Position numbers and translations under genes: made by a program
Shown: positions 1 through 47,671 of the stretch, piece after piece
Numbering within the stretch: position 1 is the first letter of the stretch
How the letters are laid out: each line of letters opens with the position of its first letter
The notes under the pieces: model-generated
Database searches by the model: none
What the model was told of the DNA's origin: nothing
Seen by the model: only the letters and a program-made list of their open reading frames with translations
Source of the DNA: a virus
Direction: 5' to 3' (one strand)
Length of the DNA: 47,671 nucleotides
IMG/VR virus record: IMGVR_UViG_3300044490_000050
Location: 1 to 47,671 of that record

Positions 1-135
1 AGCCAGTCGAGCCAGTCGAGCCAGTCGAGCCAGTCGAGCCAGTCGAGCCAGTCGAGCCAGTCGAGCCAGTCGAGCCAGTCGAGCCAGTCGAGCCAGTCGA
101 GCCAGTCGAGCCAGTCGAGCCAGTCGAGCCAGTCG
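1..135. repeat. 9-bp tandem repeat, 15 units
   Basis: Fifteen perfect copies of AGCCAGTCG run from the window edge to 135. The number is a minimum because the array is cut by the edge. On the minus strand it encodes Ser-Thr-Gly in the frame of the partial gene. Perfect identity between units points to recent slippage, and the array is a likely reason for the contig end. Confidence 0.97.
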
Positions 136-196
136 AAGAACCTCCACCAACAGATCCTGCACCCTGACCAGCACGAATTCCTGTATTTACCAACAT
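1..196 (-). CDS. STG-repeat protein, N-terminal part (runs off window)
   Basis: Partial gene of unknown function. The ATG at 196-194 follows an AGGAG seven bases upstream, the spacing usual in this genome. The N-terminus reads MLVNTGIRAGQGAGSVGGGS and then becomes an uninterrupted Ser-Thr-Gly repeat up to the window edge. The frame is open and the 3' end is missing. It starts 10 bp after the FmdB-like gene in the late operon, where podoviruses usually carry scaffold or capsid genes. A Gly/Ser/Thr linker after a short head suggests a virion or assembly protein with a flexible arm, which is inference from position only. No family is recognised. Confidence 0.6.
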   Translation of the reverse strand, partial: MLVNTGIRAGQGAGSVGGGSSTGSTGSTGSTGSTGSTGSTGSTGSTGSTGSTGSTGSTGSTGSTG

Positions 197-205
197 GACA
201 TACTC

Positions 206-721
206 CTATGCCGCTACAAGCGGACTTGTTGAGGACGATGTAGAAACAATAGAATTATCTTCGTTAACCTCAACAATAGTTGGATCACCGAAGATTTTCT
301 TCGAAGAAGGAAGATTATCATACTCTTTGAGTTTTCTATCTTGTTCAGAAAATCGTTTAGTTTGCTCTACCATAGCAGGAGTATCATCATCATAATGCTT
401 TACGGAAGAATCCGCATCGATATCAAAAGCATCAACAAGATCATGATCTTTCTTATATTGATCTAATGCACCATAAGTATTAAATGGCATTGGACGACCA
501 TCTGAATCAACACGTTTAGGAAGAAACGGACAAGATGAATCCCATTTATGAGTTGGACCACCTACAACATGAACATTAATATCAATTGGATTAAAACTAT
601 AAAAAGATTCACATCCACATTTAGGACAGACAGATTTATTATCGATCTCATCTACACGACGAATTTCTTCATGAATACACCTACAATTCGAATTACTACA
701 TATATAATCATAAGTAGGCAT
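206..721 (-). CDS. FmdB-like zinc-ribbon protein
   Basis: A 171-aa protein opening with MPTYDYIC. It has paired cysteines C8/C13 and C32PKC35, the pattern of the FmdB/CxxC putative regulatory zinc ribbons common in phage genomes. The remaining ~130 residues are polar, with an acidic middle and a Ser/Thr-rich C-terminus, and match nothing I recognise. Its ATG overlaps the portal stop (TAATG), so it is probably translationally coupled. FmdB-like proteins beside portal genes are frequent, but their role in phages is unknown. A scaffold-like or structural role is possible from the position before the missing capsid genes, but this is not shown by the sequence. Confidence 0.7.
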   Translation of the reverse strand: MPTYDYICSNSNCRCIHEEIRRVDEIDNKSVCPKCGCESFYSFNPIDINVHVVGGPTHKWDSSCPFLPKRVDSDGRPMPFNTYGALDQYKKDHDLVDAFDIDADSSVKHYDDDTPAMVEQTKRFSEQDRKLKEYDNLPSSKKIFGDPTIVEVNEDNSIVSTSSSTSPLVAA

Positions 722-2700
722 TATCCTATCCTCCCGAGAGAAGATGCTACGTTACGTGCATCAGTAACTGAACCCTGCGAACCTACTTGATGACCACCAA
801 AAGGTCTTGGCTGATTATCAGAAGGATATTGAGTATTCATATATTGAGAATTATTCATAGCGATACCTTCCATTCCAGGAACTTGCATCCCTTGCATCAT
901 CTGTTGAATTTGCAACATCGGATCAGGGCCTTCTTGAATCGCATCTTCATCCTGTTCAAAAGTCCTGAAGATATTCTTTATCAGTGTAGACCAATCAATG
1001 TTAATCTGTTGCCCAGCTTGTGCAGCCTGCTGAGTAACTTGTCCCAAAACTCTAAGGAATTGAAGAAGAACAAGAAGTTTCTGTTCCCCGGCAGAAGGAC
1101 CAATATCTTCAATAGATAGATTATAAACTGGAGTAAAAGAAAAATCCTGTTCAGCTGGAGACCACTTAATTGACTTAGAACCAAACGTGTAATTCCTTGA
1201 TTCTCCATGAAGAAGTTTCAATACATAAATAATCTTCTTCATAATACGAGCACCAGCATCAGAAATAATCTGACGCACAGTCTCATATACAGCATCCGTT
1301 GCTTGTACAAGTTCTTCAGTTTGACGTGCAGTGACCTTTTTAACTGCCGTGCCTTGATCAATATCTGAAGTCTTTGTAGCACGTTGAGCAAGATTACGCA
1401 ACATATTTAATAGAAGTTGTTTATTATAATCGAATACTGGAAAATCAAGAGGTTTTACACCATCTGCATTAGGAACTTTAATTGTTCCACTATATGAAGG
1501 ATTACAAATCTTTTGCCCAGATTCTTTAGACATCCCTTGAGCACGATCATCTACGAGAACCTTCTTATTGATAGATTCTTTAATATCGCGCTCAATAGAT
1601 TTCAACAAAAGAGAATAAAGTTCCGCAGGATACAAAACTCTGTCAAAAACTGTATTTGAATACAACTTTGAACCAGTCTTCTGTGATACAATAGGCTCAG
1701 CCGGAATCATACCTCCATAAGGATTCGGTCTATTACGAATAACGATATTATCACCCCAATTATTACATCCCATAACCCAAACTGCATACCAATTATTGTA
1801 GTTTGGATCAATCCGATCCCTTCTTACAAAAAGTTCGACTACAAGATAAAGGTCTTGTTGCGCAAAGAAAGGCCCTTGCTTTTCAGGGAAAATATCAGTA
1901 TATGCAGATGGACAAGTTTGGAGCCAAGTCGTTCCGTTCTTTTCGGCAATAGGAGTCTCACGAATTACATCAAGTTCTGCCCTCGTAAGCAAGCGAAGAC
2001 GTGCTACATAGTCGAGTTTCTTAAAATCAGACTGATCAAGAGGAGTAACGATATGAGTCGGATCAACTGCCTCAAGAATTGGAAAACCTACATCCATATC
2101 ATTCCATACTGGAATGGGTGCAGAAGATTGCTTTCCAACCAATTGTTTTTCAGCCGAAAAACTATCTAACGCTTTTGAATTTTCATCAAAAGGAGAGATA
2201 GAATCGATATTCAAACCTGCGAGTTCAGCCGGACTAACTTCCTCCCACTCCGAATTTAGCATATCAGGTTGCTGAATTGCGTTACTATGCATCCTTGGAT
2301 GATGATCCGGATCGACAAGAAACTCAGCAGCAGGATCGGAAATCCAAAACCACCCAATACCATAAGTGGAATCCATAATTCCTTTACGAGAGACTTCCTT
2401 GAAGTCTACCATCCTTAATGCAGCATTTGCGACAATCTCTTCTTGCGTTACCTCATCAATCCACTTTGCGTCATCTGCCTTTAGTTTGATGCGAGGATTT
2501 CCTGCGATAACACGCGTATAAAAGAACTCAATGTATTCAGCAACAAGATTCCCGTTAAGAGCTTTCCCTTCTTTAAGGGAATGATCGATGACTTGACGAC
2601 GAGACTTCCATACAGAATCATATTGAGAAATACGCGCATCGAGGTCTCCTCGAATACGCTCTTCCCAAAGTTGGAAGTTGAATGGAGATTGCTTAGGCAT
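721..2700 (-). CDS. portal protein
   Basis: A 659-aa protein placed two genes after the large terminase, as expected for the dodecameric head-tail connector through which DNA is packaged. The N-terminal half has a helical start (LWEERIRGDLDAR) and a Trp/Pro-rich wing. Around residues 420-500 lies the long helical stretch seen in podovirus-type portals (KVTARQTEELVQATDAVYET followed by further amphipathic helix). The C-terminal ~70 residues are Gln/Met-rich and may form a barrel or disordered tail. The ATG at 2700 follows an AGGACAAATT context. Assignment rests on size, helical pattern and neighbours; it is P22/T7-like in general type rather than close to either. Confidence 0.75.
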   Translation of the reverse strand: MPKQSPFNFQLWEERIRGDLDARISQYDSVWKSRRQVIDHSLKEGKALNGNLVAEYIEFFYTRVIAGNPRIKLKADDAKWIDEVTQEEIVANAALRMVDFKEVSRKGIMDSTYGIGWFWISDPAAEFLVDPDHHPRMHSNAIQQPDMLNSEWEEVSPAELAGLNIDSISPFDENSKALDSFSAEKQLVGKQSSAPIPVWNDMDVGFPILEAVDPTHIVTPLDQSDFKKLDYVARLRLLTRAELDVIRETPIAEKNGTTWLQTCPSAYTDIFPEKQGPFFAQQDLYLVVELFVRRDRIDPNYNNWYAVWVMGCNNWGDNIVIRNRPNPYGGMIPAEPIVSQKTGSKLYSNTVFDRVLYPAELYSLLLKSIERDIKESINKKVLVDDRAQGMSKESGQKICNPSYSGTIKVPNADGVKPLDFPVFDYNKQLLLNMLRNLAQRATKTSDIDQGTAVKKVTARQTEELVQATDAVYETVRQIISDAGARIMKKIIYVLKLLHGESRNYTFGSKSIKWSPAEQDFSFTPVYNLSIEDIGPSAGEQKLLVLLQFLRVLGQVTQQAAQAGQQINIDWSTLIKNIFRTFEQDEDAIQEGPDPMLQIQQMMQGMQVPGMEGIAMNNSQYMNTQYPSDNQPRPFGGHQVGSQGSVTDARNVASSLGRIG

Positions 2701-2725
2701 AATTTGTCCTGATTATTAAATCTAA

Positions 2726-3136
2726 TTACTTTCCGCCACAAGCAATAGCAGCACAAGCCTGCCATCTGGCCTTGATGAGTTCTTGTTCAGCAAGAACAAA
2801 AAGTCCCTCCGTATCGTGCCATCTACGATCAGATTCTTTCCTATATAGTTCCTGTGCCCATTCATTCCATGCCATACGTGCAAGACGTACACAACGAATC
2901 GCCGCTGTCTTGTCAGCACAGTCTGGCGCATTAGCATCAATTACTTCTGCCATACAACGAGTAGAATTATTGATCACTTCATGAAGTTTATCAATATCAA
3001 CATTTTCAAAAGTTGCTTGTGTAATATCCATTATACACTTAATCTCAGTATTACGAATAGTATCATACTTTCGTATCTGTTCATCTGTAGGGAGATGATA
3101 AGTAAACCAGTTATCAAGTTGTTCAGTTGTAAGCAT
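2726..3136 (-). CDS. conserved-position hypothetical protein (136 aa)
   Basis: Unrecognised soluble protein between large terminase and portal. It is predicted mainly helical, with several Cys (Cys-Met-Asp near residue 34, and Cys residues near 61 and 71) and a Trp-rich middle. The start at 3136 has a strong site (AGGAGTTAACTATG), the same extended ribosome-binding pattern used by the early genes. By position it could be a packaging accessory protein. No domain or catalytic motif is visible. Confidence 0.7.
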   Translation of the reverse strand: MLTTEQLDNWFTYHLPTDEQIRKYDTIRNTEIKCIMDITQATFENVDIDKLHEVINNSTRCMAEVIDANAPDCADKTAAIRCVRLARMAWNEWAQELYRKESDRRWHDTEGLFVLAEQELIKARWQACAAIACGGK

Positions 3137-3174
3137 AGTTAACTCCTAAGTAAAAGGTGATCGTAAGCAAACTT

Positions 3175-5742
3175 CTACGCCGCCCACTCAGTTCTATACC
3201 ATGAAAATTCATGATCTTGATTCACAAGATTAGGTTCGCCCTCAAACATTTCCCTCGGATCGAGATCGCGATTCATAAGCATCGCGCCAAGAGTATCATT
3301 TGCAAAGTTATCTTCATACTTTTCTACAGGAACCTCTGTTGCTTGAATCATCCTATCAGTGATTTCTCTACGAGAGATTTCTGAATGACAATAAGCCATA
3401 AAAACATCGTCGTGTTCACCTACAGGTTCTACAATCTTAGCATCTTTACGAACAAGAGCCGCAGCTTCTGCATGTAGCCAAATTGAAGAAACACGAGAAG
3501 GATCTTCAATAATTCCTTGTCGTCCAATGTTCAATACCGATACTCGTTCTCCAGGCTTAATTCGAACCCATGGATGATCTTCCATCTGTCCATTAGATGT
3601 ATATGACCAATGGAAGTTAGGATAACCAATTTTTGAAAGTAGCGCCCAAACAGTTTTACCGTCATTATTATATTCACAATTCATTCTTGCATAATTATAG
3701 AATTTTCCAATCAGCGCCAACACGAGCCAGAAGTTTTCTGGTTTAATTCTAAACTTGTAGACAGCACAGACCTTTCCATACTCATTTGTGATTACTACTG
3801 ACGATAAGTCAGATTCTGATCTATTACCGATAGTTTTTTGCGCTCCTTCTGAAACATCTCCTCCCTCGAAATAACTCATATCCGCTACTGGAAATTCATA
3901 GATATGAAGTTCTCCGAACTTAGATTGCGTCAAAGAAGGTTGAAGATCAGCAGCATTGATAAGACCAAAATGCTCATCCTTAGACGGAGCACCGCTATGA
4001 ACAATAGTCCCAGAAAACAAGGGCTGTTTAACGTACTTGAGTGATTCTTTTATAACAGCATTTGGAACATAACGAGCACCAATAGATGCCCAAGCATGTT
4101 CTGGAGTAGTAGGAAACTCCTGATCGAATAGAGTCTTGTCCTTAAATGTCAACTTAATTTGCATACGACGCCAATATATCTGAGCGTCTGTAAGGTGATA
4201 TTTAGCAGCATATTCAGATTCAGTTTCTACAATAGAACCTGAAGAATCAAGTTCTGAGAGAGATTCATCTTTATCGAGATATTTGAATTTCCTTTTATTA
4301 GGATTATTCAAATTATCATAATTATATTCATAACACGAATCCGGAGGTTCTTCTGCATATTCCAAAGATAACGTCCAAGGATAAAAATGTGCCTTCATCT
4401 GGTATTTGTTAAAACCAGACTGAGGTTTATGCAGTTCATCCCAGTCTGCTTTAAAATCATCAAGTCCATGTGCAGTAGATTCGTCAATAAGAACTGTATG
4501 CTTCCTAAAAGGAAGGCCAGGAAGCAAAGATGCTTTAATCTGCGCAGAACGATCTCCAGGCCATTTTGGCCTCTCGGACCAATGCATCATGTTATAATAC
4601 ATACCGGTACCAGGATTTCTTGACTCAGCGGATTCAAAAGTAATGAAAGATCCATTACTAAAGAAAAGTGTTCGTCCTTCACGTTTTATAATGGTCGGAA
4701 CACAAGCACCAAATTCATCATGAAGGGCAGCAAACCAGTCAATAAAGTCCTTTCTTTTGACGTGCATATGCTCATCTTTATCGATGATAAACAATATAGA
4801 AAACTTAGGAATCTGACAAATCAGCCACGCTTCAATAGACAGCAAAAGGGTGGTAAAACACAACTGACGTGACTTAAGCACCTGCCATCTTACAGGCACT
4901 TCGTCCATAAAGAAATCTTTAGTAAAATGCGATGAAGCGATAGCCTGGACACGCGTCAGGACCATCGGCCCGAAGCCTTTGTCAATACAATGCGGACCAA
5001 CACCAATACGATACTTGATTGGAAGATGCTTACAGAACTCTGCGTGAGAGTCCATAAGCTCATTCCAAAGAGTCCCAGAGTCTTCTGTAGAATCCCCTGA
5101 TGCAGTTCCTGATGCAGCTCCTGATGCGACCTCTGCCGTAACCTTTGCAGTAGGAGACTCTGGGACAGGTTGATTTAATACTGAATCCTTATCGCATTTT
5201 GAATTATGCGAGGATTCAGGGGTAGTAATGTCCGTAAAAATGCCCCTCCTGCTGCTGACGTCCTCTTCGCGCCATGGAGTACCCTGCCGATGCTGTTCTT
5301 CGTCGTTCCTTTCGCCAGCAGCAAGAGGGGCAGAATGATTAGTTGTTTTATGATTTGAAGTTGATTTATGATCTGAAGTTGATTTATAATCTAAAGTTGA
5401 TTTCTTTTCAGAACTTGTATTAATATCACCGTTATTCAGTATATTCCTAAAATCGTTAATCTCTCTTGACTGTGTAAACTCTCTCCAAGACATTTTATAT
5501 TTATTAAAGAACCCTACAAACGCTTCACCTTCGAGTCTATCTATATCAAGACCTTCGATCTTAAGTTCAGCAGTGAGTTCCTTAAATCTTTCAATGAAGT
5601 CGCGTAGAGCAGCGAGTTCTTCAGCATCAAAGGAGGAATGTAATGGGTGCCGAGGCTTTTCGACTGCAAGAAGATAAAGCATCCGCACACGTTGTTCAAC
5701 GTATGCCTTAGACATCGATCTAAGAGTGGATGTGTTGCTCAT
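3175..5742 (-). CDS. terminase large subunit (packaging ATPase-nuclease)
   Basis: An 855-aa packaging motor. A deviant Walker A reads K290-SRQLCFTT, with the lysine at the start as in lambda-type terminases. Walker B is the hydrophobic run MYYNMMHWSE, and a coupling motif follows (LIDESTA). The nuclease half includes FEGGDVSEG and the late acidic motif EHDDVFMAY. It is much longer than usual (about 450-650 aa) because of an N-terminal domain and a low-complexity insert at residues ~105-222: repeats of the type KSTSDHK, a charged block, then ASGAASGTASGD. Within that insert a 90-bp inverted-repeat element encodes residues 138-167. The ATG overlaps the small-terminase stop (ATGA). Confidence 0.88.
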   Translation of the reverse strand: MSNTSTLRSMSKAYVEQRVRMLYLLAVEKPRHPLHSSFDAEELAALRDFIERFKELTAELKIEGLDIDRLEGEAFVGFFNKYKMSWREFTQSREINDFRNILNNGDINTSSEKKSTLDYKSTSDHKSTSNHKTTNHSAPLAAGERNDEEQHRQGTPWREEDVSSRRGIFTDITTPESSHNSKCDKDSVLNQPVPESPTAKVTAEVASGAASGTASGDSTEDSGTLWNELMDSHAEFCKHLPIKYRIGVGPHCIDKGFGPMVLTRVQAIASSHFTKDFFMDEVPVRWQVLKSRQLCFTTLLLSIEAWLICQIPKFSILFIIDKDEHMHVKRKDFIDWFAALHDEFGACVPTIIKREGRTLFFSNGSFITFESAESRNPGTGMYYNMMHWSERPKWPGDRSAQIKASLLPGLPFRKHTVLIDESTAHGLDDFKADWDELHKPQSGFNKYQMKAHFYPWTLSLEYAEEPPDSCYEYNYDNLNNPNKRKFKYLDKDESLSELDSSGSIVETESEYAAKYHLTDAQIYWRRMQIKLTFKDKTLFDQEFPTTPEHAWASIGARYVPNAVIKESLKYVKQPLFSGTIVHSGAPSKDEHFGLINAADLQPSLTQSKFGELHIYEFPVADMSYFEGGDVSEGAQKTIGNRSESDLSSVVITNEYGKVCAVYKFRIKPENFWLVLALIGKFYNYARMNCEYNNDGKTVWALLSKIGYPNFHWSYTSNGQMEDHPWVRIKPGERVSVLNIGRQGIIEDPSRVSSIWLHAEAAALVRKDAKIVEPVGEHDDVFMAYCHSEISRREITDRMIQATEVPVEKYEDNFANDTLGAMLMNRDLDPREMFEGEPNLVNQDHEFSWYRTEWAA
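5242..5331. repeat. 90-bp in-frame inverted-repeat element inside the terminase gene
   Basis: GCCCCTCCTGCTGCTG at 5242-5257 pairs with CAGCAGCAAGAGGGGC at 5316-5331 (15 of 16 bases complementary). The enclosed sequence is GC-rich against an AT-rich gene, and the length is an exact 30 codons. It lies in the Ser/Thr-rich linker of the large terminase. It looks like an inserted palindromic element tolerated in a disordered loop, comparable in type to Rickettsia palindromic elements. No second copy was found in the window. Confidence 0.6.
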
Positions 5743-6107
5743 TCCTTATCCAGGATCTGCGCACGATCCAGAATCTGCGCACGATCCAGAATCTGCGCCT
5801 GCTTATTAGACACTACGCTCGCATCTGCATCCATAGCGAGTTTTTTTGGTCTCGACATATGATTGGTCGTCTTACCAAAGATAGATTGAACTTGCTCGTT
5901 GATTCCAAGTTTACCTTCAAGTAGAACATCTGCCATCATAAGTGATTGTGCGGCAAGTTTAGGAGAAGTCTCTTCTTGCTTAATAGTTGATACTACTTGA
6001 CCATCTTTGTCGAAAATAGTTTTAACGATTTGACGTTTACCTGAAACAGCTACTTCAAATAGCTGTTGGATTGATCTGTCAGTTAGATCTATATATCTTT
6101 GAGACAT
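5739..6107 (-). CDS. probable terminase small subunit
   Basis: A 122-aa protein immediately upstream of, and overlapping by 4 bp (ATGA), the large terminase. The size and place fit the DNA-recognising small subunit. The N-terminal ~75 residues are helical (LTDRSIQQLFEVAVSGKRQI, then AAQSLMMADVLLEGKLG). The middle is basic (SRPKK), and the C-terminus is a hexapeptide repeat AQILDR-AQILDR-AQILDK encoded by an 18-bp repeat. There is no sequence motif that proves the function; the call is by synteny. The C-terminal repeat may be the segment contacting the large subunit, but it could simply be slippage. Confidence 0.6.
   Translation of the reverse strand: MSQRYIDLTDRSIQQLFEVAVSGKRQIVKTIFDKDGQVVSTIKQEETSPKLAAQSLMMADVLLEGKLGINEQVQSIFGKTTNHMSRPKKLAMDADASVVSNKQAQILDRAQILDRAQILDKE
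5748..5801. repeat. 18-bp tandem repeat, three units
   Basis: Three consecutive units of the form ATCCAG(A/G)ATCTGCGCACG start at 5748, 5766 and 5784. They encode the repeated AQILDR at the C-terminus of the small terminase. Units differ by one or two bases, and the unit length preserves the frame. Confidence 0.9.
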
Positions 6108-6232
6108 CTTCTTATATCCCAGAAGAATATAATTAGTGGATATACAACTAAAAAGAGGAGAAGGAAACCTATGTACGGAGACTCTATTACCAGTATAGGC
6201 TGAGGCAGACTTAGTTGAATGAAGGTATTCAT
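6089..6232 (-). CDS. 47-aa single-span membrane protein (possible lysis gene)
   Basis: The frame from ATG at 6232 to TAG at 6091-6089 encodes MNTFIQLSLPQPILVIESPY followed by a strongly hydrophobic segment (residues ~20-38, ending IIFFWD) and a basic tail RRCLKDI. Positive charge after the span suggests an N-out/C-in topology. It overlaps the start of the small terminase by 19 bp and fills an otherwise empty gap. No good Shine-Dalgarno is visible, so coupling to the 84-aa gene or a weak start is assumed. In T7 the holin sits just before the small terminase, so a lysis role is an attractive guess. The gene itself is not certain. Confidence 0.45.
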   Translation of the reverse strand: MNTFIQLSLPQPILVIESPYIGFLLLFLVVYPLIIFFWDIRRCLKDI

Positions 6233-6256
6233 GATGAATTATTTATTATAATGAAT

Positions 6257-6511
6257 TTATAATGAATTATTTATCATACGAACAGGAACCCCGTTTTCCT
6301 TTGAAATAGTGGCGGCGTCGTCAAGTGTCTTAGCGAGAGTTCTGAATTCCTGTGGAAGATTAACGTTTGTTTCATGATATACGTGCACGCCGTTTTCAGC
6401 GATGACTTTTAATGCTGAAGACAGCAAATAGAAGATAAATATCATGCAACCTAATATAGACCCGAGAATCAGAAACATAAAGACTGGAGTATACGTTTCA
6501 AAGAACGACAT
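6257..6511 (-). CDS. 84-aa membrane protein, holin candidate
   Basis: First gene of the leftward operon. The start at 6511 is preceded by CTGGAG at good spacing. Residues ~9-34 form one long hydrophobic helix (FMFLILGSILGCMIFIFYLL). The C-terminal 50 residues are polar and predicted cytoplasmic or periplasmic. Size, one transmembrane span and position before the terminase genes resemble class III-type or T7 gp17.5-like holins. No holin family signature is recognised, so the function is inference. The gene follows a ~390-nt structured leader. Confidence 0.65.
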   Translation of the reverse strand: MSFFETYTPVFMFLILGSILGCMIFIFYLLSSALKVIAENGVHVYHETNVNLPQEFRTLAKTLDDAATISKENGVPVRMINNSL

Positions 6512-6760
6512 GCAACACTCCAGTGTTATTAAGTGTGGCTCAATATACTGTTCAGCACAACACTACTGTACGATATTGGCGGATCGTACAGTAGTGTGTA
6601 CCGACATGCACTACAGTATTAGTGCAATTGGATTACCCGGTTACGTCAGGTCTGCGGCACGATATTGATGCTTGCCAGCATCGTTGGTGCATGTATGCAC
6701 TCTTACGTGCGTTAGTCAGTGGCCACTGACAAAGACTCTATACTGAGAGTTGGAGAGAAT
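6512..6760 (-). promoter_or_regulatory. palindrome-dense leader of the leftward operon
   Basis: Between the leftward promoter and the 84-aa gene there is no open frame but a succession of stems. A 15-bp hairpin lies at 6560-6574/6583-6597 (core CACTACTGTACGAT, 8-nt loop). Smaller ones are TGCACTA/TAGTGCA near 6605, GATGCT/AGCATC near 6667 and GTGCAT/ATGCAC near 6687. A perfect 16-bp palindrome GTCAGTGGCCACTGAC is at 6715-6730, and ACTCT/AGAGT near 6735. As RNA this would be a highly folded leader. As DNA it is a row of possible protein-binding sites. Which of these it is cannot be told from sequence alone. Confidence 0.6.
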
Positions 6761-6793
6761 GATGATAACGAAGAATTTTGGGTTATTCTACTT

Positions 6794-6850
6794 CAAATTC
6801 AACTGAGACAGTCAAATTCAACTGAGACAGTCAAATTCAACTGAGACAGT
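6794..6850. repeat. 19-bp direct repeat, three perfect units (iteron-like)
   Basis: CAAATTCAACTGAGACAGT occurs three times head to tail at 6794, 6813 and 6832, followed by a diverged start of a fourth unit (CGAATCTGC). It is non-coding on both strands and lies between the palindromic leader and an AT-rich patch. Unit length and copy number resemble replication iterons or operator repeats. Confidence 0.95.
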
Positions 6851-6902
6851 CGAATCTGCTTCGTCTATTCTCCGCGGAGTTCAGTCCTCCTCTCCACTGT
6901 AC

Positions 6903-6931
6903 AGTATGCTCTGTCCGTGGCTACCTGTCAA
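6903..6931 (-). promoter_or_regulatory. leftward sigma70-type promoter for the late operon
   Basis: Reading the minus strand, TTGACA (6931-6926), a 17-bp spacer and CATACT (6908-6903). The -35 is perfect and the -10 has four of six consensus bases. A palindrome ACTGTACAGT (6896-6905) overlaps the -10 and the start site, and would be well placed as an operator. Transcription would enter the palindrome-rich leader and then the 84-aa gene. Confidence 0.6.
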
Positions 6932-7299
6932 GAAGATTTTTGAATATCGTTAAATGGTGCCTTGAAACGGCGTTTTGGCGCGGTGCGAAGTGGCAAGCGG
7001 TGCGAACGGCGCGGGCAAGGGAATTTGAGATTGAATATGATTATGCGACGTGAATAATAATAAATATAATGAATATAAAATTAGCAAATACTGAGTCAGG
7101 AAGGAACCGCGACTTCCTCCCCAAGGGGTGCGGGGGGCCGAGTGCAGCTCGGAGTCAATCCGACGTAGCGGCTGCAAGGCGAAACCGCGACGTCTGACCG
7201 ACACGGTACGACGTCGACGCGTGCCTGCACTTCATGAACCGACGCGACGTCGTATTGCCTTGACGTCGGGTAGCTGGGGTTGACGGGCAATGCTGCGTT
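6932..7299. other. non-coding control region with AT-rich patch, candidate origin
   Basis: No convincing gene. The stretch 7032-7095 is strongly AT-rich (TAATAATAAATATAATGAAT) inside GC-rich flanks. After it come a GC-rich segment with CCGAG/CTCGG stems and several GACGTC sites. With the 19-bp repeats on one side and the 14-bp array on the other, at the point where the two transcription arms diverge, this is the best candidate in the window for a replication origin. I see no clear DnaA box. Confidence 0.4.
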
Positions 7300-7451
7300 G
7301 CTGCGAGGACGTAGCTGCGAGGACGTAGCTGCGAGGACGTAGCTGCGAGGACGTAGCTGCGAGGACGTAGCTGCGAGGACGTAGCTGCGAGGACGTAGCT
7401 GCGAGGACGTAGCTGCGAGGACGTAGCTGCGAGGACGTAGCTGCGAGGACG
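7300..7451. repeat. 14-bp tandem repeat, ten units plus a partial
   Basis: GCTGCGAGGACGTA is repeated perfectly from 7300, with the eleventh copy broken after GCTGCGAGGACG at 7451. Because 14 is not a multiple of three, the array is open in several frames and produces artificial Ser/Arg/Leu-rich reading frames on the minus strand; I do not call these genes. It lies 20 bp upstream of a consensus promoter, so it may bind a protein, or serve as an iteron array. Confidence 0.97.
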
Positions 7452-7470
7452 CGTTCACGCCTGAAAAATG

Positions 7471-7498
7471 TTGACTTCTTTTCTTCCGCGTGTATACT
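7471..7498 (+). promoter_or_regulatory. rightward sigma70 promoter
   Basis: TTGACT (7471-7476), a 16-bp spacer and TATACT (7493-7498), each five of six consensus bases. It lies directly downstream of the 14-bp repeat array and 33 bp before the ATG of the 70-aa gene. It is one of the two best sigma70-like matches in the window. Confidence 0.75.
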
Positions 7499-7530
7499 GG
7501 TACCAGGCAATCACGCCGAAAGGAGAAAAC

Positions 7531-7743
7531 ATGGAAAACACCAAAAACACGCAAGACGCCAGGGACCGCCTCTTCGGATTCATCGACGCGCTGACTTCCA
7601 GCCTCGACGCGTACGACGATTCAGAGCCGCTTTCGGAATGCCCTTCAGAGAAGAGCGAAAAATACCAAGCCGGATGGCAAGATGGCTCCAAAGCCGCAAA
7701 GTGCATGATTCAGAAAATGCAGGAAACTGACAACCACGGATAA
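7531..7743 (+). CDS. 70-aa acidic hypothetical protein (first rightward gene)
   Basis: Small soluble protein of unknown function. The ATG at 7531 is chosen because AAAGGAGAAAAC precedes it and the promoter TTGACT/TATACT lies just upstream; an in-frame ATG at 7468 lies inside the promoter. The sequence is polar and acidic (SLDAYDDSEPLSECPSEKSE) with a helical C-terminus (KYQAGWQDGSKAAKCMIQKM). It is a single-gene unit, closed by the hairpin at 7759-7791. Codon use is GC-rich, unlike most of the genome. A strong promoter and isolation suggest an immediate-early product acting on the host, which is inference. Confidence 0.75.
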   Translation: MENTKNTQDARDRLFGFIDALTSSLDAYDDSEPLSECPSEKSEKYQAGWQDGSKAAKCMIQKMQETDNHG

Positions 7744-7758
7744 CCAGCTACTCTACAA

Positions 7759-7791
7759 GAACGCCGCGTTGCGAGTGCAAACGCGGCGTTC
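7759..7791 (+). terminator. stem-loop terminator with TCGTCT tail
   Basis: GAACGCCGCGTT (7759-7770) pairs perfectly with AACGCGGCGTTC (7780-7791) around a 9-nt loop. It is followed by GTCGTCTATTTG, and an outer pairing TCTACAA/TTGTAGA encloses the whole. It is the first of four stems sharing a GTCGTCT tail. Confidence 0.65.
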
Positions 7792-8566
7792 GTCGTCTAT
7801 TTGTAGACTTCATGTTGTCGGGTGGGGGGGGGTAGACAAAGTTGACGCGTCTGTCTAAAACCGCGAAAAGGTAGTTTACAGTACTCAAAAATGGGTGTTT
7901 ACGCTTTTTTCTGCTTTGCTCGGGACTTTCTTCGAAAGAGAAGGTTCTAAGCGGCTTTTCGGGCAAAGAGGGTGAGGTCTGTATATCTGTATACACTCAT
8001 TTTCGTTCCCAGGTTGTTACTACCGTTTTTTGGGCTCTCCACTTTTCCGTTTTCCTACCGTTCTAACGGCATTTTCGTGTTCGTTTCGATGCAAAGCCGA
8101 AAGTCAAAAACCATGCCAGCGATAGCCACGTTTCTCCCTGCCTTTTAGACAGGTAGGGGTCACTTGGCATGTCAAGATGACACTTTAGCTACCGCGTACT
8201 ATTGACACGTAAAGACGAGGCTCCGCGAAAACGCCCCGGATGCCTTAGCTTTGAGAGAATGGCAGGATCAACCTGTCTCAGACTTGGCATGATTCTTGAA
8301 ACCTGCTTTGATCCTGTATCTCGGGAAAAGGCAGGTTAAACCTGTTGTGTGCAGAAAAGTCGTTTTTCGCACAATGGGGCTCTCGCCGTGGAAAGCCGCG
8401 TGCCGCCGCACAACTTTTCGCGAAAAAGCAGGTACAAGTGTCCTCTTCTCCGAAAGTCGTGATGCCGCATTGCAGCTACCGCACTGCAATAACCCTAATG
8501 TGCTACATGAACCATTACCGTTCTCACGACGTACACTGCCATAGACTTACACTACCGATATGCCAC
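7792..8566. other. gene-free GC-rich stretch
   Basis: About 775 bp with no reading frame that has a ribosome site, normal codon use or recognisable product. It contains a run of nine G (7824-7832), two copies of ACTTGGCATG (near 8162 and 8282), repeated AACCTG/CAGGTT segments around 8270-8440 that could fold, and CCGTT/AACGG near 8061. I see no RNA gene. It may be regulatory DNA or decayed sequence. Confidence 0.4.
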
Positions 8567-8734
8567 GACATTAATGTCATACCACAATGCAGTTAGAAAC
8601 TACATTATCGGCCTATAACGAAAACCACGACATTAATGTCACGGTCGACTACACGCAAGCGTTTAGCCAGTTAGAAAGCATATTTTTCTTCCTTTGATGC
8701 TTTCCTCAAAGCGAAGCACCGTGACATTGATGTC
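8567..8734. promoter_or_regulatory. three palindromic sites, probable upstream activator sites
   Basis: GACATTAATGTC occurs at 8567-8578 and 8629-8640, and GACATTGATGTC at 8723-8734. Similarity extends outward: the first two lie in CCACGACATTAATGTCA, and the third has the same flanks in inverse orientation. Their centres lie about 250, 190 and 95 bp upstream of the start expected from the sigma54 promoter at 8798. That is where enhancer-binding proteins of the NtrC class bind. The half-site TGTCA also appears in the array at 10033. Confidence 0.7.
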
Positions 8735-8797
8735 GTGGTTTCCAGGTAAACCGTTAGTCGCGTTTTATACTATTCATTAAAAACGCCATTTTCATCG

Positions 8798-8813
8798 TGG
8801 CACGCGATTTGCA
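8798..8813 (+). promoter_or_regulatory. sigma54 (RpoN) promoter, -24/-12 type
   Basis: TGGCACGCGATTTGCA matches the sigma54 consensus TGGCACG-N4-TTGCA at every specified base. The invariant GG (8799-8800) and GC (8811-8812) are separated by exactly 10 bp. The start would be near 8824, giving a ~300-nt leader before the 255-aa gene at 9129. Such promoters need an ATP-dependent activator bound upstream, and three matching palindromes are present at 8567-8734. Confidence 0.8.
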
Positions 8814-8940
8814 GTATCGTCGGTTGCCCGTGAAACGGCATTGAAAACAACGGCTTAAAAGAAACAGCCTGAACGGCTTGAACGGCTTGAAAACGCTATT
8901 GATCCTGCTCTCTGTCAAGCCAGCGGATCCCGTTGGTTTC

Positions 8941-8982
8941 GCAGGTAGAAGGATCTACCTGCAAGCCGTAGCTACGGCTTGC
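8941..8982 (+). promoter_or_regulatory. paired hairpins in the early-operon leader
   Basis: GCAGGTAGA (8941-8949) pairs with TCTACCTGC (8954-8962) over a 4-nt loop. It abuts a perfect 22-bp palindrome at 8961-8982 with core AAGCCGTAGCTACGGCTT. A duplicated GAACGGCTT lies just upstream (8873-8890). If transcription starts at the sigma54 promoter these are leader-RNA structures; an attenuation or stabilising role is possible. Confidence 0.55.
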
Positions 8983-9009
8983 GCGTGTAGAAATACTGCA
9001 CGCCAACCC

Positions 9010-9038
9010 TTGACAGGTTCTACCCACCAGGATAGAGC
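9010..9038 (+). promoter_or_regulatory. possible second (sigma70) promoter before the 255-aa gene
   Basis: TTGACA (9010-9015), a 17-bp spacer, then TAGAGC (9033-9038). The -35 is perfect but the -10 is poor, so this is only a weak candidate. It would give a shorter leader for the gene at 9129 and allow sigma54-independent expression. Confidence 0.3.
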
Positions 9039-9128
9039 CTACTCGCCTCGGGAGGCAATCCCGCCCACCCCTGGATACCAAGCCCGTAAATCGCATTATG
9101 CGTAAATCGGGTAACAGGAGCATCAAAA

Positions 9129-9896
9129 ATGTCCGCCACCAACCCGCTGTACCTCATCGATGACTTGTTCTGCAAGCCCTTCATCGCCCTGAACGTGGTC
9201 AAGCAGGAAGTGTTCGACGCCAACGTCGCGACATACAACAACAACCCCGCGTTCAAGGAATTCATCGACCGCCTCGCCGTCATGCGAAGTTTCGACCCGA
9301 AGGCCCCCCATGCAGACTTCCTGACCCTGGCACTCCAGGGTCCTGGAATCGTGATCGGAATGGCTCCGGACGTGGTCGAACTCGCCAAGAGCGTCGGCTT
9401 CCTCGAAGTCAAGACCGCGAAGCCGCGGCACTGGTCCTCCCAGCTTCTCAGCGTTCTGATGCCCATCGGATACAAGGCCATGTCCGAGTACTTCGCGTCG
9501 CATCGTTCCGAGCTCGAGGCGAAGCTGCCTGAGCTCTGCAAGATGCACAACCTGTCCCTTGCAGACGTCATCGTATCCACGGGCAAGCCTAACCCCGGAG
9601 CGTCCTGCGAAGTCGAAGTCAAGGGATTCGTCATCGAGAAGATCAAGGACAACCGGAAGGGCACGGGTCGCAACGTGACCCGTACCGCTTCCAAGCCCGG
9701 CGTCGAAGGTGCCGTGGAACGCACGGCCACCCTGTTCCTTTGTTTCCGAAATGACCTGATTCGGCCGGTGCCGCTCACCGGGAAGAAACTCGAGGCGTAC
9801 GAAGCCGCCCTCAAGGCGGGCGACGCCGATGCGGCCGCGGCGGCCGTCAGCGCGGACGACGACGACGAAGAGGAGAGCAGTGAGAACGTCGAGTAG
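9129..9896 (+). CDS. 255-aa early protein with acidic C-terminal tail
   Basis: First gene of the rightward replication arm. Function not recognised. The ATG at 9129 has AACAGGAGCATCAAAA upstream. Residues 1-~215 look like a compact mixed alpha/beta domain, with few charged runs and conserved-looking aromatic positions (PRHWSSQLLSVLMPIGYKAM). After an Ala-rich linker the protein ends in DDDDEEESSENVE. A folded body plus acidic tail is the layout of phage single-stranded-DNA-binding proteins, and none other is found, but no OB-fold signature can be read. Codon use is strongly GC-ending, suggesting high expression. Bracketed by a sigma54 promoter and a terminator-like hairpin. Confidence 0.85.
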   Translation: MSATNPLYLIDDLFCKPFIALNVVKQEVFDANVATYNNNPAFKEFIDRLAVMRSFDPKAPHADFLTLALQGPGIVIGMAPDVVELAKSVGFLEVKTAKPRHWSSQLLSVLMPIGYKAMSEYFASHRSELEAKLPELCKMHNLSLADVIVSTGKPNPGASCEVEVKGFVIEKIKDNRKGTGRNVTRTASKPGVEGAVERTATLFLCFRNDLIRPVPLTGKKLEAYEAALKAGDADAAAAAVSADDDDEEESSENVE

Positions 9897-9914
9897 CAGC
9901 ACCACACGACACAT

Positions 9915-9938
9915 ACAGCCGGCACTTGTGCCGGCTGT
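9915..9938 (+). terminator. stem-loop with TGTCGTCT tail after the 255-aa gene
   Basis: ACAGCCGGCAC (9915-9925) pairs perfectly with GTGCCGGCTGT (9928-9938), followed by TGTCGTCTAT. It lies 18 bp past the stop codon. The tail is the same as after the hairpin at 7759, which supports a shared function as terminator or RNA 3' end. Confidence 0.65.
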
Positions 9939-9946
9939 TGTCGTCT

Positions 9947-9977
9947 ATAGCCTGTAGCCTGACACGCTACGGGCTAT
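9947..9977 (+). terminator. second stem-loop with TGTCGTCT tail
   Basis: ATAGCC and GTAGC (9947-9958, one mismatch) pair with GCTAC and GGCTAT (9966-9977) over a 7-nt loop, then TGTCGTCTC. It lies directly behind the hairpin at 9915, so the two form a tandem. Confidence 0.5.
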
Positions 9978-9992
9978 TGTCGTCTCAAAGCC

Positions 9993-10026
9993 GTGCTACA
10001 GCACGCTACGTGCTACAGCACGCTAC
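9993..10026. repeat. 17-bp direct repeat, two units, each a small palindrome
   Basis: GTGCTACAGCACGCTAC is repeated head to tail at 9993 and 10010. Each unit holds GTGCT/AGCAC. Non-coding, between the terminator hairpins and the operator array. Confidence 0.85.
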
Positions 10027-10032
10027 GCGCAT

Positions 10033-10138
10033 CTTGACAGCTTGTCAAGACTTCATTGACAGGTTGTCAAATACCTCGCCACATTGTCAAATACGTCGAC
10101 GCGCCGTGACAGATTGTCAATGCCCATGACAGATTGTA
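10033..10138. promoter_or_regulatory. array of TTGACA-N3-TGTCAA operator-like sites
   Basis: Perfect or near-perfect inverted repeats: CTTGACA-gct-TGTCAAG (10033-10049), TTGACA-ggt-TGTCAA (10056-10070), a half-site TGTCAA (10085-10090), TGACA-gat-TGTCA (10107-10119) and a degraded TGACA-gat-TGT (10127-10137). Centres are about 20-30 bp apart, mostly near two helical turns. They precede the 210-aa zinc-ribbon gene by ~160 bp and probably bind a dimeric regulator cooperatively. The remaining bases to 10297 hold a GGTAGC/GCTACC stem but no promoter I can support. Confidence 0.7.
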
Positions 10139-10297
10139 AACACTGCTAACGCGGCACGCGAAAAGGCCGTTAGAACCTGCATTATAAAGAACTCAACATT
10201 TTTGTCAAATGTTCCTTGTGTTCGTGGTAGCATGGGTTAGGAGGATCGCCTGGAGGTAGCCCTCAGCTACCCGCCCTATGCTTATGGAGACTGCACT

Positions 10298-10930
10298 ATG
10301 CGTATGATCGATGTATCCTGTACTGTCTGCAAACGTACCATCGGGACGTTAGCGCTCATAGACGGCGTCTCTATGGCGATAAAATGCAAGTGCGGATCTG
10401 TACTTGCAGTAACAGACGGTACCGCTACAGAATCCGCTACAGAATCCGCCCAACGTGATAGCGCGACTAACAACGTCGCGCTATTGTCGTCTGTAGGCCA
10501 GTCAGCCGTTGACGCTATCATCTCTGACGCCGGCTCGAAAAAGATCAACGCTGCAACGGCCGCTCATAGGTTGCGGGCGCTTGCGACGAGATGGACGGAC
10601 GTCGCTGAGCGGACGAACGCATACATGGGTACAATGGCGAAGCGTGCTATTGATGCTTCTCTTCCCTTTGAAGCACAAGCGGAGCGCGACGCCGCCCATC
10701 AGGCAGAAGTTAAGAAACGCGCATCTTGTCCAGCGACGCAAGACAAGGAAGTGCAGTTTCAACAGCTCTGTGTTGCTATGTCTTACATTCATCCTGGCAT
10801 GTTCGATAACATGCTCGGCGTGGAAAAATTCGACCCGAAGCGCCTCGTGGGGTCGGGTAGCGTTACGTCAATCCCGACGAACGCTAAGTATCGTGACGAG
10901 GCAAGGCGTCGTGTCGACGCAAAGCGTTAG
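10298..10930 (+). CDS. zinc-ribbon protein (210 aa)
   Basis: The N-terminal ~40 residues form a Com-type zinc ribbon: C8TVC11 and C30KC32G. This is followed by a Thr/Ser-rich linker and a helical, basic C-terminal domain (AATAAHRLRALATRWTDVAER ending in RRRVDAKR). The start at 10298 has TGGAG eight bases upstream; an ATG two codons later is possible. A ribbon plus basic helices suggests nucleic-acid binding, for instance the regulator that sits on the operator array just upstream, which is inference. Residues ~54-64 are encoded by a perfect hairpin with the TGTCGTCT tail. GC-rich, like the 255-aa gene. Confidence 0.75.
   Translation: MRMIDVSCTVCKRTIGTLALIDGVSMAIKCKCGSVLAVTDGTATESATESAQRDSATNNVALLSSVGQSAVDAIISDAGSKKINAATAAHRLRALATRWTDVAERTNAYMGTMAKRAIDASLPFEAQAERDAAHQAEVKKRASCPATQDKEVQFQQLCVAMSYIHPGMFDNMLGVEKFDPKRLVGSGSVTSIPTNAKYRDEARRRVDAKR
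10458..10492 (+). repeat. hairpin plus TGTCGTCT element within a coding region
   Basis: ATAGCGCGAC (10458-10467) pairs perfectly with GTCGCGCTAT (10475-10484) over 7 nt and is followed by TGTCGTCT (10485-10492). The arrangement is the same as at 7759, 9915 and 9947, but here it is translated as part of the 210-aa protein. Confidence 0.7.
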
Positions 10931-10959
10931 AACGTCTAACACTACAAAGGAGTATGACC

Positions 10960-11085
10960 ATGATTATGACTAAGAAAGAACGAGCAAGTAAGATGAAACG
11001 ATTGGTTTTTCTCGGATATAAAGCTATAAGAGAACTGTATAAAGAGTTATATCCAGAGTCTAATATACCACAAGCAAACCGTTAG
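10960..11085 (+). CDS. 41-aa basic peptide
   Basis: A short gene starting at the ATG at 10960, seven bases after AGGAG, as in neighbouring genes. ATG codons at 10954 and 10966 are in frame but worse placed. The product (MIMTKKERASKMKRLVFLGY continuing helical to IPQANR) is basic and probably a single amphipathic helix. The CGTTAG at its end forms a small hairpin with CTAACG. No function can be suggested. Confidence 0.6.
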   Translation: MIMTKKERASKMKRLVFLGYKAIRELYKELYPESNIPQANR

Positions 11086-11114
11086 GTCGTTCTAACGCCA
11101 CAAGGAGTATACCT

Positions 11115-11303
11115 ATGCCCTATCACTCTTACATCGTCGTCCTGAATGATGGAGAAACCTGGACAACCCTTGAAGGATGCAAGATTCTCATCGTTGATCT
11201 CGAAAAGAACGTCGACGAACAAATCAGAAACGGAACTGGAGTGAATCTTTCTGATATTGCCTCCGCGTGTAAATATCACACCACCACAGACTTTGAAAGG
11301 TAG
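11115..11303 (+). CDS. 62-aa hypothetical protein
   Basis: Small protein with strong AAGGAG and TATACCT spacing before the ATG at 11115. MPYHSYIVVLNDGETWTTLE followed by a helical half (LIVDLEKNVDEQIRNG) suggests a compact alpha/beta domain. It is the first gene of a tightly spaced set leading to the beta-helix and ligase genes. No family recognised. Confidence 0.7.
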   Translation: MPYHSYIVVLNDGETWTTLEGCKILIVDLEKNVDEQIRNGTGVNLSDIASACKYHTTTDFER

Positions 11304-11311
11304 GTATGACT

Positions 11312-11758
11312 ATGTCCGAACCACAGATTGAACTTGTCACATTTGGTTCACATCCTGTTCCCGCTCACCGTCACATCAATCCTGACGGCACTATCGGAGG
11401 ATGGGTAGCGGAGACTGCGTATGTTGCTGATACTGTTTACATCGAATACTCCGCTCGTGTTTACGATAATGCTCGTGTTTTAAATAACACTTGTATATTA
11501 GGAAATGCAAGAATCTACGGTAATGCATTAGTATTTGGCAACGCTTACGTTAGTGGAGATGCACAGATTTTCGATTACTCACATGTATATGGTAATGCGC
11601 ATGTATTTGAAAATGCAAACGTATACGGAAGAGCACATGTTTATGATAATGCGTGCGTCTATGGCGAAGTACATGTACATGGTGACGTACACATCAATGG
11701 AAATACAAATGCGTATGGAAAAGTACACATTTGTAACAATACACAGGTGATCAAATGA
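11312..11758 (+). CDS. left-handed beta-helix (hexapeptide-repeat) protein, first paralog
   Basis: 148 aa. After a head VPAHRHINPDGTIGGWVAET come ~14 imperfect hexads of the type (A/V)-x-(V/I)-(Y/F)-(G/D)-(N/D), e.g. ARVYDNARVLNNT and HVYGNAHVFENA. This builds a left-handed beta-helix as in hexapeptide acyltransferases, but no catalytic His loop or acyl-CoA site is visible, so it is probably structural or binding. The ATG at 11312 is preferred over 11306 by Shine-Dalgarno spacing. Its stop overlaps the ligase ATG (ATGA). A second copy with the same head lies right after the ligase. Confidence 0.8.
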   Translation: MSEPQIELVTFGSHPVPAHRHINPDGTIGGWVAETAYVADTVYIEYSARVYDNARVLNNTCILGNARIYGNALVFGNAYVSGDAQIFDYSHVYGNAHVFENANVYGRAHVYDNACVYGEVHVHGDVHINGNTNAYGKVHICNNTQVIK

Positions 11759-12684
11759 TTAACATTCCTCGCCCAATGAAACCAACGAAACTCAGACTGT
11801 CAAATGAACTCGACAACCTGAGTTATCCTCTTTTTGCGCAACCAAAGTTTAACGGAGTACGTTGCATTGTTAATAATGCAACATGCTTATCAAATAGTGG
11901 AAAACCTCTTCCATCTGCATTTCTGCATAGATTTAAGAATCTCGTAAACTTTGATGGAGAGCTCATTTGCGGAGATCCTACTGATAATGATGTTCTCCGT
12001 ACTACAGTATCAGCAGTAATGACTGTTGGTTCCATGATTCCTGTCACATATTATGCGTTTGACTGGATAGATGCAGAGCCGCATAAGATACCTTTCATCG
12101 AAAGGTATAAAATCCTTGAAGATATTTTTTCCTCTTTGAAGCCAAAGAATGCAGATGCAGAAAATGCGTTTAATGTAAAACTCGTTCCATGTATTACATG
12201 TCATAATAAGGAAGAGATTCTTGCTTATGAATCTGTTCTATTAGAGCAGGGCCATGAAGGCGTGATTCTTCGCGATCCACAAGGGACATACAAGAACGGA
12301 CGTTCTACTATCAGCGAGCAGAAACTTCTTGCTTTGAAGCGTCGTGAATCCGGTACCGCCACGATAGTAGCGGTTAATGAACTTTTCAATAACTACAACG
12401 AAGCATACCTTGACGAACTTGGACTCACAAAGCGTTCGTCTGCGAAAGCCGATCAGTATCCAGCAGACATGCTTGGTTCATTGACCGTTAAAGATTGCAC
12501 AAGTAATACTGATAGTAAATACTACGGTACTGAGTTTAACATCGGTACAGGTTTCAGTTTAGAAGACCGTAAGAGACTATGGTCTATGCGTTCCAAACTC
12601 ATTGGACGTAAAGTATCATATACTTACTTCGGAGTAGGTATCTTCAACAAGCCGCTTCACGCGGCGTATCGTGGTCTTGTATAG
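11755..12684 (+). CDS. ATP-dependent DNA ligase
   Basis: A 309-aa ligase sealing nicks via a lysyl-AMP intermediate. Motif I is QPK31FNGVR (Asn replaces the usual Asp of KxDG), motif III FDGELI, motif IV EGVILRDP and motif V LLALKRRE. These nucleotidyltransferase motifs are followed by an OB-fold region (ADMLGSLTVKDC, then SYTYFGVGI). Length is close to the small T7-type phage ligases. It is coupled to the upstream beta-helix gene by a 4-bp overlap and sits between the two beta-helix paralogs. Expected role: joining Okazaki fragments and repairing nicks. Confidence 0.9.
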   Translation: MINIPRPMKPTKLRLSNELDNLSYPLFAQPKFNGVRCIVNNATCLSNSGKPLPSAFLHRFKNLVNFDGELICGDPTDNDVLRTTVSAVMTVGSMIPVTYYAFDWIDAEPHKIPFIERYKILEDIFSSLKPKNADAENAFNVKLVPCITCHNKEEILAYESVLLEQGHEGVILRDPQGTYKNGRSTISEQKLLALKRRESGTATIVAVNELFNNYNEAYLDELGLTKRSSAKADQYPADMLGSLTVKDCTSNTDSKYYGTEFNIGTGFSLEDRKRLWSMRSKLIGRKVSYTYFGVGIFNKPLHAAYRGLV

Positions 12685-12702
12685 ATCATAAGGAGTATAA
12701 CT

Positions 12703-13425
12703 ATGTCAGAGAACGCTCAGACGACCTTCGACTTTGGCTTCGACCTCGTACCGGCTCATCGTCACACGAATCCAGACGGATCCGTCGGAGGATGGGTCGC
12801 AGAAACTGCGCACGTCGATGAGACGTGTTATATCGAGTTTAATACGTATATCTACGGCAATGCGCGTATCTACGGCAACGCGCACATCTTCGGCAACGCG
12901 CGTATCTACGACGACGCGCGCATATCCGGCAACGCGCACATCTCCGGCAACGCGCGTATCTACGACGACGCGCGCATATCCGGCAACGTGCACATCTCCG
13001 GCAATGCGCGTATCTACGACGACGCGCATATCTACGGCAATGTGTGCGTCTACGACAACGCGCGCGTCTACGATAACACTTGTGTCTCAGGTAGCGCATA
13101 TATCTACGGCGACGCGCGTGTCTCAGGTAGCGCATATATCTACGGCGACGCGCGTATCTACGGCGACGCGCGTATCTACGGCAATGCGTGTATTTCTGAA
13201 GATGCTCTCATCTCATCTCAAATGAGTATCATTTTCGGCACCTTCAAATACAACTTCACGATTTACCGTGATTCCAAACTTGGCATCATGGTTCGAATCG
13301 GATGTCAGTATCACACTCTTTCGCATTGGAGAAGTAATGTGAAGAGCATCGCTATTAAGAATGACGATGCTGAATATGAATCTATTGCAAGAGACATTTT
13401 CCGTCTTGCAAAGCACATTCGTTAA
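12703..13425 (+). CDS. left-handed beta-helix protein, second paralog (240 aa)
   Basis: It shares the head VPAHRHTNPDGSVGGWVAET with the 11312 gene. It then has ~22 hexads such as GNARIYDDARISGNAHIS encoded by nearly identical GC-rich 18-bp units (12840-13190), and adds a ~75-residue C-terminal alpha/beta cap (FGTFKYNFTIYRDSKLGIMV). The perfect repeats give shadow reading frames in other phases. The AAGGAGTATAACT before the ATG is the genome's typical site. The repeat block is more GC-rich than its cap, so repeat expansion is recent. Function unknown. Confidence 0.8.
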   Translation: MSENAQTTFDFGFDLVPAHRHTNPDGSVGGWVAETAHVDETCYIEFNTYIYGNARIYGNAHIFGNARIYDDARISGNAHISGNARIYDDARISGNVHISGNARIYDDAHIYGNVCVYDNARVYDNTCVSGSAYIYGDARVSGSAYIYGDARIYGDARIYGNACISEDALISSQMSIIFGTFKYNFTIYRDSKLGIMVRIGCQYHTLSHWRSNVKSIAIKNDDAEYESIARDIFRLAKHIR

Positions 13426-13449
13426 TAAGTCATTATCAAGGAATACACA

Positions 13450-15741
13450 ATGTCCTACATATCCCTATGGCCTAACTGCATTCAAGTGAGCTCGGAACAT
13501 CCTATTCGCGCTCTCTTGAATGACGTCCATCAATCTGAATGGCTTCCTGACAAGTCTTGCTTGCAGGCTCCATGTACTCCATACAATCTATCTATCGCCA
13601 TTCATGCTTTCGCGGAAGAGCACGAATACGAAGAAATGCGACGCGCATCAGAGATATTTTGCGATGTTACACAATCGCAGAACGTTAGCATCGAAATGAT
13701 GCATCGTCGTTCCGCTTCTGAAAAGCGCGATGCCGGATACGATCACAGAACGTATATGCTTTCAGAAGAGATAGTCACTTCTCGTGAAGTAGTCACTGAA
13801 CGAGACGAGATTTGCAGTAAACTGATTCAAACCACCAAGGAAGAGCCTGCTCCTGGTATTTATGGAGCTTTAGGTCTAAAAGTTTCTGTATCTTACACAG
13901 AAACTATTGAAGAAATAGTCAAAGTACAGCATGTCGACATTGTCAGCGAAACTTCAATCGTAAAGAAAGATGCTTACGCTGATTGGCTTGGAATTCTCAA
14001 AGACGTTATGCCGTATAGTCAGCAACTCTTTGGTGCTGATCATCTTCTACAGCTTCGTAATCTTGCATTGCTTTATGATATGCGCGTCGGGAAAACTCTG
14101 ACTGTGATTCTTGCAGCAAAGTTGCTTCAAGACCGTGGCCTTCTGACTTGCGTACTTGTCGTCTGTCCAGTTCCGATCATGGAAGCGGTCTGGTCTACAC
14201 AGCTAAAGCAGCAAGGTTTTCATCCTTTGGTGCTTGGCGGAACGCCGGAAGAAGATGAGGCAGACTTGACGTGGGTCGGCGTACCTGCATCTGAAGGTGG
14301 ATACGACGCTGTCATCTGTTCATATGAAGGCACATATCGTCGAGCAGATATGATCTTGGAGAACATAGACCCATCATCTACAATGGTTATTGTAGATGAA
14401 TCATCGAAGATAAAGAATCCGATAGCTCAACGTACTCGTGGAGTTCGTACACTTACCTATTCATGTGAATACGTTACCGTACTTTCCGGTTCGCCGATGT
14501 CCAACGGGCCGCAAGACATCTGGTCACAGATGTATATTGTTGATCGCGGAATTCGACTCGGTGCGTCGTTTAATAACTTTATGAACGATTACTTGTACCA
14601 GAATCGTGCTGGACGATGGCTTGTCCGTCCAGGGGAGAAATGTGTTCGATTCGAAATGGCTTTACATTCGGCATCGTCTCGAATGATTGCGTCTGAAGCA
14701 GACCAGTTTAATGGACGCGCGGAAGCGATTCGCTACATCTCTCTTCCTCCTTCGCAGGAACAAGTCGTCGCTACAAATGACGTTATTGATGGCATTGTAA
14801 AACTCGCATCAGAGTCTGACGACGTTCGATATATCAAAGCACACTTGCTTACTCAGATGGGTTATCTTCGCGAAATCTGTTGTGGATATAATAAGGCACA
14901 ACTCGAAGAAGGTGGACCATATAGTCGTTGGAGATTTTCGTATGATCCTAAAACGCTTTGGCTCGAAGCGTTCCTTGCAGGCAATCCAGGGGTACCTGTA
15001 GTCTGCTACACGGAATACAACGAGCAAGAGCAAATCGTATGCGATATGCTTCGACGAACAGGTACTTCATACTTGTGTCTCTCGCAAATGCGAGGCACAC
15101 CTTCGTCCAGAGGAGCAGAACTTCAAGAGGCATTCCAGTCTGGTGAGATTCGTGTAGCAGTTTTGAAACCAATACAATGTTACGGTCTCGCATTGAATCG
15201 CATTCCAGCAGTCAAAGACTCACGCGGAGCATTTCCTGTTATCATCTACATGTCTCTAACGTGGGCACTCGATCCTTTCACTCAAAGTAAAGCAAGATGT
15301 CTCGGGACGTGGGAAGGCAAGTCAATCACAACAACTATATACTACTTGACGATTCGTAACTCCATCGAAGAGAAGATAATCGAGGCTATAAAGCGTAAAC
15401 AGTGGTCCTCAGATAGCCTTCTCAAAGACGATTCTCGACAGGGATACGTTAACCTTGCCGAGGAGCTTCGCCTAATGCCGGACGACGTACCATCTGACGA
15501 TATGTTCGACCCACAAGAAATGGCAGCTCGTTTGATTCTAAAAATAGGACCTAACTTCCGTCCAACATGGAAACGCATCGAAAAGGCGTGTCCTGGATAC
15601 CTGGATAACAGATACATGCTCGACATGAATGCTGCGAACATCCAACATCTTTCAGATAGTCAGTATCGAAGGTACATGGAAGTCAAGTCTGCAATGTATC
15701 TTCATGACAAGTTCGACGAGAAAGGATATGCTGTAAAATAG
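13450..15741 (+). CDS. SNF2-family (SF2) helicase/ATPase
   Basis: 763 aa. Residues 1-~185 are a poorly conserved N-terminal domain. The SF2 core then shows motif I DMRVGK215T, motif Ia VVCPVPIMEAVW, motif II VDE317SSKIKNP, motif III LSGSPMSNGPQDIWSQM, motif IV-like VCYTEYNEQE, motif V-like QCYGLALN and motif VI QSKARCLGTWEG. The order and the SGSP/NGPQ-type motif place it in the SNF2/Rad54-like group found in many phages, where it may remodel or translocate on duplex DNA during replication or recombination. The weak Shine-Dalgarno AAGGA suits a lower-level protein. The gene ends at a hairpin. Confidence 0.88.
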   Translation: MSYISLWPNCIQVSSEHPIRALLNDVHQSEWLPDKSCLQAPCTPYNLSIAIHAFAEEHEYEEMRRASEIFCDVTQSQNVSIEMMHRRSASEKRDAGYDHRTYMLSEEIVTSREVVTERDEICSKLIQTTKEEPAPGIYGALGLKVSVSYTETIEEIVKVQHVDIVSETSIVKKDAYADWLGILKDVMPYSQQLFGADHLLQLRNLALLYDMRVGKTLTVILAAKLLQDRGLLTCVLVVCPVPIMEAVWSTQLKQQGFHPLVLGGTPEEDEADLTWVGVPASEGGYDAVICSYEGTYRRADMILENIDPSSTMVIVDESSKIKNPIAQRTRGVRTLTYSCEYVTVLSGSPMSNGPQDIWSQMYIVDRGIRLGASFNNFMNDYLYQNRAGRWLVRPGEKCVRFEMALHSASSRMIASEADQFNGRAEAIRYISLPPSQEQVVATNDVIDGIVKLASESDDVRYIKAHLLTQMGYLREICCGYNKAQLEEGGPYSRWRFSYDPKTLWLEAFLAGNPGVPVVCYTEYNEQEQIVCDMLRRTGTSYLCLSQMRGTPSSRGAELQEAFQSGEIRVAVLKPIQCYGLALNRIPAVKDSRGAFPVIIYMSLTWALDPFTQSKARCLGTWEGKSITTTIYYLTIRNSIEEKIIEAIKRKQWSSDSLLKDDSRQGYVNLAEELRLMPDDVPSDDMFDPQEMAARLILKIGPNFRPTWKRIEKACPGYLDNRYMLDMNAANIQHLSDSQYRRYMEVKSAMYLHDKFDEKGYAVK

Positions 15742-15764
15742 TATTGTGCATTCCGCACAATACT
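15740..15764 (+). terminator. intergenic hairpin after the helicase gene
   Basis: AGTATTGTGC (15740-15749) pairs with GCACAATACT (15755-15764). The stem begins inside the stop codon and is followed by TATTA, not a T run. Terminator or mRNA-end signal. Confidence 0.5.
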
Positions 15765-15801
15765 TATTACAGCATCTTGAACTATAAGTAGGAGTATAAC
15801 T

Positions 15802-16053
15802 ATGCACCCTCGAATCATTACCCATCACGACGGAACACAGCAACTCATTTCCATCCTTGACTGGCAAATAGTACAAGATACGACTTGTCCACACAATAAA
15901 GAGTATCACAGACTCTTTGTTGAGTTCTGGATGAGAATTCAGAAACGGCTCCGTGAAGCAGGACATGCATCTGCATACCATAATGTTTTACAACGTCATG
16001 GATACTGGCAAATGGAGTTCAAAAATTGGTGCGAGGTTAACTATGCCGATTAA
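15802..16053 (+). CDS. 83-aa hypothetical protein
   Basis: Soluble small protein with a good start (TAGGAGTATAACTATG). It starts with a beta-type segment (IITHHDGTQQLISILDWQIV) and continues with helices containing His and Trp (EYHRLFVEFWMRIQKRLREA). It overlaps the next gene by 11 bp in another frame. No match to a known family is visible. Confidence 0.75.
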   Translation: MHPRIITHHDGTQQLISILDWQIVQDTTCPHNKEYHRLFVEFWMRIQKRLREAGHASAYHNVLQRHGYWQMEFKNWCEVNYAD

Positions 16054-16216
16054 CAACCAAGGTTGCAACACTGAAGCCGATACAACAATTATTGAAACTG
16101 TAGCGATTATTTTAATCGCTCTATTCGCTTGGTGGTGGATTACAATCACAGATAGAACTGTGTCTGTAATGGAAGATACTGCTATTAGTGAGCAGAACGA
16201 GGTTTTAAATGATTAG
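16043..16216 (+). CDS. 57-aa single-span membrane protein
   Basis: The ATG at 16043 is preceded by GAGGTTAACT. The protein is polar at the start (MPINNQGCNTEAD), has one hydrophobic span with a Trp cluster at ~16-36 (IIETVAIILIALFAWWWITI), then an acidic tail. It lies among replication genes and overlaps the nuclease start by 8 bp, so membrane anchoring of the replication machinery or an inhibitory role at the host membrane can be imagined. Neither is supported by a motif. Confidence 0.65.
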   Translation: MPINNQGCNTEADTTIIETVAIILIALFAWWWITITDRTVSVMEDTAISEQNEVLND

Positions 16217-17246
16217 TATATACGACTACTTTAAGTCCCTCGAAGAGCCAGAATGGAAACGTCCATTTATTGATCTTATCGTTCCTGGTAAGATTATTAC
16301 TGTACGCCAATCTTCAATTAACATCTTCAATGAGTGTCGTCGTAAATACTTTTATGAATATATTGCGGGCGAAGATGAGATCGCTTTGCAAGCAAAACCG
16401 TATCATATAAGGATGTTGATTGGTTCCATCTGTCATGCTATTATAGCTGATAACTCTCAATCAGCTATTAAAGATGGAGACTATCACGGTCTTATGACGT
16501 TGATAGACTCTCTAAGAATGAAACAGCAATATGATATGCAAGGACAGACTACAGAAAGTCTTGCGCGGAAGTTTTTCGATGGCTCTATCTTTTGGGGATA
16601 CAGTCTTTATCAAGTTGCAAAGATTGCTCGTGGTATATTGTTTATGCAAGGATGGAAGTTCATTGAAACTGAATATAGTATGAGTCAATCCATTGTAAGT
16701 AAATCTAAACAAGGAAGTATCGAAATCTCAGGGACGCTTGATGCACTTTGCGTTGCAGGAGATGATACCATAGTTGTAGATTTTAAGTTTGGTGGTTTAT
16801 CTAACAGATTGATCAATCAATCAACACAATGTAAAGCTGATAGCTATTCTCCTTTGGAGATAACATATAGTACTCAACACAATATGTACGATTTCTTGAT
16901 TAGTAAAAATCCTGCATTGTGCAAATACAAACCTACACATTATGTATACGTTGTACCCGTATCTGTGATACCAGCACAATCAGGACCTAATAAAGGTAAA
17001 TGGAGAGGAGAACTGATTCACAAAGCTGATGCATTGTCTGAAAATCAACTCAGCGATTACTTCTATAATAACCTTCTCGAAGTCGTCCGAGAGATTTCGA
17101 GATGTACTCGTGAGAACATCTGGACTCGGAGCCATCCTTCTATTTACGGGCGGATAACGTGTCCGTCTTGCAGATGGAAGTCACAGTGTCTCGGAGTATC
17201 TGAGACAAGTAACGAATATGTTATGGACGATCCTGGATACCTATAG
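16209..17246 (+). CDS. RecB/Cas4-like PD-(D/E)XK nuclease with Fe-S cysteines
   Basis: 345 aa. Catalytic residues are readable as GTLD178AL and VVD191FK193 (the D-(D/E)XK core). A cysteine near the N-terminus (NEC43RRKYF) and three near the C-terminus (C318PSC321 and C327) are arranged as in Cas4/AddB-type nucleases that hold a 4Fe-4S cluster. Expected activity: single-strand-end-processing exonuclease in recombination or replication. The N-terminus MISIYDYFKS closely matches that of the methylase at 22653, and resembles a sliding-clamp-binding peptide. It overlaps the membrane protein upstream and is followed by the acidic-protein gene. Confidence 0.85.
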   Translation: MISIYDYFKSLEEPEWKRPFIDLIVPGKIITVRQSSINIFNECRRKYFYEYIAGEDEIALQAKPYHIRMLIGSICHAIIADNSQSAIKDGDYHGLMTLIDSLRMKQQYDMQGQTTESLARKFFDGSIFWGYSLYQVAKIARGILFMQGWKFIETEYSMSQSIVSKSKQGSIEISGTLDALCVAGDDTIVVDFKFGGLSNRLINQSTQCKADSYSPLEITYSTQHNMYDFLISKNPALCKYKPTHYVYVVPVSVIPAQSGPNKGKWRGELIHKADALSENQLSDYFYNNLLEVVREISRCTRENIWTRSHPSIYGRITCPSCRWKSQCLGVSETSNEYVMDDPGYL

Positions 17247-17280
17247 GAATCGTCTACGACGTATTCTATCAGGAGCAAAC

Positions 17281-17616
17281 ATGACGCATGATATGGCAAT
17301 GTCAGAGTTCGTGGGGAGAAACTTCATCATCGGCTTTGGCGCTCGCGACGTCATCGCAGATCATATTTCGCGGTTCGCGACCGCATACGGAGATGACGAG
17401 ATGAACGACGAAATGGATGACGAGAACGATAAGGACTTCGAAGACTTCGAAGACGACGAAAACTTCGAAGACGACGAAGACTTCAACTTCGAAGACGACG
17501 AAGACTTCAACTCCGAAGATGAGGACTTCGAAGAAGATGACGACTGGCTTGATGACGACACCGACGAAGAAGTCGACTGTCTTGATGAAACCTACAACAC
17601 CAACGACGAGGAGTAA
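17281..17616 (+). CDS. extremely acidic 111-aa protein, possible DNA mimic
   Basis: The ATG at 17281 follows AGGAGCAAAC. The first 38 residues (MTHDMAMSEFVGRNFIIGFG, then ARDVIADHISRF) look like a small helical domain. The remaining ~70 residues are almost all Asp/Glu with regularly spaced Phe or Trp (repeats of the type DFEDDENFEDDEDF). Acidic phage proteins of this size often mimic DNA to block host restriction or nucleoid proteins. A simple acidic tail of a structural or SSB-like protein is the alternative. The repeats are encoded by near-identical GAC/GAA-TTC units, so length may vary between strains. GC-rich codons. Confidence 0.75.
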   Translation: MTHDMAMSEFVGRNFIIGFGARDVIADHISRFATAYGDDEMNDEMDDENDKDFEDFEDDENFEDDEDFNFEDDEDFNSEDEDFEEDDDWLDDDTDEEVDCLDETYNTNDEE

Positions 17617-17621
17617 CTGAC

Positions 17622-18485
17622 ATGACAACCGAAAACGAAATCATTCTTCTCGGTTCGAGCGAACTCTCTGAGCTTTTCATCAACTGCGATGACGGAAACT
17701 TCGAGGATCTTGCAGCTTCTCCATGGCAGGACTTCGGAGAAGTGAAAATGAATCGAGGTGACACAGGATTCGTCGTTGAGTTCGGAGGACAGAAGGTACG
17801 TCCAGAATCTTTGCTCATTACGATTCTTGGACGAAAGAACTACTATGCACGTCGTTCATACTTTCTCCAGGAAGATACATCGAAACCGCTTTGCACGACT
17901 CCTCTCGTCGACATGGGCCGCGGCTCCAAGACTACTTGGATTGGCAAGGATCGTGAAGATGTTGTGCATGAATGCTCTTCATGCAAATATGGAACGTTCG
18001 GTGGCCCATGCCGAGAAACGCGACTCATTTGGGTCGTTCTGTGGACCGAGGATCCGGATGGAAAACTTCAGCTTTTTGCTGATATTCCATTCAACTTCTC
18101 TGTTCCTTTGACGTCGATCAACATGACTGATGGAATCGTCAAGCGCGTGAAGCTCTTGACGGTCATGAAGAATAATGTCAAGACGCCAGTTCCGTTGCTC
18201 GCAACAGTATGGAGACTCAAATCTGAAGTCATCAAGAAACAAGGCTTCACATACTCGCGTCTGCTTCCTCCAGAACTCATCAAGAAGATGCCATCTCGTG
18301 ACCAGTATGAGTTCATCAACGAAGTGTCCGACAATTTGTATATCGACTTGGAACAGTATCGACGTGAGCATATCGTACCGGAAGGATCTGCCGGAAGGAT
18401 TGATCCGGAAGGAAGTCCTGATGTTCCTGGCCCTACTGATGAACATGGTATCCCATTGGCGGACGACGGAAAACCAGTCTTTTAG
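17622..18485 (+). CDS. 287-aa protein with Cys cluster, probable nucleic-acid-binding
   Basis: It begins 6 bp after the acidic gene. Beta-rich throughout. Around residues 112-126 it has CSSCKYGTFGGPC, a CxxC-x8-C cluster likely to bind zinc together with a residue elsewhere. The C-terminal ~35 residues are Pro/Gly/Asp-rich (PEGSPDVPGPTDEHG). Similar Cys-cluster proteins next to phage helicase and nuclease genes are often thought to be ssDNA-binding, but I cannot assign a family. Codon use is GC-rich like its acidic neighbour, and the two may form a pair. It ends at a hairpin that closes this transcription unit. Confidence 0.75.
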   Translation: MTTENEIILLGSSELSELFINCDDGNFEDLAASPWQDFGEVKMNRGDTGFVVEFGGQKVRPESLLITILGRKNYYARRSYFLQEDTSKPLCTTPLVDMGRGSKTTWIGKDREDVVHECSSCKYGTFGGPCRETRLIWVVLWTEDPDGKLQLFADIPFNFSVPLTSINMTDGIVKRVKLLTVMKNNVKTPVPLLATVWRLKSEVIKKQGFTYSRLLPPELIKKMPSRDQYEFINEVSDNLYIDLEQYRREHIVPEGSAGRIDPEGSPDVPGPTDEHGIPLADDGKPVF

Positions 18486-18617
18486 CATCGTGTTCTGACG
18501 ATTGCCGATGAAGGTTCGTCGGCAATAGTCAGTATATGATGTATTGACAGTGTGTTAGTACGCAATACTGAATAGTATACATGACGTATACTATACTTCA
18601 ACAAAAGGGAAAAAAAA
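18486..18617 (+). promoter_or_regulatory. intergenic control region: hairpin, TTGACA and 9-bp inverted repeat
   Basis: CTGAC-g-ATTGCCGA pairs with TCGGCAAT-a-GTCAG (18496-18531), a terminator-like stem without a T run. TTGACA follows at 18544-18549 but no good -10 lies at 16-18 bp. ATAGTATAC (18572-18580) and GTATACTAT (18586-18594) form a perfect inverted repeat with a 5-bp spacer just before the next ribosome site, a plausible operator. A new transcription unit probably starts here. Confidence 0.5.
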
Positions 18618-19031
18618 ATGACTACGCAAGTCGGAACGATCTCCACTGAGTTTACTCCTACCGAATACTCTTCCAAAATGTATTGGGTCGTCAACGAAAA
18701 GAGTGGACAGCCGTATATGAGGATGCTTTTTCCTCTTTGCGGTTTTTCGTTTGGCATTTATTTTTACATCGATACGATGAGGCTTGTACTCGTAAATAGG
18801 GATTTTTCTGACGTAGATACTATTGATAATGTTCAAACTGTTATTAATAGAATCGACATTCAAATGGAATATGATTCCAAAGATCATGACATTGAAAATG
18901 CGCCAATGGCGTACTACGCGACGATCAATTTCTGTGGAGCAGTCTACGATATTGATGTAATTACTCCTGAACTTGAAGAGGGTCGCGCAAAGCGTGGATG
19001 TTTCGGTACGCTTCGTATTCGTAGGGCGTAG
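18618..19031 (+). CDS. 137-aa hypothetical protein
   Basis: Beta-rich soluble protein of unknown function. The ATG at 18618 follows AAAAGGGAAAAAAAA, so the start has a purine-rich rather than classical site. It reads MTTQVGTISTEFTPTEYSSK with many aromatic residues, and ends in a basic RRA. It is possibly an accessory protein for the primase-helicase encoded next. No motif. Confidence 0.75.
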   Translation: MTTQVGTISTEFTPTEYSSKMYWVVNEKSGQPYMRMLFPLCGFSFGIYFYIDTMRLVLVNRDFSDVDTIDNVQTVINRIDIQMEYDSKDHDIENAPMAYYATINFCGAVYDIDVITPELEEGRAKRGCFGTLRIRRA

Positions 19032-19065
19032 TGTAGATTAACTATGCATATTTGTTAATCTACAC
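19031..19065 (+). terminator. 12-bp hairpin directly before the primase ribosome site
   Basis: GTGTAGATTAAC (19031-19042) pairs perfectly with GTTAATCTACAC (19054-19065); the GGAG of the primase gene begins two bases later. There is no T run. More likely an RNA-processing, stability or attenuation element than a plain terminator. Confidence 0.5.
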
Positions 19066-19074
19066 GGAGCATCC

Positions 19075-22000
19075 ATGCTTGATTTTAAGCAGCAAGTAAT
19101 CGCTGCGATTGACATACAACGTGAGGCCGAGGATCTGCTCGGCGCTCACGATTACCAACGTGGAGACGAGTTTAGATACTCGTGTCCATGTAAAGACAAT
19201 CATAAGCATGGCGATCACAATAACAGTCTGACTTTGAATGTTAGAACTGGTCAGTTCAAATGCCATGCTTGTGGGTTTATTGGAGATTTGTTTACTCTTT
19301 ATGCAGAAGTAAAGTCTCTTAATCTTAAAAGTGATTTCGGACTTATACTTAAACAACTTGGTGCGAAGTATGGAGTTTCTGTAAGCACACAGAAGTTTCA
19401 ACGTCGTACAGAAACTAAAGAAGTAATCAAGGCAATCAAAGTATTACCTAAAGATAATCGTGATTTCTTGCATTATGCTCAGGCTTATAGAAAACTTCTG
19501 CCAATAGAAGTAGGAGAGCGTTTACTTAATAACTACGGCATCAATCAGGAGACGATTGCAAAACGTGGGTACGCATATATCTATAATAGACTATGGATTC
19601 CAGTTCCCAAAGACTACAAAGGAAAGAATCATGCGGACACTCAACTTGTTGGTATCCGTAAGCATGATGTGATGCGTGCTCACGCGAAATGGCAAATAGA
19701 CGACGGACCTAAAGCTGGTATATGGGATACAGAAGTCCCGGATTCGCATCCTACTTGGAAGTGGCGTTCAGGTAATGGTAAATCAATTGGTGTAGCAGGA
19801 TTCAATCCTGTATACGTCTACCCAATGGAAGTTCTTTTAACTTCAAGAGAAGTATGGTTGGTTGGTGGAGAACTTAAAGCAGACCTTCTTAATCAACTTG
19901 GTATTCCAGCAGTCTGTTGGACCGCTGGAGAAGGCGAGTGGAACAAAGCAGTCATTAAACAATTTGCGTCAAAGATCGTTCGTGTTCTTATGGACATAGA
20001 CGATGCTGGCGAACGTGCAACATTCGGTAGTGTAGGTGAAGCATCTTACACCAATAAAGTAGGAGACAACCGTGGGAAATCGCCGAAAGGATTATGCCAA
20101 GTCTTGCTTGAAAACGGGGCGGGGGAAGTTTATGGTGGGAGATTGCCAAAAACTTTCGAAATCTATGAGGATTCAGATTGTTCAACAGGAAATGAATCGT
20201 CAGGAGATGGAAAAATTGAATCTAGACGAAGAATATCCACGGTTTCCTTACCATCCAATGGCGATGTTACGGATTTCCTACGCTTTCATAGATGGAATAT
20301 AAAAGAAGCTCTTCCAAAGATTACTTGGCAAAAGTTTGAACATGTTCAAATTGAATCTTTTGAACAAGCAATATCTGAATATGAGTTTGAACAAGTACCG
20401 GACTTTGAAAAGTCCACGCATATTAGATTTAATCAAGTCGTAAATCCAACTTTTGTAGGAAAATGGCTTGACGTTTCTTTTATCATCGCAGGAAAACAAG
20501 ACACTCCATATCTAAGTCCAATGGGTGCTACGGCTACTTGCGAACCTGTAGCAATCCAAGGTCCATTGATGCAGAAGTGTGGATTCTGTCCACTCGGAAA
20601 AGGTGAGCATAGTATTACTATGCAATTCTCTGACTCAGAAAGAGTGGACTTTGCCGGGATGTCTCCTCCTAAAGTGAGGAAACTGATCATCAGCAAGTTC
20701 AAGATTCCGCAATGCAGTTATCCCATGATTGATGTTCGTAATGATTCGCTCATCCCAGTCGTGGCTATTCCTACTTTAGATGCTAATGTTATTTCAGAAC
20801 AGTACCTGCAACTCCCAATCTGGATCTCCGGATTGGATAAGGAATCAGAAACACACGAGTTGAACCCAACAGACGATAATGCCGCATATGATTCTGTAGG
20901 AAAAATCATTCCACAACCTTCTGATGGTAAGATTACATTTGTAGCTTCTCGTCTAAAACGTAGCGAAGGTGATGTGTTTGCGTTCAAATATAATGAATTT
21001 TATTCTAAAAGACTTCAAGAAATCATGAGTTCGTATGGAACTAAAGAAGATGCTATTTGTGCTGTTGTAAATTCATTGAATTCGCATCTGTTACATTTGT
21101 ATCATATGGAGAAAATGATTCGCTATCAGCTTATGGCTTTCTTTATGCCATTTCGTTATCGTATTGGGCACCAACCTAATCCTAAAGTGTGTGCAGAAGT
21201 CTGTATAATAGGAGAATCTCGTTGTGGAAAATCGTCTACTATCGCTCAGTTGCTTCCTTTCTTTGGTGCGGGACGTTACGTTGACGTCTCAACAGCTACA
21301 GATATTGGACTTGTTGGAGGAAACACAAGCATCGGCTCACGCTCCATTTTTACTTGGGGCGTCCTGCCAATGGCAAATGGTGGCATTGTAGTAATCGATG
21401 AAGCCAATAAATTGTCGACAGAAGCAATTTCTGCACTTACAAATATCAGATCATCAGGAGTAGCTGAGAGAGTAACTGTATCAGGACATAGAAAAGCTAA
21501 AGCTAATGTTCGCATCTTGTGGCTTGCTAATCCACGAGATGGTCGCGAACTCAAAAAGTACGGCGACCCAATGAGAGCAGGTTTTGACTTATTTGGATCA
21601 GATCAGGACATGGCTCGCCTTGATATGTTTATGATTCAGTTTAAAGAAAAAAATGTAGATGGTATTCATGGTGTACAACATGGTCTTTATGAAGAAGTCT
21701 ATCCTCGCGATCTTGCAAGATACCATTTATCGTGGGCATGGTGTTTAAAAGAACATGATTTTGTATTTGAAGATCCTATGTATTTATTAAATAAAACTTC
21801 AAGTATTATTCCAAAAAATGATCATCCTATGCTGTATGCAACTGAAGCACGATTTAAAGTAGGCCGTATTGCTGCTACAATAGCCACATTAACATACAAT
21901 AGATATGATCAACATTCAGTTCTTGTTGATAATGAATCAGTAGATTTAGCTTGTGAGCATATTCAAAAGATGATAGGAGATACTACACCTGGATGTTTAC

Positions 22001-22263
22001 AGAGCACCGAAGGAAAGGTAGTAATACCACAAGAGTTAATCTTTGTATTCAATAACATAACTGTTGAAAATAAGCCAAAACTGGGGATCTTCCTGGACAG
22101 GACTCTTTGTTCAGACAGAGACTTGAAAGAATTGTTTGGACAAAGCATTGCATTTCAACTGATGTCCATAATTCCGTGGACGCTCAAACTGGCTGACTAC
22201 AACAACGGAAAGATCATCTGGGACGATAGACTTCGTTCCATGGTCAGGGAATACATGAGATAG
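19075..22263 (+). CDS. primase fused to an MCM-like AAA+ helicase
   Basis: A 1062-aa replication protein. N-terminal CHC2-type zinc finger: C37PC with H43/H48, and C63HAC66. The TOPRIM fold of DnaG-like primases follows: LVGGE266LKAD and VLMD307ID309DA. A ~300-residue linker leads to an AAA+ ATPase: Walker A GESRCGK719SS, an insert (DIGLVGG), then WGVLPMANGGIVVID775EA, a sensor-1-type WLANP, and an arginine-finger-like AR848LD. The W-G-x(5)-GG-hhhDE and ANP pattern is that of MCM helicases, not DnaB/RecA-type or SF3. It probably loads at the origin, unwinds and primes. The GGAG before 19075 fixes the start. Confidence 0.85.
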   Translation: MLDFKQQVIAAIDIQREAEDLLGAHDYQRGDEFRYSCPCKDNHKHGDHNNSLTLNVRTGQFKCHACGFIGDLFTLYAEVKSLNLKSDFGLILKQLGAKYGVSVSTQKFQRRTETKEVIKAIKVLPKDNRDFLHYAQAYRKLLPIEVGERLLNNYGINQETIAKRGYAYIYNRLWIPVPKDYKGKNHADTQLVGIRKHDVMRAHAKWQIDDGPKAGIWDTEVPDSHPTWKWRSGNGKSIGVAGFNPVYVYPMEVLLTSREVWLVGGELKADLLNQLGIPAVCWTAGEGEWNKAVIKQFASKIVRVLMDIDDAGERATFGSVGEASYTNKVGDNRGKSPKGLCQVLLENGAGEVYGGRLPKTFEIYEDSDCSTGNESSGDGKIESRRRISTVSLPSNGDVTDFLRFHRWNIKEALPKITWQKFEHVQIESFEQAISEYEFEQVPDFEKSTHIRFNQVVNPTFVGKWLDVSFIIAGKQDTPYLSPMGATATCEPVAIQGPLMQKCGFCPLGKGEHSITMQFSDSERVDFAGMSPPKVRKLIISKFKIPQCSYPMIDVRNDSLIPVVAIPTLDANVISEQYLQLPIWISGLDKESETHELNPTDDNAAYDSVGKIIPQPSDGKITFVASRLKRSEGDVFAFKYNEFYSKRLQEIMSSYGTKEDAICAVVNSLNSHLLHLYHMEKMIRYQLMAFFMPFRYRIGHQPNPKVCAEVCIIGESRCGKSSTIAQLLPFFGAGRYVDVSTATDIGLVGGNTSIGSRSIFTWGVLPMANGGIVVIDEANKLSTEAISALTNIRSSGVAERVTVSGHRKAKANVRILWLANPRDGRELKKYGDPMRAGFDLFGSDQDMARLDMFMIQFKEKNVDGIHGVQHGLYEEVYPRDLARYHLSWAWCLKEHDFVFEDPMYLLNKTSSIIPKNDHPMLYATEARFKVGRIAATIATLTYNRYDQHSVLVDNESVDLACEHIQKMIGDTTPGCLQSTEGKVVIPQELIFVFNNITVENKPKLGIFLDRTLCSDRDLKELFGQSIAFQLMSIIPWTLKLADYNNGKIIWDDRLRSMVREYMR

Positions 22264-22272
22264 GAGTATCAG

Positions 22273-22650
22273 ATGAGACCTCTTGCATACTACGCTCGCG
22301 TTTCTGATAACGAGACTGTGTCTTTCATCTTTAGGAGAACTGATAAATATAACATAAAAAGCTTTAATATGTATGATGTAGACATCTACATCAATGCTCG
22401 TGAAAATGTATCATATGATCGTGAAGCTGTTACAGAAAGGAAACATCTTGTACGTCTTCATATCGGTCACTTCACTCGTTACAGACCTGGTCTTTCAGTT
22501 AAAACTGTGAAACAAATGGCGTATGATATGCTTCGATTTATTGAAGCATATCTCGAAAGACCTATGGAGTTTGAACGTTCTGATGAACTTGAACAGAAGT
22601 GTTCACAAATCTGGAAACGTATTTGGACGATGCTTATGTTGGAGAAATAA
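22273..22650 (+). CDS. 125-aa hypothetical protein
   Basis: Follows the primase-helicase by 9 bp with AGGAGTATCAG before the ATG. Mixed alpha/beta: an N-terminal beta segment (VSFIFRRTDKYNIKSFNMYD), then helices rich in Arg, Tyr and Met (KQMAYDMLRFIEAYLE). No motif or family is visible. The tight spacing suggests it works with either the primase-helicase or the methylase. Confidence 0.7.
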   Translation: MRPLAYYARVSDNETVSFIFRRTDKYNIKSFNMYDVDIYINARENVSYDREAVTERKHLVRLHIGHFTRYRPGLSVKTVKQMAYDMLRFIEAYLERPMEFERSDELEQKCSQIWKRIWTMLMLEK

Positions 22651-22652
22651 CT

Positions 22653-24071
22653 ATGCATTCAATCTACGACTTCTTTAAGTCTATCAAACAGTCTGATGGT
22701 ACTGTCGTACTTGAGGAAGTCGTAGATGCATCAAATGAGCATAAGTCAAATCAACATAAAGAAGATCCAGGTCAGATCCATATTCAAGATTTAATAAAGG
22801 ACCAAGCTAATGAGCAGAAAAATAACAATCTGCATCCTGTGCAATACGATTCAAAAGGAGAACCAAGACTCGAAGAAATCCCCGCAGCATACAGAACTCC
22901 AAGTGACTACGATATTTCCTACTTCAAGGACTTTAACATCAAAGGAATTATTAATGCAGCAAGATATTGCGAGAGAGCGCGCAGAGCGACAAGCGAAGAG
23001 GAACGCTCGGAAGTTAGACTCGAAGCAGTCAGGAGACTGTGGGCAGGCGAAGCTCTTTTAGGAGGAATAGATTCACAAGACTCTGCTACTCATGAATCAT
23101 ATCGTAATCCTCCTCCTTGGGTAATAGACGAAGTCTTATCAACTGACAACGATAGATTCTGTTCTCATGCTAATGCAGTCGAATTCACTTGGCCATATCC
23201 TTGGGCTCCTGGTCATTTTGTAGAGATGCCAGGGATTCAATATCAAAGACTTGAATCTCTGTTTGCACGTATGGGAGCAAAGTCTGCTGCTCGTGATTAT
23301 CTTGTAAGTAAGTTTCCAGAACATCATACTTATGTAGAACCATTTGCTGGATCATTTAAGATTCTTCTTTGGAAGAAAAATCGTTCTAAAATAGAAATAG
23401 TGAATGATGCAGCTTATCAGATGATTAACTTTTGGAGATACGTTCAGTGTTACCCTGAGCAACTCGTTGAAAGAATAAACTCTCTTCCAGTATCAGAATA
23501 CTTGTTCTTTGAATATCAAAAACACTTTGATAAACTTACTCCTTTTATGCAAGCAGTAATTTTTTACTATACTGCTAAACTTACTTTTAATGGAGTATTT
23601 AGTTCAAGAGCTGGAGGTATGTCAGCATACGCAACATCTCCATTCACGACACCAAGACATTATATCGATCTCGCTGATGTACTTGCGGTAGCGAATAGAC
23701 TTCGTTATGTAGATATTAGGTGCAATACATTTGTTGATGTTATTGAAAGAGCTAATAAAAGATTATCTGATGATGGATCTAAAATAGTATTCTTCTATCA
23801 AGATCCTCCATACTACGATACCAAAGGATATCGCCAGATTGGTGACACATCCGATATGCCTTTTAACCTCGGGCATCATCATCAACTAAAGTTGCTATGT
23901 GACGAAATTACAGCAAATGGAAATAAGTTTATGCAGACTAATTCTGCACATCCAATCATATTGGATATGTATAAACAGTATAATCTTGAAATCATGAAAG
24001 TCAAATATATGGTAGCTGGAACATCGGAAGATAGAGTGGATACGGAAGAAGTAATCATCACGAACTATTAA
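22653..24071 (+). CDS. Dam-type DNA adenine-N6 methyltransferase with extra N-terminal domain
   Basis: 472 aa from the ATG at 22653 (GGAGAAATAACT upstream). The D12-class methylase occupies the C-terminal ~270 residues: AdoMet motif YVEPFAGSF, catalytic QDPPYYDTKGY, and TEEVIITNY at the end. The first ~200 residues are extra: a clamp-peptide-like start (MHSIYDFFKS), a charged linker and a helical part (RYCERARRATSEEERSEVRL). It may protect viral DNA from host restriction or mark the origin. No partner restriction enzyme is present. The N-terminal peptide is shared with the nuclease at 16209. Confidence 0.88.
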   Translation: MHSIYDFFKSIKQSDGTVVLEEVVDASNEHKSNQHKEDPGQIHIQDLIKDQANEQKNNNLHPVQYDSKGEPRLEEIPAAYRTPSDYDISYFKDFNIKGIINAARYCERARRATSEEERSEVRLEAVRRLWAGEALLGGIDSQDSATHESYRNPPPWVIDEVLSTDNDRFCSHANAVEFTWPYPWAPGHFVEMPGIQYQRLESLFARMGAKSAARDYLVSKFPEHHTYVEPFAGSFKILLWKKNRSKIEIVNDAAYQMINFWRYVQCYPEQLVERINSLPVSEYLFFEYQKHFDKLTPFMQAVIFYYTAKLTFNGVFSSRAGGMSAYATSPFTTPRHYIDLADVLAVANRLRYVDIRCNTFVDVIERANKRLSDDGSKIVFFYQDPPYYDTKGYRQIGDTSDMPFNLGHHHQLKLLCDEITANGNKFMQTNSAHPIILDMYKQYNLEIMKVKYMVAGTSEDRVDTEEVIITNY

Positions 24072-24081
24072 GGATTAGACC

Positions 24082-24336
24082 ATGGCTAAAGTAACTAAAC
24101 TCGCTTACCCAGGTACTTGCACAAACTGTCATCGTCATCTTGACGAGAACTCTATAGTCAAGTTTGGATATGACGCATACAATGAAAAAACTTTCATTGA
24201 TACATGTCAATACTGCGATCCTGAATGTAGATCGATAATTGATACGTCATCTTTTAAACCAACAAAAGAAACACTTGCAGAGTCAATAAGACGAAGAAAT
24301 GCTAAGCGCACAAAACTACTTAAGAAGTCAAAGTGA
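24082..24336 (+). CDS. 84-aa zinc-ribbon protein
   Basis: Four to five cysteines in CTNC near residue 13 and CQYCDPEC near 43 form a treble-clef or ribbon zinc site. The C-terminus is strongly basic (RRRNAKRTKLLKKSK). It probably binds nucleic acid. It starts 10 bp after the methylase stop with AAGGATTAGACC upstream. No specific family. Confidence 0.75.
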   Translation: MAKVTKLAYPGTCTNCHRHLDENSIVKFGYDAYNEKTFIDTCQYCDPECRSIIDTSSFKPTKETLAESIRRRNAKRTKLLKKSK

Positions 24337-24352
24337 CTTCAAAGGAGAAGAG

Positions 24353-24709
24353 ATGAGACACTCGGATCAAGTTATTCAAGAAGTTCTATTCGATCTCGCT
24401 AACGACTGCTGGCGCACAGCAGAAGAACATGGATGGCATAAGACTACTGAAGACAACTCAATTCCAGTCAAGATTGCGTTGATGCATTCTGAACTTTCAG
24501 AAGCACTCGAGTGTTACAGAAATGGAGAAAAAGATCTGCATTTTTCATTAACTGGCAAACCAGAAGGAATCGCATCCGAATTTGCTGATTGTATTATTCG
24601 TATTATGGAAACTTGTGTCCACTTCAACATTCCTCTCGTAGAAGCTCTTCTTCGCAAGATGGAATATAACAAGACAAGGCCACATAGGCACGGAGGAAAG
24701 AGGGTATGA
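24353..24709 (+). CDS. MazG-like NTP pyrophosphohydrolase
   Basis: 118 aa, all-alpha. Metal-binding signature E47LSE50 (in MHSELSEALE) and E76FAD79 (in ASEFADCIIRI) match the ExxE...ExxD motif of MazG/dUTPase-like pyrophosphatases. It would hydrolyse unwanted (d)NTPs, such as dUTP or alarmone-related nucleotides, to monophosphates. The ATG at 24353 is chosen because AAGGAGAAGAG precedes it. Its stop overlaps the next small gene (ATGA). It sits in a cluster with ThyX and deoxyribosyltransferase-like genes further on. Confidence 0.8.
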   Translation: MRHSDQVIQEVLFDLANDCWRTAEEHGWHKTTEDNSIPVKIALMHSELSEALECYRNGEKDLHFSLTGKPEGIASEFADCIIRIMETCVHFNIPLVEALLRKMEYNKTRPHRHGGKRV

Positions 24710-24822
24710 ACTACATCAAATTCTACTACATTGGTCCTTGTGATCTTATGAGATGTCCACGATGTGGATATTACGCTTTCAACGGATATGAATGTTTCGA
24801 CTGTGGATATAGGAGAAGATAA
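24706..24822 (+). CDS. 38-aa zinc-ribbon micro-protein
   Basis: Starts by a 4-bp overlap with the MazG-like gene. The product contains CPRCGYYAFNGYECFDCG, two CxxCG knuckles twelve residues apart, followed by YRRR. This is a minimal rubredoxin/ribbon-like zinc module, so despite its size the gene is convincing. Role unknown; perhaps binds RNA or DNA, or a host protein. Confidence 0.7.
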   Translation: MNYIKFYYIGPCDLMRCPRCGYYAFNGYECFDCGYRRR

Positions 24823-24824
24823 CC

Positions 24825-25094
24825 ATGCTTCCAGAAACAAGAGCACTGCTTTCAAGAATCGAAAGACTCGAAGAACAATTCACTCCTCTTCCTCCAGGGT
24901 GGAAGAGATTTGAACTTTTATATAGAGATGATGGTACAAGAGTAGAAATACGCAAAAATGCTGAAACAGGAGCATTTGAATTCTACGTAGTAGGTGAACA
25001 CGATACAAGTATTGATTCTATAAAGAAATATCCTACTCCAAGACTTGCAGCAGAAAACTATGTTGCAGAAAACTATGTCGCAGTAAAACTATAG
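24825..25094 (+). CDS. 89-aa hypothetical protein
   Basis: AGGAG upstream and start at 24825, two bases after the micro-protein. A helical N-terminus (RALLSRIERLEEQFTPLP) leads into a beta-rich domain (RFELLYRDDGTRVEIRKN). It ends in AENYV-AENYV, the product of a 15-bp tandem duplication at ~25050-25079. Unknown function. Confidence 0.7.
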   Translation: MLPETRALLSRIERLEEQFTPLPPGWKRFELLYRDDGTRVEIRKNAETGAFEFYVVGEHDTSIDSIKKYPTPRLAAENYVAENYVAVKL

Positions 25095-25103
25095 GAGATA
25101 ACT

Positions 25104-25451
25104 ATGATCCGCATCTATTCAATCCACGGTCATGGACAAGATCCTTACAAGGGGATCTTCGCTGGTAGTATAAAATCTGCACGCGCTGTAGCAGCTACAC
25201 ATTTGCGAAAACGCTCAGTCAAAGTTTGGGTAGTCGAAGTACTAATCTCTGAAATCAGAATCACATCTCAAAACGCTGCTATATTCTTTTCAGCAGGGAT
25301 TAAACCTCACACATTCATAAAGTATCGAGTGCTGGGTACATCTTGTGGGAAATGCCCAGGTTGCAATTCCGTAACTGGGCAACTCACTCTCTTTGACGAA
25401 AAAGAGAGTCGCGTGTGTGAAAACAGAAAGATCGAGTTCAAAAGGAGGTAG
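25104..25451 (+). CDS. 115-aa protein with CxxCxxC and a beta-clamp-binding motif
   Basis: The start has AGGAGATAACT. The N-terminal ~75 residues look alpha/beta (IYSIHGHGQDPYKGIFAG). Then come C81GKC84PGC87 and, six residues on, Q93LTLF97, which fits the bacterial sliding-clamp consensus QL(S/D)LF, in a basic, flexible C-terminus. It may tether a process to the host replisome or block the clamp. This rests on a five-residue motif and needs a binding test. No wider family is recognised. Confidence 0.7.
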   Translation: MIRIYSIHGHGQDPYKGIFAGSIKSARAVAATHLRKRSVKVWVVEVLISEIRITSQNAAIFFSAGIKPHTFIKYRVLGTSCGKCPGCNSVTGQLTLFDEKESRVCENRKIEFKRR

Positions 25452-25455
25452 AGAA

Positions 25456-25656
25456 ATGTCCAGTGTTCAGATCCATGTTTCGATGAAAGATCATCCATTC
25501 AACGTCAGTGGTACGTACTGCCTATGGAACGTTCACGGTGTTTCAATCAGTGCAGGAACGTACAAGAAGGGTGAACGCGATAGGCGTCGACTCAAGGGTG
25601 AGACTCTGTCTGAAAGGCAGATTGAATGGTATCCTAACTACGGAAATCGTGGTTAG
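25456..25656 (+). CDS. 66-aa hypothetical protein
   Basis: The ATG at 25456 follows a perfect AGGAGG at seven bases. Small beta-type protein (MSSVQIHVSMKDHPFNVSGT) with a basic stretch KKGERDRRRLKGE and the ending WYPNYGNRG. Possibly nucleic-acid binding by charge. It is followed by the 17-bp hairpin. Confidence 0.65.
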   Translation: MSSVQIHVSMKDHPFNVSGTYCLWNVHGVSISAGTYKKGERDRRRLKGETLSERQIEWYPNYGNRG

Positions 25657-25672
25657 TATGTAACATACAATA

Positions 25673-25711
25673 GTACAACTCGTGATGGATTTGTTCCATC
25701 ACGAGTTGTAC
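25673..25711 (+). terminator. perfect 17-bp hairpin upstream of the 129-aa gene
   Basis: GTACAACTCGTGATGGA (25673-25689) pairs without mismatch with 25695-25711 over the loop TTTGT. No T run follows; instead GGAGG of the next gene begins three bases later. This is the strongest stem inside the rightward operon, and could act as terminator, processing site or translation control. Confidence 0.6.
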
Positions 25712-25724
25712 CTTGGAGGTAAAA

Positions 25725-26114
25725 ATGACAATCGATCTTAACAAAGCAACTTGGCAACAGCAAATGGAAGCGTTTGTAGCATTTGTTATTAATGCGCAGA
25801 AAGATATCATTCATAATGCTATTCATCTAATGGCTAACGCATTTGATGACTATCATAAAAAGTTTGGAATCGAAAGAGAAAAAATTCCAGAAGAAGTGTT
25901 TAGAATGACGCTCATGCTCGACAACACTAAGTTTGAAAAAACTGTTAGAAAGTCTTTATACTACAAAGAAGAAGAACTCAGAATGTTGATGCAACTTGCA
26001 CAACTTACTGGATTCTGGATCATTTGGGAAGATGAACACTGGGTTCCAATTCGAGTAGATGAATTCACGAAAAAGTTTATTTATGCCGATAACGTAAAAC
26101 TATTTATCCAATAG
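25725..26114 (+). CDS. 129-aa hypothetical helical protein
   Basis: The ATG at 25725 is set by GGAGGTAAAA. Predicted mostly helical (NKATWQQQMEAFVAFVINAQ). The middle is charged (EREKIPEEVFRMTLML), with aromatic residues toward the end. The region is soluble and lacks Cys. First of three adjacent genes of similar size without known relatives. Confidence 0.7.
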   Translation: MTIDLNKATWQQQMEAFVAFVINAQKDIIHNAIHLMANAFDDYHKKFGIEREKIPEEVFRMTLMLDNTKFEKTVRKSLYYKEEELRMLMQLAQLTGFWIIWEDEHWVPIRVDEFTKKFIYADNVKLFIQ

Positions 26115-26122
26115 GAAATACC

Positions 26123-26506
26123 ATGTCAATAATGCACCCTCTTGAATTCATCTTCAAATACAGCAGAGATACTGTTCCTTCAATTGAAGAATGGCAACGT
26201 ATCTATGATTCGTATCAAGAGATGTTTCAAGAGGTTGCATCATCCAAGAATAGAGAACTATCTACTCTTGATGAAGTAGACAAAATTAGACAGACTATAA
26301 TGTCTAAAGACATGTCTGATGGATACATGGCAAGATTTGAAACCATGGTCCACCAGATAAGAAATCTTATTACTATATTAGAAGATGAAGATTTTAATAT
26401 CAGAAAACATGATTATAAATCACAACTTCGTATTATTCGTATTTCGTTTAATACTTTACAAGGCGAATGGTGGAAACACATTCATCCGATAAGAAGGTAT
26501 AAATGA
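26123..26506 (+). CDS. 127-aa hypothetical helical protein
   Basis: AGGAAATACC precedes the ATG. Long helices (VPSIEEWQRIYDSYQEMFQE, further RFETMVHQIRNLITILED) suggest a helical bundle or coiled-coil dimer. The stop overlaps the next ATG (ATGA). No known family. Confidence 0.7.
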   Translation: MSIMHPLEFIFKYSRDTVPSIEEWQRIYDSYQEMFQEVASSKNRELSTLDEVDKIRQTIMSKDMSDGYMARFETMVHQIRNLITILEDEDFNIRKHDYKSQLRIIRISFNTLQGEWWKHIHPIRRYK

Positions 26507-26913
26507 CACTCGACCAAATTCTAAATCGAATCGAAGTTCTAAAACGATTCTGCGATCCAAAGAATAACGCTACGGAAAATGAGCGTAGGCAAGCTGCATC
26601 TTTGATTGAACAGCTGCAAAAAATAATTGATGAAAAAACATATGATCAAATTGGAGATATAAATAATCATCCATCTGTCAGGATCTCTGTTTTAAAGATT
26701 CCAAAAGGAGTATTAATCTCGATTCATGGAGACGCTAAACGAGCAGCAAACCTGTTTGATTTTGTAAAACAGGAAAAAGCCTTTTCTCTTTTGGCGTATT
26801 CATTGTACGAACTTGACTGTGGTATGAAGATGGCTGAAGAATACTTTGAGATTACTTTCAACAAAAAGGAAAGAGACTTGATACATAGTGTATCTGGTCT
26901 TGAATCTAACTGA
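26503..26913 (+). CDS. 136-aa hypothetical protein
   Basis: Translationally coupled to the previous gene. The N-terminal helix pair (LDQILNRIEVLKRFCDPKNN, then RRQAASLIEQLQKIID) is followed by an alpha/beta part (VLKIPKGVLISIHGDAKRAA). No motif. Together with the two genes before it this may form a small helical complex, which is only a guess from spacing. Confidence 0.7.
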   Translation: MTLDQILNRIEVLKRFCDPKNNATENERRQAASLIEQLQKIIDEKTYDQIGDINNHPSVRISVLKIPKGVLISIHGDAKRAANLFDFVKQEKAFSLLAYSLYELDCGMKMAEEYFEITFNKKERDLIHSVSGLESN

Positions 26914-26924
26914 GTGGAGGAAAC

Positions 26925-27218
26925 ATGAGTAACTCAAATAAAGATGACAACACTGGATTCAATGTTATACCTGCAAGATATAATACAGGTGATCGTGAAG
27001 CAATCGATCTCATTAGAGATCTACTTGGAGATGAAGGGTTTATAGCATATTGTTGTGGTAACGTAATGAAATATACTTTAAGAGCTGGAAATAAAGGTCC
27101 AGCAGAAGAAGACTTAGAGAAAGCGTTATGGTACACTATGATGGCACAACATGTAGCTGACGGAACTCCAGATCCTCGTTCAAATCGTCCTGGCTTCAAA
27201 AAGTATGAAAGAAGGTAA
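26925..27218 (+). CDS. DUF3310-like phage protein
   Basis: A 97-aa protein with the DUF3310 pattern: REAIDLIRDLLGDEGFIAYC, then GNVMKYTLRAGNK and EEDLEKALWY. Family members are common in phage nucleotide-metabolism clusters, sometimes annotated as nucleotide kinases, though no P-loop is present and biochemistry is lacking. It sits directly upstream of thyX here. GAGTGGAGGAAAC provides a strong start. Confidence 0.75.
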   Translation: MSNSNKDDNTGFNVIPARYNTGDREAIDLIRDLLGDEGFIAYCCGNVMKYTLRAGNKGPAEEDLEKALWYTMMAQHVADGTPDPRSNRPGFKKYERR

Positions 27219-27221
27219 CAA

Positions 27222-27848
27222 ATGAACCTCGTACAACCTTCCGCTATTCTTGAATCTATAACTCCAGATTCTCTTCGCCACATAGAACGATGTGGCAGAA
27301 CTGCATATAAATCAGAAGATAAGATCACTGATGTAAGTGCTCCAGCTTTCGTAAAGATGATAATTAAACGAGGTCATGAAAGTGTATTAGAACACGCCTC
27401 TGCAACAATAAGATTTATATGTGACAGAGGAGTTTCGCATGAACTTGTTAGACATCGTCTTTGTGCTTTTACACAGGAAAGTACAAGATATTGTGACTAT
27501 GCTGGTGATGTAACGATCATCGAACCACATAATAATCATGGAGTTTCTCTTTTTGTAGGACAAGAAGATAAAAGAAATATATGGATAACTTCTATAGAAG
27601 AAAGTATTAGATGGTATAAACTACTACGAGAATTGGGAGTTAGTCCTCAACACGCAAGAGCAGTCTTACCGAATTGTCTAAAAACTGAAATTGTAGTTAC
27701 AGCAAACTTTCGTGAATGGAGACATATTTTCGGCCTAAGACTATCAGAAGCAGCACATCCTGCAATGAGGTACGTGATGAGTCTTGCACTTAAAGAACTC
27801 GTTAAGGAAGTTCCAGTTGTATTTGATTCTTACATCGAGGTGATCTAA
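27222..27848 (+). CDS. thyX: flavin-dependent thymidylate synthase
   Basis: A 208-aa ThyX, converting dUMP to dTMP with FAD, NADPH and methylene-tetrahydrofolate. The signature R77HR79LCAFTQES87 fits RHR-x7-S, followed by TRY. The ending ALKELVKEVPVVFDSYIE is typical. The length is slightly below the usual 215-250 aa. The start has only a weak AAGG. The stop overlaps the next ATG (TAATG), tying it to the deoxyribosyltransferase-like gene. It frees the virus from host ThyA supply. Confidence 0.93.
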   Translation: MNLVQPSAILESITPDSLRHIERCGRTAYKSEDKITDVSAPAFVKMIIKRGHESVLEHASATIRFICDRGVSHELVRHRLCAFTQESTRYCDYAGDVTIIEPHNNHGVSLFVGQEDKRNIWITSIEESIRWYKLLRELGVSPQHARAVLPNCLKTEIVVTANFREWRHIFGLRLSEAAHPAMRYVMSLALKELVKEVPVVFDSYIEVI

Positions 27849-28297
27849 TGAACTACTACATCGCAACGCGTCTCGAAAACCACGAAATGCACAACAAAAT
27901 CAGGGACTTGATTTATGAGAATCTCAAATCATGGGACATCACATATGACTGGACGGTGCATGGTTCAGTTAAACATGAAGGCGTAGCATGTATTAGCGAA
28001 GTTTGTATGAAAGAAATCACTGGAGTTCTTGAAGCTGATGTAGTAATCGTCCTGCTTCCAGGAGGACGAGGAACTCATACTGAGCTTGGAATCGCAATTG
28101 GAGAAGGTACTCCAGTATTTATTCTTGCAGATAAGAAGTATGGTTTCTTTGCACAAGATGAAAGAACTTGCGCATTTTACTATGCTCCTATGGTGCGTAG
28201 AATTGAAGGAGACATTGAAGATTTGATCAAAGCTCTTAAAGAGTTTAATCATAAAGTAATTACAAAAGGATACTATAATACTTTGCTTGGAGAGTAA
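27848..28297 (+). CDS. nucleoside 2-deoxyribosyltransferase-like protein
   Basis: 149 aa with the Rossmann-like start YYIATRLE. A middle LEAD64VVIVLL and the loop PGGRGTHTE79LGIAIGEGTPV match the family, in which the Glu of the G-T-x-x-E-L-G motif is the nucleophile. Such enzymes exchange or hydrolyse the base of (deoxy)nucleosides. Some relatives act on nucleoside monophosphates (DNPH1/Rcl type), which would fit a dNMP-recycling role beside thyX. The substrate cannot be told from sequence. Confidence 0.8.
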   Translation: MNYYIATRLENHEMHNKIRDLIYENLKSWDITYDWTVHGSVKHEGVACISEVCMKEITGVLEADVVIVLLPGGRGTHTELGIAIGEGTPVFILADKKYGFFAQDERTCAFYYAPMVRRIEGDIEDLIKALKEFNHKVITKGYYNTLLGE

Positions 28298-28298
28298 A

Positions 28299-28601
28299 AT
28301 GTCTAAAGCATCTCAACGTCGTATTAATTCCTCCAATAGAAACGGAGGACAGTATGTGACTCATACACAAGAAAGATTTGAAAAACGATTAAAAAACTAT
28401 CAACGGCATAGTAGATTTTATTATATTTATCATACAGATTATATAAAATCTACATACAATGGATCAGGAAATTCTCATGATAGACGTAAAGAATCCTACA
28501 AATCTAAGAAACGACGTAAATTGTTTCTAACAAGAAACATTATGTGTATTAGAATTAAACAGTTTAATTACGATGATCCCACGAATTGGGGAGTGATGTA
28601 G
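28299..28601 (+). CDS. 100-aa very basic hypothetical protein
   Basis: The ATG at 28299 follows GGAGAGTAAA. Rich in Arg, Lys, Tyr and Asn (SQRRINSSNRNGGQYVTH; RKESYKSKKRRKL). It probably binds nucleic acid or is disordered. It ends GVM and overlaps nothing. The next gene starts 17 bp on. Confidence 0.65.
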   Translation: MSKASQRRINSSNRNGGQYVTHTQERFEKRLKNYQRHSRFYYIYHTDYIKSTYNGSGNSHDRRKESYKSKKRRKLFLTRNIMCIRIKQFNYDDPTNWGVM

Positions 28602-28618
28602 AACTTATAGGACAAATA

Positions 28619-29092
28619 ATGCTCGAACGTGACCTCGTCCATATATTTGTTGGAAGTCTTCAGAGAGACTTTCCAAATTCCGTAGTAATGAAAAATCATG
28701 GCGACCAGTATCAACAACATGGTCGCCCTGACATTGAAGCGTCTATATATGGACGACATTGCGTCTTCGAGTTGAAAGCTGGATCGCAACCTACAGCAAT
28801 TCAGCAGACTATGATTTCGAGGTACAGCAAAGCAGGAAGTGTAACTGGACTAATAGTTTGGCATGAACACAGTCAAGGAATATACTTTGTTCATGCAAAT
28901 CTATGTAAAGAATTTTCATATAGAAAATGTACTACTGAATATCTTAAAATAGGTCATTTTGATCAAAGTCAGAATAAGCATATTTGTTCAACAAGATTCC
29001 TATGGGCTTGGGTTTCTGAAGCATATATATTCTATATTAGACCAGAAGAAGTTTTCAACATCTTTGGTGGTGCAAACTCGCATCATCAATAA
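28619..29092 (+). CDS. VRR-NUC-like nuclease
   Basis: 157 aa. HGDQYQQHGRPDIEASIYG and CVFELKAG give the G-x-PD...(E)LK core of VRR-NUC/PD-(D/E)XK nucleases; AIQQTMISRYSKAG follows, as in the family's Q-x3-hxxh-x2-aG element. Phage members cut branched or flap DNA. The ATG at 28619 is preferred to an in-frame TTG at 28586, with ATAGGACAAATA as a modest ribosome site. The C-terminus is aromatic and unassigned. Confidence 0.75.
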   Translation: MLERDLVHIFVGSLQRDFPNSVVMKNHGDQYQQHGRPDIEASIYGRHCVFELKAGSQPTAIQQTMISRYSKAGSVTGLIVWHEHSQGIYFVHANLCKEFSYRKCTTEYLKIGHFDQSQNKHICSTRFLWAWVSEAYIFYIRPEEVFNIFGGANSHHQ

Positions 29093-29094
29093 CC

Positions 29095-29117
29095 GTTGAC
29101 TACTAATCATAGTCAAC
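29095..29117 (+). terminator. 8-bp hairpin before the last early gene
   Basis: GTTGACTA (29095-29102) pairs with TAGTCAAC (29110-29117), followed by the AAAGGAG of the 425-aa gene. Same hairpin-then-ribosome-site arrangement as at 19031 and 25673. Confidence 0.45.
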
Positions 29118-29135
29118 ATCAACAAAGGAGCGTCC

Positions 29136-30413
29136 ATGTTCGCTAAATCACCTATGTTCGTCAAAGTTGAAGCGTATAAGTATATTGAAGAAGAAAATAT
29201 AACATTCATCACTATTGATAAACATCGAATTACAGTTGAAGGAAAAGTTCAATTACTTGATAAACTTCCACAACAAATCCATGGAGTATATATGAATCCA
29301 GATACAGAAAAACTTTGTATCATAATCAATAAACTTTCTTCTGAGTTGAAAAAAAATACTGAAAATTATATAAAAATTCATAAGTATTTGAATAGAGCTA
29401 TTTCTTCTCGAGCAGATGATATATATCTCACAGTTAGTCAAGACCTTCACCCCATTATAGCTTCGCTCGCTGAAAATACGCTTTCAACCGGCAATATCGC
29501 AGAGGCGCTACAACGTGCCATGGAGCCCCTAAAACGCCCCGTAGCAAGCCTTGAGCGCGCTCGTAGGGTAGCCCCGGTAACGCCTGAAAACCCGCCACAA
29601 GCCACCACAAGCGGCGGACGAGGCCTTCCAGAGCAGGCTCACAGGGTAGCTGAAAACCAGCCTCCAGGCAATAAAACTGTTAGTCTTAGGAATGATAATC
29701 TCAAAGATGAGACTAATCAGGATAGTAAAATTACTATCCTTGAAAGGACATTGAATGCACTTCTCGAAGAAGTGAGAACTCTAAGATTTGAACGAAGTGA
29801 CTCAGAGTATCGTCAAACTACTCCAGTAATTGAACGTAAACGAGAATCAAATCTCTCAGATGCTCTCGCTGACGTGGCACGAGTTCGTGGAAATAAACAC
29901 TATCTTGACACGCATGTTGGCTCATCTACTTTGAGTGCTACACTCACTCCTGAAAGAGTGAATATACTTAAAGCAAAATGGAATATGCATCGACATGAAG
30001 GGCAATCAAGACAAGGATTAAATGATGATCTCTTCAAAGAGATGAAAAACATTCCAATTAGTGATCTTCTTCATTTCAAAGCATCGTTCCCTTATCCGAT
30101 GAAAGCAGAGTTCTTGCGTAGTATTACACAAGATGACTCTGGGACACTTCAAGATGACGGGTTTCGTCGAATGTTCATTTCTGATGCATCTGGAATCTCT
30201 CCTGACAATAAACATCCAGACAAATCGCATAGCAATGATCACATTGTAGCAGGAACAGCAGGATTTGTACAATCTCCGTTTGGAGAACAAGACTTAACTC
30301 CAGATGAGCAAACAGATATTCCGACCGAATATGATGATACCCCGCATGACATGCAAAATGTCATACGGGGTATCGAAGATGATGATAACGATATTAACGA
30401 CGAACGTAGTTAG
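29136..30413 (+). CDS. 425-aa multidomain hypothetical protein
   Basis: Last gene of the rightward arm. Residues 1-~105 are an AT-rich alpha/beta domain (FVKVEAYKYIEEENITFITI). Residues ~105-185 come from a GC-rich insert with Ala/Pro/Arg-rich sequence (RARRVAPVTPENPPQATTSG). It contains a degenerate direct repeat (RRVAPVTPENPP / HRVAENQPP). A coiled coil follows (ITILERTLNALLEEVRTLRF), then a charged C-terminal half ending in DDDNDINDERS. No catalytic motif. The insert differs in composition from both flanks and may have been acquired. AAAGGAGCGTCC before the ATG. Function unknown. Confidence 0.75.
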   Translation: MFAKSPMFVKVEAYKYIEEENITFITIDKHRITVEGKVQLLDKLPQQIHGVYMNPDTEKLCIIINKLSSELKKNTENYIKIHKYLNRAISSRADDIYLTVSQDLHPIIASLAENTLSTGNIAEALQRAMEPLKRPVASLERARRVAPVTPENPPQATTSGGRGLPEQAHRVAENQPPGNKTVSLRNDNLKDETNQDSKITILERTLNALLEEVRTLRFERSDSEYRQTTPVIERKRESNLSDALADVARVRGNKHYLDTHVGSSTLSATLTPERVNILKAKWNMHRHEGQSRQGLNDDLFKEMKNIPISDLLHFKASFPYPMKAEFLRSITQDDSGTLQDDGFRRMFISDASGISPDNKHPDKSHSNDHIVAGTAGFVQSPFGEQDLTPDEQTDIPTEYDDTPHDMQNVIRGIEDDDNDINDERS

Positions 30414-30455
30414 AGTCTTCTCGACGGCACTCTGACAGCACTCTGACTTTGATAG

Positions 30456-30493
30456 CGCCCATCAGCTTGATTTGCTGATGGGCGATTTTGTTT
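30456..30493 (+). terminator. strong rho-independent terminator closing the early operon
   Basis: CGCCCATCAGC (30456-30466) pairs perfectly with GCTGATGGGCG (30474-30484), followed by ATTTTGTTT. It lies between convergent operons. No T tract is present on the minus side, so it stops mainly the rightward transcript. Confidence 0.85.
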
Positions 30494-30503
30494 ACTGCCA
30501 ATT

Positions 30504-30938
30504 CTATTTATGGCAGTTTTCTTTCCACTCTTTGATGTACTTACCTACAAGAACGCGAAATGCGTTCATGTCGATTCCTGGGCAAATCGTATTGGAAAAC
30601 TCGTTATGACCATAAATATCTTTTATAGTTAAATTAAAATGTCTACAAAGATCGGATACGAATCGTGCTTCATTTGAAAATTCAAGTATGTCTAATTTTG
30701 TATCTGTATAGTCTCCACAAATACAAAATCCGATAGATCCTTCATTATGATCAATACAATGTGCACCAACTACATCGAGTGGACGTCCAAGACGAATTAT
30801 ACCATTAAAAGAGATAAAGTGATACCCAATATCACTCCACTTATTTTTAATGACGTGGACTTTCCAAATATCATAAATTGTTTTAAAGCCAGGACCGGTA
30901 TGATGGATTATGATTTTATTAATTTTACGCATTGCCAT
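30504..30938 (-). CDS. N-acetylmuramoyl-L-alanine amidase (T7-lysozyme-like endolysin)
   Basis: A 144-aa Amidase_2/PGRP-fold enzyme cutting the amide bond between muramic acid and L-alanine in peptidoglycan. Readable zinc and catalytic positions: IIIHHT near residue 12, GYHF near 38, IYGHNEF and NTICPGID. The T7 lysine before the cysteine is Thr here. No signal peptide or membrane span, so it needs a holin, possibly the small membrane proteins at the start of the late operon. An ATG two codons downstream has slightly better spacing. It is the last gene of the late operon. Confidence 0.88.
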   Translation of the reverse strand: MAMRKINKIIIHHTGPGFKTIYDIWKVHVIKNKWSDIGYHFISFNGIIRLGRPLDVVGAHCIDHNEGSIGFCICGDYTDTKLDILEFSNEARFVSDLCRHFNLTIKDIYGHNEFSNTICPGIDMNAFRVLVGKYIKEWKENCHK

Positions 30939-30962
30939 CTCAATTAAGAATTGTTGATTAAA

Positions 30963-33900
30963 CTATTTCTTCAAAGCAGGCGCTCTACGAGACTTCCACG
31001 CTTTGCCAGTTACAGTGTATTGTCTGATAACTCCAAGTCTTTTCAAAGATAGAGTCATCTGATCAAGTCGATTTCTATCACGATAATACTTCTGAGTATT
31101 AGGATCATACTTATAGAGCCTTTCCGCGAGTATTGTGCGAGCAAGAGACTCATAATTGACATGAGGTGTTACTACATTTCCGTTTGCATCTACAACAGGT
31201 TTGCCAGTTTTAGGATCAGTATCGATTTCATAGACTTGCTGCACAGCATTGATAAAACGTGAGTATGGTAATTCTCCCATTAGCCATGCAAATGTAGGAT
31301 TGATTGTCTCAATGTTTCCTACTTTTTTATAGTCTACCGCACGCTGAATCCATTCAGGAGCCTTTCTAAAAGCCACTGGAGAGTAGTCGGATTGTGAATC
31401 CTCTGTATCACGAATCTGCTTTCCAATAAAAGTATCTTTGTTGAAGATCCATTCAAGTGCAGATGTAATACCGAAAGGACCTCTTGCAAGAAGTTGCAGA
31501 GCATCTCTTGCTTTTTCTGAATCTTGCATATTAGCAAGTCCAGTTAAACTTTCGAGTAGTTCAGCGGTATCTTCTTGGGCAAGACCAAGATTTGTTTTGA
31601 CAATCAAGTTACCTTGATTATCCTTCGATATAATATGAAGACGTTCCTGTAGCCAATCAGGAGTATCTGCTGGATCATAGTCTGTATTTGCATCACGCGC
31701 AAAACGAAATGGATTCATTACACGAGAAGGTTGCTCAACCATACTACGGAATGAAACATCCATTGAATGTTTCATCCACGAATAAAACGGTATTGCTCTA
31801 CGCATTACGCGACGTTCATAATTAGTAAGACTACTAAAATCAAACAAATAGTCTTTGACTGCTTTAGCAGCGAGCCCAAGCGAACCAGTCTCGCCTGCTA
31901 CAGTCAAGAACAACATCATGCGAGTAGGAATCTCAGATACGAGTTCCCCTGCTCGAAACATATCAGACATCCCAATCGACTGCGCTGCGCTTGTTGCACC
32001 ACCAGATGGAAAGATGTCTTTAGAGACGTGCGTCCAAAAAACTCCACGTTTCTCCATTTCGTCAACTGCTTGTGCGACTGTCATGCGAAGTACATGCTCA
32101 CCTTTACCAAAGGTGATTACTCTATTGGCGAGTTTATCAAGTTTAGATAATCTTGTAGCGCCAGCTATCATTCCTTTAGTCGCACTTGCAGTTACAGTCG
32201 ATAGTCCAGCACCAGCAGCGGCTCCAAGAACTGTAGATTTTGGAATATCGAGTATTGATCCATCATCTCCAAGTGATTGCATTGTGCCGATAGTAGCGCC
32301 TCCAAGCGCCCCATACAATGCTCCAGACTTTGCTCCAGATTTAATAACACTACGAGAAAGATCAGAACCGTTATTTGCAATATAATACGATATACAGGCT
32401 ACACTATCCGCAAGATGTTTTGGATGCAGAAGTGCAAGTCCTGCTTTCGTATATGCAAGCATCGTATTAGTAACTGCATTTCTCTTAAAGAATGCAATCC
32501 ACGGAGCCATCAATGGAGCCTTAAAGAAGTTCTGAATGAAATCATAACCTTTCAAGATTGCAGATTGTTCAGCAAAGGAAGATGGATGCACCTGTTCCAT
32601 CAGAGTTGCAATAGAATCAGGAAGATACCATCGTCCACCACCGAATCCCTGCCATGGATCCAGTCCTTTAACTGTGGTAGGACCAAACTCGTCGTATCCA
32701 ATAGGAGATTCTGCTCCAATCTCAACTCCAATATGAGTAAGATCAGGTTGTTTGATCTTGACTTTCAATTCTGGAGGAACGTCTCCAGCGAATGCTTCCA
32801 TCTTTGAGATACGAGTATCCAATTTGCCAGCATAACGTTTAGCAGTTTTTTCACCAGAATCTACACCTGCCTGAAGTTTCTGACGCTCTGCACGAAGACG
32901 AGTTAGTTCACGTTGATTGCGAAGAATCTCACGTTGAGCTTTCTTATTTCCAGTTTCAGCTTTTCCAGATACCTTAGCACGACGTAGACGTTCTTTAGCG
33001 TCAGATACTTCAGTACGTGCCTGCTTATAGCGAGCACGCATACCTTTAGCTTGACGTTTAAGATTCGATTGCTCTTCGATTGAGGAAGCAAGGTCTTCCA
33101 TGTCTGGGGATTTTTCTCGCATCACTCTAGCATATCCAATCGCATGTTCAGTATCTGCCTGAGTAGCTATGTCTCGAGCAGTGCTAACTTCTTCATCGAG
33201 TTCATCTAGTCTTGCACGAATTGGTGTAAGAATATCCTTTTTTGTAGTCCTGCTCAAAGTGTTTTTATGGCGAGCGAGTTTCTTCGCATTAGCAATGCTT
33301 GTCTTACGAGTATTGTATACTTCAATAAGACGTTTACGTGCATCAAGTAGAGCTTCTTTGGCTTTCTTGGCGTCTTTTTTAGCAGCATTAATTGTAGCAT
33401 CATGAGTCTTTACGACACGAGCGCGTTCTCGTTTAAGTTCATCTAAATCGTATCCTGTAGCATATAGAATACGATCATCATATGATTTAAGTGCAGCTTT
33501 CTTCTCTTTGACGAGATTCTTGACTTTATCAATGTGTGCTTTTCTACGTGCTACAAGAACAGGAATCTCGTCGCGAATTGGCTTCGCCTGCTCGCGACTT
33601 GTTTTTCTCGCAGCAGCAATAGAAGCATCTCGTTCTTCTGCATGTCGTGTGATCTTATTCTTGTAGTTTAAAGAATTAATAGAACGATTAGCGCGAAGAA
33701 TTTTTTGCTCTTCTTGTAGAGTTTTATATTGTTTTACTGCATTATCATATTTTGTTTTCAATGAAACTACACGAGGATCAGATTCTACAACATTAACTGC
33801 TGCCTTACGTTCTGTGCGCATCATATCAATACGCGTTTTAAGAGCAGCACGTCTTTCTGCAAGATCCTGCAATTCAGAATCAATTGAAGCTACTTTAGAT

Positions 33901-36641
33901 TTTGCTTCATCAATCTGTGCTGTAGCACGATCAAGAACTTCTGGAAGATTATTTTCAGAAAAAAACTTCGGCTTTGGAATCTCTACAATTCGTAGACGTT
34001 CATTAAGAGGAGAAACTACTCCTACATTAAATCCTTCTCCTCTATGTCCAGTCCAAAGTCTCAAAGTGTCATGAAGATTATCAGCCATACGTGCAGTCAA
34101 TTTATCATAACTGTCAATGCCGTATTTTGCTTTCAAATACTGCATAAGTTCATCGTGAGTGAAACCAATCTTATTAACCATTTTACTAATAGCGGTAAGT
34201 TGGTCTGGAATAGGTTTTACAACGTCAGTGAAAATGCCCATCTTCTGACGCCAACGTACTGCGTTAGAAAGCATCCACTGAGGCCATTGAGCTGAAGATG
34301 CAAGTTCCATAGGTCTGTCTATAGATTTTCTAAATGCATTACGCATATTAGCAAGTTGTTTAGTATCATCTGCAGATGACCCGCCAAAGATTCTAACATC
34401 AATATCTGGAAAGACTGCTCGTAGAGGAACACCATGTTGACGCAACTTTTCATCAAGTTGCATCATCGCATTTCCCATTTGCTTTGGAGTTACATCATCT
34501 ACAAGTGGTGTACCTTCATAAAGGTGTTCAAGAATCAAATTGATGTTGAACTCTTTACGTTCTCCAGCAACTTGCATATGTACAGTTTCACCAAGAGGAG
34601 GAACAGTCTGTAGACGATCTGTAATAAACTTCTTACTATAATCCTTCTTTTCAGAGGTCATCCATTTGATTACTTCACGATTAGCTTTCTGATTAGTTGA
34701 ATCAGAAAAACCAAGACGTGCAGGAGTCACATCATCCTTTGCCCAAACTTGATCAAGGTCTGTTATAATATCTGGATCATGTCTGTTAACTGCAAAGAAA
34801 TCTCGAAGCTGTTTAGAGATTCCATTCTGAGCACTATTAATCATTGCATAAGGCATACCATATGCCTGGACAAGATGATCATTAAATCTCGAAGTATAAA
34901 CATGCTCGAGTGACATCATCTTTCGCTGATGAAGAATCTTAATAAGATTTGTCTCTACGAGTTTCTCACCACCTTTGGTTTCGTTAATCAACTCACCAAG
35001 AGTAGCAAGAGAACGATGTTGAGAAAATCCTGGAGCCCCAAATCTAATTCCATTAGCTCTCGTCAAAGAGAGAAAAGGGATATTCTCTTTCATCATATGA
35101 GCAAGATAGTTATCACGTTCACGTCCAAGAACTCCAAACTTTTGTTCTTCATCAGCCATTTCTTTAAACAAATCACGAGCACGACGTGCTGCCTGAAGAG
35201 CACGTTCATCAAATGAAACTTCTCCAATAGCGGTCATAATACTACCAGCCGCATTATTCGCGTTAAGATCGAACTCATCAGAATCGAGAAGGAAAGATGC
35301 AGCACGAGCTTGATCTTCTGTAAGACCTACAAATGTAGGATCTTTCTTGATCATACGCTCCCAATCGAGCTTACGTTTAGCTACTGTATTCTGAAAGGCT
35401 TCGAAGACTTGTTTCGCTTCTGGATCAAGACCCCACGTTTGGGAAAAACGTCGTCCTACTCCATGAATAAATTTTCCAGGATAAGTCATCCTGTCTGAAC
35501 GAGCAAGCATTCGTCCGATAGATCCCTCACTCCAAAAACCAAGTTCCTTACGATGTAGAGGAGCGGTCTCTTTGTAAAGTCTCTCCATACTTGGAACTTC
35601 ATTAGACATACCACGAAGTGCCTGAGTAACGACAGCATCTTCCGAAAAGAGTCTTGACAAGATACCTCTATCTTGTGCCATCACATTCTTTGCGAGTCTA
35701 TTATAATTCTTTTCCATATAAGGCACAACTTCAGCATGAAGACGCTGAAGCATCTCTTGCGTGCCCCACATAGTCTGTCTTTCTGCATTTCCTGTTTCTT
35801 TTAGAAATCTATTAGTCGCTTCAAGTTCATCAACGAACTTCGGAAGCATCTCACGAACTGCTTCTTTATATACTCGTCCACCCCATCGAGACATAGTTAG
35901 AGTTTTCTGTTCAGCTCCAACTACAGAACGAGCTGCACGAGCAGCTTTGGAGAACTTAGAACCAGCAGCAGCGACTTTAGTTCCTCCTCCAATACCAAAT
36001 GTAAGCCACGTCGAAGGGGAAAGAGCAATATCCATACCGAGGCCAAGAAGAAAATCCGGATTAGAAACTACATCAAGTAGATTATCTCCTGGCGCTGGTT
36101 CGTATCCAAGCACATCAGAAAACGACGTTCGCTTTTTCCACGCTTTCCAAAAATCACCAATACTAAATCCAAGTGTATATGCTCCAAGAGCACCAAATGG
36201 ATCTTCTATGACATTACGAACTACTCCTACTGGATTAGTTACCGGAACACCAGCTACTCCCATAAGATTTGGAACAGTAGGGATAGTAACAAAATCACTA
36301 TTTGGAGTATGCCGTTGCTTATATAGATTACGAGCATGAGCCAATGATGCCATAGCGTAATTATCAAGAGAAAAAATATCTACAAACGGCTGCATAATAT
36401 CGCTGCCGGATGGTTCAAAACGCAAGATTTTTTCGATCACATTTCTATGATTAGGATCTTCAAGAACACGAGCAGCAGTCTTCTCGTCGATTAGACCACG
36501 AGCAAGAGCCTGTCTTACATAAAGTTGATACCTCGCGTATTCTTTATCTTGAAAAGCATTTCCAGTCCTAAGTGCAGTAGGAGTATCTTCTGCACTAATT
36601 GCAGACTGACGTTCAGCGAGACTTGGATAGTAAGGAGGCAT
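30963..36641 (-). CDS. giant internal virion / DNA-ejection protein (1892 aa)
   Basis: The largest gene of the window. Residues 1-~890 form globular domains. ~895-1285 is a long charged coiled coil (Arg/Lys/Glu/Ala-rich, e.g. KKAKEALLDARKRLIEV). ~1434-1497 has hydrophobic Gly/Ala helices (GALYGALGGATIGTM, AAAGAGLSTVTAS) suitable for membrane insertion. Around 1611-1628 is ERRVMRRAIPFYSWMKHSM, like the C-terminal domain (LPD38-type) of giant phage polyvalent proteins. As third of three ejection-type genes it corresponds by order to T7 gp16. No transglycosylase motif is recognised. GGTGATTAA precedes the ATG. Confidence 0.75.
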   Translation of the reverse strand: MPPYYPSLAERQSAISAEDTPTALRTGNAFQDKEYARYQLYVRQALARGLIDEKTAARVLEDPNHRNVIEKILRFEPSGSDIMQPFVDIFSLDNYAMASLAHARNLYKQRHTPNSDFVTIPTVPNLMGVAGVPVTNPVGVVRNVIEDPFGALGAYTLGFSIGDFWKAWKKRTSFSDVLGYEPAPGDNLLDVVSNPDFLLGLGMDIALSPSTWLTFGIGGGTKVAAAGSKFSKAARAARSVVGAEQKTLTMSRWGGRVYKEAVREMLPKFVDELEATNRFLKETGNAERQTMWGTQEMLQRLHAEVVPYMEKNYNRLAKNVMAQDRGILSRLFSEDAVVTQALRGMSNEVPSMERLYKETAPLHRKELGFWSEGSIGRMLARSDRMTYPGKFIHGVGRRFSQTWGLDPEAKQVFEAFQNTVAKRKLDWERMIKKDPTFVGLTEDQARAASFLLDSDEFDLNANNAAGSIMTAIGEVSFDERALQAARRARDLFKEMADEEQKFGVLGRERDNYLAHMMKENIPFLSLTRANGIRFGAPGFSQHRSLATLGELINETKGGEKLVETNLIKILHQRKMMSLEHVYTSRFNDHLVQAYGMPYAMINSAQNGISKQLRDFFAVNRHDPDIITDLDQVWAKDDVTPARLGFSDSTNQKANREVIKWMTSEKKDYSKKFITDRLQTVPPLGETVHMQVAGERKEFNINLILEHLYEGTPLVDDVTPKQMGNAMMQLDEKLRQHGVPLRAVFPDIDVRIFGGSSADDTKQLANMRNAFRKSIDRPMELASSAQWPQWMLSNAVRWRQKMGIFTDVVKPIPDQLTAISKMVNKIGFTHDELMQYLKAKYGIDSYDKLTARMADNLHDTLRLWTGHRGEGFNVGVVSPLNERLRIVEIPKPKFFSENNLPEVLDRATAQIDEAKSKVASIDSELQDLAERRAALKTRIDMMRTERKAAVNVVESDPRVVSLKTKYDNAVKQYKTLQEEQKILRANRSINSLNYKNKITRHAEERDASIAAARKTSREQAKPIRDEIPVLVARRKAHIDKVKNLVKEKKAALKSYDDRILYATGYDLDELKRERARVVKTHDATINAAKKDAKKAKEALLDARKRLIEVYNTRKTSIANAKKLARHKNTLSRTTKKDILTPIRARLDELDEEVSTARDIATQADTEHAIGYARVMREKSPDMEDLASSIEEQSNLKRQAKGMRARYKQARTEVSDAKERLRRAKVSGKAETGNKKAQREILRNQRELTRLRAERQKLQAGVDSGEKTAKRYAGKLDTRISKMEAFAGDVPPELKVKIKQPDLTHIGVEIGAESPIGYDEFGPTTVKGLDPWQGFGGGRWYLPDSIATLMEQVHPSSFAEQSAILKGYDFIQNFFKAPLMAPWIAFFKRNAVTNTMLAYTKAGLALLHPKHLADSVACISYYIANNGSDLSRSVIKSGAKSGALYGALGGATIGTMQSLGDDGSILDIPKSTVLGAAAGAGLSTVTASATKGMIAGATRLSKLDKLANRVITFGKGEHVLRMTVAQAVDEMEKRGVFWTHVSKDIFPSGGATSAAQSIGMSDMFRAGELVSEIPTRMMLFLTVAGETGSLGLAAKAVKDYLFDFSSLTNYERRVMRRAIPFYSWMKHSMDVSFRSMVEQPSRVMNPFRFARDANTDYDPADTPDWLQERLHIISKDNQGNLIVKTNLGLAQEDTAELLESLTGLANMQDSEKARDALQLLARGPFGITSALEWIFNKDTFIGKQIRDTEDSQSDYSPVAFRKAPEWIQRAVDYKKVGNIETINPTFAWLMGELPYSRFINAVQQVYEIDTDPKTGKPVVDANGNVVTPHVNYESLARTILAERLYKYDPNTQKYYRDRNRLDQMTLSLKRLGVIRQYTVTGKAWKSRRAPALKK

Positions 36642-36678
36642 TTAATCACCATCAATTATCGAATGGATTATCTAATTA

Positions 36679-38217
36679 TTATCTAATTATTACTCTTTCT
36701 TGGTTGCCAAGATAAAACAAATCAATCACAGCATCAGGATTAGATTGTGCCTCAGTCTGAAGTTGCTCTACTGGTGGCTGAGTACCAGAACTCAAACGAG
36801 ACTGCAATTCCTGTACTTGTCTCTGAGAGGCGGCAAGTTGTGCAGCAGAAACAGCAAGTTTCGATTCTGCATCTTTTAGTTGCTGAGTATAAATATCAGT
36901 ACCAGCAACAGGAAGGCCAAGTTGAATTCTAAAACGTGTATTATCAATAGAATTACTAATATGATCTTTGATTGCAGTTTTTATCTGTGGAGTATCTGTC
37001 CAAGCAGATGAAGTATCAATCATGTCAATCAAATCTGATTTAGCTTCTTGAAGATTAGCGTCCGAGACTGTTCCGCCTTGCTGAATAGCACCAATCGCAG
37101 AAGTTTGTAAATTCTGTAATCTATCTTCCATTCGCTGAAAAACAGAACGTTCATTAGATGTACTATTTTGGAAAATTAGATCACGAGATTCCCTTGAAAG
37201 AGTAGAAAACTGTTTTGCATTAAACGAATCGATTCCAAGTTCTGTTATCTGTCTTTGATATAGATCATCATCATTGACAAATGTAGGAATCCAATCTTGC
37301 CTCGGTTGACCAGGAATAGACGAACCATATCCATAAGCAGATTGACCTGATGTTCCACTTCGTCCATATCCAGCTTGACCAATAGCGATTGCCTCTGATG
37401 CACGTCCAGTTGCAGCAGCAGACTCATAAGCCATCACATCGTCGATATGTTTCTGCTTAATAGCATCGATGTTCTTGTACAAATCTTCAGCAATACTTCT
37501 AGCTTGCGTTTGAGCTTCTTGAGTAACAGTAGGATATGCACCAGCATACTCTCCAGTACCACCAAGAATACGACTTGCTAAATCACGAATACGAAGTTCA
37601 TGTGCAGAAGTATATCTCTGATTTCCAGTAGGTTGATCAGTTTCACGAAGAGGTTTCTTTGCAAGATAAGGTCTACCATCTGATCCAATATATTCCTTTT
37701 CGATGGAATCAGACCAATCATAAGATAAAACCATATCTTCAAGATTTTGTCTTGTCTGAGCTTGTTGACGCATACGCTGAGCTTCAAGATCAGCTTGCTG
37801 TCTTGCAATCTTAGTACGTTCAGAAATATCATATCTTTGAGTTTTAGCAGTTTCAGTAATATCACGATTTCGAGTTACATCCTCTCGTGCCGCAATTTTC
37901 TCAGTTGCAGCACGTTGACGAGCACCTTCTCCGATTTCTGTAGCAAGTTGAGCACCCTGCAAATCCGCACGAAGTTGTGCTTCGATTTGAGCGAGTTCAT
38001 TCTGCTGTTCAAGAGATAAATTAAACTGACGTGCATTTTCAAGAAGATTACGAGTATTATGTAGAATCTCGGCATCAGATAGACGTTGAGATTCCTTGAA
38101 TGCTCTATCAGCTTCGAAACGTTGCCTATCAGATTCAAGTGCTTGAGTAAGCCCAAGAGTACCAGTTGCGGCGACATCAAAACCGGTAGTCTTCTGTTGA
38201 GGTACAGGCATTTGCAT
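36679..38217 (-). CDS. internal virion protein, Gln-rich coiled coil (512 aa)
   Basis: Second ejection-type gene, in the place of T7 gp15. Residues ~25-165 are an Ala/Gln/Arg-rich coiled coil (DRQRFEADRAFKESQRLSDA; LAQIEAQLRADLQGAQLA). The middle is Gly/Tyr/Ser-rich (GYGRSGTSGQSAYGYGSS), and a C-terminal coil ends in QVQELQSRLS before a short tail. No enzyme motif. The start at 38217 has AAGGACA; an ATG two codons later is possible. Assigned by order, composition and its neighbours. Confidence 0.6.
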   Translation of the reverse strand: MQMPVPQQKTTGFDVAATGTLGLTQALESDRQRFEADRAFKESQRLSDAEILHNTRNLLENARQFNLSLEQQNELAQIEAQLRADLQGAQLATEIGEGARQRAATEKIAAREDVTRNRDITETAKTQRYDISERTKIARQQADLEAQRMRQQAQTRQNLEDMVLSYDWSDSIEKEYIGSDGRPYLAKKPLRETDQPTGNQRYTSAHELRIRDLASRILGGTGEYAGAYPTVTQEAQTQARSIAEDLYKNIDAIKQKHIDDVMAYESAAATGRASEAIAIGQAGYGRSGTSGQSAYGYGSSIPGQPRQDWIPTFVNDDDLYQRQITELGIDSFNAKQFSTLSRESRDLIFQNSTSNERSVFQRMEDRLQNLQTSAIGAIQQGGTVSDANLQEAKSDLIDMIDTSSAWTDTPQIKTAIKDHISNSIDNTRFRIQLGLPVAGTDIYTQQLKDAESKLAVSAAQLAASQRQVQELQSRLSSGTQPPVEQLQTEAQSNPDAVIDLFYLGNQERVIIR

Positions 38218-38230
38218 TGTCCTTAAGTAT

Positions 38231-38275
38231 ATAGTTACTAACTATTATAGTTACTAAATTATAGTTACTAACTAT
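38231..38275. repeat. 15-bp palindromic direct repeats in the ejection-gene junction
   Basis: ATAGTTACTAACTAT occurs at 38231-38245 and 38261-38275, with a shorter copy ATAGTTACTAAAT between. Each full unit is a 7-1-7 palindrome. The last copy overlaps the stop codon of the 380-aa gene. Confidence 0.9.
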
Positions 38276-39414
38276 TTATCAATCATACTAACAACATCAA
38301 GTTTCATCGAAGTAGGAAGAACTTTAAAGAATTCACTCCATTCGATACTATTGAAATCTGGATCTCCATAAGCATCTCTATACAAATTGAGCGCGGTCTG
38401 AGCATCCAAAAAAGTTCGTGTTGATGTATCTGACGCCAAAGAACGTCCGCGTCGTGCCGATAGCGATTGAATATACCCGTAAAGAGTAGAAATCTTAGCA
38501 GGATCAACATTTCTATACTGAGACATATTTAAAGAAGGTTTATTACTCTGAGGTTTAAACGGTTCAATAGCACCCATCGAAACATCAGGAATACTATATT
38601 CTGGAGAGCCCAAAATTTGACGCGCTTCTTGACCTCCAAATCCCGCTGTTCTCAAATAGGATATGTCAGGATTTTGAATTATAGAGGGTTGTTTTGCCAT
38701 CTGTTGCTGTAAAATATAATCAACGTATTGTTGCTGTTCACGTCGAGCTTGCGCCGCAGGATCCATCAAAGTTTGATAATCCGGTCGAGAGGCCGCTTCG
38801 AGCAACTGTTCATCTGTTGGTTCTCTTTTAGTCCAATCGTTAGCTTGTCTATCTGCGTAGTCTTTAAGACCTCCAGCAAGTTTTGCACCCTGACCAACAA
38901 GATTCGCTGCGCCAGAAAGATAATCAGTAGCAGTCTGCATATTCATAAGTTCTTGCTTTTGCAAAGCTTCATCTGCGATTTGTTCTCGTCTAAGAGGAAT
39001 AGCTTGCGCCACACCACTCGCGATAGACGGCATTTGCGCGCCCTGTGCCTCGGAGACTTCACGTGTTACATCTCGCGAATACTGAGATGCCGCACCGCCA
39101 ACAAGTCCAACTCGGTTAGCCGTTGCTTCTGATTCTGCAAGAAGATTCCGACGTTGATTCGCGTTTGCGGCCCCAACATCACGCATCATATCGAATGCGT
39201 ATTGATCTGCATTTGCAAGTTTACGCTCAAGATCAGCCTGTTCTTCTTCTGCTTCTCTTTGAAGACGATTTTGACTAATCGCACCAGCGAGACCAACCCC
39301 AAGTCCAGCAGCACCACCAATTGCAGCACCTACTGGACCAAAAGTAGTCCCAGATGCAGCACCAGTGGCAGTTGAACCAAGAACGCCAATGATGTCGTCA
39401 GGATCAAAGGACAT
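38272..39414 (-). CDS. internal virion protein with Gly-zipper membrane segment (380 aa)
   Basis: First ejection-type gene, in the place of T7 gp14. Residues ~10-46 are a Gly/Ala-rich hydrophobic helix pair (FGPVGAAIGGAAGLGVGLAG), typical of proteins that insert into the host outer membrane on DNA ejection. A coiled coil follows (NRLQREAEEEQADLERKLAN), then an Ala/Gln/Ser-rich remainder and a compact C-terminus. The start context GGATAAATCA is weak. The function is inferred from the glycine zipper, the coil and gene order. Confidence 0.6.
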   Translation of the reverse strand: MSFDPDDIIGVLGSTATGAASGTTFGPVGAAIGGAAGLGVGLAGAISQNRLQREAEEEQADLERKLANADQYAFDMMRDVGAANANQRRNLLAESEATANRVGLVGGAASQYSRDVTREVSEAQGAQMPSIASGVAQAIPLRREQIADEALQKQELMNMQTATDYLSGAANLVGQGAKLAGGLKDYADRQANDWTKREPTDEQLLEAASRPDYQTLMDPAAQARREQQQYVDYILQQQMAKQPSIIQNPDISYLRTAGFGGQEARQILGSPEYSIPDVSMGAIEPFKPQSNKPSLNMSQYRNVDPAKISTLYGYIQSLSARRGRSLASDTSTRTFLDAQTALNLYRDAYGDPDFNSIEWSEFFKVLPTSMKLDVVSMIDK

Positions 39415-39423
39415 TGATTTATC

Positions 39424-40620
39424 CTATGGTTTCTGTTGAAATTCAGCACCAGATGCAGAATAAGAATAAGTCCATCCATCAGTTTCTACTGAACCACGTC
39501 CATACATAAACTCAACTTGCAAGTTTGTAGATGCCCATAGAATCGTATGAGGAGTAATCCCATTAGCAAAATAAGGATACATAACTGGAGTAACACCCCA
39601 AGTTGCTGTTCCGTTAAACTTTCTATCTGATGGATAGATTGTTGGGAGATAAGATACAATATCTTTAAATTCCCAATCATGATCATAAAATGTTGGGGCC
39701 ATGCCTCCACGATAAACATGGCCAATTGTATTAGCTCTTCTAAATCTCATAGAGAAGTTATAATTTCGTCCACCTTTTAGTTTTACAAGTCCTGGAACTT
39801 GTAGAATAGACATATGCTGATCACGAATAGTTAAATCTTGCAATTGCTTCCAAGAACAATATGCAGCTTGAACTCCTGTTGAAGAGATTTTTACATTTGG
39901 ATTAGTATTTGCAAACTCGTCAGAATATACATGTGGATTCGTATCAACAAACAATCCACAACGAGTTACTCCGTCATTAAATGAACATTGCTCAGGAGAT
40001 AGAAATTCAACTCCTTCCATGTCGAAAAACATATTAAACATAGCTTTAGAAAATTTCAATGCTCCACAAGCATTTCCAGTAACCTTTGCAACGCATGGTT
40101 CATGGACATATACACGTCCAGATGCATGTGGAACAGTCAACCAATAAGAATAACATTCATCTTTAGAATATCTGGTCCACGGCCATTTAGCAGGCGGCCA
40201 TCCTGCTACTCCTGCACCTGGCGCAAGCAGAGATTCATTTATTCCATCTTGTTGCCAATCAAAATAGAATGATGGGCCAGGACGTCCAAGTAGTTCCATC
40301 ATTTCATGAGTTCTTACACCACTGATAAAATCAGGAGTATAAGCAAAAAGATCATCAGGAGCATCTCCTGTCTTTCTAAAATTAGATTCAAAGATTCCTT
40401 CTTGAAGTAGACGTTCATCAGAAATATAAGGATTAGTCCCAACGAACATATGTGTAAGTCTACCACCTGTATACATATTTACATGGTAATGAGTAAAAGT
40501 ACCAGTAATATCAGCGGCAAGAAATCCTTCTTTTAGAACTTTTTCAATCGTATAAAAGTTCTCATTAATCGCAGTGATTACAAGAGAACCTGAAAAAGTT
40601 TTAGTAAGAGTAATTGACAT
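39424..40620 (-). CDS. virion structural protein, probable tail/appendage (398 aa)
   Basis: Aromatic, Gly/Pro-rich beta protein with several Cys. The start MSITLTKTFSGSLVITAINE, followed by NFYTIEKVLKEGF, resembles the head-binding start of tail appendages in which a short strand precedes an I/V-x-x-x-x-I-N-x-x-F helix. The 236-aa protein at 41180 has a similar beginning, so both may attach to the same tail site. No lyase or spike-catalysis motif is visible. Its ATG overlaps the stop of the methylase-like gene (TAATG). Confidence 0.6.
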   Translation of the reverse strand: MSITLTKTFSGSLVITAINENFYTIEKVLKEGFLAADITGTFTHYHVNMYTGGRLTHMFVGTNPYISDERLLQEGIFESNFRKTGDAPDDLFAYTPDFISGVRTHEMMELLGRPGPSFYFDWQQDGINESLLAPGAGVAGWPPAKWPWTRYSKDECYSYWLTVPHASGRVYVHEPCVAKVTGNACGALKFSKAMFNMFFDMEGVEFLSPEQCSFNDGVTRCGLFVDTNPHVYSDEFANTNPNVKISSTGVQAAYCSWKQLQDLTIRDQHMSILQVPGLVKLKGGRNYNFSMRFRRANTIGHVYRGGMAPTFYDHDWEFKDIVSYLPTIYPSDRKFNGTATWGVTPVMYPYFANGITPHTILWASTNLQVEFMYGRGSVETDGWTYSYSASGAEFQQKP

Positions 40621-41183
40621 TAGTCTTTCTCAATAAGCAAATGTGACCATTGATTAGCCATAGCATATGCTACGCCAGAAAATGTTCTACTTCTTAATCT
40701 TGGATCTCTAACAACAGTATGAGCATAAGAAGCAAGATTATCTTTTTTGAAGTTAGTTGTTCTAAGAAGAAATGGAAATCCTTTTAACCATATACATGTT
40801 TTTTTTCTATACAAATGTCCAAACTCTGATGGATCTATATACTGAGATGGTGTTTTATATCTACTCATAATACCTACAGGATTTTCTATACAAACATACT
40901 TGGCCTTCGATTTAAGAAACATCATAAAAAAAGATATTGCTTCTTTTTGTAATACTTCTTTTTTATAAAAATGCCTTGCTCCAGACGATGCCAGATGAGT
41001 GCATGGAGGAAACGCAATAATAGCATTAAAGTCATTGATTATTTCTCTAACATCACATTTAATGTGCCATTCTGGATGTTCTCCGGATGTATCAATAATA
41101 TCATTAGAAAATGCTTCGACGCCACATTTTCTAAATTCTTTCGTTACTACTTGTGATTCTTCACATGCTACAAGTAATTTCAT
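40620..41183 (-). CDS. DNA cytosine-methyltransferase-like protein
   Basis: 187 aa. LLVACEESQVVTKEFRKCGV is an AdoMet-binding motif I-like start, with AFSNDIID next. IIAFPPCTHLASSGARHF carries the PPC loop with the catalytic-type Cys, and CIENPVGI corresponds to motif VI (EN-V). The protein is only half the size of classical C5 methylases and lacks an obvious target-recognition domain. It belongs to the short phage branch with FPPCT and ENPVG, whose activity is mostly untested. It is inserted in the tail-gene cluster with 4-5-bp overlaps on both sides, so it is co-expressed late. Confidence 0.7.
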   Translation of the reverse strand: MKLLVACEESQVVTKEFRKCGVEAFSNDIIDTSGEHPEWHIKCDVREIINDFNAIIAFPPCTHLASSGARHFYKKEVLQKEAISFFMMFLKSKAKYVCIENPVGIMSRYKTPSQYIDPSEFGHLYRKKTCIWLKGFPFLLRTTNFKKDNLASYAHTVVRDPRLRSRTFSGVAYAMANQWSHLLIEKD

Positions 41184-41890
41184 TGTCCGTTATCCCTTGC
41201 ATAAGCAAACATATACAATCTGTCAAATACACCAATAGCATCAGTTGTTCCACCTTGCATTCTAATAGTAGTCTTATATCTATCAAATCCATATGCTGTT
41301 TCTTCTGATACAGAAGAAGGGCCGAATGCAGCAGTTACAATAACCGGTCTTTGTAGTCCAGCAGATGGAGGAAGCCATCCAGCAACTCCAGTCATATAAT
41401 GTGCCTGCGAACCTCCGCCACCACCAAGAGGAGCAAAAGCAGAATAACCATTAGGATCAGCACGATCTACTCCATAGTTGATTTCAGTATTAGGTAATAC
41501 TGTATAAACCAAAGTAGATGCATTACGCTTAGCGTATCCAAACTTTGTATTAAGACTTTGATAGTAATATCCATAATACCATGTTTCAACTACAATAGCG
41601 ATATTTTTATTGAATGTAGGTTGAAACTCAAGATAAGGTCTTTCAGTCGTATACTGATTTCCATCATGAGGAATATGACCTAACGTATCAATATCAAGTC
41701 CAAGAGCCCTTGCTGACAATCCAAAATAAACTGGTTCTTCGAGATGCCTATATCTAATAGTATTCAACTTAAACTGATCAGATGAAAGTCCTGCATTAAC
41801 TTGAGTTTCAATCTCTGTAAATAAAGTTACAAGTTCAGAGGCTTTAAATAGACTCTGATCAAGTGTAATAGAGAATTGAATTTTAGACAT
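41180..41890 (-). CDS. virion structural protein, probable tail/appendage (236 aa)
   Basis: Beta-rich protein. N-terminus ITLDQSLFKASELVTLFTEI, then a Tyr/Asn-rich body with a Gly run (PLGGGGGSQAHYMTGVAGWL). The C-terminal motif IGVFDRLYMFAYARDNGQ is typical of small tail or neck proteins. Related in its opening to the 398-aa protein. The gene is preceded by a 16-bp tandem duplication in the spacer. The role is inferred from its place between nozzle and ejection genes. Confidence 0.55.
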   Translation of the reverse strand: MSKIQFSITLDQSLFKASELVTLFTEIETQVNAGLSSDQFKLNTIRYRHLEEPVYFGLSARALGLDIDTLGHIPHDGNQYTTERPYLEFQPTFNKNIAIVVETWYYGYYYQSLNTKFGYAKRNASTLVYTVLPNTEINYGVDRADPNGYSAFAPLGGGGGSQAHYMTGVAGWLPPSAGLQRPVIVTAAFGPSSVSEETAYGFDRYKTTIRMQGGTTDAIGVFDRLYMFAYARDNGQ

Positions 41891-41914
41891 TCTTGTACTC
41901 AGATATTCTTGTAC

Positions 41915-42535
41915 TCAGACATTCTTGAATTTCACCAAAGAAAGAGAGGCACGCTTAATTTTCAACTCTCCACCTGGATTCATACCAACAACCACTCCAA
42001 CAAGAGCAGGCGAATCATCTGCAAGTTCTGCTATAGCAGTACCTCCAAGGGAAATCTCGTTTCCATTTACATAGTATACATTTGGCGCAAGCGGATCAGA
42101 CGCAACTCCATACCTCGCTGAAAACGGATTCATTACATACGATCTGTCTGCTGGAAGTTTTACATCTCCAATAAACGGAAAACCAATAGCAAACCAAGTA
42201 GTAGCATTACGAACTTCAATATCAATGTTCCAAATAATTTTATACGAAGATGCTCCATCGTAACCTGATACACTAATCTTTGTATCTCTTACTACTTCAA
42301 AATCTCCATTAACCCATTGATCTCCGGAATAGTCCGTAGCAGTCGGTTTATTCCAAGCATAGGCTAAATCTATAAAATCAGATAAACCAAGATCCTGTCT
42401 CGAAAATTGTTTAAGTCCAATAGCTCCATCATCAACATAAGATAGATTCGCCGCTGAATTCATAAATAATTCTTCGAGAATCCGTCTATCAATGGATTCT
42501 CCAGCAACAAGAATATGCAGTCTATTGTGAAACAT
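41915..42535 (-). CDS. virion structural protein (206 aa)
   Basis: Begins MFHNRLHILVAGESIDRRIL and then is beta-rich with many Asp, Gly and aromatic residues (TKISVSGYDGASSYKIIWNI), ending LSLVKFKNV. No motif. Together with the 236- and 398-aa genes it forms the block between the nozzle and the ejection proteins, where head-tail completion or appendage genes are found in podoviruses. Unrecognised family. Confidence 0.6.
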   Translation of the reverse strand: MFHNRLHILVAGESIDRRILEELFMNSAANLSYVDDGAIGLKQFSRQDLGLSDFIDLAYAWNKPTATDYSGDQWVNGDFEVVRDTKISVSGYDGASSYKIIWNIDIEVRNATTWFAIGFPFIGDVKLPADRSYVMNPFSARYGVASDPLAPNVYYVNGNEISLGGTAIAELADDSPALVGVVVGMNPGGELKIKRASLSLVKFKNV

Positions 42536-42552
42536 TTTGTTGAATAATCTCG

Positions 42553-42705
42553 TTAAATGATTATTCTATCTTCTTTACGAGTTTTAAGATTTAACTCTTT
42601 AAGTTGAATAGTAATACGCTTATTAAATGAAGATTCATCAGATAAAGGTTCATCAAGACCTATCTTTTTCATCACAAGTTTATCTGATAGTGATTTAATT
42701 CTCAT
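42553..42705 (-). CDS. 50-aa basic hypothetical peptide
   Basis: Short frame filling the gap between nozzle and 206-aa genes: MRIKSLSDKLVMKKIGLDEP, then a charged helical remainder ending RKEDRIII. Codon use matches its AT-rich neighbours. There is no clear Shine-Dalgarno. It starts 10 bp after the nozzle stop within a duplicated AATAATGAG sequence, so it would depend on coupling. Plausible but not certain. Confidence 0.45.
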   Translation of the reverse strand: MRIKSLSDKLVMKKIGLDEPLSDESSFNKRITIQLKELNLKTRKEDRIII

Positions 42706-42715
42706 TATTTACTCA

Positions 42716-44743
42716 TTATTCACTCATAGCTTTATCTTCGCCATCAGTAAAGTCAATATAAACTGCTCTGATACGTTGCGGTTTTCCTACTTCAAAGGAG
42801 AAAAGAAGACTATGTTTTACTCCACCTACATGCTCTGTAAGTTCTGATACTAACATTACTTCATTCGGCGAAACCCATTTGACATCTTCACCAAAGACAG
42901 CACCAGTCTTATTAAAATACTGTTTATAGTTATCAGCTTTAAACAATCTTGTGGAAGATGGATACGTTCGTCCTACACCAACTTCGTATGAAAACTCGTC
43001 TTCGTTAGACACTTGAATACTTAAAGTTGCACACGACCTCGGATCAAGTACGAGTCCGATTTGCGCAATTCCACGTTCTTGATACAAAGTAGAATTCTTT
43101 GGGACTATCCCTTTTAGATGCAAAGTTGCTACAGGATAAGAGTTGCCATTATAAAGAACATAAATACTATCTTTTACTCCAAGAATACAATCTTCTGCGA
43201 CAACAATATCATTGATATTTTCATCTATAATATACCACCTTTTTGTAGGAAGATGAAACATAAGAATAACTTTAGACTTGTTTAAATACATTGTGCTAAA
43301 AAAGTACCATTCTCCAGTAATTACTGCCTTAGTTGTTGGATCAGATTTAGAAACATACTCCGGTTTGAGGAAATAAGGAGTATCAACTTCTTCAAATCTA
43401 GATCCATCGAACATATAAAATCCATCATTGAAGTAGCCAAACGCCACATCACGATAGACAGCAAATGAACCCGAATAATAAGAACCCTTATTTTCATAAG
43501 TTTCAAGATGAAGGACATTTCCATTATTATCAGTATAAAGAATTTCACAAGTCTTATCGGTAATAATCATAAGACGATCACCAATAGGAAGTGCAGACTG
43601 AAATTCTCCTTTTGGTTTATAAAAATTAGAAGTCAGTCTAAATTGACCATTTTTATTTTCGTCCGAAAAATAAATCGTATTTTCGGAAACAACACCAATC
43701 CTCGCACCCCAAGAAAATCCATACTTAGATGAAGGAGGAGGTGAAATACCAAAATCAATAAGCGTATCATTTGCAATATCTGCATCGCTGCGTCGCGCAG
43801 TATATCTTTGTTGAGTTATATTAGATTGAAACCAATCTCTATAAAACAAAGACTGATCACCACCTTTAAGTTCATGTAAATTTGTAGTACGTCCAATTCC
43901 TACAAAATGAATGTGCTCATTCTCAATAGGATTAACCCATTCAACAGTCGCCCAATTTTTAATAGCATAAACTCCTGGAGACATTACAGTATTTTCTTCA
44001 TCCTTACCAACAAAGACAACTGGAGATGCAATAGAAGGTCGACCCTGATTACCATCTCTATCATAAAACACCACACACCAAGAGTAAAATCCTGGAATAC
44101 GTTCAGTATCTACAACTTGATTTCCAAGATTATTCTCAGGAGGAGAACCTGGAGGCCACAATCCTCTAAAGTTCCAATGTCCATCAGGAAAATATGTAGC
44201 ATTTGGAAGCAAAGGATTTGCACCAGACATATCCGCTCTATAACGAATAAATGGATCTTCATGAACGATAACAGTAGGAGGTGCTGGAATCTCAGTAACT
44301 CCAAGAGGAGTTACATCTTGATAACCATCCCACTGCATCACCGGATCGCCTTGATTGCAAATAATAAGACGATTTTTATGGACAAACATTTGAGGATACG
44401 CTACACTATTTATAGTGTAACCACGAAAAGTATAAAGTTCCCTACATGAATTACCTACTACTTCATATAGTTTGTATCCAACGACAAATACAATATGTTC
44501 GTTAGAGAAAATATCTCTAAAGATTATAATTCTTGAATACGTTCCAAGACTCAGAGAAGGAGGAGTACCTCTTGTATTCGATTGAGGAGTTTCGCGAAGA
44601 AAATAATCAGTCTTTCCAGGATAATTTACAAGATACTCCTGATCATCTGGATAAAAATTACGAGTTCTTAAAGACAAAACTTCACCTGCCGAAATTGGCA
44701 GATCAGAAACTCCATTAAGAGGAACAAGTACGTGAATTGACAT
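42716..44743 (-). CDS. tail nozzle / DNA-stabilisation protein (T7 gp12 or P22 gp10-like)
   Basis: A 675-aa beta-rich protein. Several segments have propeller-like form: SRIIIFRDIFSNEHIVFVVG, QMFVHKNRLIICNQGDPVMQ followed by WDGY, and YFNDGFYMFDGSRFEE. This is the usual look of podovirus nozzle and packaged-DNA-stabilisation proteins. It is located right after the adaptor gene, as expected. It would form the distal tube that seals DNA and docks appendages. A long AT-rich octamer repeat lies just before its ribosome site. Assigned by pattern and order, not by a strict signature. Confidence 0.6.
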   Translation of the reverse strand: MSIHVLVPLNGVSDLPISAGEVLSLRTRNFYPDDQEYLVNYPGKTDYFLRETPQSNTRGTPPSLSLGTYSRIIIFRDIFSNEHIVFVVGYKLYEVVGNSCRELYTFRGYTINSVAYPQMFVHKNRLIICNQGDPVMQWDGYQDVTPLGVTEIPAPPTVIVHEDPFIRYRADMSGANPLLPNATYFPDGHWNFRGLWPPGSPPENNLGNQVVDTERIPGFYSWCVVFYDRDGNQGRPSIASPVVFVGKDEENTVMSPGVYAIKNWATVEWVNPIENEHIHFVGIGRTTNLHELKGGDQSLFYRDWFQSNITQQRYTARRSDADIANDTLIDFGISPPPSSKYGFSWGARIGVVSENTIYFSDENKNGQFRLTSNFYKPKGEFQSALPIGDRLMIITDKTCEILYTDNNGNVLHLETYENKGSYYSGSFAVYRDVAFGYFNDGFYMFDGSRFEEVDTPYFLKPEYVSKSDPTTKAVITGEWYFFSTMYLNKSKVILMFHLPTKRWYIIDENINDIVVAEDCILGVKDSIYVLYNGNSYPVATLHLKGIVPKNSTLYQERGIAQIGLVLDPRSCATLSIQVSNEDEFSYEVGVGRTYPSSTRLFKADNYKQYFNKTGAVFGEDVKWVSPNEVMLVSELTEHVGGVKHSLLFSFEVGKPQRIRAVYIDFTDGEDKAMSE

Positions 44744-44808
44744 ACTATTTATATCCTATTCTATTATCTTATTATCTTATTATCTTATTATCTTATTATC
44801 TTATTATA
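44744..44808. repeat. AT-rich 8-bp tandem repeat between adaptor and nozzle genes
   Basis: CTTATTAT is repeated about five times (44768-44806), followed by ATTA. Non-coding spacer; on the minus strand ATAATAAG repeats precede the GGATATAAATAGT ribosome site of the nozzle gene. Slippage-prone, and may tune translation. Confidence 0.85.
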
Positions 44809-46104
44809 TTAACAATACCCAGCAGGCAATTTCAAAGTAGATGGATCAAATTCAAGAGCACTATCATACATTCCAACATAAGGAGACTGATGTACGAGTC
44901 CTCCAAGTTCAGGATCAGCATCTTCATCAATTTCTTTTGTAAGAAGACGTCCAAGATGACGTTCAAATGCCTCGATCATAAGAATAGCTTTTTCTGGTTC
45001 CTTATTGTTGAAAGCAATCATATGCGTTTCAAAAAGCCTAATCAAATCAGTATCATCTCCAACTTGGAGAATATCAGAAAGTTGAAGTCTCTGACTCCAA
45101 TTATTAACAACACGAAGTTCTACTGTATAAACATCATCTGGATATTCATACAAAGAAACACGCATCCAACGACCATTGTAATGGCGATCATTGTAAATCA
45201 AAGTTGAGTCTGCAATAGCGATACTGATAGTCGATGTAGAAGACAAAGATACTTTTTCTCCTACTTTAAAGAAAGGTCTACGAACATTTTCGTTTACTGC
45301 ATCTGCTTTAGCATTTGCATATAGTACAAGTTTATACCCGTTTTCACCGATATTTGTAGCTCCAGATGCTCTATAATATGCAGTATATGCCTTTCCTGAT
45401 ACATCCTGTTTCAGAATAGGTCCAGGCAAAGATTGTTGTCCAGTTTCAGGATCTTCGTATACAAAAAAGAAAGAATGATTTCCGACATCAAGTCCTGTAC
45501 CAGCAGCAGTATCTACAATATATGGAGGATATTTTGGAGTAGGAATGCGAGTATCAGTTCTATCAAGATGATAAGAAGTTGGTTGAGTTTCTGTAGGATA
45601 AGTATAAGAATATCCACGATAATTTCTATATTCTTGTTCATCAGAAACTCGGAAAAGATCGCATTGATCAAGACGTACCGTCTTAATAGCAGAAGTTTTA
45701 ACTGCAACATCTCTACGATATAGAGTTATAATTAGTCCAGAAGTAGTAGGACCAGTATAAATTCTATTCAAAGTAATATCTTTACTCGTAGGCCAACATA
45801 CAGCAATAACAACATAAACTTCTTCATTAAGAATTATTTCTCGTCCAACCATATCTGTTGTTGCAGTACATGCTGTAGCTGTAGAAATTACATTACTTCC
45901 ACGAGTAGCTGTATAAGTCTGTTGTGCTGGAAGAGTTACTGATATACGAGTTGCACGAAAATCATTACGCCAATTCCAAGACCAAGGCAAATTTTTTATA
46001 CGATCCCAAGTCTCTTCAAGATATTGAATAAACAAATCTCTTGCAGATGACTTATTATGGTCAATCATCATCCGTTCTACAAGAAGAGAGACCAAGTATT
46101 GCAT
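44809..46104 (-). CDS. head-tail adaptor (tail tube A / P22 gp4-like) protein
   Basis: 431 aa. An N-terminal helical part (SARDLFIQYLEETWDRIKNL followed by PWSWNW) has the helix-plus-tryptophan pattern of portal-adaptor proteins. A long beta domain follows (VTLPAQQTYTATRGSNVIST), then a helical C-terminus (PEKAILMIEAFERHLGRLLT). It precedes the nozzle, consistent with T7 gp11 or P22 gp4. A hairpin and ~150 bp separate it from the capsid-side gene upstream. Call by architecture and synteny. Confidence 0.55.
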   Translation of the reverse strand: MQYLVSLLVERMMIDHNKSSARDLFIQYLEETWDRIKNLPWSWNWRNDFRATRISVTLPAQQTYTATRGSNVISTATACTATTDMVGREIILNEEVYVVIAVCWPTSKDITLNRIYTGPTTSGLIITLYRRDVAVKTSAIKTVRLDQCDLFRVSDEQEYRNYRGYSYTYPTETQPTSYHLDRTDTRIPTPKYPPYIVDTAAGTGLDVGNHSFFFVYEDPETGQQSLPGPILKQDVSGKAYTAYYRASGATNIGENGYKLVLYANAKADAVNENVRRPFFKVGEKVSLSSTSTISIAIADSTLIYNDRHYNGRWMRVSLYEYPDDVYTVELRVVNNWSQRLQLSDILQVGDDTDLIRLFETHMIAFNNKEPEKAILMIEAFERHLGRLLTKEIDEDADPELGGLVHQSPYVGMYDSALEFDPSTLKLPAGYC

Positions 46105-46174
46105 GAGAAATCCATTAATGATTTTATTAACTCATTAACAATGATTTCATCTAAAAGTAAGATACACATGGAAA

Positions 46175-46215
46175 GTGTCGTATTGATGAGAAGTACCAAA
46201 GAATCAATACGACAC
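46175..46215 (-). terminator. 13-bp hairpin between capsid-side and tail genes
   Basis: GTGTCGTATTGAT (46175-46187) pairs perfectly with ATCAATACGACAC (46203-46215) over 15 nt. A second small stem CTACAC/GTGTAG is at 46230-46244. On the minus strand TTTCC follows the stem, a poor T tract. It may partly terminate the late transcript after the most abundant structural genes. Confidence 0.55.
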
Positions 46216-46253
46216 CAACCATCTATATCCTACACTAAGTGTAGTCTAACTAC

Positions 46254-46943
46254 TCAAGGATCAAAATGCCTTGGAGGCATACAGAGACGACACATCCCAT
46301 ACGCTCCTGTCAGCACGGCTGCTTTCGCGCGTCCGATTGCACGTTCAAGCCAGTTGTGCTCTTCACAGATTTCCTGCGTCTGAGGCCCGGCTTCAACATA
46401 CGCAGCAGAAGTCGCCATCGCTCCGGATGCCGCAGTAGTCAGCAACGCCTCATCGAGGGAACCGCCAGAGTTCTTGTGTTCACAGACGCCATTTCTGATG
46501 ACCCAGATTGCATCACCAACTTCAAGAGCATCCTCGACACAAGAGTCATTTGCACGAGGAGACGTATAGTAGTATGGAAACATCATCCCGGCGATGGTGT
46601 ACTGCGTATCAGTCGCATCGGTGACTGCTCCATCTTCTCCAAGCAGAAGACCTCGAACCTGCGTCGCTGCTCCGGAGAACAAAGTCAACGAAGCAGCAGT
46701 CATGATGTAGAGAGTCAACTCAACATCATAATCCGTGTAGTTCGATCCATTGTAGTGATGGTAGATACACTTTCGAGACTGCTTGAACAGATGCGCATCC
46801 GCACCATCTCCAAGCATCCTGTCAAGTTCTGCCTTCTTGATGATTCGATTTGGAGGACCAAAAGAAGACCAGAAGTTGTTATCAACATCAGTCCAGTAGT
46901 GATCTTCTGGACGAGCAAACGGGAGAGTAAGAGTGACAGCCAT
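46254..46943 (-). CDS. virion protein, probable head decoration or completion (229 aa)
   Basis: The strong site AAGGAGTCTACA precedes the ATG at 46943. It begins MAVTLTLPFARPEDHYWTDV, and has a mid-section (DVELTLYIMTAASLTLFSGA) and an Ala-rich C-terminal part with a pair of CRLC cysteines. Codon use is GC-rich, unlike the tail genes downstream and like the repeat protein upstream, suggesting high expression as for capsid components. Too small and atypical to be called the major capsid protein. Family not recognised. Confidence 0.6.
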   Translation of the reverse strand: MAVTLTLPFARPEDHYWTDVDNNFWSSFGPPNRIIKKAELDRMLGDGADAHLFKQSRKCIYHHYNGSNYTDYDVELTLYIMTAASLTLFSGAATQVRGLLLGEDGAVTDATDTQYTIAGMMFPYYYTSPRANDSCVEDALEVGDAIWVIRNGVCEHKNSGGSLDEALLTTAASGAMATSAAYVEAGPQTQEICEEHNWLERAIGRAKAAVLTGAYGMCRLCMPPRHFDP

Positions 46944-46955
46944 TGTAGACTCCTT

Positions 46956-47671
46956 TTATGAAGCAATCGCGAGTTTGATGGATGCAGTTTTACCATTAGC
47001 ACCTTTACTACGGATTCTAACAGCAATTCGAGATCCAGTAGTAATTACAGGACAAGACTGGATGTTAATTGTGTTTGAAGACGTTGTGAAAGGTACACAA
47101 CACTTAACATTCTCAAATCCAGCCGCCCCAACTCCGACGTCGACTTCAAATTCGTCAGGTGCGCTAACAGCAAAAAAGAAAATCTGTCGAAGTCGACAGT
47201 TCGCTCCAGTATTTGCGATGAACTGCACCCACGCTCCATTACCCCATGGAGATGCACCACCATCGTTCTTGTCAGTACAGACAAGAGCATCAGCGGCTGC
47301 TGGTAGCGTAGACAAAATCGTATTGTTGTTTGCAGCGATTGCGTCTGTAGTAGTCACGATGGTATCGACGTTTCCGTCTACAACAACAAGATCGGCATCA
47401 AGATTGTCGACCTTGCCGTCTGTTACGACAAGATCGGCATCGAGATTGTCGACCTTTCCGCCAAGTCCGGTTCCGACCGAAGTCTTGATGTCGTCAACGT
47501 TTCCGTCGACTACGACAAGATCGGCATCGAGATTGTCGACCTTTCCGTCTGTTACGACAAGATCGGCATCGAGATTGTCGACCTTTCCGCCAAGTCCGGT
47601 TCCGACCGAAGTCTTGATGTCGTCAACGTTTCCGTCGACTACGACAAGATCGGCATCGAGATTGTCGACCT
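46956..47671 (-). CDS. repeat-containing fibre or decoration protein, C-terminal part (runs off window)
   Basis: The frame is open to the window edge, so the start is missing; the GTG at 47357 is internal. Visible are at least two 43-residue repeats of the form VDNLDADLVVVDGNVDDI, then KTSVGTGLGGK, and a shorter VDNLDADLVVTDGK. V/L/I spacing of 3-4 residues suggests a trimeric fibrous rod. A ~130-residue C-terminal beta domain follows (DKNDGGASPWGNGAWVQFIA; RQIFFFAVSAPDEFEVDVGV). Similar DGNVD/DADLV rods occur in phage fibres and decorations. GC-rich. Ends 12 bp before the 229-aa gene. Confidence 0.7.
   Translation of the reverse strand, partial: VDNLDADLVVVDGNVDDIKTSVGTGLGGKVDNLDADLVVTDGKVDNLDADLVVVDGNVDDIKTSVGTGLGGKVDNLDADLVVTDGKVDNLDADLVVVDGNVDTIVTTTDAIAANNNTILSTLPAAADALVCTDKNDGGASPWGNGAWVQFIANTGANCRLRQIFFFAVSAPDEFEVDVGVGAAGFENVKCCVPFTTSSNTINIQSCPVITTGSRIAVRIRSKGANGKTASIKLAIAS
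47380..47671. repeat. 129-bp direct repeat (two or more units, cut by the window edge)
   Basis: The block CCAAGTCCGGTTCCGACCGA recurs with a period of exactly 129 bp (47461 and 47590), with near-identical flanks. Each unit contains two copies of a ~42-bp sub-repeat around AGATCGGCATCGAGATTGTC. 129 bp equals 43 codons, so expansion keeps the frame. The nearly perfect identity explains why an assembly would stop here. Confidence 0.92.

Follow-up and report, generated by a model that had tools for sequence, protein, structure and literature searches.

The window analysed here is the whole stretch of an IMG/VR virus record, 47,671 bases in length, and the gene examined in it joins a primase of the DnaG type to a motor of the MCM type. 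The open reading frame at 19075..22263 is complete, a GGAG stands a short way before its ATG, and it is a real gene. Its parts, together with the basis of each assignment, are as follows.

19075..22263, + strand: primase-MCM gene, complete, 1062 amino acids, ATG start; domain order CHC2, RNAP/TOPRIM primase, MCM N-domain, MCM AAA+, C-terminal helical/winged part
19156..19314, + strand: CHC2 zinc-binding domain, residues 28-80, with C37, H45, C63 and C66 (Pfam, conservation, Aquifex DnaG match)
19429..19845, + strand: DnaG-type RNA-polymerase core, N-terminal part, about residues 119-257 (DnaG/T7 gp4 profile match; model)
19846..20289, + strand: TOPRIM domain, about residues 258-405 (Toprim_2 in family members; alignments)
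19864..19878, + strand: TOPRIM motif 1, GGELK, residues 264-268 (conservation, alignment)
19993..20001, + strand: TOPRIM DxD, D307-I-D309 (conservation)
20263..20274, + strand: third TOPRIM acidic motif, D397-V-T-D400 (conservation)
20392..21018, + strand: MCM N-terminal domain, residues 440-648, OB-fold-like barrel with a four-Cys site (AF2 model, PDB matches, Cys conservation)
21022..21978, + strand: MCM-type AAA+ domain, residues 650-968 (Pfam, model, Foldseek, profile comparisons)
21211..21234, + strand: Walker A, GESRCGKS, residues 713-720 (conservation)
21316..21357, + strand: helix-2 insert hairpin, residues 748-761, ending at W761 and followed by G762 (model strands; conservation)
21385..21402, + strand: Walker B, IVVIDE, residues 771-776 (conservation)
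21460..21501, + strand: pre-sensor-1 beta hairpin, residues 796-809 (model strands)
21529..21531, + strand: sensor 1, N819 (conservation)
21607..21624, + strand: arginine-finger motif D845-M-A-R848-L-D850, equivalent of the MCM SRFD (conservation)
22018..22260, + strand: C-terminal helical part, predicted to be winged-helix-like, about residues 982-1062 (secondary structure of the model)

The gene is accompanied on the same strand by several others. Of these, the ligase, the SNF2-type helicase, the exonuclease, ThyX and the resolvase-like gene make up a replication neighbourhood, which favours a replicative role for the primase-MCM gene.

11755, + strand: ATP-dependent ligase
13450, + strand: SNF2-type helicase
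16209, + strand: PD-(D/E)XK nuclease (exonuclease)
22599, + strand: Dam-type methylase
24299, + strand: pyrophosphatase
27222, + strand: ThyX
28586, + strand: resolvase-like gene

Part of this gene content is common to the window and the contig that carries the relative L012: the primase-MCM gene with the methylase after it, the SNF2 gene, a protein of 1892 amino acids and a structural-side protein of 675 amino acids. Profiles of DNA polymerase families A, B and C gave no match in the window, which belongs to a possibly incomplete contig, and a search for DnaB or DnaB_C found none here, nor any DnaB in the records of 14 related phages. Scans of the window for tRNAs and Rfam families returned nothing.

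Judging from its sequence, the N-terminal half of the protein is a homologue of the DnaG-type primases rather than a proven primase. A profile built from 66 family members and compared with PDB sequences matched Aquifex DnaG at 1.1e-29, over both the zinc and the polymerase domains, E. coli DnaG at 1.5e-12 and T7 gp4 at 2.7e-10, and the CHC2-TOPRIM identity proposed in the preliminary description was thus borne out. In the window protein Pfam Zn_ribbon_DnaG scored 6e-4, under its cut-off, and Pfam TOPRIM did not match this single divergent sequence when it was taken alone; among aligned members Toprim_2 was found in 41 of 50, MCM in 40 and CHC2 in 31. DNA_primase_S, the model of PriS-like AEP primases, had no match in the window protein, whose core is of the DnaG type instead. 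All four CHC2 ligands (C37, H45, C63 and C66) are present in it, and C37 and C63 are conserved in 64 of the 66 members.

The one conspicuous departure concerns the first TOPRIM motif, which in the window protein reads GGELK as opposed to EGExD, with Gly264 in place of the canonical Glu and Lys268 in place of Asp. In the PDB profile search the position of the canonical Glu aligns with the EG motif of DnaG and corresponds to DnaG E265. It is occupied by Glu in 51 of the 66 members, by Gly in 8 and by Ala in 7, and a quick tree of the motor region implies about 5 changes between the Glu and non-Glu states; Lys at position 268 occurs in 10/66. The remaining acidic residues hardly vary: E266, D307 and D309 are invariant (66/66, the members with Gly or Ala included), D397 is found in 65 and D400 in 62. 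In T7 gp4, both Glu residues of EGE and the next Asp are essential. The TOPRIM Glu is considered to be the general base and the DxD residues the metal ligands (PMC4538821). As the canonical general-base Glu is absent from the window member, priming appears to be its least secure activity and must be regarded as doubtful. We favour an active site that would still work in an altered form, using Glu266, because the remainder of the site is still under selection.

The assignment of the C-terminal half to MCM, and its closer relation to MCM than to the other AAA+ clades compared, are supported by several kinds of comparison. MCM was the best Pfam match of the window protein (7e-7, 29.0 bits against a cut-off of 23.3); AAA_5 matched as well (3e-5, 24 bits), and neither the SF3 families nor DnaB were among its Pfam matches. 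The Pfam MCM match was rejected as a sole proof, as the same model also responds in 14 of 14 control genomes, including that of E. coli. In profile-profile comparison, residues 640-968 scored 137.9 with archaeal MCM, 65.6 with YifB, 47.1 with NtrC, 36.4 with RuvB, 29.3 with McrB, 29.2 with RavA and 26.3 with MoxR. NtrC, RuvB, McrB and RavA were each represented by one sequence, and their scores are somewhat depressed as a result. Inclusion of the N-domain (residues 450-968) raised the MCM score to 157.0, with residues 458-946 covered. The profile of the 66 members matched MCM chains in the PDB from 1.8e-11, and no DnaB, SF3, MoxR, YifB or NtrC protein occurred among the best 60 of 73 PDB chains.

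The structural comparisons point in the same direction. The AlphaFold2 model, built from the 66-sequence alignment (mean pLDDT 81.3), contains a helix-2 hairpin of strands 748-753 and 756-761 and a pre-sensor-1 hairpin of strands 796-801 and 804-809, both of which needed few gaps to be aligned to the MCM inserts. When the whole chain was submitted to Foldseek, all of the best 50 solved structures were MCM proteins (E 1e-21 to 3e-19, about 550-710 columns), at about 11-16% identity to archaeal and eukaryotic MCM in the structural alignment; the high rmsd of these matches was attributed to domain orientation. The earlier proposal of an MCM-like motor therefore held on both counts, with MCM highest among the clades compared (138; YifB reached 66 and the remaining clades 26-47), the first 50 structural matches all MCM and both inserts modelled.

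The motifs on which that proposal had been founded, GESRCGKSS (713-721), W761-G762, DE (775-776), ANP (818-820) and ARLD (847-850), are all present; Walker A and B, the sensor-1 Asn and the arginine finger are intact. The pattern W-G-x(5)-GG needed correction in its spacing, which is x(6), while W-G and GG themselves are there; this GG is peculiar to the lineage of the window protein, and in most members of the family (50-52/66) the place is taken by RR. The other members of the 66-protein set are 19-26% identical to the window protein, and G713, K719, W761-G762, R813, N819, D845 and R848 are invariant throughout; the Walker B D775 is kept in 59/66 and E776 in 65/66. Since K719, W761-G762, N819 and R848 do not vary among these 66 proteins, the motif pattern is more than chance. 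Residue 801, in the pre-sensor-1 hairpin, is Lys in 57/66 members and Thr in the window protein, with R799, H805, R806, K807 and K809 nearby.

The region preceding the motor was folded separately (residues 440-648, AF2), because in profile-profile comparison its profile alone gave no significant sequence-level match to MCM. The resulting model had a pLDDT of 87.8, and its top 50 matches in the PDB were all MCM proteins (E about 1e-6 to 1e-5, TM about 0.45). C489, C502 and C505 of this domain are present in all 66 members and C547 in 59; the four-Cys cluster is probably a metal site, although its spacing in the window protein (x12, x2, x41) differs from the compact zinc ribbon of archaeal and eukaryotic MCM.

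The motor had been described beforehand as of a kind uncommon in bacteria and their viruses, which did not hold for the phages. Primase-MCM genes occur at no fewer than 259 viral-contig loci and in about 50 GenBank phages, and the TOPRIM-MCM/primase-MCM family of phages is common, not rare. A scan for close relatives with the single window protein found no match, and the family became visible only in the alignment-based scan of viral contigs, which yielded those loci (at least 259, confirmed). tblastn against GenBank phages gave 51 records at E<=1e-5 and a motor-only search 50 records; at least 12 loci were found in a scan of 84,980 genomes, a lower bound that rests on a single peptide pattern. 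The names of the phage relatives refer to Microbacterium, Bacillus, Paenibacillus, Arthrobacter, Weizmannia and Eggerthella, bacteria throughout, and two further records are uncultured; the usual annotation of the relatives is 'DNA primase' or primase/helicase. A TOPRIM-MCM protein is encoded by phages in culture on B. subtilis and on Microbacterium foliorum, and so is open to study in laboratory strains. Among nine relatives subjected to Pfam, TOPRIM and MCM were recognised together in seven, in four of these with CHC2, and a PriS-like AEP together with MCM was found in Bacillus phage vB_BboS-125 and in the B. velezensis plasmid p3. Across many phages with only distant ties to one another, the gene forms part of the core cluster for replication, and in several of them PolA or DnaE-like genes lie close to it.

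In a tree rooted with YifB, the phage-type motors fall into a single clade (100/99), which stands beside archaeal and eukaryotic MCM (96/83). Within this clade the AEP members make up one subclade (100/100), whereas L102 (TOTE-AEP), L100 (CHC2-TOPRIM) and L101 (without a primase) cluster together (95/91); the window protein sits on a long branch, with L012 as its sister (100/99). A single TOPRIM clade was marginally rejected (AU p 0.049). In AAA+-core trees the grouping of MCM with the phage motors received a weak support of 77/74 and a grouping of the phage motors with YifB was not rejected (p 0.26); the wider trees leave the sister group unsettled, and AAA+ phylogeny was dropped as a means of deciding between MCM and YifB/MoxR. 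The primer module has been swapped on one motor clade, which carries DnaG-type primases, PriS-like AEP primases of the BcMCM kind and TOTE-type AEP primases. The presence of three primase types on a single motor clade cannot be explained by fewer than two exchanges, wherever the root is placed. A broader view, to which we give only tentative credence, would see a single phage MCM lineage as a chassis for three exchanged primases, unrelated or only distantly related to one another, and, in addition, the DnaG-type active site in the lineage of the window protein as rewired, with the second Glu of EGE taking over the catalytic part of the first and the chemistry altered but still working.

BcMCM and the PrimQH/AEP-MCM proteins of Bacillus prophages and plasmids were reportedly described by McGeoch & Bell in 2005, by Samuels in 2009 and by Sanchez-Berrondo in 2012; AEP-MCM fusions are already known. 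These proteins resemble the one studied here in that a single chain holds a primase module and, after it, an MCM motor, and in their occurrence in bacterial mobile elements. The BcMCM-type primase, however, is archaeo-eukaryotic and PriS-like, whereas that of the window is a DnaG-type CHC2-TOPRIM primase of an unrelated fold. BcMCM was shown to be a 3'-5' helicase with an ATPase stimulated by single-stranded DNA and with primase/polymerase activity (PMC4538821), and MCM proteins highly divergent from those of archaea were reported by Kazlauskas in 2018 in bacteriophages and plasmids with AEP primases (PMC5862659). The AEP-MCM proteins L005, L008, L093-L095, L098 and L099 of our set, which belong to the same motor clade as the window protein and have the Cys site of the N-domain in common with it, would be BcMCM orthologues by their architecture and host.

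The genes of Krampusvirus, BSP7, Youna2, Wollypog, API480 and ctIqW946 have the TOPRIM-MCM architecture of the window gene (19-23% identity). They were deposited as DNA primase, primase/helicase, 'DNA primase small subunit' or 'DNA directed DNA polymerase', and in a paper on Microbacterium phages the Krampus protein is named DNA primase, with no mention of MCM (PMC7302621). Most of these proteins keep the EGExD form of the TOPRIM motif, in contrast to GGELK in the window and ctIqW946. In the literature searched we found no description of a TOPRIM-MCM fusion, although an earlier one may exist, and no biochemistry of any TOPRIM-MCM member. Like the window protein, DnaG and T7 gp4 have a CHC2 zinc domain and a TOPRIM core, and in T7 these are also fused to a helicase; the T7 motor, however, is of the RecA/DnaB type (SF4) and runs 5'-3', whereas the window motor is an MCM-type AAA+ expected to run 3'-5'. 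With archaeal and eukaryotic MCM the window protein shares the OB N-domain, the AAA+ domain with both hairpins, the arginine finger and a predicted C-terminal winged-like part, and it differs from them in the fused primase and in its place in a separate long-branch clade.

We consider it likely that the window protein is the replicative helicase-primase of what appears to be a tailed phage, a 3'-5' MCM ring with a tethered DnaG-type primase. Its C-terminal 600 residues would most likely assemble into a hexameric, ATP-driven MCM ring, which, by homology to MCM and BcMCM, may travel along the leading-strand template in the 3'-5' direction. The DnaG-type head tethered to this ring would then be placed where the displaced strand emerges, and could lay RNA primers on this lagging-strand template, coupling priming to unwinding. 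Both activities, and presumably loading, would reside in one chain, with no part for a DnaB-type ring or the loader of such a ring. The polymerase would be recruited from the host, a step proposed because none was recognised in the window.

It is possible, though doubtful, that the primase has decayed in the lineage of the window protein, the CHC2-TOPRIM part being only a structural or DNA-binding head of a helicase for which host DnaG supplies the primers. The replacement of the first TOPRIM Glu by Gly and of the motif Asp by Lys in the window protein would agree with this, as would the weak CHC2 score, under the Pfam cut-off, and the loss of the first Glu in 15/66 members through about 5 changes on the tree; the lost residue is the one regarded as the general base (PMC4538821). 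On the other hand, a site that had lost its function should have drifted, and E266, D307 and D309 have been kept in every member and D397 in all but one; the four CHC2 ligands are all present in the window protein.

We think it very improbable that the motor is another AAA+ protein with a pre-sensor-1 hairpin, of the YifB/ComM, MoxR or McrB type, which merely resembles MCM, as in a remodelling ATPase joined to a primase. The same inserts are common to an AAA+ superclade, AAA_5 reaches 24 bits, and the AAA+-core trees leave the placement open; yet MCM scores 138 against 66 for YifB and 26 for MoxR, the OB domain folded without the AAA+ part matches only MCM in its top 50, and the PDB profile search gives MCM, with no YifB, MoxR or NtrC among the best 60 of 73 chains. 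Action limited to the origin or to stalled forks, as an initiator or restart helicase-primase, with host DnaB responsible for the bulk of unwinding, also appears unlikely, if somewhat less so. No polymerase was found in the window, and so the phage seems reliant on host machinery; a fork-restart role was also proposed for BcMCM in a review (PMC4538821). The position of the gene in the core replication cluster of many distant phages, in several of them near PolA or DnaE-like genes, speaks against such a restricted role, as does the lack of a phage-encoded DnaB in all 15 records (0/15).

MCM is usually taught as the replicative helicase of archaea and eukaryotes, and DnaG as the partner primase of DnaB, the helicase of bacteria; a DnaG-type primase normally serves a ring that runs 5'-3' on the lagging strand. 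Here a whole family of phages unites a DnaG-type primase and MCM in one chain, and close relatives of the same motor bear AEP primases. This opens a direct test of whether lineages of primases and helicases can stand in for one another, and of whether a DnaG-type primase can work with a ring expected to run 3'-5' on the leading strand. Many annotations as 'DNA primase' could gain precision as well.

Two variant forms of the primase-MCM were found on related contigs:
L096, 3697-5382 and 5995-7347: primase-MCM divided over two ORFs
L102, 4459-7479: TOTE-AEP-MCM gene
In L096 the CHC2-TOPRIM primase and the MCM N-terminal domain are encoded by one ORF and the AAA+ motor by a second. The protein is likewise divided over two ORFs at loci L084 and L088, and in all three a natural split, an intron or a sequencing error may account for the division. 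At L102, on a contig of an Omnitrophota MAG, the MCM motor of the window family is fused to a TOTE-type AEP primase.

Both ends of the window lie within tandem repeats (1-136 and 47352-47671; 15 copies of AGCCAGTCG, and a 129-bp unit). Its ends may therefore be breaks at repeats, with part of the genome possibly missing. Internally, a 14-bp repeat occurs in 11 copies at 7296-7451. The stretch 9000-10000 has a GC content of 60%, against ~40% for the genome, and carries long ORFs on both strands, the minus-strand one being without a match in PHROG and Pfam.

Three further features of the window deserve mention:
12703-13425 (+): gene composed of an 18-bp repeat
30963-36641 (-): gene of a 1892-aa protein
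36679-46104 (-): presumed structural genes, with a methyltransferase gene at 40620-41183
The first contains ~19 copies of a six-codon repeat (consensus TATCTACGGCAACGCGCG); a second, shorter relative, assigned to the same PHROG, lies at 11306-11758. The 1892-aa protein, matched by neither Pfam nor PHROG, is possibly a giant virion-internal protein, and a 1777 aa version of it (phmmer 4e-25) is present on the contig of L012, the sister in the motor tree. Among the presumed structural genes, the one at 42716-44743 shows a weak similarity (E 0.01) to genes annotated 'phage stabilization protein'. Since the presumed structural genes, the methyltransferase excepted, have almost no matches in PHROGs or Pfam, the virion is one of a poorly sampled group.
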